Assembly (NCBI RefSeq): GCF_000724545.1
Contig: NZ_JHBV01000141.1
Coordinates: 1 to 47,090 of the forward strand
From: Aureispira sp. CCB-QB1
GTDB lineage: Bacteria > Bacteroidota > Bacteroidia > Chitinophagales > Saprospiraceae
Direction: 5' to 3'
DNA length: 47,090 nucleotides
In this document: in pieces, positions 1 through 47,090 of the stretch
Numbering within the stretch: the first letter of the stretch is position 1
How the letters are laid out: each line of letters begins with the position of its first letter
Notes under the pieces: model-generated
The model's database searches: none
Told to the model about the DNA's origin: nothing
The model's input: only the letters and a program-made list of their open reading frames with translations
Program-made: the position numbers and the translations under genes

Positions 1-1493
1 CTACCTTGTATCAAAGCGTGCAAGGGGTCTTTGCATTTATAAGAACTCGCCACGATTAACAATAACAATCTTGTATTTTCTTCGCCAACAATGCCCGTTT
101 TTCCAATCAACGTATTCAGCCTTTGGAACAAGTTTTTCTGACTCAAAAATGCCTTGGCTTGCTTTCGAGCTTCCGCCGTGATTTGAAAGTGCTTTACAAC
201 AGTAGAACTCTTATTTTCAGCACTTTCAAAACTTGCTCGATAAGCTTCTAATTCATCCGTCAACAAACTAATATCTAAGTCCAATAAATCTTCATTGATC
301 CCTAGCTTTTGGCTCGCTGCTCGGCAATACTTTTGTACCGCACTATCTTCGTACAACTCTACTTTACCACGGGATTTCTTATGCTCTAACTCCGTTACCA
401 AGGTCACTTTCAAGCTATCCAAGTTTTTCAACGAACTAAAGCCTTTTACATAATAAACAGCGTGCATCCCTTGATAGATTAAGTTGTTGGGATTCGCTGT
501 ATTTAGTTGGTTTTTAAGGCTCTTTGGTGCTTCTATTTGTAATAATTCTATAAACATTGCTTCACTTAAATGATTTGCCCAAAGCTCGTTGACATCTGTA
601 TTCTGTGGCAGCTCTACGATTCTTGTCCTTACCTTTGGTAATAATTGTTCAAGTTCTGTTTGATACTTTTTGCTTGCCTTTTCTCCTGCCTCGTCGCCAT
701 CCAATAACAAGATGATTTCTTCTAAATCTCCGCAGCTTTCCAATGCCTTTTTATGTGCTCCAGTAAATCCATTTGTTCCATATAAGGCTAAAACTTCAAA
801 GTCTTTTAAAGCCTTGATTTCTAACAATGTTGCTGCATCTATTATGCTTTCTGTTAGTATAATCCGCTTCACTTTTTTACTTGGATAACTAGGATATAAA
901 CCACTACGCCCAGACAAATAAAAGTGGCCAGTCGTCAGACTTCGTCCGTATAAACTGACCACCTTGTCCAGCGCATCTTTAAGTGGATAAAGCACACAAT
1001 TCGCTGCCCATGGCTTGTTCTGCTCATTAATCAAGCCCACTGCTTTTGCTTCTTTGGCTAACTTTCCTTTGTGTAATTGTCCACTATGATAACCCACACC
1101 CTTTGTGGATAATCCTCTATTTTTCAAATAACTTTTTGCCTTTTCGCTTCTGCTTAAACTCTGTTGCAAGCTTTTCCATACTTCATCTATTGAACGAAGC
1201 TCTGCTTTGATCGGCTCGATGTGCCCTAGCAATGCTTTACATTTTAAAATTGCCTGGCGTTTGGTGCCCCCTTCCATTTTCATTACAAACTCAATCACAT
1301 CTAAGCTGCTCCCATGTGTTGCACAGTTGCCACTAAAACAATACACCGTGTTGGTTTCTTCGTACACTTTCATGCTTGGCGTTTTGTCTTCGTGGAAGGG
1401 GCAGTTGATGTGTTTGTTTTTGTTCATTACAATTCCGTAATGCGCTAAGACATCTTTTATGTTTAGCCTTTCTTTGATTTCTTCGATTGTCAT
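1..1493 (-). CDS. CHC2 zinc-finger / Toprim DNA primase, 3' end outside window
   Basis: This is a plasmid or mobile-element primase, which would lay RNA primers during replication. Translation from the ATG at 1491-1493 runs open for 497 codons to the window edge, so the C-terminus is missing. A CHC2 zinc finger is visible near residues 30-60 (CPFH, then CFSGNC). A Toprim domain follows, with LTESIIDA as the acidic motif and LLLDGDEAG as the DxD-type metal site. The last residues (around SSYKCKDPLHALIQG) look like the start of a P-loop ATPase segment known from Bacteroidota primase-helicase-like proteins; that part is inference. A Bacteroidota-type promoter lies 76 bp upstream of the start. 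The gene is transcribed away from the HTH/toxin cassette. Confidence 0.88.
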   Translation of the reverse strand, partial: MTIEEIKERLNIKDVLAHYGIVMNKNKHINCPFHEDKTPSMKVYEETNTVYCFSGNCATHGSSLDVIEFVMKMEGGTKRQAILKCKALLGHIEPIKAELRSIDEVWKSLQQSLSRSEKAKSYLKNRGLSTKGVGYHSGQLHKGKLAKEAKAVGLINEQNKPWAANCVLYPLKDALDKVVSLYGRSLTTGHFYLSGRSGLYPSYPSKKVKRIILTESIIDAATLLEIKALKDFEVLALYGTNGFTGAHKKALESCGDLEEIILLLDGDEAGEKASKKYQTELEQLLPKVRTRIVELPQNTDVNELWANHLSEAMFIELLQIEAPKSLKNQLNTANPNNLIYQGMHAVYYVKGFSSLKNLDSLKVTLVTELEHKKSRGKVELYEDSAVQKYCRAASQKLGINEDLLDLDISLLTDELEAYRASFESAENKSSTVVKHFQITAEARKQAKAFLSQKNLFQRLNTLIGKTGIVGEENTRLLLLIVASSYKCKDPLHALIQG

Positions 1494-1565
1494 TTATTAG
1501 GGGTTGCAAACTCCCTTAGTCGACTAAAAAAATTCTTTTGAAAAAAAATAAAATTCTCATATCTG

Positions 1566-1609
1566 TCTCAAATGTAACAATTTTGAGATAGTATCAAAAG
1601 ACTTTGATA
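1566..1609. promoter_or_regulatory. two palindromes between divergent primase and HTH genes (candidate operators)
   Basis: Two perfect inverted repeats sit side by side: TCTCAAA-N9-TTTGAGA (1566-1588) and TATCAAA-N4-TTTGATA (1592-1609). The half sites share the core TCAAA/TTTGA. They overlap the primase promoter and lie just upstream of a TAnnTTTG match (1632-1639) facing the HTH gene. The adjacent XRE-type regulator is the obvious candidate binder, by inference. Confidence 0.5.
1569..1598 (-). promoter_or_regulatory. Bacteroidota-type promoter for the primase gene
   Basis: On the minus strand there is TTTG (1598-1595), an 18-bp spacer, then TACATTTG (1576-1569), which fits the TTTG / TAnnTTTG consensus of Bacteroidota. 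Transcription would start near 1562, giving a leader of about 70 nt before the primase ATG. The element is embedded in two palindromes, so it is likely repressible. Confidence 0.6.
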
Positions 1610-1631
1610 AGATTTTTTACTTTTTTTTTCT

Positions 1632-1639
1632 TATTTTTG
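1632..1639 (+). promoter_or_regulatory. TAnnTTTG (-7-like) element for the HTH gene
   Basis: TATTTTTG matches the Bacteroidota -7 consensus and lies 30 bp before the ATG at 1670. The nearest TTTG (1603-1606) is 25 bp away, longer than usual, so the -33 part is uncertain. Its position argues against the upstream ATG at 1604 being the translation start. Confidence 0.4.
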
Positions 1640-1669
1640 TATCTAAATAGACAAAGTGGCGTATTAATA

Positions 1670-2020
1670 ATGATAAAAAACTCATTTATGACTTTATCAG
1701 AAAGAATTAAACATACTCGACAACAACAAAAAATTTCTCAAAAAGAATTAGCTGAACGAGCAAATATCAATCTTAAAAGCTTATCTCGTTATGAAGTAGG
1801 AACAACTATTCCTCCAGCTAATTTATTAGCAGATATAGCAAAAGTATTGGGTGTTTCTACAGATTACTTGATCATGGGTGAAAATTCTGAGATTCAAGAC
1901 TTGGATTTATATAATAAGTTTACAGCTATTCAAGCAATAGAAGGTGATTCTAAAAAAATGATATTATCTTTTTTAGAAATGGCTATTCGGGATGCACAAG
2001 CTAAACAAGCTTATTCCTAA
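1670..2020 (+). CDS. XRE-family helix-turn-helix transcriptional regulator
   Basis: This is a small DNA-binding protein of about 116 aa, probably a repressor of its own operon and perhaps of the divergent primase. The HTH occupies roughly residues 8-65: LSERIKHTRQQQKISQKELA, the recognition-helix region NLKSLSRYEVG, then the usual PPANLLADIAKVLGVSTDYL ending. The C-terminal part is short and helical. The ATG at 1670 was chosen because the longer in-frame start at 1604 would translate a poly-T promoter-like stretch; the ATG at 1688 is also possible. The downstream antitoxin-like gene starts 17 bp after the stop, suggesting one transcript. Confidence 0.85.
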   Translation: MIKNSFMTLSERIKHTRQQQKISQKELAERANINLKSLSRYEVGTTIPPANLLADIAKVLGVSTDYLIMGENSEIQDLDLYNKFTAIQAIEGDSKKMILSFLEMAIRDAQAKQAYS

Positions 2021-2037
2021 AACAACAAATTTTAACA

Positions 2038-2316
2038 ATGGAACAAGGAAATAATTTAATAAGAGAAAATCTCATATTCTTATTGCAAAATATGGACATG
2101 GCTTCTGTTCAAAGGATCTCTGACTTTGCACATGGTATACTCAATGCTCCTAATTCAAAGGAATCAGATTGGTGGAATGATTTAACACCAAAGCAACAAA
2201 AAGAGTTGCAAGCGAAGTTAGATGCAGTCAATGATGGCACAGCTCAAACGGTTTCTAGTGAACAAGTAAGAGATAATATCAACCAATTATTAGCCAATAA
2301 AAAAGATCAAAAGTGA
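2038..2316 (+). CDS. putative antitoxin of a type II toxin-antitoxin pair
   Basis: This 92-aa protein shows no catalytic motif. It is a small, charged protein with a WWNDLTPKQQKELQ segment and helical ends, as in RelB/ParD-type or addiction-module antitoxins that wrap their toxin. The main evidence is context: it lies between an HTH regulator and a RelE/ParE-like ORF, and its stop codon overlaps the toxin start by four bases (GTGA). No ribbon-helix-helix motif is obvious, so DNA binding may be done by the upstream HTH protein. Function is inferred from position and size. Confidence 0.65.
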   Translation: MEQGNNLIRENLIFLLQNMDMASVQRISDFAHGILNAPNSKESDWWNDLTPKQQKELQAKLDAVNDGTAQTVSSEQVRDNINQLLANKKDQK

Positions 2317-2597
2317 ATGTAATTTGGCTAAAAGATGCCCAAGATAAATACGCCAATACGATTAGTTATTTAGCAACTAATTTTTCAATCAAAACGGCTA
2401 TTGCTCTTCAAAAAGAAGTTGAAAAGTGCGAAGAATATTTAAAGTTAGGATTACAAATTGGTCAATATTCTAAACTTAAAAATGCCTATCGTTGTGTAAT
2501 CAAAGAATACAATTTGTTAATTTATACAACCGTTGAAAATGATATTATTATCATTGATTTTCTTTCTACTCGTAGTGATCACGGTTTTAACGATTAA
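2313..2597 (+). CDS. RelE/ParE-superfamily toxin
   Basis: This 94-aa protein is of typical RelE/ParE length. The pattern fits the fold: an N-terminal beta strand (NVIWLKDAQDKY), two helices, then YRCVIKEYNLLIYTTVENDIIII and a C-terminal DFLSTRSDH. Known members cleave mRNA at the ribosome or poison DNA gyrase; which applies here cannot be told. Translation must start at GTG (2313), because the nearby ATG at 2317 is out of frame. GTGA overlaps the antitoxin stop, so the two are translationally coupled. Confidence 0.72.
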   Translation: MNVIWLKDAQDKYANTISYLATNFSIKTAIALQKEVEKCEEYLKLGLQIGQYSKLKNAYRCVIKEYNLLIYTTVENDIIIIDFLSTRSDHGFND

Positions 2598-2654
2598 TCC
2601 CTCCCTTTAATTTTTGCTGCCACTTAGCGAGTGCAGCGACTGGCAAATAATTAA

Positions 2655-3235
2655 AGTTTGCAGCCGACTAGGCTGTAATAAAAAACGTGAACGAAAGCCC
2701 CGACAGGGCTGTATGTACCGTAAGTATGAACGAAACGAACCCGTCTAGGGCAAACAGCCTGTGGCTGTTTAGTGTAGAGAACCACTTGTGGACGGAGTGA
2801 CAGGTGTGCTATAGGAAAGCTGTGGTCACAGCGATAGAGCACTACATAATGAACGAACGTACCCCAAAGGGGCAAATAGCCACTGGCTATTTGGTGGAGT
2901 GAACTTGAAAAGATGCCCCTTCAGCTATCAGCCGAAGGGGATTTTTTATGCAAGTATTTACCAATATTTCTTTTTCAATAGAAAACAAAAATACGCAGCC
3001 TGACAGCTCCTACAAGGTACACATACTAGGGCGGTGGAATGCTTATAACATGAACGAACGTACCCGAAGGGCATATAGCCAGTGGCTATTTGGTGGAGTG
3101 AACCTGACAAGGATGCTACGCCGAGGCTATAAGCACGAGAACTGCCATGACACCGAATAGTAAAGCCTAGTACTGTGACAGATGGAACGGCTAGTGGCTG
3201 GTAGCTTTTTCAAGCTACTGGCGCAATACTAGAAC
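2655..3235. repeat. array of small hairpins with covarying stems (REP-like or structured RNA)
   Basis: No convincing gene lies here. There is a string of compact inverted repeats: CAGCC/GGCTG (2661-2675), AGCCC/GGGCT (2696-2710), CCC/GGG (2740-2750), AAACAGCC/GGCTGTTT (2752-2770), CCAC/GTGG (2782-2791), GCTGTG/CACAGC (2819-2832), CCCC/GGGG (2862-2872), AAATAGCC/GGCTATTT (2874-2892), CCC/GGG (3063-3071), ATAGCC/GGCTAT (3075-3089) and GTAGCTT/AAGCTAC (3201-3218, nested in CTAGT/ACTAG 3191-3232). A 54-56 bp block is repeated at 2849-2904 and 3050-3103. A spacer TGAACGAA recurs four times. Equivalent stems differ by paired changes, so pairing is conserved. Confidence 0.7.
2916..2947 (+). terminator. 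intrinsic terminator inside the hairpin array
   Basis: The stem CCCCTTC/GAAGGGG (2916-2922 with 2934-2940) has an inner GCT/AGC extension and is followed by ATTTTTT. This is a classic rho-independent terminator on the plus strand. It would end transcripts from the toxin-antitoxin cassette or from an RNA made in the hairpin array. Confidence 0.65.
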
Positions 3236-3260
3236 GCTACTCTCTCGGTGGAATACCTTG

Positions 3261-3893
3261 TTAATATAATAGATTTCCTAAGTTCGTTAACTTATTGGAG
3301 TTCCCTCCTGTCATATAATCATATTTAATTAAAACTGAAATAGCGTCTTCACAGTCTCCTATAGTAAAGTCAGGAAGAGGAACATTTTTATTTAAATATT
3401 TTAAAGTATCATGCAATTGCTTTGTATTTATTCCTCGATTTTCATCTCGTAATAAGTAAACTATATTTTTTGCAAGCCAATTTTCTTCAAAAATAGTTGT
3501 ATCAATATAATATACAATTCCATTTTTCTGTTCTGTTTTTAAGAATATGTTATATATATCAACTAGAGTTGCTATACTAAAATCATATTCTTGTCGTACG
3601 TTTAGAGTATATTCTTTCTTATCAAAGAATATAGTAGTTATATTTTCCTTATCTCTAAAATTCTTTAACAGACCTTTTAAATCTTCATTCATTTTTTTTA
3701 ATAAAGACTTTTGTTCTATTAAATTATAAGTTAGATAGTGATTATTAGAAAGCCTAGGAAAATATTCTCCCCAATATTTTACAAAGAAATGATAACTATA
3801 ATGATTATATGAGCGAAATAAGCCAGAACTAGCTTCTTTTGAACTAATACACATTCCCATAGTTAATATATTTTTATCTAGTAAACACAGCAT
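3261..3893 (-). CDS. hypothetical protein, putative immunity protein of the RHS toxin
   Basis: This 210-aa protein shows no recognised family motif, signal peptide or membrane segment. It is rich in Asn, Lys and Tyr, with mixed helices and strands, so probably cytoplasmic. It is the last gene of the 20-kb operon, directly behind the toxin-tip coding end of the RHS-core gene. The first ATG (3893) overlaps that gene by 20 bp; ATGs at 3860 or 3854 would leave a short gap and are equally possible. A small unique gene right after a polymorphic-toxin C-terminus is the standard place for the cognate immunity protein, so that role is inferred from context only. Confidence 0.6.
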   Translation of the reverse strand: MLCLLDKNILTMGMCISSKEASSGLFRSYNHYSYHFFVKYWGEYFPRLSNNHYLTYNLIEQKSLLKKMNEDLKGLLKNFRDKENITTIFFDKKEYTLNVRQEYDFSIATLVDIYNIFLKTEQKNGIVYYIDTTIFEENWLAKNIVYLLRDENRGINTKQLHDTLKYLNKNVPLPDFTIGDCEDAISVLIKYDYMTGGNSNKLTNLGNLLY

Positions 3894-6800
3894 TTACACC
3901 ATTTTCTGTAGCAGTCACCTTTACAGTTGTAAATCCATTTTCTTTAGCTTGGCGTCCTGACCAAGTATTCCAAGCAGCAGCTTCTGGAGTCATTTTATTC
4001 TCAATATTTTTATTATATTGAATCAAATTATCAGACATACCTTTTTCGGGATACAATCTATCACTTTTAACCCACTGAGCATTAAACTGATTCACATCTT
4101 CTACAGCATCTTTAAATATTTCTTTTCCTATTCCCTTACCTTGTAAATGTTCTGGTAAATTAATTTCAATATTAACACTACTTGTTTTAGGGTTCCATGT
4201 ATGTTCCCCTATTTGAATACCGCTATGGTAAATACGTGTCGTTCCATACCCTGTGGATCTAAAATCTAAGGGTACGCCTGAGAAAAGCTTAGCCCTAGAT
4301 CCTTTAGCCATATGTTTAGCACTTGATAACATGCCTCCAAATATGATTGTCGATCCACCATTTTCTACAATTCTTTTACCTGTGTTTTGGGCTGCATCAT
4401 AAAATGTCTCTCTATCAATTTCAAATTCAGTTTCAAAAAAGTGATTGCTAAATATTTGAGCTCCTGTGCCATAAATAGTACCTATATCTTTAGCTGTTTC
4501 TTTTGTTTCTTCTATAATCGCCTTTCCTGTATTTATAGGGTGAACTACAGCATATACAACTCCACCAGCGGTGTTAATTACTAATTCAGTTCCTTTTTTT
4601 CCAGCTACATAGAATGCTCTTTTTATTTCTTTCCATTCTAGACCATCTAAATCAATACCATCAATTGGTCGATTACTAGCAAATTGATAGGTAGTTAATT
4701 CTGGATACTCAGGCGCAAGTGGGTCAACAGAAAGGAACTTAGCGATAGCAGGATTATACAAACGGAACCCATAATCCTGTATCAATTGATTCCCCCAATC
4801 CTTGTCATTTTCTTTGCCATTAAACCCGAAACGGTGATCATCCACTGTAAACGTACGTTCTACAATATCCCAACCAAACGAATAGCCATCTGTTACTTGA
4901 ACAACATTCGCAGTATAAACATCTGCTATAGCATCTGCATTCGTATCTTCTCCTAGCTTAACATCTGTAATTATTTGACGAACATCTCCTCGGAAATTCT
5001 TTAATTCATAACGATGATTTCCACGGATTCGTTCCATACGTTGCAATACAGCCTCATCTTTCGTAAATATAGGAAAACTTTTAAAATATAATTGATCTTT
5101 TGCGGTAATACTTAAGTTTTTCAAATCAAGTACCTTACTAATATCAAAGCCTTCGTCTCTAACTTGATTAAAATCTGAATAACTAAAGGTATTGTCGCTT
5201 TCTATATTTTCCCAATAACTGCTAATCATGTTTTTAGGAGTTACAGTACTAAGAATCTGAGTACCATCGCCTAATATTTTAGCAGGTCCACCTGTTTGCA
5301 CATTGCGTTTAATAATACCTAGTCGATCTGATCCATACAGCATCTGCTCTTTTAAATAGACTGTAGGTGTGTTATAGATAGTTGATGCTACTTGCCCTAC
5401 CTCTTTTTCATACTCATAAACACCTAAAACGTTTCCTTGGGGATCCCTAACATAAATAGTATGCTTTTCGGGAGCTCCACTAACATTTGGAATTTGTGTT
5501 TTTGAAATCCTATTTCCTTGAAAATCGTATACATACTCCAAATCAGGTCTGTTTTCTGGATTCGTATTGGGTCGTTTAACATAACGAACTTTTTGTTCAG
5601 AAGTCCATTCTATGGATTCTATATATTCTCCCTTATCTTCAATGAGCGAACCATTTTTATCATAGACATAGTTATCATTATTAACCATATCTTTTAAATC
5701 ATCTGTACGAGTAGATTGAGTAGAAGCTTCTCGTACTGTACTTAGTTTATTGTTGACAAAATTCTTTGGATCTGTTGCAAGCGTTGCTTGTCCTGCATTG
5801 TAATGGTACGTCAAATCATCCAAAAGAATTGGAAATGTATTAGGTGCACTGTTTACATAACGTTTCAGATTAAGAATATTGCCATTAGGTCCATATTGAT
5901 ATTCCGTTTGCAAACCTGTAGGTGGATCAAATTTACCACTAGGAGGAAACGGTCCCCATGCTGCGCCTAATGATCTTTCTAAAGTTTGTGCTTTTACTAA
6001 ACGATGTAGTTGGTCGTAGCGGTATTTTTTCCAAATAGAAGGCAATGCTTCTTGGACATTCACCCCATCAATTTGAGGTTTCGTCTGTGCTTGTGTAACA
6101 GAACTAATATTCCCATTGTATAAATTCCCTGTTTGATTCAATGTAGGAACCTCTGAAAAATCCTGCACATTTGTATTAATGGCAACAAAATCATTATCAT
6201 AATAATGAACAGTATATCCAAAAACATCCTTTGCTATTCTTCCATGTACATCCGCTCCTATATTGGCATGTAGAGTACTATTTTTATTGCCATCTCGTCC
6301 TGGATCATAATTTTCATTCAATTTATTTGAATTCACCCCTTTTATCCAACCGTGCATCGTATATAAATAATCCAAGCCTTGTACTTTATCCTCTCCTAAT
6401 TCGACTCTTTTTAAAGGACCATGATAATAATATTCATACTTAGCTTCTGTGTTCCAAATGAAGCCATTTAAGCTTGACTTAGCCTTAATCAAACGATTAT
6501 TAGCATCATACGAATATTTAAAACTCAACTGGTCTTTTTCTCCTTTCTGATAATCTACTTGATGAACTACGCCTGAAATTAAATCATAATCATACAGTAG
6601 CTTTTTGTAAGAATTACCCAACAATTGAGGATAAAACTGCCATACTTCTTTCGCATTTCCAAAGACATCATAATTATAAGCAATTTGATAATCTATCGTC
6701 TGCCCATCCATAGAATAAGACTGACCTCCTACTCTATTTCTTCTTAAACCTACTTCATTTTCAAACTTACTATCTAAGCTAGGTATTCCTTCGTTATAAA

Positions 6801-9800
6801 AAGTTGATCTGACTTCTGATTTTGTCCAACCAGCCCAACCGTGTAAGCTTCGAGCAATATTATCATCCAACATACTTTGGAATGAGATTAGATTATTAGG
6901 GTCTAGCAAGCCACTAAATGTTAAAAGGAACTTTCCTGCTGGTGGATTTGCATTTTCTGCAATTACACCCGTTTCCGTTACGCGACCTAATCCATCATAC
7001 GTAATATAATTGGCTGTTTTATCAACAACTTGCTGAGCATTTTGACTTAAAACAGGTCGCCCTAGTTTATCATAATAAGTACGAACCGTACCTCTATCTG
7101 GTGCTGTAGATTCTAGAACTTCATTTAACGTATTGTATTTATAAGTTGTTTTCATCTCATGAGCAGGTTCCTCAGCTGGTGCAGATGGGTTTAATTTATG
7201 CCCCTTTCTCCTTCCATTGGCTGCGAGTAACTCAGCACTACTCTCCAACATATCTACTCCTGTAGGAGGTACTGTTTGCACTAAGTTGCCACTAGCATCG
7301 TAATAATACAACGTATAATGGAGTGCTCTATCTGTATAAGTAAGTGTAAACTCTTCTACTAAATTATCAACACAGTCTGTTTTAAGGCTTTCTCTGTACC
7401 TTGCTACTGCTTCTGTTGTTTTTTTGTTCAAATATTCTTCTGCATGAAACAGTGCCAATGCGATGGCTTCTTCTTCACATGATAGAGGACTTGAAATTTC
7501 CAAACATTTAGCCAATTCATTTCTGAAGTTTGAATTGATGCCTGTCTCTATTTTAAAGGCAGCTTTCCAATCTTGTAAATCTTGAAAACTCCCCAAAGGA
7601 TAACTGAGAACAGAACTAGAAGAACAATAGTTATTTTCAATAAATTGTACATCGGTTACACTGACAGGAAATCCTAAATCACTAGAATACCTAGCAGCAA
7701 TCGCTTGATAAACTGTTGTATACCCACTAGGTAATGCTTGGTTGTATTGCTCTTTTAAAGCGCTGATTTCTTCACAGATACAAGTAGTATAATTTTGATC
7801 GTTGCAAGAGAAGTATTCAATATTGTATGAATTAACTACATCTGGTAAACTAGGAGTATGAATTGTTGTCCCCAAGACTACATTATCATAAGTACTTGTG
7901 CTATAAATTTGCCCATTAACATCTACTTCCAAACTTGGTAGTTTAACAACCAATTCGATTGTACCATTATTTCCTTGACGAGCAAACAAAATAAGGTCAT
8001 CTTTTAAAGGTGATGGTAACGAGTTGACTGCTGCATTCAAAGTTGCTTGAAGCATACTCAAATCATTATTACAGTTACTTCCCAACATTCCCGCAGTAAT
8101 AGTGCCTAAGCTTAGTGGTGTAGTACCGTAGGTAGTAGAAAAGGCAGAAGTACTACTACTAGAATATAGTGTCAAATCGATTGATGTCCCATCATTAGGG
8201 CAATCTATTATATCGACTAATTTATAATAATCACATAGAAGATTTAAGTCTTTAGTTTTACAATTGGCATAGCCAATCGCTTCAGTATTATTAGAAATAC
8301 TTGTATTATTAGTATTTTCATAACGTTGAAGCAATGTCCAATTAAATGAAACATTATAATAATTAGGATTCGAAGTAGGTAAATAAAATTTTATATATAT
8401 TTGGTCATTTTTTTTTGTAACAATTGCCGATAAATCATTGCTAAGTGGTGAAGGGAATGATGCTATCTTATTATTTATTTGACCTTGAAGAGATCCTACA
8501 TTACATATAGCATTAGCAAAATAAACTGTGGGCAAGACATTAATTGAAGAACCGTACAAAGCTATCAAACTAGGATCTGAAAAATTAATATCAATAGTAA
8601 GTTCTTCATTACTAGCAGGATGATCTCCTAACAAATAGCAATTATAATTTATAACTGCCTCATAAACCGTACAAGGTCCACCAGTAAAAACTACATTCTG
8701 ATTTAAGATTTGATTAGCTATATTTTGTATATCCCCATGACTATTACTCCCTGCTGTAGTAATATTCAATCCCGTTTGAGTCTCCGTTTGCGTAATTACA
8801 TCATAATAATCAGGTATTCTAATCGAAAAGCCTTTATCGTCGACATACATTCCATCATTAGGATCAGCATCCCCTAAAAAACTACCACAGATAGCTTCTT
8901 TAATAATATGCTCGTTCATTCCCCTACGTTTAGATTCAATCATCATGCTTCTAATCGCATCCCATTTTTCTTCTATAGGAACATTTGCATCTGCCAATCT
9001 TGCCAATTGACCAATATCAAAATTATTTGTCCCATCAGAGACAAACTGACACATGTCATACTTAATATGATCTTCTAAAACTGCTGGATTCGCAAAATAG
9101 GTACTAGTAATACCTCGCACGGCAGCAAGCATAGGGTAATTTATATTCCCCCAATATCCAGTATTTCCATTTGTACCTTGCACACACATTCCATTGGTAG
9201 GGATGGTCAAATATCCCAAGTTGTTTGCTGTTGCAGCATCCATTGCCAACCAATCTGCATCTTGTTGACGAAGTGCTTGATACCAAGTCTGGCCATTGAT
9301 AGGATTATCAACACATTGATAAGCATATAAGCACCACTCTGGATGATACTCAAAAAGGTTGTTCTGTGTCATAATCTCCTCTACTTCTATATACGTCAAA
9401 TTGCGAATACTTGCCCAATCAGGATAACTAACATTTTGATAATTAATTGGAAATGGAGAAGTAATATGATCTTCTAGCCAATTAGAGGCATCATAATACT
9501 GTCCACCTGGAAGCATATCTGCTTTAAGTAGACTCTTGATTCCTTCACATCCTAGACTAGTAGGGTCACTATCGTAATTTTCGCAATTGTTAGGATAATC
9601 ACTTAACCATGGAGCAACGTCTATACAATTGGATTCCGTATAAGTAGGTGGACTTAGGTTCTCAGGATCTTCATAATAAGCTGCCAAACCTTGCATATAC
9701 GTCTGATTAGCTGCTGTAAGAATAGCTTTGTGAGCTTCTACTTTATCTGCAATATTCTTAAGACGTAGTATTTTTTCTATGGTATAAGATTTTAAATTAT

Positions 9801-11862
9801 TGATCCCTGCCACAAACTTAAAATCAAAAACATCCCCGTTTTCAACATCAAAGAATTCCCCAAAAACCATTGTAGAATTAGGAATTAATTGACCATTCAA
9901 AACATTCCCTTCAGAGTCATACATATTAAACATTAACTCAAAATCACAAGGAACAGCAACCCCATCACATCCTGTAAAAGAACTAACATTCACCTGATAA
10001 TGGAAGTCATAATCACCAGGAGAAGTAACCATAAATTCTTTTCTAATAACTCGTGCATTACTAAGCCTATTCTTTTTCAACTCACTAGAAGGAATCAAGT
10101 CTCTTGTTTTAATTCGTTCTGTAGGATAACGATACAAACTACCATCTAAAGGATCTACTAACCCATTTTGATTAGCATCCTTAGGAACATTTCCTAGTAG
10201 TGCCGTAGCGATTGTTTGTCCTGATAAGTTGGTATAAGAAATAGATAATTGACCATTGGGATCCTTGGTCATTTGCATGCTATAATGCTGTGAATAGCCA
10301 ATCTCAGAACCAAACAGTTCGTCTAAATCCTCTTGAAAAGCCGTTGCATAATGATACTCTGTTGCATGTTTTGTACCAAACCTATGTGTCTCCCCTACTC
10401 CAGATTGAAGTTTTACTCTTCCTTGATTATCAAAAACTGTTTGAGTATAAGGGTATTTTTTTGCATCAGCTATAAAAGCTGCTCCTTCATTATTTTTATC
10501 ATTATTTGCACCTGAAAAATATCTACTACTACCAGCAAAGGTACTCAGTTCCATTGTTTCCTGAAGGGCATCAAACGTATAATGTTCATCTGTATCAAAA
10601 TCTGTCCAATGTATTGGATTCCCCACAGTTGGCAATCCATTTTGGTCTATCCCTTCTACTATATTATACCTCTCAAAAAATTTAAGTTGGTTATCTATAG
10701 CTTTTGCCACACTAGGAATAATCTGTATTGCCTGCCGACCTTCTCGGTCGAACACTGTTTCAGAAACGATAGAACGCTGGTAAGAATTATCTTTTGTCAC
10801 ACTCTGTCTAGCACGCCCCGTACCATCTGCAAAATTTAATACTTCCACTCGCTTTCCTTGCTCTGCATAAGAAGCTTGGTAAGTCCAGTTTTTATTTTTC
10901 TCTAAGGGAAGTAGATCACCTCCACTATCCAAAATAGAAACAGGAGAAGCACTGTAATCCCAAACACCAATTAAGCGATGATTCAATTCATTTCCATAAC
11001 CAACGGCACGGACTCTAAAATAAACTTTACCTTCGTCATATGGCAACTCTATTTTGTAGTAATTATGATTTAAACTTACGCGAGTAGCTCTTTTCCAAAT
11101 TGAGTTAGCTATCTGAGGATCCGAAAGATTAACTGGAGCATTAACATCTTCTGAAAGATACAACCATTCAAAATCATATTCTTCTGCCCCTTCTGCATGG
11201 TTCCATGTATAAGTTACTGTTCTCTCTGTTAAATTTAGGTTCTCCTGTATAATATTTAGACTTTCTTCTAAATCCAAAGAAAAAACACGCTTTACTTTAA
11301 CCTTCGCCTCAAGATACAAATCCTCTTTCATTAGTGGAACATGGCTAGGAGTAGCTACAGTTCCGTTTAAATCTGTATATTCAATATTTAATACCTTTAC
11401 CACCAAACGTGCAGCATTAGGGATATGAAATACATCCCAATCTTTGAAATTTTCTTGCCGGTCTACTTTGTAATCAATCGACAACCACCTTGTTACTACA
11501 GGCATAGGTTCTCCCTTAGTATTCCATGGTTGAATCATTACCTCTACTCGATAACTCCAATTATCTGTAAAAACAATATTTTCAGAGCCTTCCCATCTAA
11601 AACTAAGATAACTATCCATAGATATATTAGTAAATTTCTTAGATAAGTCATAAGGCGCTTCCTTCGAAGATGAAATCAAACGATCCTCCCAATCTGTAAA
11701 TGATTGCATATAATTATACCATGCATCTTCTCCAACTAAGTTAGCATTGGGAGTAATATTGCTTCCTTTTAAACTAGCAAGGTATTCTTCTTCTTCTGCA
11801 AAGACAGCTTGGCTTTGAAGTAATAAAAGAAAAAATATCAAAAAGCAATTAATATATTTCAT
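3874..11862 (-). CDS. giant RHS-repeat polymorphic toxin with GNAT-like C-terminal tip
   Basis: This is a 2662-aa secreted protein. A signal peptide is visible at 1-22 (FLLLLQSQAVFA). A beta-rich N-terminal part follows, with a fibronectin-III-like stretch near 190-305, then a long Cys-containing middle (about 730-1460) and YD/RHS repeats (about 1510-2340; for example YYDKLGRPVLS). The RHS core ends near 2344-2407 (GFNGKENDKDWG, LYNPAIAKFLSVDPLAPEYP, IDGIDLDGLEW). In RHS proteins this core closes the shell and marks the cleavage boundary. The last 252 residues are the variable tip. They contain HLQGKGIGKEIFKDAVE, which resembles the acetyl-CoA-binding Q/RxxGxG/A motif of GNAT acetyltransferases, so an acetylating toxin is inferred. 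The neighbours supply a second shell half upstream and putative immunity downstream. Confidence 0.87.
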   Translation of the reverse strand: MKYINCFLIFFLLLLQSQAVFAEEEEYLASLKGSNITPNANLVGEDAWYNYMQSFTDWEDRLISSSKEAPYDLSKKFTNISMDSYLSFRWEGSENIVFTDNWSYRVEVMIQPWNTKGEPMPVVTRWLSIDYKVDRQENFKDWDVFHIPNAARLVVKVLNIEYTDLNGTVATPSHVPLMKEDLYLEAKVKVKRVFSLDLEESLNIIQENLNLTERTVTYTWNHAEGAEEYDFEWLYLSEDVNAPVNLSDPQIANSIWKRATRVSLNHNYYKIELPYDEGKVYFRVRAVGYGNELNHRLIGVWDYSASPVSILDSGGDLLPLEKNKNWTYQASYAEQGKRVEVLNFADGTGRARQSVTKDNSYQRSIVSETVFDREGRQAIQIIPSVAKAIDNQLKFFERYNIVEGIDQNGLPTVGNPIHWTDFDTDEHYTFDALQETMELSTFAGSSRYFSGANNDKNNEGAAFIADAKKYPYTQTVFDNQGRVKLQSGVGETHRFGTKHATEYHYATAFQEDLDELFGSEIGYSQHYSMQMTKDPNGQLSISYTNLSGQTIATALLGNVPKDANQNGLVDPLDGSLYRYPTERIKTRDLIPSSELKKNRLSNARVIRKEFMVTSPGDYDFHYQVNVSSFTGCDGVAVPCDFELMFNMYDSEGNVLNGQLIPNSTMVFGEFFDVENGDVFDFKFVAGINNLKSYTIEKILRLKNIADKVEAHKAILTAANQTYMQGLAAYYEDPENLSPPTYTESNCIDVAPWLSDYPNNCENYDSDPTSLGCEGIKSLLKADMLPGGQYYDASNWLEDHITSPFPINYQNVSYPDWASIRNLTYIEVEEIMTQNNLFEYHPEWCLYAYQCVDNPINGQTWYQALRQQDADWLAMDAATANNLGYLTIPTNGMCVQGTNGNTGYWGNINYPMLAAVRGITSTYFANPAVLEDHIKYDMCQFVSDGTNNFDIGQLARLADANVPIEEKWDAIRSMMIESKRRGMNEHIIKEAICGSFLGDADPNDGMYVDDKGFSIRIPDYYDVITQTETQTGLNITTAGSNSHGDIQNIANQILNQNVVFTGGPCTVYEAVINYNCYLLGDHPASNEELTIDINFSDPSLIALYGSSINVLPTVYFANAICNVGSLQGQINNKIASFPSPLSNDLSAIVTKKNDQIYIKFYLPTSNPNYYNVSFNWTLLQRYENTNNTSISNNTEAIGYANCKTKDLNLLCDYYKLVDIIDCPNDGTSIDLTLYSSSSTSAFSTTYGTTPLSLGTITAGMLGSNCNNDLSMLQATLNAAVNSLPSPLKDDLILFARQGNNGTIELVVKLPSLEVDVNGQIYSTSTYDNVVLGTTIHTPSLPDVVNSYNIEYFSCNDQNYTTCICEEISALKEQYNQALPSGYTTVYQAIAARYSSDLGFPVSVTDVQFIENNYCSSSSVLSYPLGSFQDLQDWKAAFKIETGINSNFRNELAKCLEISSPLSCEEEAIALALFHAEEYLNKKTTEAVARYRESLKTDCVDNLVEEFTLTYTDRALHYTLYYYDASGNLVQTVPPTGVDMLESSAELLAANGRRKGHKLNPSAPAEEPAHEMKTTYKYNTLNEVLESTAPDRGTVRTYYDKLGRPVLSQNAQQVVDKTANYITYDGLGRVTETGVIAENANPPAGKFLLTFSGLLDPNNLISFQSMLDDNIARSLHGWAGWTKSEVRSTFYNEGIPSLDSKFENEVGLRRNRVGGQSYSMDGQTIDYQIAYNYDVFGNAKEVWQFYPQLLGNSYKKLLYDYDLISGVVHQVDYQKGEKDQLSFKYSYDANNRLIKAKSSLNGFIWNTEAKYEYYYHGPLKRVELGEDKVQGLDYLYTMHGWIKGVNSNKLNENYDPGRDGNKNSTLHANIGADVHGRIAKDVFGYTVHYYDNDFVAINTNVQDFSEVPTLNQTGNLYNGNISSVTQAQTKPQIDGVNVQEALPSIWKKYRYDQLHRLVKAQTLERSLGAAWGPFPPSGKFDPPTGLQTEYQYGPNGNILNLKRYVNSAPNTFPILLDDLTYHYNAGQATLATDPKNFVNNKLSTVREASTQSTRTDDLKDMVNNDNYVYDKNGSLIEDKGEYIESIEWTSEQKVRYVKRPNTNPENRPDLEYVYDFQGNRISKTQIPNVSGAPEKHTIYVRDPQGNVLGVYEYEKEVGQVASTIYNTPTVYLKEQMLYGSDRLGIIKRNVQTGGPAKILGDGTQILSTVTPKNMISSYWENIESDNTFSYSDFNQVRDEGFDISKVLDLKNLSITAKDQLYFKSFPIFTKDEAVLQRMERIRGNHRYELKNFRGDVRQIITDVKLGEDTNADAIADVYTANVVQVTDGYSFGWDIVERTFTVDDHRFGFNGKENDKDWGNQLIQDYGFRLYNPAIAKFLSVDPLAPEYPELTTYQFASNRPIDGIDLDGLEWKEIKRAFYVAGKKGTELVINTAGGVVYAVVHPINTGKAIIEETKETAKDIGTIYGTGAQIFSNHFFETEFEIDRETFYDAAQNTGKRIVENGGSTIIFGGMLSSAKHMAKGSRAKLFSGVPLDFRSTGYGTTRIYHSGIQIGEHTWNPKTSSVNIEINLPEHLQGKGIGKEIFKDAVEDVNQFNAQWVKSDRLYPEKGMSDNLIQYNKNIENKMTPEAAAWNTWSGRQAKENGFTTVKVTATENGVNAVFTR
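3877..4632 (-). other. variable toxin tip of the RHS protein (GNAT-like domain)
   Basis: These are residues about 2411-2662, after the conserved GLEW boundary. The first half holds Gly/Ala-rich amphipathic helices (TAGGVVYAVVHP, GGSTIIFGGML), which may be a linker or membrane-interacting segment. The second half is compact: IYHSGIQIGEHTWNP, the VNIEINLPEHLQGKGIGKEI strand-loop-helix, then a Trp-rich end. The GKGIG loop preceded by Gln after a strand is the GNAT motif A pattern. Substrate unknown; catalytic activity is inference. Confidence 0.5.
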
Positions 11863-11942
11863 ATTATGAGTGTAATTTATTAGGTTTTAGTATTCTATTA
11901 ATCAACACGTATATTGAGATAAAACAACAAAATAATATCTTA

Positions 11943-12656
11943 TTACTGCTTGGACAACTGTCCCCACTTAAACTCTCTTTCTTCTCGTTGTGTCAAATTA
12001 AATTGCTTGTATTGTTTATTTAAAACGGCTACATTATTCTTTACAGTAATGTATTTTTGCCAATTAAAGCTGTCAATAGGTGGTTCTTTTTCACTTAGTA
12101 AATGATAATCTATAACTGTTTTATAAATAGTACTTTTATACTGACCTATTGGTTGGTAATAGTAAACTACTTGTTCAACCATTTGGTTTTTCATATTAAG
12201 TTTTATCTCCGTTATTTTAATCATTTCTTTAGGGCTCTCTATCTGATATGTTTTATAAATACCAGTACTTCCTAAATAAGTAATCCTATCCTGTCCTACA
12301 GAATCCAAACCTTGCTGATAAACTTGAGTTAATTCATTCAAATCTAAATTAACCTCATCATAATAAGTCATTCTCTTCTCTGTATGGTTAATAAACAAAA
12401 ATTGCTTTCCATCTAGTATCGTTTCTTGACCAGCAAATTTAGAGTAGTATTTTTCTTTACCTTTAACTATTTTACCTTTTTCTAGGTGTATTGGCTTCTT
12501 CTCTCCCTTATTTTCATAAGAAGCTACCGTAACCTCCTGTGTATAATAAGATCTATTTTTATAATTATTATAAACCTCTATAAAGTCCTTTCTAAAGTTT
12601 TGCGCACTAGCACAACTCACGCCAAGACAACAGAGTAAAATGCCTATTATTTTCAT
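11943..12656 (-). CDS. secreted LolA-like / outer-membrane-associated protein
   Basis: This protein of about 237 aa has an N-terminal signal peptide (IIGILLCCLGVSCASAQ). It probably ends at ASA|Q, or is a lipoprotein if the GVSC cysteine is lipidated. The rest alternates beta strands, with phrases such as GKEKYYSKFAGQETILDGKQ and MKNQMVEQVVYYYQP that recall the half-barrel fold of LolA/LolB-type carriers. That assignment is by pattern only. The ATG at 12656 was preferred over an in-frame ATG at 12680 because it gives a proper signal peptide and leaves a 10-bp gap after the upstream RHS gene. It lies between the two giant RHS genes, so a role in their secretion or surface attachment is plausible. 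Confidence 0.65.
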   Translation of the reverse strand: MKIIGILLCCLGVSCASAQNFRKDFIEVYNNYKNRSYYTQEVTVASYENKGEKKPIHLEKGKIVKGKEKYYSKFAGQETILDGKQFLFINHTEKRMTYYDEVNLDLNELTQVYQQGLDSVGQDRITYLGSTGIYKTYQIESPKEMIKITEIKLNMKNQMVEQVVYYYQPIGQYKSTIYKTVIDYHLLSEKEPPIDSFNWQKYITVKNNVAVLNKQYKQFNLTQREEREFKWGQLSKQ

Positions 12657-12666
12657 TGTTCTTGAT

Positions 12667-15600
12667 TTAATTTGTTCCACTTATGTACTGACGCCCTTCG
12701 TTAATAGTTTTAATTCCTTCGGTCGTTTCCTTTTTAGTTTTTTCTAATTGACCTCGTTCATCATAAATATAGAAGGTAGCATAGTTATTATCATCTAATA
12801 CAGCCGTATTTCGCAAGGTTGTTTTGTCATATACGTATGCTTGCATAGCTGAACTAAAAGGTTGCATTCTCAAGTCATCTAAATATACTTCGTTCCCAAA
12901 GTTAAAGACAAAGATTTCGAGACTTGCTGCATTGTTAGGAATAACGACATCACCACTTACTCTTTGCCAATGTTCTATCATAGATCCCTCTGGTTTTATT
13001 GCTACATCGGCACCTATTTGATTCCCTGTAATATCCTTGAATCTTACACCAACATGTACTCCTGGATAACTAACTATATTATAAGTATCATACTTTCGTT
13101 TAACCCATGCACTAAGTGTATATTTTTTACCAGCTTTTGGAGTAAATTTCCCCAAACAATTACATGCAGTTGGTAAAGGTTCTAAAACACTATCATCTAA
13201 TGCAGTCGTTGTTGTTCTCATCATCTTCGGTATATTCATACTTGCTGTTTCTATACCTTCCTGTAGATACTGCAACACATGTTGTCTATTATAGCCTTGT
13301 TTTGATAACGCATCAGCACAAGCGACTTCATTAATTTCTGCCAAAGGAACTGGTTCAAAAAACAGAGCCGAATTGGTCTCTATCTTACAGCTAGCTTCTC
13401 CTGTATGGCTTTCATTATAATCTACAACAATATCATTTCCACCATTCCAATGAGCATTACACCCTTTTGGATAATTTTCAAAACCATCATATAATAATTC
13501 ATTGTATCGTGCATTTTGGGCGACAGCAATAGGCAAATTGTTATTGTATCCATATAAGGCAGCACTATAATTTCCTAATGCATCCACAGTCTCCAATTCA
13601 TACCCATCAGCACTGTACTTTGTAGCCAAACCGCTTCTTTGCCAAGCTCTTCCATTAGTGCCCGTCCAATTAAACAATGCAAAATCTTTGAATGTTCCTT
13701 TGTCTCTTATACTAGCACTACTTTGATCTCTTTCTGTCACATATGTAAAGGAAGTCCAAGGTCTCCAGTTTCCTTTTGTTCCATTTCGGTAATAATTCGT
13801 ACTAGCACTAGGGATATACGACATGTTATCACCATCACAAATAGGAACTTCTGTAGCAATTACATCTGAAGCCGTACAATCTAGAGTTACGGTCTGTTTT
13901 GGAGTGGAGTTTCCTGTTTCAAAAATTTCGACAACATGACTTCCCACACCTCTTAACGGTATATTTACCGCAATCGCATTTCCTGTTGTATTAAATGCCT
14001 CTGTTGCAAGTAATTTCCCTGTGCAAGATTCATATAACTGAATGAATCCTATTTCATTCGTTGGCAGGGTTATGGATAATTGATCTACATCAAAATCTTT
14101 AACTTTACCTACATTTACTTGTTGGTTATTGATGATATGTACCCCATGAGGAATATTTTGCAACGTTACCTCATTTTGAGAAATGACATCATATTTAAAG
14201 TCATACCAAATTTGGCTGTGATCATTATTTATATAGTTAGGATAAAAAGGATGACAACCGCCCAAATTAGTGGATGATACTATCCCTAAAGGAGGCGGAG
14301 CAAACACATTGTGCCTTAATCCTAATTTTGCTGTACCATCCATAGCTTGCGCTTCTTGTAGGGTCATATAAGAGCACAATTCGCCCGTTATTGCATTTAT
14401 CTGCCAAAATGTTCCTGTATGGTTGGTTAACCTACTAGCTATATCAGAAAAATTATTAAATGGATAATTAGGTGGCTGCCACCCTGAATTTGATGTAAGT
14501 CCTGCGGGAGCATTGCTCCATAAGAAATTATACGTTATCAACGACGGTAAGAGGGGTGACCAATTTTCATTACCAAATATATCAATAATAGGAAAACTTT
14601 GTAATCCGCCCTTTGGCATGCATTCGTATTGTTTATGTGGGCGTTCAGGAGCATAATTTGAGAAATTCGCCTCAAAGTAACCTTTTATGAATTCACAAGA
14701 TGCTCCTTGAGTAGTTAAATTAGTAGGCCAATCACACCCGTCCACTTTTAAGTTACGAGTTAGACTACAAGGAATCAATATATCATCCCCTTTATAGCTA
14801 CAGACACCACTTACGGTATAATTGGTATAATCTACAGGAAGAGGATTTCCTGTGCTAGGGAGAATTATTTTCACTTCATAATCTCTTGGCGTTGGTACGC
14901 ACATATCTATAGTACTAGGACACAAACCACTGGTAGTTACAGCACTAGCGGGTACAGGCTCACCATCTACTTGTATTTCTATATTTCCAAACTTCAAATG
15001 TTTGGTAAATGCCGTTTCATGATTTTCTTCTCCATTTAAGCTTTCATATAGACTAGGATCCACACAATATGTTGAAGAGCATATATCTGCTTCTTGACAA
15101 TTTTTAGCATTGGGCCAAAAGTCTCTATATTTAATGGCAGTAGCATTTAAAATATCGCTTTCCTCTGTAAAAGCTAATGTTGACTCATCTCCAATATTGA
15201 TATTAGGAGAATAATTCAATTTTTTAGCAGCAATAGCTCCTGCTGGAGCACCAAGCATGTTCTTTCTTCCTGAACGTATAATGGTTATTTTATCTATAGA
15301 TGGTAAAGCAACAATACTTCCATCCATCATAGCTAATCCAATATAACCAGTCGTAGCATTAGGAGTAGCTTTAGAGACTGTGTATACAGTAGCTTTTAAC
15401 CTTGTCCAATTTCCCCACGTGTCCTTAGATTCTATATACACTTCATCCCCTTCTATAAAAGGAAAACTAGTTTCATTAATCGCATATAACCCATCTTGAG
15501 CTCCAGTTGTAACCTTGGGCATATTGGCTTCTACAATCGTCCCCACATTTTTAAATGCAGCAGCCATTCCATCATATTTCCAATGTGCCTTTTGTGTATA

Positions 15601-18600
15601 AGAATAAATAGGATCGTTAAACTCATTCATTGTTTGAGTCAACAAAGGTTCACTGGTCAAAGCATCAAAAACTAAGTTTTCTGTTTTTATAGTAGAGTTT
15701 TGAGTCGTTATCGTCGTTGATTTTAAAATCCCTTTTTTATGAATAAACTTCTGAACTACTGCTGTTTTTAAACTAGAACTAGTACTTGATACTCCTCCTG
15801 AAGCCAACATAGGGAAAGGGAGACAATAAGGCGCATTAACTGTAATAAGACCGCTCACCAAGTTAACATCTAATGTAAAGTTATCTGAAGACTCTTTATT
15901 CTCATTAGTCTCTACTTGAATATCTACTTCTACCCCCAATCTTGCTTTTTTATAAGTTCCATCCTCTGTAAATACGTCTACTTCACTACTAATATTACCA
16001 TCCTCATCCGTAAAGTATTCATACTCTTGCTTGGATATTATTGTTCCTTTATAGCCTTTTTCAGTGTTCGGGTAAGTTTTTTGTACGATTGATTTAGGTT
16101 TCCCTGGCATATCATTAAATGTCAAACTATACCCTTGACTAACACCTTCATATCTCCTAAATTCTGTATAAATACCAGGAATTGGTATCATTTTATATTC
16201 AGGTCCTACTTTGTCTAACTCTGTCTTATCAAATACAATAGGAAACTCTTTAGGGCTATAAAACTCATACTCTGTAATAGGCGTCGTCATGCGTTTTTGC
16301 TGTGGATCTTTAGCTGTTAAACTCTTAACAGTTACCTTTCTATATCCCACAGATGCAGCTGGATAATGTGCCATCATAACAGGCAACTCCATAAAGAGAT
16401 TATTCGGCTGTTGTAAGGAGTTTGCTTGTTGGTAAGGGTTTGCAGTAACCATAGGGTTCTGTTCTTTTCCAACAAAAGGTTCATAAGCAACCCCACTACT
16501 AATTAGCTCTCCATCTTCTTCTATAGTATAATCATATGTTTGACCATATTCTGCATCTTTATAATCAGAATTAGAACCACCTGTCATAGCTTTCCAGTTA
16601 TCTTGAATCCTAATTTCTTTTACACGTACTCCTCCTCCCTTTTTCTTGCCATCGGGTACTTGTAAACGAATTTGAGAAAAACCATCTAAGTATATTTGAT
16701 TACACCAATCTTGAAGCTTATAATAATACTTATACCCAGACATCATAGATATTATCTCTGGCAAAGCAGAAAATAACGCCCCTGTTCCACTTGCAGATTT
16801 AGTTCCATGAACTAAATCTGAACGATTAAATCTTAGGTGTTGAAAAGCAGCATCACGTATAGGATGTAGATGATCTTTGGCAACTCCAAAAGCCTGAAAA
16901 GGAACCGCATATAATGTAACATAGCCTACATCAAAAGCACCACTCCCTGCATTTGTACTTCCATCGCTACTACGAGCTACCCCATAATCAGCTACAGGTG
17001 TATTAGCTCTCAAGTTACCATATCCCGATACAAAGTCAACTTCTTCGTTATTTCTATTGGTTTCACTATTATTTAAGAGATTAGTAGCTGCCTTAAAATA
17101 CAACTGCTTTGTTTCTCCTATATAATGATCTTTAAACCATTCTGCAACCCCCTCCATATCATTTGTGTAAGCACTATATAGAGGATCTGTAGCATCTGGA
17201 ATAGCATTTTTTAGTGGAAAATAAATTCGATAACTAAAATCAGGACTAATTAAGTCTCCACCGTAATACTGATCGGTATTTTTCAAGCTTCCTTTATTAG
17301 GATTAGTAGGAGACGTTCTACTTCTAATATCACCTCCAGGAAATCCAGTTCCTAAGTGCATAATTTCATACAACTGCATGCTCTTTTTATCCTCTACATA
17401 AGCATAATCTTTTTGTTCATACTCTATATACATACTACTCCCTGTCGGTAAATCTATTCGGTTCAAATTCCATGGTGCATTATAATTGACATCATAAGCT
17501 ATATTAGGAATAGCATATTTATTCGTAATAGGTTGAGCCGTATAAGGAAATTGATGATAGGGATAGTTTGCTCCATTCTTCTTATAGTTCCCCCAACAAT
17601 CATTATCCTTTAAAGAATAGTTTTCATTGACACCATAATGAAAAACATAAGGACTCGAACTACCTTTGGTAGAATTTTGATACGTAAACCAAAGTTTTCG
17701 TAAAGTTAATTTTCCTCCGTTTCCTTCTCTATTAGGGATTCCTCGACACAACTCTTTGTTAGAATCTGTTTCATATCCAAAATGTGTTACTTTTAGAGGA
17801 ACTGGCGTAGTTTTCTCATACTCTTCTATCGTATACAGTTTGATTTTACTTAACTTGTGCATTCTATCTGAAGACATTACATTAGATGGCTTCCCTCCAT
17901 TTTCAGTCAACGATGCCCCTAGTGCGTCTTTTCTCTCTTCTAATTCAAAAACAGCTACGTGTGTTTTTGTTCTAATTTCTTTTAAATAATAAAGTTCTTT
18001 TGTTCCTTTAGAATAACTTCCTTTATCATCATAATCTTGTCCTGTTCCAGGCATATAAATTGCTCCCTCATATGGAGCTCTCCAGTGATAGTTATTAGAT
18101 TTTTTCTGATATTTAAAGTCAACCCAATAACCTAAATCATCGGGACTTAAACCATCTCCTTTTACATCAACATAATCAGCAGATACAACAGAAGTGAGCA
18201 TCCAAGAATGGGCATAAGAAGGTAATTTTTTCTTATCTAAAAACTCAGGTTTTTTACTCCAAACGCCATCTGCCTTATCATAACCTCCTGTTGGTACATC
18301 TGTTGTGCTTGCTGGAATTTCATCTCCCGTTTTAGGAACCGAAAAGTTGGCATCTTCCTGCTCTATATTGTACGCTGGCAACCCATATGTATATCGCATC
18401 CCATCAGGTTCTAAAATGGATATTTCGGATAGATGATCTTCTTTTTCAGGCGTATAATCTGCATTCTTAGATACTTCTTCCCCTGTAGGGCTATAATACT
18501 TGTACGTATTTGTTGTTCCATACTCAAGCGTTTGTTTCTGAGTTAAAGCTTGAATAACCCTTGTTCTTGGTGTATTAGACAATTTTTCTGTAAAATTGGC

Positions 18601-20247
18601 AGCATTTTGATCAACAGGCAACTTATCTGAAGTACTAAAAGCTTGCATTTTTACCCCCCCTCCTGCTATTTTATCAAGATCTATTCGTACCGCTTTATCA
18701 TCCTTCCAAGCATCATACATAGAATTTGTTTCTAGTATAGCGGGGCGATCTCCCATATCTTTAAAAAAGGTCGATTGGAATTTTACATTATTGCTTTGAT
18801 TTGATTGAAAATCAAAATTGCTTAATAATCCATCTCCATCTGCCCATTCTCCAGTAGTAGACGTTGCTGTTCCTATATTAGAGGGAATCCCTCCCAATCC
18901 CAATTGATAATTAATGTTACAAGATGCGCTATTTAAGGGAGGTGGTCCTGTGATTCCTAGATCCACACTTGTTCTATCTTGTATGGTTCTACTGACTACT
19001 TTGGCTGGAGAAAAAGCTCCTAATTTTGAATGATAGGCTTTAAATACACTACTTACTCCTTGTCCTGTAACGGCAAAAACGTCGTTTGTTATATTAGAGG
19101 GAGGAATAAATGGTATCTCCCGACTATAATTAAATGGGGTATGACTAAAATCTGTTAAAGCCGCTTCATGAGCAACACCTTCGTTATTATATAGATACCC
19201 ATAACTATTGATCTCTCGCTCGATTCCGTTTTTTTCTACACTTGATACAGAGCTATTAAATGTATAATTAAAAGGAAATTTTGATTGAAAACTGCCCAAT
19301 TCAGGAAAAGAGCTCTCATCGCCACTTCCTGGAATAAATCCCATCTTATAGTTTGAACTAGTCATGAAATTATTCATTTCCATGGTAGTAGCAGGAACTC
19401 CTTGATTAAAATTAAAAGTTATTCCTCCTGTATTTCTTGTTGGCGTATAGCTCTTCTCTACTTCGTATTTCTCACCTGTTTTAGGATCTTTCAGTTCAAA
19501 AACTCTGTTATAAATACTACTAACAGAACCTGTTAATGAAATATTTTGTAACCCCTGTCTAGAATTATATTGACCAGATACTCCCAAAGAGGCATTGAGC
19601 CCCTTTTTAAAACTTGTTCCAACATTAAGAGAAGCTCCAATTCCAATTCCTTCATGTGGGTCATAAGATAAATTAAGACCGAGTTGAACAGCACGTGAAG
19701 TCAACTGTGGATTATAATTTACTCTATATCCTAACCCCTTATAATTATTGAAGTAAATTTGGAACGTATAGCTTGAACTAGCTTGAAAATCAGGCTTAGG
19801 CTCTTCCATCCCTATTCTTTCTTTTGTTTGTAAAAACAAAGAAACTCCATCTGTTACGTTATCGCGCATATGTCGCTCATACTTAACTTTATCTCCATTA
19901 AAATCGTCCGGTAGTCCCCTAAGGTTTCGATTAACTGCTCCTACATTAACATTCCACCCTAGTCCAACCCAACTCGCTTCTTGATCTGTTCCTATACCTG
20001 AATGATAAGCCAAGTTAATGGGGTATCCTCCATTTGGTCCAGGTACCGACAATAATGGAATATTGTAGGTAAAATCGCCCGTATATAGATTGACCATATC
20101 TGTAGTACCCACTGGTTCAAAACTTGCATATTCTTCCTGAGCAGGACCAGACGTTAGTGCATATACTTCAGCAGAATATGTCTGCAAAAATAGAAATAAT
20201 AAAAAAGCAACTATAGTTCGACTTTTTCTTCTAATGATTAGCATCAT
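12667..20247 (-). CDS. giant SpvB/RHS-like shell protein (N-terminal partner of the RHS toxin)
   Basis: This is a 2526-aa secreted protein with a signal peptide at about 1-30. The next 90 residues carry the hallmark of Bacteroidota SpvB/TcB-like RHS proteins: SFEPVGTTDMVNLYTGDFTY, then YHSGIGTDQEASWVGLGWNV and NRNLRGLPDDFNGD. The long centre is beta-rich with RHS-like turns. Near 2280-2460 there is a jelly-roll or carbohydrate-binding-like module (GKKYTLSAWVKRKYDTYN, EVYLDDLRMQPF). The end (FYIYDERGQLEKTKKETTEG) is RHS-like, with no core and no toxin tip. Those are in the downstream 2662-aa protein, so the pair looks like an ABC-toxin B/C module split over two genes. The start sits 5 bp after the lipoprotein gene. 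Confidence 0.83.
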   Translation of the reverse strand: MMLIIRRKSRTIVAFLLFLFLQTYSAEVYALTSGPAQEEYASFEPVGTTDMVNLYTGDFTYNIPLLSVPGPNGGYPINLAYHSGIGTDQEASWVGLGWNVNVGAVNRNLRGLPDDFNGDKVKYERHMRDNVTDGVSLFLQTKERIGMEEPKPDFQASSSYTFQIYFNNYKGLGYRVNYNPQLTSRAVQLGLNLSYDPHEGIGIGASLNVGTSFKKGLNASLGVSGQYNSRQGLQNISLTGSVSSIYNRVFELKDPKTGEKYEVEKSYTPTRNTGGITFNFNQGVPATTMEMNNFMTSSNYKMGFIPGSGDESSFPELGSFQSKFPFNYTFNSSVSSVEKNGIEREINSYGYLYNNEGVAHEAALTDFSHTPFNYSREIPFIPPSNITNDVFAVTGQGVSSVFKAYHSKLGAFSPAKVVSRTIQDRTSVDLGITGPPPLNSASCNINYQLGLGGIPSNIGTATSTTGEWADGDGLLSNFDFQSNQSNNVKFQSTFFKDMGDRPAILETNSMYDAWKDDKAVRIDLDKIAGGGVKMQAFSTSDKLPVDQNAANFTEKLSNTPRTRVIQALTQKQTLEYGTTNTYKYYSPTGEEVSKNADYTPEKEDHLSEISILEPDGMRYTYGLPAYNIEQEDANFSVPKTGDEIPASTTDVPTGGYDKADGVWSKKPEFLDKKKLPSYAHSWMLTSVVSADYVDVKGDGLSPDDLGYWVDFKYQKKSNNYHWRAPYEGAIYMPGTGQDYDDKGSYSKGTKELYYLKEIRTKTHVAVFELEERKDALGASLTENGGKPSNVMSSDRMHKLSKIKLYTIEEYEKTTPVPLKVTHFGYETDSNKELCRGIPNREGNGGKLTLRKLWFTYQNSTKGSSSPYVFHYGVNENYSLKDNDCWGNYKKNGANYPYHQFPYTAQPITNKYAIPNIAYDVNYNAPWNLNRIDLPTGSSMYIEYEQKDYAYVEDKKSMQLYEIMHLGTGFPGGDIRSRTSPTNPNKGSLKNTDQYYGGDLISPDFSYRIYFPLKNAIPDATDPLYSAYTNDMEGVAEWFKDHYIGETKQLYFKAATNLLNNSETNRNNEEVDFVSGYGNLRANTPVADYGVARSSDGSTNAGSGAFDVGYVTLYAVPFQAFGVAKDHLHPIRDAAFQHLRFNRSDLVHGTKSASGTGALFSALPEIISMMSGYKYYYKLQDWCNQIYLDGFSQIRLQVPDGKKKGGGVRVKEIRIQDNWKAMTGGSNSDYKDAEYGQTYDYTIEEDGELISSGVAYEPFVGKEQNPMVTANPYQQANSLQQPNNLFMELPVMMAHYPAASVGYRKVTVKSLTAKDPQQKRMTTPITEYEFYSPKEFPIVFDKTELDKVGPEYKMIPIPGIYTEFRRYEGVSQGYSLTFNDMPGKPKSIVQKTYPNTEKGYKGTIISKQEYEYFTDEDGNISSEVDVFTEDGTYKKARLGVEVDIQVETNENKESSDNFTLDVNLVSGLITVNAPYCLPFPMLASGGVSSTSSSLKTAVVQKFIHKKGILKSTTITTQNSTIKTENLVFDALTSEPLLTQTMNEFNDPIYSYTQKAHWKYDGMAAAFKNVGTIVEANMPKVTTGAQDGLYAINETSFPFIEGDEVYIESKDTWGNWTRLKATVYTVSKATPNATTGYIGLAMMDGSIVALPSIDKITIIRSGRKNMLGAPAGAIAAKKLNYSPNINIGDESTLAFTEESDILNATAIKYRDFWPNAKNCQEADICSSTYCVDPSLYESLNGEENHETAFTKHLKFGNIEIQVDGEPVPASAVTTSGLCPSTIDMCVPTPRDYEVKIILPSTGNPLPVDYTNYTVSGVCSYKGDDILIPCSLTRNLKVDGCDWPTNLTTQGASCEFIKGYFEANFSNYAPERPHKQYECMPKGGLQSFPIIDIFGNENWSPLLPSLITYNFLWSNAPAGLTSNSGWQPPNYPFNNFSDIASRLTNHTGTFWQINAITGELCSYMTLQEAQAMDGTAKLGLRHNVFAPPPLGIVSSTNLGGCHPFYPNYINNDHSQIWYDFKYDVISQNEVTLQNIPHGVHIINNQQVNVGKVKDFDVDQLSITLPTNEIGFIQLYESCTGKLLATEAFNTTGNAIAVNIPLRGVGSHVVEIFETGNSTPKQTVTLDCTASDVIATEVPICDGDNMSYIPSASTNYYRNGTKGNWRPWTSFTYVTERDQSSASIRDKGTFKDFALFNWTGTNGRAWQRSGLATKYSADGYELETVDALGNYSAALYGYNNNLPIAVAQNARYNELLYDGFENYPKGCNAHWNGGNDIVVDYNESHTGEASCKIETNSALFFEPVPLAEINEVACADALSKQGYNRQHVLQYLQEGIETASMNIPKMMRTTTTALDDSVLEPLPTACNCLGKFTPKAGKKYTLSAWVKRKYDTYNIVSYPGVHVGVRFKDITGNQIGADVAIKPEGSMIEHWQRVSGDVVIPNNAASLEIFVFNFGNEVYLDDLRMQPFSSAMQAYVYDKTTLRNTAVLDDNNYATFYIYDERGQLEKTKKETTEGIKTINEGRQYISGTN

Positions 20248-20252
20248 GGTTA

Positions 20253-20879
20253 TTATAAGGTTTTTATTTTCAACGTATTTTGGAAAACATGTTTTTTAAA
20301 GAGTAATTTAATAGTTCCCATTCCGAGTACTCTATCTTCAAAAACAAAGGTTATATCTTGATTAATCGTACTGTTTTCTTTTTTCTTAAATCCTATAGCA
20401 AATTCTACATAGGGTGTGACGTCATAATTTCGTACAAATTGGAACATGACACAAGGAAAAGTATCTTGCCCTGATAATAGGTATAAATCATCTTGCATAT
20501 CAAATGTAAAATAGCCTAATCTCTTCTGGTATTCTTGATTAGAAGGAGCATCAGCCCCAACTGGCGATAAGCTTCCTTCTTTATTTTTTATCCTAAAATT
20601 ATAATGCAAATAGCTCTCTCCTAGTTCTTTCTTTCTAGTCTCAAGTATTTTTTTTGATAAACTAAGACTCCGTTCCTCTTGGGCTACTATAAAATCTAAT
20701 GGTTTATATTGAGCTGTAAATTCAAATTTGTTTACAGTTTTAGACTGTATAAAACCATTCTTGGGATTTTTTATCCATTGAACATACTCTATAGGTGGCA
20801 GTGTTTGTTCATTTGCGCAACTCATAATACACAATAGACAACACATCACAAATATTAGTATCTTATATCTATACTCCAT
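20253..20879 (-). CDS. predicted lipoprotein of the RHS operon
   Basis: This 208-aa protein has a hydrophobic N-terminus ending in a lipobox-like LLCIMSC followed by ANEQ, so it is likely lipidated at Cys-21 and anchored in the periplasm or on the cell surface. The remaining sequence is beta-rich without a recognised enzymatic motif. Its ATG shares one base with the stop of the OmpH-like gene (TAATG), and its stop is 5 bp before the 2526-aa RHS gene, showing tight coupling. A helper role in export or surface display of the RHS proteins is inferred from position. Confidence 0.72.
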   Translation of the reverse strand: MEYRYKILIFVMCCLLCIMSCANEQTLPPIEYVQWIKNPKNGFIQSKTVNKFEFTAQYKPLDFIVAQEERSLSLSKKILETRKKELGESYLHYNFRIKNKEGSLSPVGADAPSNQEYQKRLGYFTFDMQDDLYLLSGQDTFPCVMFQFVRNYDVTPYVEFAIGFKKKENSTINQDITFVFEDRVLGMGTIKLLFKKHVFQNTLKIKTL

Positions 20880-21406
20880 TATTTAGCCTCCCCTCTATAA
20901 CGTTTATTAATATACTCTAAAGCTTTATTTGTAACATCATACTCTTCTTTTGCTCCCATTAGAGAACCATTTCCTGTTGCTCCAAAAATATAATCATAAC
21001 CACTCTCTTCCGTAAAATCTTTTAAATACTGATTTAGTTGACTAGATATTTGCTGTTGGTATTGTTGAGTTAAAATGTTGTTATCTTCTACAAATTGTTG
21101 TTGTTTGACAATGTATTCATTTTTAACTCTTTCAAAAAGTCTTATATCATTATCTGTAGCTTTTTGATTATTAACCATTTGTTCTAATCGATTGAGCTCT
21201 AAACTTAAACTATCCATAATAGCTTTTCTCGCCAATTGCACTTCTTTCATTCTCCGATCTAACTCTTTAGACATCTCAAATTCAGAATATAGTTTTGCAT
21301 TGGTTACATAAGCTGTTTTTAGATCAGTTTTAGTATTCATCATTTGGAAAATTAATCCAAAACCTAGTAACAAGGATAAGAGTATCCATGGTATTGACTG
21401 TTTCAT
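20879..21406 (-). CDS. OmpH/Skp-family periplasmic chaperone
   Basis: This 175-aa protein has an N-terminal membrane anchor or signal (IPWILLSLLLGFGLIFQMM). It then has the Skp/OmpH pattern: a strand with AYVTNAKLYSEFEMSKEL, a long charged coiled coil (about 50-130, Gln-rich) and the closing YDYIFGATGNGSLMGAKEEYDVTNKALEYIN. Skp-type proteins form trimeric tentacled holdases that keep exported beta proteins unfolded in the periplasm. Encoding one next to two proteins of more than 2500 residues suggests a dedicated chaperone. It lies 5 bp after the SprB-like gene and overlaps the lipoprotein gene by one base. Confidence 0.82.
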   Translation of the reverse strand: MKQSIPWILLSLLLGFGLIFQMMNTKTDLKTAYVTNAKLYSEFEMSKELDRRMKEVQLARKAIMDSLSLELNRLEQMVNNQKATDNDIRLFERVKNEYIVKQQQFVEDNNILTQQYQQQISSQLNQYLKDFTEESGYDYIFGATGNGSLMGAKEEYDVTNKALEYINKRYRGEAK

Positions 21407-21411
21407 CTAGT

Positions 21412-23457
21412 TTATATTCTCTTAAATCTCAAAAATTGTTTCTCTCCTTTATCATTAGCAATCTCTAACAAATAAAACTTCGTCAAATCTAAGTTATTGG
21501 GTAGTGTTAGTTTATACCGATTGGTTCCAATTCTTTTTTCAGCCAAGCTCGGCAAATCTACATTCTCTAAACTAACCCCACTAACAGGATCTCGCTTATC
21601 GTCATACACAACAAAATTCAATGTTCCAGCTCTATACTCTTCCTTATAATTAAAATAAACAACATTCTCTACATCTGTAATTGGATAATAACTTGAATTT
21701 AGAATATCTTTCAATTCAGCATATACAACTGGTGTTTTGCTATTTATATTAGTCCTCATATTATAAGCTATACGACGTTGACGAGTAGCATCATCACTAA
21801 AACCTACCATCAAATTGTATTTATCAATAGGCTCTGCTAAAGTTCTTGTTGCTACCCATATATCATTCATATAAATTTCAACAACCTTATTTCCTGTAAA
21901 GCGCAACTCTATGTCAAAGCCTCCTTTGGGATAATGAAAATTTGGTATATATCGATAGTTTTGCCAATTCCATGTAGATTCTCTTCCAACTGTGTGTACC
22001 CTTCCGTCTGGACCAAAGACGATTTGAAAAGGATAGTCTAAGAAAAAACTAGGTACTGGCAATGGATTTGTTGCTGCTTGAAGTCTTATCGCAAATCCTG
22101 CATTATAATTATCTGTATTACTATGTTGATTTGGAAAAGCAGGATGTTCGGCAGCTACTCTAAGCTTTACACTACCTCCACCTTGAACGACATCTATAAT
22201 CACAGTAGGATCATACGAATGTGTCCTATAATCTGATATCGACTGCATAGGGGTATCAGGTGTACAAGTAACATGATTATCAACTATTTTTAAGATAGAA
22301 TTTACTGGATCTGCTTTTTCTAACGTCAACTTGTCTAGTATCTCATACGTTTCAACTTTACTTGCTCCACTCCCATTGGTTATTGTCACCACATAATCTC
22401 CTTTAGACAAATTGCTAATATTATTAGAGGTAGCTCCTGTTGACCATTGGTACGTATAACTATTATTTACATAGCTCAAATCTAGGGGAGATAAAGTTAT
22501 ATTGCCAGTTGCGCCATATTTGTTATTATGATTGATAACCGTCTTAACAACTGGCATGGTAGAACAAAAAGATGATTTTAAATCATAAGCTATACGACGA
22601 TCTAAATTAGGACGTTCATTAAATCCAACAGCAACAACATATTCATTGGTTGTTTTTTGAGGTAATGTTGTCGAATAAATCAAGGAAGATTCTAAGTATA
22701 CCTCTATTTGGCGATTCCCCAAAAAACGAACCTCAAATTCACTACCTTCTGTATACTCAAATCCAGAATAAGTACTAACGCCAATATCATTTACCCCTTT
22801 ATCAGTAAATATTTTCTCTGGCAACCTCCCTCCTGTAACGACTCTTAAGTTAGCATCATAGATAAAAAGAGGATTTAACACAGGATTGGATAATTCTTTG
22901 GTTTCAAATAGTGCTATATAAAAAACAGGTGGAGCTGTTGAACTTGAGTTAGCTATTTGATTTGGGAAATTAGGATGTGTTTTCGCAAACTTGGCGAAAA
23001 TACTTCCTGTTTGGTTTTGAATATCTATTGGCGTTTTATCATAACAATGTGTCTGTTGATTTGCTATGGTATCACCATAAGGCAAATTGGGATTCACGGT
23101 CACACTATTACCTACAATGGATAAAGTGGGATCTCCTGGTATCAATTTTGCTAAATCCCACTTTCTATAAATCGAAACGTCTATAATCTCTGTGCTTCCA
23201 TCTTTAGTTACAGTACAAACATAGTCCCCCATAGCCAAATTACTTAGAGCATTAGTTGTATTACCATTATTCCATAAATAAGAATAAGTACCTGTTAGAA
23301 TTGGTGTCAGAGTAATGGAACCTGTACTCGTTCCACATTCTGTATCTGTTGTATTTATAGATACAAAAGTTGGACTTTGGGCGTATATGCTAATAGTAAT
23401 TACATTATATAAGCATACATAAAATATCTTATTAAAAATTATAGACTGGAATTTCAT
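21412..23457 (-). CDS. surface protein with SprB repeats and duplicated lectin-like domains
   Basis: This 681-aa protein has a signal peptide at about 1-26. It contains two tandem units. Each has a SprB-type repeat (TGSITLTP...YLWNNGNTTNALSNLAMGDY near 45-85, and TGNITLSP...YQWSTGATSNNISNLSKGDY near 315-360) followed by a beta-sandwich segment of about 170 residues. The duplicated segments align through HPNFPNQ/HPAFPNQ and VGFNERPNLDRRIAYDL/VGFSDDATRQRRIAYNM. The C-terminal part lacks the usual type IX sorting signature but ends in a beta-rich tail (LTLPNNLDLTKFYLLEI). SprB repeats are known from Bacteroidota adhesins. It is the first gene of the RHS operon, so target-cell adhesion or surface scaffolding is a plausible role. 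Confidence 0.78.
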   Translation of the reverse strand: MKFQSIIFNKIFYVCLYNVITISIYAQSPTFVSINTTDTECGTSTGSITLTPILTGTYSYLWNNGNTTNALSNLAMGDYVCTVTKDGSTEIIDVSIYRKWDLAKLIPGDPTLSIVGNSVTVNPNLPYGDTIANQQTHCYDKTPIDIQNQTGSIFAKFAKTHPNFPNQIANSSSTAPPVFYIALFETKELSNPVLNPLFIYDANLRVVTGGRLPEKIFTDKGVNDIGVSTYSGFEYTEGSEFEVRFLGNRQIEVYLESSLIYSTTLPQKTTNEYVVAVGFNERPNLDRRIAYDLKSSFCSTMPVVKTVINHNNKYGATGNITLSPLDLSYVNNSYTYQWSTGATSNNISNLSKGDYVVTITNGSGASKVETYEILDKLTLEKADPVNSILKIVDNHVTCTPDTPMQSISDYRTHSYDPTVIIDVVQGGGSVKLRVAAEHPAFPNQHSNTDNYNAGFAIRLQAATNPLPVPSFFLDYPFQIVFGPDGRVHTVGRESTWNWQNYRYIPNFHYPKGGFDIELRFTGNKVVEIYMNDIWVATRTLAEPIDKYNLMVGFSDDATRQRRIAYNMRTNINSKTPVVYAELKDILNSSYYPITDVENVVYFNYKEEYRAGTLNFVVYDDKRDPVSGVSLENVDLPSLAEKRIGTNRYKLTLPNNLDLTKFYLLEIANDKGEKQFLRFKRI

Positions 23458-24043
23458 GTGTTTTTGATAAAAGGTTATTGGCTATTAGGCTGTTTATAAA
23501 AAAAATATCAATGTCACCTTCCAATTATGAAAGGAGACAATGTATTAGATTATGAAAAAATAATCTAATATTTCTTTTAATAATACCTTAATAAGAAGAG
23601 TTTGTTTGTGAAGATTTTTTATGGGTTATATATAAAAGTGAGTTGCTTTTGAAAAATGGGTAGTTGTTTTCATATATGAGTTATTGTTTAGTATCCAAAC
23701 ACAAAAATAATTCATCAATTTTTCATGAACTATTTTGTCATTAAACTAAAACATCCATTCTTTAAATGGATGTATAATAAAGATGCGGCAAAGGTAAATC
23801 AAATATACAGACAAAGCAAGTGTGTTGATGTTATTTATTTTTGAAATATATGATGTAGTTAACTTATTATCAACCTGTAAATTGCTATTCTCCTATCCCC
23901 TTAAAGCATATGTTATGCTCCTTTCAAGACTAAATCCTAGTTTAAGAAACTCCAAATCAGAGTGATAGTATTCCCGTCACCTAGGTTTATTAGGTGACAA
24001 TCCTTGCATGGACGTTACTAATTTGTAACTTGGTAACAATAAT
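23458..24043. promoter_or_regulatory. gene-free region upstream of the RHS operon, with four inverted repeats
   Basis: No gene is visible in this 586-bp gap. It must carry the RHS operon promoter (minus strand) and the end of the CBASS transcript. Inverted repeats: an 11-bp-arm hairpin at 23543-23570 (ATTAGATTAT/ATAATCTAAT) in the operon leader; 9-bp arms ACATCCATT/AATGGATGT at 23751-23773; AGCATA-TGT-TATGCT at 23905-23919; GTCACCTA-N7-TAGGTGAC at 23976-23998. Two minus-strand TAnnTTTG matches occur at 23789-23796 and 23800-23807, about 330-350 bp before the first start codon, without a well-spaced TTTG. The promoter is therefore not certain. Confidence 0.45.
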
Positions 24044-24952
24044 TCATATTCCAAAGTTGCCCCCAAAAATGCGTTGCCATTTTAAAATACTTAATTTTCG
24101 ATTTCTCTCAGAATAAGCATCATTAACCCATTCTGCATAAAATTCTACCTTCCTCTTAAAGTTTTGATATTTAATTTCATCCCAGTGCCTATTAAAATTC
24201 TCCATTTCTAAACAAGGATTCATAACAATTGGCATCACCGAGTGAGCTTGCAACCATTCGTTAAGTCGGTTTACAATAGTTTTAAAAGATGTTGGAAAAT
24301 CGCAAAATTCTATAGAAATATCTTCATTTTCTGAAATAAGATTTCCAAGCATTGTATTCAAAAGAATTGACTTTACAGAGAAATTTTGTTTAGAATCTCT
24401 CAAGTACTTCAAAAGCCGAATAGACATAACAAAGTAATTTTTAGGAATTATTGAATTCTTTTCCATTAGCCAATTTGTATATCCAAAAGAATCTGTTCGC
24501 TCGTATTCATTTGTATTTCGATTTAAGATTTGATATTTTTTTCCAAAAAGTCCATTAAATATATCTGTTCTCAACAAAGGAACAATATCTAAATGGAATT
24601 CTCCCGTGTAGTCTAATGTTATACACCTTGATTTTCTACCTACTTTTCTTCTATATACTGGATTTGCTTTAAACAGTGTATAAAGATTTTCTATGTAATC
24701 TCTTGCTTCCCACCCTCGTTCTTCATTCACCCGAATAACAACATCAACATCAAACTCTTTATTCTTCTTAGCTGGTTTAATTATAGTATGATGAGCATAG
24801 GAACCTTGAGGGTACATACCCTTTATTTGAAATGAACTTTTATCTAAAAAATTTTGAACAGCTCCTACATGACGATTCAATCGGTTAATCCTTGTTTTAT
24901 TCAAATTCACATTTGCATGCATGAATTTTTTGAATAGTGCAATACTTTTCAT
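24044..24952 (-). CDS. second CD-NTase-like nucleotidyltransferase of the CBASS operon
   Basis: This 302-aa protein is a pol-beta-type nucleotidyltransferase. The catalytic set is complete: GS at 50-51 (MYPQGSYAHH), the metal-binding pair D68/D70 in EFDVDVVI, and D122 in FHLDIVP. A helical C-terminal half follows, as in CD-NTases. Such enzymes make cyclic di- or trinucleotide signals from NTPs after phage infection; non-cyclising relatives also exist. It is the fourth gene of the operon, 10 bp after the E2-like gene, and differs strongly in sequence from the 414-aa CD-NTase two genes upstream. It may make a second signal, act as a regulator or be the E2 target; none of these can be decided from sequence. 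Confidence 0.78.
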   Translation of the reverse strand: MKSIALFKKFMHANVNLNKTRINRLNRHVGAVQNFLDKSSFQIKGMYPQGSYAHHTIIKPAKKNKEFDVDVVIRVNEERGWEARDYIENLYTLFKANPVYRRKVGRKSRCITLDYTGEFHLDIVPLLRTDIFNGLFGKKYQILNRNTNEYERTDSFGYTNWLMEKNSIIPKNYFVMSIRLLKYLRDSKQNFSVKSILLNTMLGNLISENEDISIEFCDFPTSFKTIVNRLNEWLQAHSVMPIVMNPCLEMENFNRHWDEIKYQNFKRKVEFYAEWVNDAYSERNRKLSILKWQRIFGGNFGI

Positions 24953-24962
24953 TTATATATTG

Positions 24963-25388
24963 TTATTTTGTATTTCGATGAATACCACCTCCATACCATT
25001 TTCCTGTTGCAAGCCACATTTCATAATAATGTAACCAAAGAGATGTCCAAGGAACTATTGTTTTAGCAATAATTTTTTGTGCAGTCCATTCTTCAGAAGG
25101 TGGATAATAAAGACAAAGATTTTTTCCCTTGTAAATATGTGGCGGATTCTTTCCATTTGGAAACAAAAGTTTAGGATGTTTTATAAAAACTTTTGGGACA
25201 CTGTTTTTTTTATACTGAATTTGAACCCTATACTTACCTGATAAAGGATCTGGTTGGATTAAACCTTCCCAGATAAATTTGTCAGGCTTAAGATTGGATT
25301 TTACAGTTTCATACCTCACTTTTAATGCAACTAGTTGTTTTGTAAGGCTTATAGTTCCTTTATCTTTAGTTATTTTACTCCTCCCCAT
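24963..25388 (-). CDS. stand-alone E2-like (ubiquitin-conjugating-fold) CBASS protein
   Basis: This 141-aa protein has the layout of bacterial E2-like proteins of short type II CBASS. An N-terminal helix is followed by strands (FIWEGLIQPDPLSGKYRVQI and VFIKHPKLLFPNG). The candidate active-site Cys is C92 in KNLCLYYP. The C-terminal helix carries the WTSLWLHYYEMWLATGKWYGGG pattern. In known systems this Cys forms a thioester with the C-terminus of the CD-NTase and conjugates it, priming the cyclase. No E1-adenylation or JAB protease gene is present here. The start overlaps the upstream CD-NTase by 14 bp and the next gene follows after 10 bp, so all are co-translated. The assignment is by motif pattern, not by search. 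Confidence 0.7.
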   Translation of the reverse strand: MGRSKITKDKGTISLTKQLVALKVRYETVKSNLKPDKFIWEGLIQPDPLSGKYRVQIQYKKNSVPKVFIKHPKLLFPNGKNPPHIYKGKNLCLYYPPSEEWTAQKIIAKTIVPWTSLWLHYYEMWLATGKWYGGGIHRNTK

Positions 25389-26619
25389 AAAATGTATTTT
25401 TTGGTACTTTTGAGACTTTTTTTATCCCGTCAATTTTTGTGAGAGATGCATTTTTTCCAGATACTCCTAAAAGACCATCTTTTCTATGATTACCAACTCT
25501 TTCATTATGAAATTCTTCTAAAGCTTTATTGATTGTTCTTTCGCCAAAAGATAACTTAAGAGTTTCCCCTATCAGGTGAACGCCTTGCTTGTTAAAAGCT
25601 TTTTCAAGTGTATTTTTAACACTATCTAGCCACTCTCTAAATGCGTATTCTCTCCTTATATCTGATTCCCATTTATCAGCAAAATTTTCAGTTCGATCGG
25701 TAGGGTTTTCTATCCACCGGATGTATTCCCCTTGAGAATTTTTTTTATTCTCAATATGATTTGGCATTTCATCTATAATTGCCTTGGCTATTGTGTATAA
25801 ATCATCATTTACAAAACTCTGGATACTAGCATATGCTTTTGCTGCTAATGTTGTAATGATTATAGAAATTGGTTTTGCTTCTCTTTCTTCTTCTGATTTA
25901 TCTTTATACTCTATATCCCGATGCCGTTTAAGAATTTGTATAACTCTTTGAAGAGGTGTTTTTAATGCATAAGTGGGGACTTCTTCTATTTGACATCCCA
26001 TACTCTTAGCCATCAATTTGACATGATTATTATAGTCAAAGGACTTTTGGAGTTGCATCTGTATTTTGAACCATTCAGCATACCCTTTCGGGTTACTTGT
26101 CATAAATCGTTTATGAACATTATCAGTAATCAAGATAGCGTTTTTTCGAAATGGATTGTCTTCCTGTATAAATACTTCATTTGGAATAGCAGGAAGAATG
26201 TCAAGATGAAATGGAATAGGCTCTTTTCCAGAATATAAAAGAGTCCAACACCTTCGCTTCTCTTCGTCAAGCATATTTTTATACTTTCCATTAGTCTCTA
26301 ACTCATCTCCGACCATTTCTTTTAGCCGAGCCCAGGTTGTGTCATCCTTTGAGCATTCTAAACAACAAACTAAATCTATATCACATCCATCTTCTTCAAA
26401 AATGGGTTTTGTTACGGTTCCAATCAAAAAAGAGCCTTGTGGGTAAATATGTGGAGAGTATTTAGAAAGAGCTGAATCCTTTCGCCCTAGCCACTCTCCA
26501 ACGCTTTTATACCTGTCCTCTGCTGTTTTATAAAGAGACAATGGAATATCAATTTCATCTGAAATTTTTTCTAAAAGTTGTGAGTATTCTTTTGTTTTTT
26601 GATGTTGAGATACAATCAT
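25375..26619 (-). CDS. CBASS CD-NTase (cyclic oligonucleotide synthase)
   Basis: This 414-aa protein is a cGAS/DncV-like nucleotidyltransferase: GS at 62-63 in YPQGSFLIGT, metal ligands D80 and D82 in GCDIDLV, and D140 in PFHLDILPAIP. The helical C-terminal domain includes LQRVIQILKRHRDIEYKD, typical of this family. It would make a cyclic nucleotide that activates the SAVED domain of the neighbouring nuclease. Its C-terminus (KVPKNTFYGEE) is the kind of exposed tail that E2/Cap2 proteins act on, although it does not end in Gly. It lies 27 bp after the HNH-SAVED gene and overlaps the E2-like gene by 14 bp. Confidence 0.87.
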   Translation of the reverse strand: MIVSQHQKTKEYSQLLEKISDEIDIPLSLYKTAEDRYKSVGEWLGRKDSALSKYSPHIYPQGSFLIGTVTKPIFEEDGCDIDLVCCLECSKDDTTWARLKEMVGDELETNGKYKNMLDEEKRRCWTLLYSGKEPIPFHLDILPAIPNEVFIQEDNPFRKNAILITDNVHKRFMTSNPKGYAEWFKIQMQLQKSFDYNNHVKLMAKSMGCQIEEVPTYALKTPLQRVIQILKRHRDIEYKDKSEEEREAKPISIIITTLAAKAYASIQSFVNDDLYTIAKAIIDEMPNHIENKKNSQGEYIRWIENPTDRTENFADKWESDIRREYAFREWLDSVKNTLEKAFNKQGVHLIGETLKLSFGERTINKALEEFHNERVGNHRKDGLLGVSGKNASLTKIDGIKKVSKVPKNTFYGEE

Positions 26620-26646
26620 ATTAAAGTTTTATGTGTGAAAAATATT

Positions 26647-27864
26647 TTACAAAGATGTATAGCAGTCAGGAATCCGAAGAGTTTCAAAGAAACCACTTCT
26701 ATCTCGGTTTTGGTCATAGATGATAATTGGTAGATCTGCTTTAGGCATATAAACTTTTCCAAATTCTATTGCTAGAGCTGCTGGCATTGCTGTGAACAGA
26801 TGCAAAATTACCTCTTCTCCATGTATATGCTTTACCTGATTGAGTAATTGTTTGACTGCTTCTCGAAAGTGCCTAGCTTGATGAGAAGATTTTAGAAAGT
26901 CATTATTACAGTTGGATATACGCAATTCCCAAATACTACTATCACCTCCTAAAACATTGGTTATTCTGTCACTATGAATATCTGCACTGATAGATATTTT
27001 TAAGACAATGTGTTTTCTTGTTGTATCTTTCGGAGGAATAATTTGATACTGATTCTCTTTTGTTTTTGTTCGCCATCCCCAAGAAACCCCTTCTCGGTTT
27101 TTCGGATAAATAGAAGTCTTTTTAATATCCCCTAAAAGTACCCCAAGAAGTATGAGAAGAGGCTGAGGAGCTATAGCGAATACACTTACCTGAGTAATTT
27201 CTTTTTGGGTAACCTTCTCTGCTATTAATCGTTTATACTTCCGTATCAGATTCTGTGAATGATAGTGCCAATAACTTGTTTCAGAATCTCTTGCTTCATC
27301 ATCAGATACAGACAAAATAATAGGCATATCTTCTGCTGGATACACCTCATCTCGTATCATCGCATTTTCTGCCTCTTGCATATTTATTTGAAACAGGCGC
27401 TTACCAATAGGTGCACTATAAAAAATCATAAAAGATTGTTGATCTGTTGTGATACTTGTCAATCTCTTTATCCTTTCTTCATGTTCCTTTTTTATCTTTA
27501 AAAGCCTACTTGCTGGATATTCCTTTTGGGCTTCATTATCAATCATTCTGTGATGAGTATCACAAAGTAACATAAGATTGCTTATATCTTTTGACAACTT
27601 GGGTGAGAGATCCTCATCATATCGATGCGTTTTGTGATTTACATCATAAATATGTGCTACATAAGCAGAGTTGACGTGTTTGTTTGTTAAAAGATCTTGA
27701 TACAAGATTTTATTACAAATATAACAACGCCCTGCTGCTTTTGCCCAGAGTAAGTTGTAAATCTTGTTGGGAATTGTGGGTCTACTACTTTTTTCTTTCT
27801 TTGTTTTTTTTTTCATAGAATTTGTTTCAAGGTATAAAATACTGTAAATCAATTTACATTCCAT
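26647..27864 (-). CDS. cap5: Cap5: HNH endonuclease-SAVED effector of CBASS
   Basis: This 405-aa (or 389-aa) effector is the first gene of the operon. The HNH nuclease spans about 33-115: zinc-like CYIC (47-50), AHIYDVNH (70-77), then NLMLLCDTHHRMID (96-109). The SAVED sensor follows (about 155-405), with LLGVLLGDIKKTSIYP and the ending HLFTAMPAALAIEFGKVY typical of SAVED. In known Cap5 proteins a cyclic nucleotide bound by SAVED triggers oligomerisation and indiscriminate DNA cleavage, killing the infected cell. The ATG at 27816 (residue 17, MKKKTKKEK) is an attractive alternative start; the region before it carries a palindrome (27843-27858). Confidence 0.88.
   Translation of the reverse strand: MECKLIYSILYLETNSMKKKTKKEKSSRPTIPNKIYNLLWAKAAGRCYICNKILYQDLLTNKHVNSAYVAHIYDVNHKTHRYDEDLSPKLSKDISNLMLLCDTHHRMIDNEAQKEYPASRLLKIKKEHEERIKRLTSITTDQQSFMIFYSAPIGKRLFQINMQEAENAMIRDEVYPAEDMPIILSVSDDEARDSETSYWHYHSQNLIRKYKRLIAEKVTQKEITQVSVFAIAPQPLLILLGVLLGDIKKTSIYPKNREGVSWGWRTKTKENQYQIIPPKDTTRKHIVLKISISADIHSDRITNVLGGDSSIWELRISNCNNDFLKSSHQARHFREAVKQLLNQVKHIHGEEVILHLFTAMPAALAIEFGKVYMPKADLPIIIYDQNRDRSGFFETLRIPDCYTSL
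27843..27858. promoter_or_regulatory. palindrome at the CBASS operon start
   Basis: TGTAAAT-CA-ATTTACA is a perfect inverted repeat. It lies between the two possible start codons of the HNH-SAVED gene. If the downstream start (27816) is used, it would sit in the leader and could be an operator. No dedicated CBASS regulator gene lies next to the operon. Confidence 0.35.
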
Positions 27865-28288
27865 GACGCTTTATACCTCTTTATTATGACACGATGACAT
27901 TTTTTGTTTTAAAAAAGCAAACTATCTGTTTTTTTGACAGTTTTTGTTTCTGACAATTCGTCACTTTATCTTGATTTAACATTTACTTTGAGAAGCAGGT
28001 GGGAGAGATTGCTTTTGGAAAGACAGTCTTTATTTTCGAGAATGCTTAAATATATGACTTTGACAAAAGTAAGACATTTAAATTAATGTTCCTTCATTCG
28101 TATTAACTCTTAAATAAGTTTTTTAGGAAAAGAGTGATAAAATAAAACACCCTCTTTTACTTTACCCAAGTTCAAAAAAATGACCGTTTATGTGAACTCA
28201 GTCTTAAAATTAGAAAATCTACAAATTGTTCTACATACATGTATAAGAAACTAGTCTATTTAATCTAAGTTTAATTTTTATTATTCTG
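27865..28288. other. gene-free divergent region between CBASS and the resolvase
   Basis: No gene is seen. The first 90 bp upstream of the CBASS operon contain TGACA four times (27887, 27895, 27935, 27951), at spacings that are multiples of 8. No clean Bacteroidota promoter is visible for CBASS. A 10-bp palindrome ATACATGTAT occurs near 28237. The resolvase-side palindrome is listed separately. Confidence 0.35.
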
Positions 28289-28307
28289 ATAAGTTTTGTA
28301 AACTTAT
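28289..28307. promoter_or_regulatory. palindrome directly before the resolvase (candidate res subsite / operator)
   Basis: ATAAGTTT-TGT-AAACTTAT is a perfect inverted repeat with 8-bp arms, ending 3 bp before the resolvase ATG. Serine resolvases bind short inverted repeats next to their own gene for site-specific recombination and autoregulation, so this is the natural candidate. That role is inferred. Confidence 0.45.
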
Positions 28308-28310
28308 AGC

Positions 28311-28907
28311 ATGAAAATAGGATATGCAAGAGTAAGTACGAAAGATCAATCTTTAGATTTGCAGATTGATGCCTTGAAAAAGGAAGGCTGTAAACAGATT
28401 TTCCATGAAGTGGTCAGTGGGGCAAAAACTGAACGGGTAGAATTAGACCGGCTCCTTTCTCATTTACGAAAAGGAGATATTTTAGTGATATGGAAATTGG
28501 ACCGATTGGGTCGATCACTGAAACATTTGGTTCAATTGGTACATGAATTAAATGAAAAAGGAATCGGACTCCAAAGTATCAATGATCCAATTGATACGAC
28601 AACTTCTCAAGGTCGATTAGTTTTTAATATCTTCGCTTCCCTCGCAGAATTTGAAAGAGACATTATTCGAGAGCGAACACAAGCTGGACTCAAAGCTGCC
28701 AGAGCAAGAGGACGAACAGGAGGCAGACCGAAAGGCTTATCGGAGGATGCACAAAAAACAGCTATTTCAGCCGAAGCGCTCTATAAGGATGAAAAATTGA
28801 GTATAGTAGATATTTGTAAAAACCTTTCTATTAGCAAAGCAACACTCTATAAATACCTTAGGCATCAAGGTGTAGATATTAAAGGATTTACCAAACGTAA
28901 AAAGTAA
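28311..28907 (+). CDS. serine recombinase (resolvase/invertase family)
   Basis: This 198-aa protein is of standard small-resolvase length. The N-terminal catalytic domain has IGYARVSTKDQ with the nucleophile Ser-9. It is followed by the conserved VIWKLDRLGRSLKHL and LVFNIFASLAEFERDIIRERT. A long E-helix region and a C-terminal HTH follow (KLSIVDICKNLSISKATLYKYLR). It would cut and rejoin DNA at inverted-repeat subsites, for plasmid dimer resolution, transposon cointegrate resolution or inversion. No transposase neighbours it, so plasmid dimer resolution is the simplest role. It is the only plus-strand gene between the CBASS and RiPP operons. Confidence 0.92.
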   Translation: MKIGYARVSTKDQSLDLQIDALKKEGCKQIFHEVVSGAKTERVELDRLLSHLRKGDILVIWKLDRLGRSLKHLVQLVHELNEKGIGLQSINDPIDTTTSQGRLVFNIFASLAEFERDIIRERTQAGLKAARARGRTGGRPKGLSEDAQKTAISAEALYKDEKLSIVDICKNLSISKATLYKYLRHQGVDIKGFTKRKK

Positions 28908-29231
28908 ATATTAAATGGTCTTTATCTCAAGCTAACATGATTCTAAACAGAGTAATGTTCAGAATACCAATAATTAACCAATCTCTATATTAAAGGTCTA
29001 AGAAGCTTTTTCGCCTATTATCATTTTAACTAAAAAATAGCAATTCACTCAAATAAGGGTATACTACTCCCATAGAGTGCATTAAATACACGACTTGATT
29101 AAATTCGCTCTTATTCTAGCGATTTTCATAGCAGTAACTAGAAACGTCCTAAGCCGTTAGATAAAAATGTCTGCCACTTTAGACTTTCTTTGAGTTTTTT
29201 GGAGTAAATATTTCAATAAAAAAGCAGCTAA
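28908..29231. other. gene-free stretch after the resolvase
   Basis: No open reading frame, RNA gene or repeat could be supported here. It ends at the hairpin at 29232, which probably terminates the RiPP operon coming from the other side. Confidence 0.5.
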
Positions 29232-29260
29232 CAGATTAACTATTAATCTGCTTTTTTACT
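29219..29260. terminator. bidirectional intrinsic terminator
   Basis: CAGATTAA-CTA-TTAATCTG (29232-29250) is a perfect stem, with A-rich sequence on one side (29219-29224) and CTTTTTT on the other. It is 90 bp past the stop of the last RiPP-operon gene on the minus strand, and downstream of the resolvase on the plus strand. Confidence 0.6.
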
Positions 29261-29340
29261 TTAGAACTCCCTAATTAACGGGCAAATAAAAAATATAAAC
29301 TTTCCTTTCTTTGTTATAATTATAATTTTAAAAGTTAGAC

Positions 29341-30360
29341 TTAGTTATTTGAAGCTACCTCAAACTCAAATTGTGAATAATGAGTTAATAAAGTGTCATC
29401 TAAATTCAGTTGATTAATATAGTAATTGGGTATATAAGTTAATATTTCCTGCTTCATCTCTGAGTTATTAACTTGATTCTTAATCAATGGGACAATCGCT
29501 TCCAATAGATAAAACTGTAGCAAATTATTCTGACGACTCATGTTAGGAAGTAAGTCCTCGAATTCTTTTTGCAAAGCATCGGTATTATTTTCAACCCAAT
29601 ATTTTAACACAAAAATGGCATTTTTATACCCTCCTAAGGGGCAATTAGACCAATTGATTGTTGCACAAAGTGGCTGGAATACCTCTTGTACAATCTTTTT
29701 TATTGTTACCCCCTCTAGCTTTATTAAACGATATAAAATGTCCCCTGTAGCATAACTAATGTAATCTATTTCACCTTTTTTTAGCAACCTTGGAGATACA
29801 TTTTCTACAACACCTTTTGTCGGTTGTGCATGTACTAGTGCCAATAAAATACTTTTCGCGTATGAAACCGCGGCTGCTTCGTCTTTGTTAGCACAATGAA
29901 CTCTAAATATATTGATGTATTGCTCCATTTGCCCCCAAATCATATATTCTATTTCATCTTCTTCTACTAAACTACCAGCAGCCTTAATGGAACGAACTAG
30001 AAGGTCAATAGCTTTTTTATAGTTACCTTCACGATATACATGATAAGCAACAGCAGGAAATTTATTGACTTCGACTACTTTCTGAAGTGTATCTTTTTCA
30101 AAAAAAGGAAGTTGCCCAGCCTTGTTTAACCACATTTGTGAAGCATCAAGATTTCCAGTTAGTGCACTTGTAAATGCTTTATTGTAACAAATGTGATAAT
30201 CCGTCAATATCATTTTCTCATCAAATGTTAAAATGGGAGCTAGATGTTCCATACAAGCTTCAAAGACATGCTTATTACCACCTTCTACAAGCTTATTTTT
30301 AGGTCTATTTTGCTGCTCAAAATAATTATCTAGCTGTTCTAAAAACGAAACTTTTTCCAT
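29341..30360 (-). CDS. helical-repeat protein of unknown function in the RiPP operon
   Basis: This 339-aa protein has no signal peptide or membrane segment. It is almost entirely predicted helical, with TPR-like phrases (CYNKAFTSALTGNLDASQMWLNKAG; AVAYHVYREGNYKKAIDLLVRS), which suggests a protein-binding scaffold. It is the last gene of the operon, 24 bp after the HlyD-like gene. It might dock the precursor peptide, the maturase or the exporter, or protect the producer; all of this is inference. No family was recognised with confidence. Confidence 0.62.
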   Translation of the reverse strand: MEKVSFLEQLDNYFEQQNRPKNKLVEGGNKHVFEACMEHLAPILTFDEKMILTDYHICYNKAFTSALTGNLDASQMWLNKAGQLPFFEKDTLQKVVEVNKFPAVAYHVYREGNYKKAIDLLVRSIKAAGSLVEEDEIEYMIWGQMEQYINIFRVHCANKDEAAAVSYAKSILLALVHAQPTKGVVENVSPRLLKKGEIDYISYATGDILYRLIKLEGVTIKKIVQEVFQPLCATINWSNCPLGGYKNAIFVLKYWVENNTDALQKEFEDLLPNMSRQNNLLQFYLLEAIVPLIKNQVNNSEMKQEILTYIPNYYINQLNLDDTLLTHYSQFEFEVASNN

Positions 30361-30384
30361 AATTATGATATCTATATTATAAGT

Positions 30385-30822
30385 TTAAATAGAAAACAAA
30401 CTCCAAATTAGGGACTTACTTTCTTGTTGAATTTTTCCAATTGAGATGTATTGTGTATTTAAAAATGAACGATCAGAAGCTGCAATAAATACCCCTTCCA
30501 ACTCTAATTGTAACTGATCAGCTAACGAGTGTATTTCTTTTATATTAAATTTAGCAGCATGACCATTTTCCAAAACGAGGGTTACTTCTTGATGTTTTTC
30601 CAATACAATATCCGAAGCAAGTATTGTTGCTTTGAAATGGTTGTTAGATGCCATTGGATGTAATTCTACATATACAAAAGAAGGGATTTGAATGGTATAT
30701 AAACTAGTTAGCAAGAATAATATAAGTGCAATAATAAACAGACTACTATAACGCAAAACCCAATGTGGTTTAGGTAATTTGTAATCCATATTACTTGACA
30801 ATCGTTCATTTTGTTCTGACAT
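30385..30822 (-). CDS. very short HlyD-like periplasmic adaptor
   Basis: This 145-aa protein has a cytoplasmic N-terminus, one transmembrane helix at about 24-45 (LRYSSLFIIALILFLLTSLYTI), then a beta-rich domain: PSFVYVELHP, FKATILASDIVLEKHQEVTLVLENG and a closing QYISIGKIQQESKSLIWSLF. This resembles the membrane-proximal barrel of HlyD-family adaptors. It is only about one third of the usual length and lacks the coiled-coil hairpin that reaches an outer-membrane channel. It starts 3 bp after the ABC exporter gene, so it is probably a subunit of that exporter. Confidence 0.65.
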   Translation of the reverse strand: MSEQNERLSSNMDYKLPKPHWVLRYSSLFIIALILFLLTSLYTIQIPSFVYVELHPMASNNHFKATILASDIVLEKHQEVTLVLENGHAAKFNIKEIHSLADQLQLELEGVFIAASDRSFLNTQYISIGKIQQESKSLIWSLFSI

Positions 30823-30825
30823 AAC

Positions 30826-33030
30826 TTAGTTTCCTAGTTCTAATTGATTTTTAACTAAATGTAAATAATGCCCCCCCAGTTTCACCAAATCCTGATGTGT
30901 TCCTTGTTCCACAATTTTTCCTTTGTTCAATACAATAATCTGCTGAGCATTTTTGACAGTACTTAACCTATGCGCAATAACAAAAACCGTCTTATTTTGA
31001 AAAAATTTATTTAAGTTATTCATTATAACATTTTCATTATCTGCATCTAATGCACTAGTTGCTTCATCAAAAAAGAGATACTTAGGGTTTTTATAAATAG
31101 CTCTTGCAATTAGAATACGCTGCTTTTCTCCACCACTTAGCCCACTAGCGTTAGCACCAATTTTGGTCAAAACACCTAAAGGAAGTTTTTCTATATAGCT
31201 GCCTAGGTTTGCCATTTTAATAGCATTCTCTAACTTCAAATCATCAATTTCTAATTCGTTTGTCGCAATATTTCTAGCAATGGTATCAGAAAATATAAAT
31301 CCATCCTGCAAAACAGCACCACAATTCTGACGCCACCACTTGGGAGATAACTCTTTTAATGAACAATCATTAATTTCAATTGTCCCTTCATTTGTTGTGT
31401 AAAATTTTAGCAGTAGCTTTAACAAAGTTGTTTTACCACTGCCACTGGCACCAACAATTGCTGTAACATTTCCTTCAGGTATAAATAAGTTTAAGTTTTG
31501 CAATACTGGTGGTGATTGAGGTCCTTCATAACGAAAAGACAAATCAGTAATTTTAATGCCTTGTTGACTAGGGTTTTTAGGTAAATTCGCTACCTGATGG
31601 GGTTGCTCTTCGTTCTGTTTTTGATGAATTTCATCCAATCGCTCAAGGCTTAGTTGTGTATCTTGTAATGATCTAAAAAAGGTAATCAGTTGTTCAATTG
31701 GGCTATTCATCTGACCAATGATATAAGTGATACTTAACATAGCTCCTAGAGAAATATTCCCTAATATAACTTGCTGTGCAGCAATGAAAGTAACTACGAT
31801 ATTTTTGAATTGATTAATAAAATTATACCCTACTAATTGATATTGGTCAATTCGCAGAATAGCCATATTATTAATAAATAATTTCACCTGTATATCTTCC
31901 CACTGATTCTGCTTATAATCTGCAAAGTTATTGAGCTTTATTTCTTGCATTCCATTGAGAAACTCAAAAATAGAGCTTTGATTTTCAGATCGGTAAGCAA
32001 AACTAGAAAAATCTAACAACCGTCGTTGTTTATGAAAAAGGAATATCCAAAATATGGCTACTAAAGTCAATGATAAGTAGATTAGAATAATCCATACATT
32101 GTAATAAGCTAAAACAGCTAAAAAGACAATAAAATTGATCAAAGAAAAGAATGTAAATAAGCTTTGGGAAGTTAGAAACTCCTCAATTCTATTATGATCT
32201 TCTATTCGTTGCATAAAATCACCGATTTGCTTACTGTCAAAAAAGCTTAAAGGCAATCTAGTTAACTTGTTTAAAAAATTGGCTAAGATCGTGATGTTAG
32301 TTCTTGTGCCAATATGCAATAAAATCCAATTACGAATCACTTCAATTAAAGAAGCACCTAGAAACAAAAAGAGTTGCCCCAACAATATTAAGAATATAAT
32401 ATTCAGGCTTTTAAAAGCAACACCTTTATCAATAAGCAACTGTGTCAAAAAAGGAAAAACAAGTGTCAATAGACTTCCTCCTAGTAAACCTATAAACAGT
32501 TGTATAATATCTACCTTATAACGTTTAAAATAGGTATACAATGTCTGGATTGATTGTTTTCTAGGTCTCAACTTTTCATCTTCCTTATCATAAAAACTAT
32601 CTGTAGGACTTAAAATCAAAGCAATAGCTTTTTCTTTTTCTCCCATCCAATTTTCCTCAAAAATGGACTGCTTTAATGTAATAAGTCCATATCTTGGATC
32701 AGCAATTTTGAAAATATATTGACCTTTCCATGTTTTTTTTATTTGATATAATACCACAAAGTGATTATCATTCCAATGTAATATAGTAGGTACAAAGTTT
32801 TGTTTTATCAATGTACTAGTACTTAACTTAACAGAAAGAGTCTCTATTCCGATCGTTTCAGCAGCTTGAGAGATTCCCAACAAGCTTACTCCATCTTTTG
32901 TTATATAACATTCTTCTCTTAAAAATCCCAAAGAGTACTCTTTGCCCCAAAAACTAGCAATCATCTTAAGGCAAGTTGGACCGCAGTCCATATTGTCAAA
33001 TTGAGGATAAAAAGGGAATGATTTAAACAT
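30826..33030 (-). CDS. C39-peptidase-containing ABC exporter (PCAT) for GG-leader peptides
   Basis: This 734-aa protein has domains in order. The N-terminal C39 cysteine peptidase spans about 1-140, with catalytic Cys-16 in FDNMDCGPTCLKMIA, His in HWNDNHFVVLY and Asp in IADPRYG. The six-helix ABC membrane domain spans about 165-460. The ATPase has Walker A GASGSGKTT, signature LSGGEKQR, Walker B YLFFDEATSALD and switch His in VIAHRLST. PCATs cut leaders after a double Gly and export the core through the inner membrane. Both precursor genes in this cluster encode a GG at exactly such a site. It lies between the maturase (23 bp upstream) and the short HlyD-like gene. Confidence 0.93.
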   Translation of the reverse strand: MFKSFPFYPQFDNMDCGPTCLKMIASFWGKEYSLGFLREECYITKDGVSLLGISQAAETIGIETLSVKLSTSTLIKQNFVPTILHWNDNHFVVLYQIKKTWKGQYIFKIADPRYGLITLKQSIFEENWMGEKEKAIALILSPTDSFYDKEDEKLRPRKQSIQTLYTYFKRYKVDIIQLFIGLLGGSLLTLVFPFLTQLLIDKGVAFKSLNIIFLILLGQLFLFLGASLIEVIRNWILLHIGTRTNITILANFLNKLTRLPLSFFDSKQIGDFMQRIEDHNRIEEFLTSQSLFTFFSLINFIVFLAVLAYYNVWIILIYLSLTLVAIFWIFLFHKQRRLLDFSSFAYRSENQSSIFEFLNGMQEIKLNNFADYKQNQWEDIQVKLFINNMAILRIDQYQLVGYNFINQFKNIVVTFIAAQQVILGNISLGAMLSITYIIGQMNSPIEQLITFFRSLQDTQLSLERLDEIHQKQNEEQPHQVANLPKNPSQQGIKITDLSFRYEGPQSPPVLQNLNLFIPEGNVTAIVGASGSGKTTLLKLLLKFYTTNEGTIEINDCSLKELSPKWWRQNCGAVLQDGFIFSDTIARNIATNELEIDDLKLENAIKMANLGSYIEKLPLGVLTKIGANASGLSGGEKQRILIARAIYKNPKYLFFDEATSALDADNENVIMNNLNKFFQNKTVFVIAHRLSTVKNAQQIIVLNKGKIVEQGTHQDLVKLGGHYLHLVKNQLELGN

Positions 33031-33053
33031 AGAAATATATAATTTATACTCAC

Positions 33054-34421
33054 CTAAGCAGTCTCTGTCAATAATTGAGCAACATTGTTGGTACGATTAG
33101 TTAAGTACTCTAGTACTAAACGATCTTCTATGTTAAATTTAAAAGAAGGACATGCCGGTGTTTTCTCCAACCATTTTTTTGGACAACCACCTCCACAAAC
33201 AGGTAGGAACTTACAACTTTTGCACCATGAATCATTGGTTGGTATACTGCTATTCCAATCTCGCATAGGATCCTTTCTAAATTCAGAAGCATCTTTATCT
33301 AAATGACCATATTGGAAATCACTGCCCTCGTAAACAGGGGTATAAGGAACTTCCCAGCAAGAATAAATATTTCCATAGGCATCAAATACTTCGGATTTTT
33401 CATCAACAACCATACAAACGCTGTGATTCCGTGATGGGATAAAGTTATTGTATGTAAAACCTAATTGAATTACCTCAATCATCCGCTCAATTTCATAAGC
33501 TCCAAACTCTTCTTTAGACATTGAATTCTCAGCTGCCGCATTATCTCCCCAGTCAGTAACTGGCTGAAAGTCAAATGTTATTTTATCCTTCAAACCAAGA
33601 GAGGCCAAATACCAAACTAAATTTCTGATATCTTCTTTATTCCCATTGTTGATATTACATCGAATAACAATAGAACAGCCTTTTTCTTGATAAATAGGAT
33701 GATCTGTAACTCTTACTATGTTCTTTACGATTGTATCAAAAGTATTACCACCTTTTTTAGTGATACGTCTCTGATCATGTTGCGTAGCCGTACCATCTAA
33801 TGTAATTTGGAAATGACTTACATCTAATTCTCCTGCCAATTCTTCAAACACACGAGTTTTTAAACCCAATCCATTAGTAATCATATCAGAAAAATAAGTC
33901 AAACCATGTTTTTGAGCTATTGCTTTCAAACGAGGTGTTAACGTACGTATTTGTTTAAGCGCTAAGATTGGTTCTCCTCCATACCAAGTAATAGAAAGGC
34001 GTTTGTGCCTTGGTTCTATCATAGATTCAATGCGACGTAGCATTTTTTCCTGATGTTCTTCGGACATCGTTTTCTCAGTATGTTCTTGTCCACAATAATC
34101 ACAACCCAATTGACAATTTGCTCCAGGTTGAATAGTGTACCCCAAACTATCATCATTGTCAATTTCAATTTCATTTTCTTCCAAGATAGAAGTTAGCTCG
34201 TCTTCACTGCTACGAACAATCACATGATTAGCTAATAGAGAAGCCATCATTTCCATAGGAACTTTATCAAAATCTCCAGCTACCAATAATTGATAAATAT
34301 TGTCTTTTATAATTAATGCCTTTCCGCTACGGGTTGCATACACCATCCGATTAGGTGTATCAGAAGTCTCATCTAGCAAATCTGTCACTACCAGATAATA
34401 AGATAATTTATAAGCTTTCAT
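33054..34421 (-). CDS. radical SAM/SPASM peptide maturase
   Basis: This 455-aa protein should modify the co-encoded precursors. Residues 1-90 resemble a RiPP recognition-like N-terminal region (MVYATRSGKALIIKDNIYQL). The radical SAM cluster is CxxxCxxC at C103, C107 and C110 (ANCQLGCDYC), with the SAM-binding WYGGEP afterwards. The C-terminal SPASM domain supplies ligands for extra Fe-S clusters: SVCMVVDE, IYSCWEV, WCKSCKFLPVCGGGCPKKW and PACPSF. The family makes thioether, C-C or epimerised products; the type cannot be told here. It resembles the radical SAM maturases that accompany GG-leader precursors in Bacteroidota. Confidence 0.93.
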   Translation of the reverse strand: MKAYKLSYYLVVTDLLDETSDTPNRMVYATRSGKALIIKDNIYQLLVAGDFDKVPMEMMASLLANHVIVRSSEDELTSILEENEIEIDNDDSLGYTIQPGANCQLGCDYCGQEHTEKTMSEEHQEKMLRRIESMIEPRHKRLSITWYGGEPILALKQIRTLTPRLKAIAQKHGLTYFSDMITNGLGLKTRVFEELAGELDVSHFQITLDGTATQHDQRRITKKGGNTFDTIVKNIVRVTDHPIYQEKGCSIVIRCNINNGNKEDIRNLVWYLASLGLKDKITFDFQPVTDWGDNAAAENSMSKEEFGAYEIERMIEVIQLGFTYNNFIPSRNHSVCMVVDEKSEVFDAYGNIYSCWEVPYTPVYEGSDFQYGHLDKDASEFRKDPMRDWNSSIPTNDSWCKSCKFLPVCGGGCPKKWLEKTPACPSFKFNIEDRLVLEYLTNRTNNVAQLLTETA

Positions 34422-34447
34422 GAAAAATGTTTTAAATGTGAGTAGAT

Positions 34448-36832
34448 TTAATTTTTAAGTAAGCGATCTATTGTATTATCGTCAACGGTATTAATGGGTT
34501 CTACCTCTTTTTTTCTTCCCTTACTAAAATTGTATATCAGTGACAATGTAACAGTACGTACATCTCTATTGTGTACTACGGTTCTTTGTTGAGCATTGAA
34601 GTCAACACAATTTTGCTGAAGTCTTGTTCCAAAAAGATCACTGAGGTAAACAGACACTGTTAGTTGGTCTTTCAGAAAGGTTTTACTCAAATTTAAATCC
34701 AAGAAAAACAAATGACCTGCACTATAAATTCCAACAGCATAAGGAGAAGTATAACTAGCTATCGCATCTATCTTCATCCAATTCCATAGGTTAAAACTTT
34801 GATAGAGTCCTAGATAAACATAAACTGTCTTCGTATTGAACGGTTGATTTTGAGCTTCACCACGCGTATAAGCTCCTGCCCCTGCCAAACTAAACGATAT
34901 GTTCCACCAATTAAGTGGTCTAAATTGACCGCTAATATTTAAACCATAATTAGAATTTTGAAAATTAATCCTTCTGAACGTTTCTAAACTTCCATTAAGT
35001 TCTGATACTTGATTGATATAATCGATTACTTCATTATAATAAAGCTGGAAGCTAAAACGTTGCATCAAAAAATACTCTAATGCTACACTGTGCCTAATTT
35101 GGGGTCTTAAGCTAGGGTTTCCTTCAAATTTGGTATATAGACCTGTGTAGTATACATAAGGGCTTCTATCGAAAAACGAAACTCGTTCTATGGACTTATT
35201 ATAAGCTAGTTTAAAAATGTGATCTTGAGAAAGTGTAAATAAGAGTGCTGCCGAAGGAAAATAGTCGAATTGTTCTATATTGGTTTGTAAGTCTTGTCTA
35301 TCAACACCTTTAGTAGTAGCATATTCTCCTCTGAATCCCAATCTCCATTGAAACTTACCAACACTACTTTTCCATTGCAAATAAGCAGCATAAATTCCCT
35401 CGTTATATCTAAACCAATTGCTATTTCCTGTAAATTGAATATTATTGTTCTCAAATGCAATGCTGTAATAAGTATTAATATTCGTGTATTTAGTACCAAA
35501 ATCAACCGTGTTCGATTTATTATTCCAAGTCCAATCTAATTGACCAATCAGTAATCCAGCTTGTGTAGAGTCATTCATTTGGTAATTGAAAACTGAATTT
35601 TGAGCAGGATTATTGGTATTGGATAATTGAAAGCTAAAATCTGAATTATTGCTTGGCGTTATATAAAGATAACTTACCGCACTAGCTATGGTCCAATATT
35701 TTCCAAATTGACCGTTGTAAGATAATTGTGCTTGGAAATTATTACCTATTGATTTAAATGTTGTTGTGTTATTCAATGTAGAATCAATGTCTACAGCTTC
35801 TACGGTAGAAGAGAATACATCTTCTTGATTGGTACTATTCTTAGGAGCGTTGAAATGCGAATACTCTCCAGAAAGTGTGATGTTGTGTTTGGGATTAAAA
35901 CTCCATCCTAGATTTAAGTTTGTACTTATATTATGTTCTTCTGATTCTTGTTTAAGTTCTGATATTGAGTAATAAAAAGGTTGAGTTGCTTCAAACCTCC
36001 TATCTGCAATAGATACAGAGCGGATTTTATTATAACTATAGTCTACACTTAACTGTGCTGTAAACTTCTTTTTATTAAAGTTAATTAAACTACCCACATC
36101 AAAACGTGGGTAAATACCCTGAGTATATTTTGTATAAACATTTCCTTGAATACCTTCCATACTTCCTTTTTTCAAAATAATGTTTAGTACTGCACCTACA
36201 TTAGCATCATACTCGGCAGAAGGGTTAGATATGATTTCTATGGATTCTATAATGTTAGGGGGAATATTTTCTAGTTTTAAATTTGTCCTTTTTCCATTAA
36301 TTAAAATTAACACGTTACTTTTTCCCGCTATTGAGAGAGCGTCTCCTACTTGTGATACATTAGGTGCTAATTCTAGAAGAGTAGATAAAGAAGGAAGGGT
36401 TCCTAAGGATGTTCCTTCTATATTCATTATCGTTTTGTCTATATCATATTCCAACAAGGGTTTTATACTATCTGCAGTTACAATAGCAATATCTGTTTCA
36501 TATACCGTATACGTTAATACAATATCTCCTAGATTATATATTTGTGTATCACCATTTTTGATAACTAGGCTATCCGATTGGTACATATCAAAACCTAACC
36601 CTCCTTCTACTCGAATCTGATAACTACCTGCTTCAATAGCCTCAAACGTAAAAATGCCTTCATCGGAAGGAAAAACTTGTGCTTTCAAATTTTCATTAGA
36701 AAGATTGTATAAAGAGACTAAGGCAAAATTTATCGGTTCGACCTCTTCTGTCACCAGTCTTCCCTTGATAGTTTGCCCCAAACAACAATAAGACAAAAAA
36801 AGGACTATAGTAGAAGTAAAAAACCTGAGCAT
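34448..36832 (-). CDS. outer-membrane beta-barrel protein (TonB-receptor-like) of the RiPP cluster
   Basis: This 794-aa protein has a signal peptide at about 1-19 (TSTIVLFLSYCCLGQ) and a carboxypeptidase-regulatory-like beta domain at about 20-105. A plug-like domain follows at about 130-225, with IAGKSNVLILINGKRTN and IESIEIISNPSAEYDANVGA. A large barrel with aromatic girdle strands ends in VTLSLIYNFSKG. No TonB box is evident. The operon lacks a TolC-like channel, so this barrel could be the route of the mature peptide across the outer membrane, or a receptor for it. It lies 26 bp before the maturase gene and downstream of a strong hairpin behind the second precursor gene. Confidence 0.85.
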   Translation of the reverse strand: MLRFFTSTIVLFLSYCCLGQTIKGRLVTEEVEPINFALVSLYNLSNENLKAQVFPSDEGIFTFEAIEAGSYQIRVEGGLGFDMYQSDSLVIKNGDTQIYNLGDIVLTYTVYETDIAIVTADSIKPLLEYDIDKTIMNIEGTSLGTLPSLSTLLELAPNVSQVGDALSIAGKSNVLILINGKRTNLKLENIPPNIIESIEIISNPSAEYDANVGAVLNIILKKGSMEGIQGNVYTKYTQGIYPRFDVGSLINFNKKKFTAQLSVDYSYNKIRSVSIADRRFEATQPFYYSISELKQESEEHNISTNLNLGWSFNPKHNITLSGEYSHFNAPKNSTNQEDVFSSTVEAVDIDSTLNNTTTFKSIGNNFQAQLSYNGQFGKYWTIASAVSYLYITPSNNSDFSFQLSNTNNPAQNSVFNYQMNDSTQAGLLIGQLDWTWNNKSNTVDFGTKYTNINTYYSIAFENNNIQFTGNSNWFRYNEGIYAAYLQWKSSVGKFQWRLGFRGEYATTKGVDRQDLQTNIEQFDYFPSAALLFTLSQDHIFKLAYNKSIERVSFFDRSPYVYYTGLYTKFEGNPSLRPQIRHSVALEYFLMQRFSFQLYYNEVIDYINQVSELNGSLETFRRINFQNSNYGLNISGQFRPLNWWNISFSLAGAGAYTRGEAQNQPFNTKTVYVYLGLYQSFNLWNWMKIDAIASYTSPYAVGIYSAGHLFFLDLNLSKTFLKDQLTVSVYLSDLFGTRLQQNCVDFNAQQRTVVHNRDVRTVTLSLIYNFSKGRKKEVEPINTVDDNTIDRLLKN

Positions 36833-37315
36833 TGCTTAATTATTATTTTGTGTGATCAAATAAATTGGGTTGGTGAATTAGTAACTGATCTATTGCTATT
36901 AATTTATTTTGATTTTGTATAAAAAGTTATACCTCTGATTCTAAAAGGGAATAAGTTTGCTGTTGAACTTCGATTTTGAAATTAAATGTTTTTAGCGTTT
37001 GTTTTATTGGGGCTTAAGCAATTCAAATTTGTAGAACACTATCATCAATTCAAAAATCTGGTTTGACTGAATAGCCTTAAGGTTTACCGCCCCTATTATG
37101 TTATTATTTTTCAGATACTTATAAAGAAACATTACTATCCAATTGAAGCATCTTTATTCACAAAGCCTTGTTTAGTTTTAGAATATTTTGGTATAATTAT
37201 TTCAAAACATGAAAAAAAATGCAACATAAAATCTCAAAACCTGTATATCATATTATAATTTATTATATTTTACATAGTTTATAATTTTCATGTATTAACT
37301 ATAAAGTATTTAAAA
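36833..37315. other. gene-free stretch between the second precursor gene and the barrel gene
   Basis: There are 483 bp without a supported gene and no further GG-leader ORF on either strand. It probably holds a leader or secondary promoter for the barrel-maturase-exporter part of the operon; no clear TAnnTTTG promoter with a correctly spaced TTTG was found. Confidence 0.4.
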
Positions 37316-37354
37316 GCAAGTGTAATGCTTATAGTAATAAGCATACACACTTGC
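37316..37354 (-). terminator. strong hairpin behind the second precursor gene (attenuator/partial terminator)
   Basis: On the minus strand GCAAGTGT-gt-ATGCTTAT-tact-ATAAGCAT-t-ACACTTGC folds into a stem of 16 pairs with a small internal asymmetry, followed by TTTTAAA. It starts 38 bp after the precursor stop codon. Such hairpins between a precursor and its processing genes usually let only a fraction of transcripts continue, giving an excess of precursor. Confidence 0.65.
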
Positions 37355-37392
37355 CCCTTAGTTAGTTTTTTACCAAAAACTATAGATCTAAA

Positions 37393-37554
37393 TTACTTTA
37401 TAGGAGTGAATTTAGGTGGTTCTGAATAAGTACCACATTTAAAGCTATTGCAATATCCTTTAACACCACCTTTTACAGTTTCTGGATTGATAATTTCTAA
37501 ATCATTGCTTATTGACAATGTTGCCAATGCTTTTTTTAAATTAGAGTTTTTCAT
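37393..37554 (-). CDS. GG-leader RiPP precursor peptide 2 (53 aa)
   Basis: This short gene was found by reading the minus strand. The 30-aa leader begins MKNSNLKKALATLSISND and ends NPETVKGG, a double-Gly site matching the C39 exporter. The 23-aa core starts VKGYCNSFKCGTYSEPP and ends KFTPIK. It has two Cys separated by four residues (CNSFKC). The leader is nearly identical to that of the first precursor, while the core is more diverged except for CNSF-K/R-C and TYS-x-PP. That is the pattern expected for paralogous precursors modified by one maturase. It lies between two hairpins in the RiPP operon. Confidence 0.88.
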   Translation of the reverse strand: MKNSNLKKALATLSISNDLEIINPETVKGGVKGYCNSFKCGTYSEPPKFTPIK

Positions 37555-37718
37555 GATTTCAAAAATTTTATTTTTAAATAATTATTAGCATAATGTATAA
37601 TTACCTTGTTTAATACAGGCTATTTATATTTCTTATTACCATAAACGAAAACTTGTTTTGTAACAAAAAATAAAGTCCTTCAACAGTAAGAACTATACAC
37701 TTAATATCAACGATTTGA

Positions 37719-37760
37719 GAATAAGCGCAATCCTTTTAGCAGCAAGTATTGCACTTATTC
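37719..37760 (-). promoter_or_regulatory. hairpin between the two precursor genes
   Basis: GAATAAG-c-GCAAT (37719-37731) pairs with ATTGC-a-CTTATTC (37748-37760) across a 16-nt loop. It lies 22 bp after the first precursor's stop codon. No U-tract follows, so it is more likely an mRNA-stabilising or processing element than a terminator. Confidence 0.45.
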
Positions 37761-37781
37761 ATCAGATAGTTTTATCAAAAA

Positions 37782-37949
37782 CTATACTTTAGGACTCAAT
37801 CCAGCTTTTAGAGTAGGTGGCTTAGAGTAAGTACGACATCTGAAGCTATTACAGCCTACTCCGCCTTTTACTGTTTCTGGGTTAATAACCTCGATTTCTT
37901 CGTTGATTGACAAAGATGCCAATGCTTTTTTCAAATTAGAGTTTTTCAT
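37782..37949 (-). CDS. GG-leader RiPP precursor peptide 1 (55 aa)
   Basis: This is the first gene of the RiPP operon and too short for many gene callers. The 30-aa leader begins MKNSNLKKALASLSINEE and ends NPETVKGG; cleavage after GG by the C39 exporter would free a 25-aa core. The core starts VGCNSFRCRTYSKPP and ends LKAGLSPKV. It shares the CNSF-K/R-C pair and the TYS-x-PP block with the second precursor, so those are the likely modification targets of the radical SAM enzyme. The core is basic. Predicted product: a modified peptide, perhaps a bacteriocin or signal; function unknown. Confidence 0.88.
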   Translation of the reverse strand: MKNSNLKKALASLSINEEIEVINPETVKGGVGCNSFRCRTYSKPPTLKAGLSPKV

Positions 37950-38206
37950 GATAATAAATTTGTTAAAAAAAAATAAAAATTAAATGCATGCATATTTTTA
38001 CACATAGTTATTCTTATACAGTTTAAAAAACTGTTCTTTCTGATCCGATTTAGTAGATAAATAAACCCTTTTCGATTTGTGTAGAGAGACCTGTTAAAAA
38101 ATGTTAGGCTATACGCTATGTAATTAAGAAGAGAATAAGGCTCTCTAACAATTCTGTAAAGGCATACTATTTGAACTTTTTTGCAGAATTGCTGTTTGAA
38201 TAGCAA

Positions 38207-38302
38207 ATTGTTAATTTATAAATTAACAATACCCCATAGCTGGTGATTAAAAATTTATATAGAATTAGTAAACTCAAAATTTTCTTGTCAAAGTGACAAG
38301 AA
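38207..38302. promoter_or_regulatory. two palindromes upstream of the RiPP operon
   Basis: A perfect 24-bp palindrome (arms ATTGTTAATTTA/TAAATTAACAAT, 38207-38230) and a 9-bp-arm inverted repeat TTCTTGTCA-AAG-TGACAAGAA (38282-38302) lie 258-353 bp before the first precursor start. They are candidate regulator sites. No regulator gene lies within the cluster and no clean promoter was recognised. Confidence 0.4.
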
Positions 38303-39140
38303 TTGTCAATCAACCAATAATAATTTTATGAGGATTACTTACTTAGAAAGGTTTTTCGAATAAAATTAGATATTCGATGTTGCTGTAGAAGTTTGTTTCA
38401 TGTAAATTGGGTAATTTTTTTGTTTGGGAATATTTTTTTGTAGGTGTTTGCAAAACAAATATGAATATTTTTTTTATAAAAAACAATACAAAACAATTAT
38501 TTGTAATAAGTCTAATTCTAATTTATAAATCACTGTAAACATAGCTCAATACACATTTAGTATTATACAAAAAATTCACCTACAAAACACCAACACCCCC
38601 AACTGTCACATAATCAAATATTAACACATAAAATAAAAATACTTAAAAAGTATTAGAGCAAATATATTATATATAATGCTATTCTTTCACGGATGCTAAT
38701 ATGGTCGAAATAGGTATAAAAATGGCTCGACTTTAAAAAAATATTATATAAACTTTAACTCTTTTAAATCAAGAACTTAGATCTATCACCTAAACCAAGT
38801 ACACCTAATTCAAACCGCTAAATAAACTTAGCAATGTAAGGATTGATTAAGGCGTTTTTAAAATTTGAGAGCTTGTGCCATAACTACATTTACAATTATA
38901 CTGATATACTAGTTTGGGCTTAGTCAACGACTAGACACACTCCTCTCTAGAAAAGATAAAAGAGTCTGTCTATATTGCCTTTGTAGCATTCAAAAGCAAT
39001 TATTAGAGTAGAGATAGACTTCAATCATTTTCTTTTCGCCCTCCCTCTTACCTACGCTATTATCCGATTACAACTCTTTTTTCGAGGGCTATTTTGCTAT
39101 TTCACATTCCCACCATATTTTTAATCAAAACAACGATGAT
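38303..39140. other. gene-free region between the RiPP operon and the ardC relic
   Basis: About 840 bp of AT-rich sequence with no supported ORF, RNA gene or tandem repeat. It may carry distal regulatory sequence for the RiPP operon or be decayed DNA, as the neighbouring ardC relic suggests. Confidence 0.4.
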
Positions 39141-39733
39141 ATGCAAAAAAATAAAAAGTATACTTTGGATACAGATATGTATCAAGAAATAACGGATAAA
39201 CTTATTTTATTGCACAAATGAAGAAGGAAAAGCTTTCTGTTACAGAGATACGAACGGCTGAAGAAAACGAAACTCCAATTGCAAAAACGTCTTTATTTAA
39301 AACGATATACTGCTTTTAATATCAGATGTATAAAAGGCATTAAATGGAGACGACACCCCTTGAAAAACAATAGGTTGGCCAATTGAGCACTATGAATCGC
39401 AATGGAAGAAGCTCCTAAAACTCAATTCTCAGGCTAAAATAGAGCTTATTAGGCACCACTTCTAAATTATATCAATATGCCTAAGCTCCAACAATTTGTA
39501 GCGTATGGTACAGAGGCTTATTACAGAGTTCTTTTTCATGAACTAATTTATTGGACGGGGCATCGTTCTCGGTTGGCACGAAAAGGAATTATCCAGATGA
39601 AGCAAAAAGATAACCTTTTGCACAACTCCGCAGCTTACTTTATAATCTTGGTTAACTTGTATGAAAAGGGATAAACGATTTATTTTTTGAGGGACTCCAC
39701 AAGCTAAACATGCTGTCAAATATATTCTTGGCC
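39141..39733 (+). pseudogene. ardC: decayed ardC-like antirestriction gene
   Basis: Pieces of an ArdC/zincin-type antirestriction protein are readable in order but in broken frames. At 39141 an N-terminus with TLDTDMYQEITDKLILLHK runs into a stop after 26 codons. At 39477-39674 the metallopeptidase segment reads YYRVLFHELIYWTGHRSRLAR. Near 39693-39733 there is a typical ending, TPQAKHAVKYILG. The intact family motif is HELxHWTGH; here the third zinc ligand is Tyr (HELIY), so the site would be dead even if the frames were joined. ArdC proteins protect incoming plasmid DNA from restriction, fitting a formerly conjugative plasmid. Confidence 0.75.
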
Positions 39734-39783
39734 CCCAAATGCAACCCTATTTATCCTAATCTTGGTGGAATGGAAATAGGTTC

Positions 39784-39813
39784 GAGATCATTGTTCGCAA
39801 TGGTCTCTTTTTT
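39784..39813 (+). terminator. intrinsic terminator after the ardC relic
   Basis: GAGATCATTG-TTCG-CAATGGTCTC forms a 10-bp stem (one G-U pair) with a stable UUCG tetraloop, followed by six T. This is a textbook rho-independent terminator on the plus strand, insulating the Bro-N gene from upstream transcription. Confidence 0.8.
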
Positions 39814-39836
39814 AGACTCAAAGAGCTCGCATCTCA

Positions 39837-39881
39837 CATTTCACAAGGGGGGGGGCAAATTGCCCCCCCCCTTGTGAAATG
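39837..39881. repeat. 45-bp palindrome with G9/C9 tracts in front of the Bro-N gene
   Basis: The arms read CATTTCACAA, nine G, then CAA; a single central A; then TTG, nine C and TTGTGAAATG. The palindrome is perfect over 22 bp per arm. Such G/C tracts stand out sharply in this AT-rich DNA. Its right arm contains the TTG that would serve as the -33 element of the following promoter, so cruciform or RNA-hairpin formation could affect initiation. Confidence 0.85.
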
Positions 39882-39902
39882 AAAGAAATAGTTGTATCTT
39901 TG
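39872..39902 (+). promoter_or_regulatory. Bacteroidota-type promoter for the Bro-N gene
   Basis: TTG (39872-39874), a 20-bp spacer and TATCTTTG (39895-39902) match the TTTG / TAnnTTTG consensus. The -7 element is 22 bp before the ATG at 39925, leaving a leader of about 16 nt. The -33 part overlaps the G9/C9 palindrome. Confidence 0.6.
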
Positions 39903-39924
39903 GTCTATACAATAAACTGTAATT

Positions 39925-40791
39925 ATGGATAAACTTACTCCCAAAAATCAACAAATCATCTCATTTGAAGATAAGGAAATTCGCTCTATAGAACATGACG
40001 GAGAGCTTTGGTATGTAGTCGTTGATGTTATTAACGTTGTTACTGAAAGTAAAAACCCTAAAGGTTATCTTAGAGATATGAGAAGAAGAGACGAAGGTTT
40101 AGCAGAAGTTTGGGATAATATCACCCTTCCTCTTCCTATAAAAACCAAAGGAGGAACACAAAAATTAACTTGCTCTAATCGAGAGGGTATTTTTAGAGTT
40201 CTTCAGTCTGTTACTTCTAAAAAATTAGAGCCATTTAAGCTCTGGTTAGCAAAAGTTGGAAGTGAGCGTATTGATGAGATTAATAATCCTGCATTAGCAG
40301 CTGAGAGGGCACGACAATATTATCAAGCCCTTGGATATAGTGATGAGTGGATCGCTACTCGCCTAGAGTCTATAAAGGTTCGAGGGCAGCTTACTGATGA
40401 ATGGAAAGATCGAGGTGTAAAGGAGGGAGTTGAATACTCTATCTTAACCGCAGAAATATCTAAAGCAACATTTGGGCTCCTCCCCTCTCAACATAAAAGC
40501 TTGAAAAATTTAAAGAAAGAAAATCTTCGCGACCACATGACCAACCTTGAACTCATCTTTACTATGCTTGGGGAAGAAGTTACACGGCAAACAGCCCAAG
40601 ATGATGATGCACAAGGATTTGAAGAGAATAAAGAAGCCGCTCAAAAAGGTGGTAAAGCTGCTGGAGATGCTCGAAAAGTGGTAGAAAAAAATACTGGTCA
40701 AAAAGTTATTTCTTCTTCTAATTTTAAAAAACAAATCGAAGAAGCTAAGACCAAAAAGCAAATTGATACTTCTTCAGAAGAAGAGTCTTAG
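39925..40791 (+). CDS. Bro-N domain protein (DinD / phage antirepressor-like)
   Basis: This 288-aa protein has a Bro-N DNA-binding domain at about 10-115: IISFEDKEIRSIEHDGELWYVVVDVIN, then NPKGYLRDMRRRDEGL and FRVLQSVTSKKLEPFKLWLAKVG. The rest matches the DinD-like layout: ERARQYYQALGYSDEWIATRLE, EYSILTAEISKATFGLLPSQHKS and the charged Gly/Ala-rich tail AAQKGGKAAGDARKVVEKNTG. Relatives include the DNA-damage-inducible protein D and phage antirepressors. It may sense stress or control plasmid or prophage repressors. It has its own promoter and runs convergent with the rep gene. Confidence 0.87.
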   Translation: MDKLTPKNQQIISFEDKEIRSIEHDGELWYVVVDVINVVTESKNPKGYLRDMRRRDEGLAEVWDNITLPLPIKTKGGTQKLTCSNREGIFRVLQSVTSKKLEPFKLWLAKVGSERIDEINNPALAAERARQYYQALGYSDEWIATRLESIKVRGQLTDEWKDRGVKEGVEYSILTAEISKATFGLLPSQHKSLKNLKKENLRDHMTNLELIFTMLGEEVTRQTAQDDDAQGFEENKEAAQKGGKAAGDARKVVEKNTGQKVISSSNFKKQIEEAKTKKQIDTSSEEES

Positions 40792-40851
40792 GTTTAGAGT
40801 CCTTTATTTATAATAGCCACGGTATAGTCTGGTAGTTTTTACTAAAAATCA

Positions 40852-42168
40852 TTACCTCATTAAATCAGGATGATATTTTTTTAGGTATAAATCAAAGTTT
40901 GCCTCTTCCTCGGTTAAATACTTTTCTGCTAAAAAATCATTAACCCAAGCATCTAGCATTTTACTATTCTCGTTGTTTTGGATGCTTGTTTGTACCATTT
41001 GATAAAAAGGAGTGCTTTTCTTTTCATCTAAAATTTTCTCTAATAAAGATTCGTCTAAATACTTTACTTTTAGTTCTCCTAATTTAACAGTATAGGCTTT
41101 ATAAAAACCAGTTTTAATTGTATTGTATTGGTTTTCCCTTTCTAATCTTAAACGCTCTCTCTCTTTCCTCTTTTTTTCTTGTTCAATTTTTCTATCGTCT
41201 TCTACAATTTCACTGTTGTAATATCCTTTATTGATTGCATTTAAAAGATAACCTGCTTTATTATTCACACTTCCTTTGTTCTTATTAAAATGCTTTTGAC
41301 ACTTCTCGAATGTTGCTTGAATATGTTTCAAAGCATGTGCCTTAAATAAAGCGTCTAAGACTTTGTCATCCTTTATGCCTTCCTCTCTTAATTTATTCTT
41401 CCAATCGTCTTCCTCATCTATAACAGATGACACCTCAGCTAAACTTGTTTCCTGTTTCGTTGAGCTACTTTCTTTATCTATATTTTTGTGAATAAAAAAT
41501 TTGATCTTCTCTACTGAACGGACTTTTTTTATTTCTTCATAAGTAAAGCTAATGTCAGTATATTTCTCTAAATCTTTTTGAGCTTTCTTAATAATCCGTT
41601 GTTTAAAATTAGCATATAACGGATATTTTTCTGATACCTGTAAAATATCTTTTAGTTCTTCTACTAAAAAGGTTCTGAACCCAATTTTCTCATACTGCTT
41701 CAATAACTCATAAATACGAACAGAATGTACACTCGAAATCTTGAGAATATTTCGAATATCATACATCAAAAACTGGGACTTAAGTTGTAACAAAAAAGGC
41801 TTCATATTAGGATGAAAAGAAACATCAATAAAGCTCTTGCCAGCGACTAACGTCTCTAAACCAATAATAACAGGCGTTTCTAGCACTTTCTCTCCTTCAT
41901 CTGTATTGTAAGTGATTTTCACAATACGACGCATCAAACGACGTGCTCCATCTTTGAGACGTTTATAAGCATCTTTATTTTTACTTAGTTGAAAATCGTC
42001 TTGAATTTCTTTGATATAAATCCGATAGGTTTTAAAATCCTCATCATCTTTGTTGATTAAAGTAATCATCTTGGCAAATACACGAGTTTCCCAAATGTCA
42101 AATTTGTATCTACTCTCAACTAACTCATTTGCCTTTTTTATTAGTTTGTTGGAATCTTTAGAAGCCAT
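40852..42168 (-). CDS. plasmid replication initiator, Rep_3 (RepB) family
   Basis: This 438-aa protein has two winged-helix modules, as in Rep_3 initiators. The first (about 5-125) contains LVESRYKFDIWETRVFAKMI and YKRLKDGARRLMRRIVKI. The second (about 140-235) contains FLLQLKSQFLMYDIRNILKI and SVRIYELLKQYEKIG, then QRIIKKAQKDLEKYTDISF. A charged, coiled-coil-rich extension (about 270-438) is longer than in many relatives. It would bind the iterons just upstream as a monomer, open the origin and repress itself as a dimer. A TATATTTG -7-like element lies at 42195-42202. Confidence 0.92.
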   Translation of the reverse strand: MASKDSNKLIKKANELVESRYKFDIWETRVFAKMITLINKDDEDFKTYRIYIKEIQDDFQLSKNKDAYKRLKDGARRLMRRIVKITYNTDEGEKVLETPVIIGLETLVAGKSFIDVSFHPNMKPFLLQLKSQFLMYDIRNILKISSVHSVRIYELLKQYEKIGFRTFLVEELKDILQVSEKYPLYANFKQRIIKKAQKDLEKYTDISFTYEEIKKVRSVEKIKFFIHKNIDKESSSTKQETSLAEVSSVIDEEDDWKNKLREEGIKDDKVLDALFKAHALKHIQATFEKCQKHFNKNKGSVNNKAGYLLNAINKGYYNSEIVEDDRKIEQEKKRKERERLRLERENQYNTIKTGFYKAYTVKLGELKVKYLDESLLEKILDEKKSTPFYQMVQTSIQNNENSKMLDAWVNDFLAEKYLTEEEANFDLYLKKYHPDLMR

Positions 42169-42194
42169 ATATTCATTTTCATCTATAACAAACT

Positions 42195-42231
42195 CAAATA
42201 TACTGTTATAGTTAGTAATGTTATACTTTTA
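42195..42231 (-). promoter_or_regulatory. rep promoter -7 element with overlapping degenerate iteron
   Basis: TATATTTG on the minus strand (42202-42195) fits the TAnnTTTG consensus and is 26 bp before the rep ATG; a TTTG at normal spacing is missing. TAATGTTATACTTTTA at 42216-42231 resembles the second half of the iterons, suggesting autoregulation by the initiator. Confidence 0.4.
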
Positions 42232-42259
42232 TTACCAAAAATTTTAGATAAATAAATAT

Positions 42260-42384
42260 ACCCTCAATTTGTTATACTAACCCTCAATTTGTTATACTTA
42301 ACCCTCTAATTGTTATACTTAACCCTCAATTTGTTATACTTAACCCTCTAATTGTTATACTTAACCCTCAATTTGTTATACTTA
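42260..42384 (+). repeat. six tandem iterons of two alternating types
   Basis: Six head-to-tail copies occur with a 21-bp period (the first is 20 bp). Type A reads CCCTCAATTTGTTATACTTA and type B reads CCCTCTAATTGTTATACTTA, each preceded by A. The order is A, A, B, A, B, A. A 21-bp period places all copies on the same face of the helix, as expected for initiator binding. Confidence 0.93.
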
Positions 42385-42443
42385 ACCTCGTAATGAACTG
42401 ATAGTCAAGGTATTGCAAGTACAGAAAAAGATAAAAAAGAAAG

Positions 42444-42500
42444 AAAAAGATAAAAAAGAAAACAACATAGCAAGATGTTGTTCTTTTTATCTTTTTTTTG
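42444..42500. terminator. bidirectional hairpin terminator within the origin
   Basis: AACAACAT-agcaag-ATGTTGTT (42461-42482) is flanked by A-rich sequence on the left and T-rich sequence on the right. The stem extends through imperfect AAAAAGATAAAAA / CTTTTTATCTTTTT pairing, and each strand gives a hairpin followed by U-rich RNA. It would stop the parA operon before it reaches rep, and may double as an unwinding element. Confidence 0.6.
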
Positions 42501-42501
42501 A

Positions 42502-42522
42502 ACCCTCAATTTGTTATACTTA
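42502..42522 (+). repeat. isolated iteron 7 (type A)
   Basis: An exact type A copy, 117 bp beyond the tandem array and after the AT-rich hairpin region. It has the same orientation as the array. Confidence 0.9.
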
Positions 42523-42566
42523 AAAACCCACTAGAAACTTCTTATAAAAAGAATTAAAAGTTCTCA

Positions 42567-42587
42567 ACCCTCAATTTGTTATACTTA
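42567..42587 (+). repeat. isolated iteron 8 (type A)
   Basis: An exact type A copy, ending 5 bp from the stop codon of the partition partner gene. It lies 65 bp (about three turns of 21 bp) from iteron 7. Confidence 0.9.
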
Positions 42588-42592
42588 GCAAG

Positions 42593-42886
42593 CTAGATCC
42601 CTAAGTCTTTCTGTACGAGTTGAATGATGTAATCTTTTATTTTTAACCCATCTTGTGCTACCTTAACTTTTATTTGTTTGTGTAGTGTTTTGGGAACTTC
42701 AATAGTCATTTTTTGAAGTATTACTTTTTCTTTTTCAACTTCTTTTTTTTCGATAGGAGTATCAGTGTGAATTTTTTCAGACACTTTCTCAACTTTATCT
42801 AAGTTTAAATCTTTCTTTTTTAGCTCGACTTTTTTTCCCAGATTTGTATTTAAGGTATTCGCTAATCCTGTTCTTTTCTTTGCCAT
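42593..42886 (-). CDS. small partition partner of ParA (ribbon-helix-helix, ParB/ParG-like role)
   Basis: This 97-aa protein has a long, lysine-rich flexible N-terminus (about 1-55) and a C-terminal ribbon-helix-helix (about 56-97: KMTIEVPKTLHKQIKVKVAQDG, then IKDYIIQLVQKDL). This layout is that of small centromere-binding proteins: the tail stimulates the ParA ATPase and the RHH dimer binds the centromere and represses the par promoter. It lies 6 bp after parA. The inverted ACTGTAAA repeats upstream of parA and near 44.5-45.1 kb are the likely targets, by inference. Confidence 0.78.
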   Translation of the reverse strand: MAKKRTGLANTLNTNLGKKVELKKKDLNLDKVEKVSEKIHTDTPIEKKEVEKEKVILQKMTIEVPKTLHKQIKVKVAQDGLKIKDYIIQLVQKDLGI

Positions 42887-42892
42887 AGGATA

Positions 42893-43537
42893 TTAGTTTA
42901 AGCTTTTTATAATTTCTTTTAATTCATTGAAAACATTCAAGATTTCAGATTTTGCTTTTCGATCTTTATATTCATAAACGCCTAACCCCTGTATCACTGC
43001 CTCTCGATAAGCTACTCGACTTTTGAGAGTACTTTTTAGAGGTTTAATCGACCAGTCTTGTAAAATGTCATTCACTTCTCTATCGAGAATTTGATTTTTA
43101 TCGTATTGATTGAGCACAAAGAAAGCCGGAATCTCTTCTCCTTTCAAGGTTTGGGCATCATCATAACGATTAATAAATTTCTCTGTAGCCCAAACATCTA
43201 AACCTCCTGGTAAAATTGGAGTTAAAACAATATCGCCCAACAAAATAATTTTACTAGTTAATTGGGATAGAGATGGTGTTCCATCAATAATGACTACTTC
43301 ATAATCCCGATGCAATGGTTGAATATTTTTTGTTAGAGTTTTACCGTCAGGTAAACCAAAGACAGGAACTTCTGGGTAGTCTTCTGATCTTAAGCCAGAC
43401 CATTGTAGAGAACTTTGGTTTTCATCAGTATCAACTAAACATACTTTGTAGTTGTTATGAGCAAAGCAAACAGCGAGATTTTGAGCAATCGTAGATTTTC
43501 CAACGCCTCCTTTCAAACTTGTTACAGATATAATCAT
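42893..43537 (-). CDS. parA: ParA-family plasmid partition ATPase
   Basis: This 214-aa protein is of type Ib (short ParA) length. It has the deviant Walker A KGGVGKST (9-16) with the signature Lys-9, Walker A' in LVDTDENQSS (34-43) and Walker B in VVIIDGTPS (81-89). It starts directly with the ATPase and has no N-terminal HTH, so regulation is left to the small partner. It moves plasmid copies over the nucleoid by ATP-dependent DNA binding. It is followed after 6 bp by the RHH gene and preceded by a perfect inverted repeat at 43577-43596. Confidence 0.94.
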   Translation of the reverse strand: MIISVTSLKGGVGKSTIAQNLAVCFAHNNYKVCLVDTDENQSSLQWSGLRSEDYPEVPVFGLPDGKTLTKNIQPLHRDYEVVIIDGTPSLSQLTSKIILLGDIVLTPILPGGLDVWATEKFINRYDDAQTLKGEEIPAFFVLNQYDKNQILDREVNDILQDWSIKPLKSTLKSRVAYREAVIQGLGVYEYKDRKAKSEILNVFNELKEIIKSLN

Positions 43538-43576
43538 TTTATGGTTTTATTTTAATATGGTATTAAGTTTTTCTGT

Positions 43577-43596
43577 AAAACTGTAAATACAGTTTT
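43577..43596. promoter_or_regulatory. par operator: inverted ACTGTA repeat before parA
   Basis: AAAACTGTA-AA-TACAGTTTT, a perfect inverted repeat with 9-bp arms, lies 40 bp before the parA ATG and just after the KilA-N stop. The same repeat recurs in the 44.5-45.1 kb array, linking this operator to the candidate centromere. Confidence 0.6.
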
Positions 43597-43602
43597 ATTC
43601 AT

Positions 43603-44451
43603 TTATGGTTTTATTTTTTTATTGTTTTCTAGTTTTCCTGCTAACTGGGTTTTGATCAGTAATCCTATTTGATGAATAGCAGTATCATTTAGCATTTTTA
43701 GACGTTCCTCGCGATCTATATCTAACCGAATAAATTCAGCGTTTAGGCTTTCTATATTGGCCAAAACGAGTAATTGTTCTGAGCTTGCATGGTCACGAAT
43801 GTTGCCTTTCAAATCAGGATTCTCTAATTTCCATTGTTTGGCAGTCATTCCAAATAAAGCTAAGTTGAGTAGATCAGCCTCAGTAGCATAGACTCTTCCA
43901 CTTTCTTTGGAGGTTCCTAATTTAGGAGGAATTAAGTAGTCTTTGATAGCTTCAGTATGGATTTTATAATTTACTTTGGACAATACTCTTTTTATATTCC
44001 AATCTAACGATTGTCGTTCATTTTCTTCGGATTTTAAACGTTGGAACTCCTTAACCAAATATAATTTGAAAACAGGACTAGCCCAAGAACAAAATTCCAA
44101 AGCGATATCCTTATGTGCATAGGTGCCGCCACCATAACGCCCTGCTTTGGATATAATTCCAATTGCATTTGTAGCTGTTGTCCATTTTTTAGGGGACATC
44201 GTAAAGGTATTTAAACCTGTGTCCATTCGAAATTTATCAAATGCCTCAACATTAAAATTTGGATTATATAATTGTTCCCAAGTTCCTATGTATTCAATGG
44301 TGTTTCGATTACGCATCCAATTGTAAATGATTGTATCATCTCCAAATTTTTTCACAATATCCGTTAGAGAAATATAGTCTTCTTCTTGATGTGTGAAAAA
44401 ATGAATTTTTGAATCTTGGACCAAAAAGGTTTTCATTTTTTGTTTTGCCAT
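43603..44451 (-). CDS. KilA-N domain DNA-binding protein
   Basis: This 282-aa protein has a KilA-N domain at about 10-140: EEDYISLTDIVKKFGDDTIIYNWMRNRNTIEYIGTWEQL, then GGTYAHKDIALEFCSWASPVFKLYLVKEFQRLK, which is diagnostic. The C-terminal half (ADLLNLALFGMTAKQWKLENP, NIRDHASSEQLLVLANIESLN) matches the tail of many plasmid- and phage-borne KilA-N proteins. They bind DNA; roles include antirepression and control of plasmid functions. It lies upstream of parA in the same direction, with ACTGTAAA-type repeats both before and after it, so it could be regulated by, or bind, those repeats. Confidence 0.9.
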   Translation of the reverse strand: MAKQKMKTFLVQDSKIHFFTHQEEDYISLTDIVKKFGDDTIIYNWMRNRNTIEYIGTWEQLYNPNFNVEAFDKFRMDTGLNTFTMSPKKWTTATNAIGIISKAGRYGGGTYAHKDIALEFCSWASPVFKLYLVKEFQRLKSEENERQSLDWNIKRVLSKVNYKIHTEAIKDYLIPPKLGTSKESGRVYATEADLLNLALFGMTAKQWKLENPDLKGNIRDHASSEQLLVLANIESLNAEFIRLDIDREERLKMLNDTAIHQIGLLIKTQLAGKLENNKKIKP

Positions 44452-44633
44452 TGATTGAGGTTTGTAAGATGTATTGTACAGATAACCGAAGATAAAGTAT
44501 TTAAAATTATTTACTGTAAAAATGTAAAAGTATTTTTACAAATTAAATGTTTTATTTTAAACTGTATTTACAGTTTTGCAGTTTGTTGTTTTTTGGGCTT
44601 ACTTAGCAGTATTAGCATTCATTGAGAGCTTTT

Positions 44634-44667
44634 ATTTTAAACCTATCGAATTCGATAGGTTTAAAAT
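44634..44667. repeat. 34-bp perfect palindrome, copy 1
   Basis: The arms read ATTTTAAACCTATCGAA / TTCGATAGGTTTAAAAT, a perfect palindrome centred on an EcoRI-like GAATTC. A second copy lies 320 bp further on, in the same ACTGTAAA repeat region. Confidence 0.9.
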
Positions 44668-44954
44668 TTTTGATAAGAAAAGAAGTAAATTGGATAGGAT
44701 GAGCTGAAGCCTAAAAGATGAATTTACTCATGAGAAATAGCAAGTTTGGTAAATAAGCATTTTTTGTAATAAAGAAAGGTGGAGCTATTGATTTTTATAG
44801 TGAGGCGAGATACTACCTTAATTCCTAATAAAATCCTCTTTTAAAATTAATAACTTAAAGAGTATTACTGTAAAAGTGTAAAAATGCTTTTACAGTAAAC
44901 TGTATTTTTTGTGAAACCATAAAACTGTAAAAATTTATTTACAGTTTTATGGTT

Positions 44955-44986
44955 TTTTAAACCTATCGAATTCGATAGGTTTAAAA
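44955..44986. repeat. 32-bp perfect palindrome, copy 2
   Basis: The same TTTTAAACCTATCGAA / TTCGATAGGTTTAAAA palindrome as copy 1, one base shorter per arm. It starts 2 bp after the 15-bp-arm ACTGTAAA repeat at 44917-44952. Confidence 0.9.
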
Positions 44987-45193
44987 TTTGGTTTATATCC
45001 TTTTAGATGTGAATAGGGCAGAGGAGAAAGGTTGTACTGTAAAACTGTATTTACAGTTTTACATGAAGTTTAATTCTTTGGATGGAGATTAGGTGAAAAT
45101 GTTAAAAAGTATTACTGTAAAACTGTATTTAAGGTTAAGTGTTTTAATAATTTATATTCTATACATGATTCTAACTCATGAATCTAAATTGTT

Positions 45194-45532
45194 TTATACG
45201 ATTGATGAATGTATTTTTTGCTTATTTGTGCTTGTTGCCGAGAACTTGGAAAAGTCAAGGATTGTCTTTTTTCTCTTTTCTAAACGTACTACGTATTGAT
45301 CTAACACAGGAAAACTATAAAGGACAGAGAACGAAGTTGGAAAATTGGGAATGTTCATATTTCCAAACTCGTCTAAGAAAAAACGAATGGACAAATATGG
45401 ATTTTGTTTTATTGGCATTGCCAAATAAAATCGAAACAATTTACTGTATATCAAGATTTGTAGAAAGTTAAAATAGGCCAATTCTTGCTCTGAAATGATA
45501 ATAAAAAGAACGGAGTGCTGTGTCCATAACAT
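45194..45532 (-). pseudogene. possible relic of a VirD4/TraG-type coupling protein
   Basis: The minus-strand frame contains YLAMPIKQNPYLSIRFFLDEFGNMNIPNFPTS in two overlapping parts (YLAMPIKQNPY, then RFFLDEFGNMNIPNF). This resembles the Walker B region of conjugative coupling proteins (LLDEFGNLPKIPNF type). The surrounding residues are not family-like and no Walker A is present in the window, so at most this is a fragment. A decayed coupling protein would fit the decayed ardC nearby. The match is short and could be chance. Confidence 0.3.
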
Positions 45533-46066
45533 TTCAAAATAAAGAGTTTCTCTTGCTGTAATATTTCTGATAAATAGATCAGAAAGAGGATGAAGTACTG
45601 TTTTATAGCTAGAGAGAATACCAGCTATCGTTTTTCCATTTTAAGCATGGAAGGCTTTATAATGTTCAAGTTGTTCCTAGTTGAGTATTTGGCTGAATCT
45701 CTTGCGTGATTGTTTTGATTGAAGTACATCTGTTGTAAGGTGATAAAGCTTTAGTAGGGGAGGAGTGCTTTTTTTGCTGAGGAAGGTACTCAATTAAGAA
45801 GCCTAAGAACACTTTGACAGAGTTGACTGAAAAGATATTGCTTTCTTGAGTTGGACAGGCAGCATGGATGATAATATGAGCCGTTTTTTTATTTTGCTCT
45901 TTACCTTAGGAACAAAAAGAAGCAGCTCGTTTGCGAGCATTAGAACAGCAGTGGGAACAGAAAAAAACAAAGAAAAGAGCAAGGAACACAAAATCAAAAT
46001 TTAGGAGTAAATATTACTTTCAACATAGGATCATATTTTTTAATATTAAAATAATTATTTTTAGTA
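45533..46066. other. gene-free region before the NACHT-like gene
   Basis: No intact gene. Around 45905-46000 one plus-strand frame reads EQKEAARLRALEQQWEQKKT, which looks like the charged coiled-coil tail of a former protein, but the frame is closed upstream. No promoter could be assigned to the following gene with confidence. Confidence 0.4.
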
Positions 46067-47029
46067 TTGATACCTTATAAAATTAATTTACTTGTGAAGC
46101 TTATGAAAAATATCATTTCTAAAAATGCTATAATTGTAGATTTAGCTCTAAAATATCTTGATAATCAAGGTGCAAATTATAATCAGAAAAAGCTTTTAAC
46201 TTTAATTGAAAATAAATACAATGAAAAAATTCATCAAAGTGAACTCTCTAATTTAAAAAAGAAGAATCTTAATCATATAAGAGGTCGTTATATAAGAACA
46301 TTAATAGAGCAACTTCTTTATGAGTGTTTTTCTGTTGCATACTCTCAAAGTCATGAAAACTTTATTTCTGTTAAAGAACTAGACAAGGCTGAACTGCAAG
46401 ATTTGGAGAAGAGATTTTATCAAAATGAAGAAACACCTACTTGTGAGAATGCAAATAATGATGCTCTTATTTACTCTAGTGATCAACTTGATAATAGCCC
46501 TTTGGAGCAACCAATAGGTATATTGGGATTTGTTAAAAGAAGGGTTTATTTTAATGAATACCTCAATCAAGGTGTTTTTAAGTCTATAAATTCCTTAGAT
46601 GAATTGGATGATTTTAAATATTATGTATCTCCTCACGGCTATAAGGATAAATCATCAGATAAGAAACTTATGGACCTAACAGAGGCAATGAATGAAATTT
46701 TTTATAAAAAACGAAAAAGGAACAAATTCTATGCTCTCTTAGGAGACTCAGGTATGGGGAAAACAACGTTTTTTGTTAACCTAATAGAAAAGTGCTTAAA
46801 AGATTTTAGAATAAGGAATAAAGAAATATACCTATTTTATCTGTCTAATCAGCGGCTTGATTTTTTCGAAGCTATAAAACGTATAAAAAATAAAAGTAGA
46901 TCAATATTACTTATAGATGCTTTTGATGAAGATTTACTAGCAAGAAAAAATTATAAGAAAAGATTAAAAGAAATTACTTATGCCACTGAATCTTTTGACA
47001 CGGTTGTTTGCGGAGTACCCTATCCTTAG
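46067..47029 (+). CDS. NACHT/STAND-type P-loop NTPase, N-terminal part, probably truncated
   Basis: This 320-aa ORF is 308 aa if the better-placed ATG at 46103 is used (MKNIISKNAIIVDLAL). The helical N-terminus (about 13-100) may be an effector-associated or adaptor domain. A linker follows, then an NTPase start with Walker A LLGDSGMGKTTFF (225-237) and Walker B SILLIDAFDEDL (279-290), whose DAFDE matches the NACHT form. The ORF ends 30 residues after Walker B, where intact NACHT proteins continue for hundreds of residues (arginine sensor, winged helix, repeats). In-frame sequence after the TAG stays open to the window end, so a nonsense mutation, programmed stop or insertion junction is possible. 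Bacterial NACHT proteins are anti-phage sensors. Confidence 0.68.
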   Translation: MIPYKINLLVKLMKNIISKNAIIVDLALKYLDNQGANYNQKKLLTLIENKYNEKIHQSELSNLKKKNLNHIRGRYIRTLIEQLLYECFSVAYSQSHENFISVKELDKAELQDLEKRFYQNEETPTCENANNDALIYSSDQLDNSPLEQPIGILGFVKRRVYFNEYLNQGVFKSINSLDELDDFKYYVSPHGYKDKSSDKKLMDLTEAMNEIFYKKRKRNKFYALLGDSGMGKTTFFVNLIEKCLKDFRIRNKEIYLFYLSNQRLDFFEAIKRIKNKSRSILLIDAFDEDLLARKNYKKRLKEITYATESFDTVVCGVPYP

Positions 47030-47090
47030 GACCAGTTTAAGCTGATTTGTAATGAATATTCTGTAGATATTTTTCTTGCAAATCGCCCTC

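Follow-up and report, generated by a model that had tools for sequence, protein, structure and literature searches.

A GG-leader radical SAM peptide cluster of Aureispira and a candidate ring-site pattern in the cores of its maturase clade

Gene clusters joining a radical SAM enzyme to peptide export have been described in Bacteroidales, and in the accessible text of PMC10352776 one of them, BGC2, comprises genes for a radical SAM protein, a C39 exporter, a membrane-fusion protein, an outer-membrane protein (OMP) and a TPR protein. The same text gives colicin V type export as composed of a C39 ABC transporter, a membrane-fusion protein (MFP) and TolC, and the accessible part of PMC8939145 gives PF14905 and TPR proteins with graspetide loci. 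As to chemistry, the available excerpts on NxxcA/NxxcB of Streptococcus present N-x-x-C as the site used by a maturase whose beta-thioether chemistry is proven. Because BGC2, as far as its accessible description goes, has the same component types, the cluster analysed here belongs, as a variant, to a kind already described. The "uncharacterised" peptide family suggested by the first-pass annotation is thus new only in part: the layout had a precedent in BGC2, and what is added here is a clade-specific core rule, C-x-x-[LFYN], together with a recurrent TPR partner. Our literature search found no paper naming the accession TIGR04463, the nearest model of the maturase, and none on the maturase's clade (TIGR04463, NxxC, Bacteroidota radical-SAM/thioether RiPPs), most subscription journals being outside its reach.

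The window, by which we mean the whole 47,090-nucleotide stretch of Aureispira sp. CCB-QB1 DNA that was analysed, carries seven open reading frames on its minus strand between 29341 and 37949. Precursor B (55 aa, 37782..37949) and precursor A (53 aa, 37393..37554) are followed by a plugged outer-membrane beta-barrel with a signal peptide seen by eye (794 aa, 34448..36832), a radical SAM/SPASM maturase with a predicted RRE-like N-terminus (455 aa, 33054..34421), a C39 peptidase-ABC exporter (PCAT; 734 aa, 30826..33030), an adaptor-like protein, or mini membrane-fusion protein, with one TM segment and a short C-terminal part (145 aa, 30385..30822), and an all-helical, TPR-like partner protein in which no signal peptide was seen by eye (339 aa, 29341..30360). 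Profile searches of the Pfam/NCBIfam type gave nothing over cut-off for the last two. A short GG-leader precursor, a CxxxCxxC SPASM maturase and an adjoining C39 exporter make this a radical SAM RiPP locus with GG leaders, as had been proposed; both enzyme profiles match, and the whole set is kept in two further loci (L039 and L056). The locus probably encodes the manufacture and export of two small peptides, with rings formed via their cysteines by the radical enzyme. As a whole, the best explanation of the sequence data would be that two small crosslinked peptides are made, matured and exported by this locus, a reading to which we give about even chances.

Precursor B consists of a 30-aa leader ending in VKGG, a core, VGCNSFRCRTYSKPP, and a variable tail; precursor A has a leader of the same type, the core VKGYCNSFKCGTYSEPP and likewise a variable tail. 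To call the leaders near-identical was slightly strong, as their identity is 80% over 30 aa, but both do end in NPETVKGG at residue 30, and the cores of 23 (A) and 25 (B) aa both contain CNSF[K/R]C and TYS[E/K]PP. In the profile search neither precursor matched a precursor family over cut-off: TIGR04149 was not listed for either at E up to 1, and the SbtA precursor model TIGR04081 reached 19.7 and 18.1 bits against a cut-off of 30.5, with only the first 15-16 leader residues aligned. No convincing third copy was found in the window's genome, the third match having E 0.72 and a stop. An RNA hairpin on the minus strand follows precursor B (37718..37760, ends approximate; folded region 37690-37780, z -4.95) and a strong one follows precursor A (37312..37358; folded region 37312-37390, z -7.0). 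Each of the four Aureispira precursors has such a hairpin on its 3' side (z from -4.4 to -7.0), but the precursor of the related genome G724 has no stable one (z -1.3). The window's two hairpins were not listed by a terminator scan of 36700-38600, and for this reason we do not name them terminators. Matches to the Bacteroidota-type promoter pattern (152 in the window versus 156 by chance) and to sigma-70 promoters (11 in 36700-38600 versus 12.7 expected) were at chance level, and therefore no promoter is claimed.

Among the 60 genomes searched, the window's own included, a close ortholog of the maturase occurs only in an uncultured Aureispira MAG (G006, loci L039/L065; 95% identity), and three further genomes have weak matches of 23-26% identity. 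The MAG keeps all genes in the same order with both precursors (orthologs of B and A at L039:2148-2309 and L039:2616-2789), which argues that the cluster is not a product of chance. Between the two genomes the precursor pairs share 87% and 90% identity, with dN/dS of 0.28 and 0.17; for the other genes the ratio comes to 0.08 (maturase and exporter), 0.12 (barrel) and 0.17-0.18 (adaptor and TPR protein). Both pairs have an unchanged core as far as PP; the differences outside it fall in leader and tail, and all indels lie in the tail after PP. Another genus of the same family (G724, locus L056) has the full gene set with one precursor, whose leader is closely similar and whose core, GCGTKTVNCGTKTTC, differs from the Aureispira cores, with three cysteines spaced C-x6-C-x5-C and CGTK repeats. 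With two precursors or one, the gene set is kept together in three genomes.

The contig on which the cluster lies also carries a Rep3 replication initiator gene (40852-42168, by Pfam), a ParA-like gene (42893-43537, by eye) and a resolvase gene. Rep3 homologs in genome G003 are found on contigs of 122 kb and 87 kb, alongside one of 7.6 Mb, and a same-species genome of two contigs is without the cluster, its only matches being to parts of the exporter, at 65-68% and in one case, over 57 bases, at 79%. No terminal overlap proving a circular contig was found, so the plasmid call rests on genes; from these we infer that the contig is probably a plasmid. Near the RiPP cluster, at 24044-27864, is a CBASS-type defence operon in which Pfam matches identify two SMODS/DncV-like nucleotidyltransferases and an HNH-SAVED effector; a protein of 141 aa is encoded between the two nucleotidyltransferases. 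Two giant open reading frames, of 2662 and 2526 aa, occupy 3874-20247, and the start of the second appears RHS/YD-repeat-like by eye.

The assignment of the maturase to the radical SAM/SPASM enzymes was borne out by CxxxCxxC and seven further cysteines invariant among 34 aligned maturases. Its best model, TIGR04463, scored 228 bits, below the equivalog cut-off of 525; the PapB ranthipeptide maturase model NF047865 gave 89.1 bits (cut-off 340) and the GG-Bacteroidales maturase model TIGR04148 gave 44.5 (cut-off 300). Scanning genome contigs with a maturase alignment of 14 rows gave 177 relatives, and the 80 best loci (58 from Bacteroidota, 12 from Cyanobacteriota and 10 from Pseudomonadota; several end at contig ends) were used for the tree and neighbour counts, which rest on phmmer or profile matches by which distant relatives can be missed. 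Viral contigs gave 20 loci, at identities of up to 32%. Candidate precursors were chosen blind to cysteine, by GG position, strand and non-overlap, at 82 loci (L065-L144, L056 and L059), 58 of which yielded at least one. Conservation of the two cysteines in homologous precursors was a point on which the first-pass annotation had staked its proposal, and the outcome does not refute it: at least two core cysteines were present in 88 of 111 candidates upstream of related maturases on the maturase strand versus 7 of 30 on the opposite strand; leaders were free of cysteine in 97 of the 111.

Around the cysteines of 61 non-redundant cores, Tyr or Phe is enriched at +3 (36/193, z +9.2), as is Asn both at -3 (56/182, z +8.5) and at +3 (42/193, z +5.2). 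The maximum-likelihood tree places the window in a supported clade of 37 rows (100/99), separate from 45 other rows, and the core counts per clade, made without L071, L106 and L121 (not precursor-like) and without L059 (not in the tree), divide accordingly. Cores of the window's clade have Phe or Tyr at +3 of 35 of 125 cysteines (z +10.6) and N-x-x-C in 2 of 37 cores, whereas in those of the sister clade Asn stands at -3 of 52 of 60 cysteines (z +14.9), and 18 of 20 cores contain N-x-x-C but none C-x-x-[FY]. When Leu, Phe, Tyr and Asn are taken together, the +3 position fits for 86 of the 125 cysteines, against a maximum of 42 in 500 shuffles, and with one core per locus for 61 of 91, where shuffles averaged 20 and reached at most 32. 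Leaving out one subclade at a time, and additionally the Aureispira cores with the window kept as test case, +3 was picked in 10/10 rounds, and 57 of 123 held-out cysteines matched versus 22.5 expected. Taken singly, four of the ten subclades were clear and six were not; L056, L066 and L131 gave 0/8 under the rule, L056 being the locus of the nearest other-genus precursor (G724), which misfits it with Lys at +3.

All four core cysteines of the window are followed by Phe or Tyr at +3, so its core appears better read as two tandem C-x-x-[F/Y] units, CNSF and then CRTY or CGTY. The motif originally highlighted, CNSF-K/R-C, was found beside similar maturases in two Aureispira genomes only, among the precursors listed, and was rejected as a family-wide motif; what recurs is C-x-x-[LFYN]. 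From this pattern we infer Cys-to-(i+3) thioether rings, and both the motif and the N-x-x-C rule of the sister clade point to the ranthipeptide class, in which the Cys sulfur is joined to a non-alpha carbon. Elsewhere in the family, the clade-B maturases of cyanobacterial loci L106, L112, L124 and L125 lie beside Cys-containing proteins of 112-121 aa whose starts look, by eye, like Sec signals and not like GG leaders. Some related clusters share a gene resembling those of 2OG-Fe(II) oxygenases (L059:12452-13459, L094, L095, L101, L113 and L140; called by phmmer, with Pfam for L059 alone), hinting at an additional hydroxylation step there.

In the mechanism that we propose, the leader would be held by the RRE-like N-terminus of the maturase, and the TPR protein would assist recognition or holding of the precursor in the cytosol. 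The maturase would then take hydrogen from the residue at +3 after each cysteine and bond that residue to the sulfur of the cysteine. Each peptide would thereby acquire two thioether rings, one spanning Cys-Asn-Ser-Phe and the other Cys-(Arg/Gly)-Thr-Tyr. On export, the C39 domain would cleave after VKGG and release cores of 23 and 25 residues, the tails of which may vary freely beyond PP. At the outer membrane, the mini adaptor would act with the plugged barrel to complete passage or to share in it. A role in competition or signalling seems probable for the product, as a peptide that is specific to the strain and encoded on a plasmid.

The same maturase could instead form sactipeptide-type, Cys-to-alpha-carbon thioethers between donor and acceptor pairs beyond i+3, in a nested or hairpin arrangement. 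A SPASM domain with seven invariant cysteines, such as this family has, is compatible with sactipeptide and ranthipeptide synthases alike, and Phe serves as acceptor in the sactipeptide subtilosin. However, a long-range hairpin would not need the residue class at +3 to be tied to cysteine, as it is in the window's clade, and N-x-x-C, the rule of the sister clade, is the beta-thioether site in NxxcA by its accessible description; sactipeptide chemistry therefore seems unlikely to us. Similarly low is the probability that we attach to a radical step on the aromatic or hydrophobic +3 residue that spares sulfur altogether (cyclophane formation, epimerisation or hydroxylation), the two cysteines then forming a disulfide. 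Neighbouring cysteines are regularly spaced, 4-6 residues apart in 134 of 205 pairs, exactly three core cysteines occur in 23 of the 111 candidates, where a disulfide would leave one unpaired, and the better-scoring maturase models take their names from peptides that are rich in cysteine or linked through it (C_rich, 228 bits; Cys-every-fifth, 172.5; PapB, 89.1).

The exporter matched Peptidase_C39 (101.9 bits), ABC_membrane and ABC_tran, as expected from the original reading, which also held that the cluster is without a TolC-like channel; indeed, PF02321 was unmatched in all seven proteins. Elsewhere in the genome this family has 12 matches on 6 contigs, and it is possible that a TolC-type channel is borrowed from there. 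HlyD was unmatched in the 145-aa protein as well, its only hit being NF045999 (25.4 bits, cut-off 35), and the cluster's own genes do not make up a tripartite type I secretion system of the HlyD/TolC kind. Searched by tblastn against plasmid records, this protein gave no match. It has P-x-W-x-x-R before its single TM segment, and a profile comparison with post-C39 proteins from elsewhere gave 90% probability, but over 41 columns only, the TM segment included. Longer proteins in the adaptor position match the C-terminal part of HlyD only; since the 241-aa protein of L094 covers just positions 300-411 of 422, such adaptors are without the hairpin part, and the 145-aa adaptor, judged by its sequence, has no room for a lipoyl/alpha-hairpin part. 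The same species has at least one full-length HlyD gene next to another C39 gene: at L187:2255-16121 genome G702 carries a further pair of C39 genes, and after each of them comes a gene for 421 or 423 aa, the first of which is HlyD. Small GG-type open reading frames lie by those C39 genes, one of them built of DNGDSDH-type repeats.

Among the best 80 of the 177 relatives, a C39 exporter lies within 6 kb of the maturase at 45 of 58 Bacteroidota and 5 of 22 other loci, a barrel at 41 of 58 and 0 of 22, and a TPR relative at 31 of 58 and 5 of 22. The barrel was correctly called plugged, with OMP_b-brl_3 and Plug over cut-off and CarboxypepD_reg below it (27.3 bits versus 32.3). That it stands "in place of TolC" is a hypothesis; its recurrence with these Bacteroidota maturases would suit export and uptake alike. 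A barrel with PF14905 and Plug resembles TonB-dependent importers, and the product contains cysteine, so that the barrel might be an uptake receptor and the product a re-imported metal-binding peptide instead of a bacteriocin or signal. This we regard as improbable: TonB/ExbBD, a metal regulator and an importer were all unmatched among the seven cluster genes, no barrel was found near the maturase in the 22 non-Bacteroidota loci, and a like barrel sits in a GG cluster with a lantibiotic dehydratase too (L186). The helical protein "of unknown role" proved to be TPR-like and a recurrent neighbour of the maturase group, with relatives at 36 of these 80 loci. Some of these loci are without barrel or C39, so a part in maturation suits the protein better than one in export. 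It could also be a peptide-sensing regulator of the RRNPP type. Its likeness to that fold is at a common level only, and RapH_N matched weakly (E 0.48). Against this role, no HTH or other DNA-binding domain was over cut-off in profile searches, and 30 of the 36 relatives are at most 200 nt away from the maturase; we consider the role rather doubtful and lean towards that of a maturation helper. Foldseek with a model of the protein gave no matches at E up to 0.001, and the top PDB sequence matches of its profile were designed consensus TPRs over about 20 positions, uninformative on function. At L186:5814-16386, a TPR partner and a PF14905-like barrel occur in the GG-precursor cluster with the lantibiotic dehydratase, and a radical SAM relative was not found in that stretch. 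As it occurs beside radical-SAM maturases and, in one case, a lantibiotic dehydratase, the TPR partner may be a general RiPP helper.

As a tentative proposal, itself open to considerable doubt, the window's maturase clade may consist of undescribed thioether synthases that link Cys with an aromatic or aliphatic, unactivated residue at +3 (C-x-x-[F/Y/L/N]), the mirror of the N-x-x-C beta-thioether synthases of the sister clade. These enzymes would have a TPR partner of their own in the cytosol, and in Bacteroidota the product would exit independently of TolC, via C39 exporter, hairpin-less adaptor and plugged barrel. If C-x-x-[LFYN] marks ring sites, one maturase family would hold two enzyme groups of opposite linkage direction (Asn before Cys, or a bulky residue after it), and a comparison of homologs could then test how radical thioether enzymes differ in the direction of the link and in the acceptor that they choose. 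The short adaptor and the plugged barrel likewise raise the question of the Bacteroidota route for such peptides across the outer membrane.

In comparison with known systems, the locus shares with BGC2, as PMC10352776 in its accessible text describes it, the GG leader, radical SAM maturase, C39 exporter, MFP, OMP and TPR gene; BGC2 comes from a Bacteroidales survey and is likened by description, and that text mentions neither a C-x-x-[LFYN] rule nor a hairpin-less adaptor. Export resembles the colicin V type in its C39 ABC exporter and the adaptor-like gene directly after it, but differs in the hairpin-less 145-aa adaptor, the missing TolC-type gene and the plugged barrel. TIGR04463 is the best NCBIfam match among radical SAM/SPASM RiPP maturases, although the window's maturase stays below equivalog level. 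PapB and freyrasin (C-x3-D) likewise have the acceptor downstream of Cys and a repeated motif, with a loss of 2 Da per link in the PapB system (PMC9413430, accessible part); they differ in a spacing one residue longer and an acidic acceptor, and the window's PapB score is far below cut-off. With the NxxC ranthipeptide, likened through the available description of NxxcB, the window shares two residues between Cys and its partner, and the sister clade has N-x-x-C cores; the window's presumed partner is Phe or Tyr, placed after Cys, and export is of the GG/C39 kind. The ring-site rule of Cys, two residues and a bulky residue thus looks like an unstudied counterpart of the known N-x-x-C rule.
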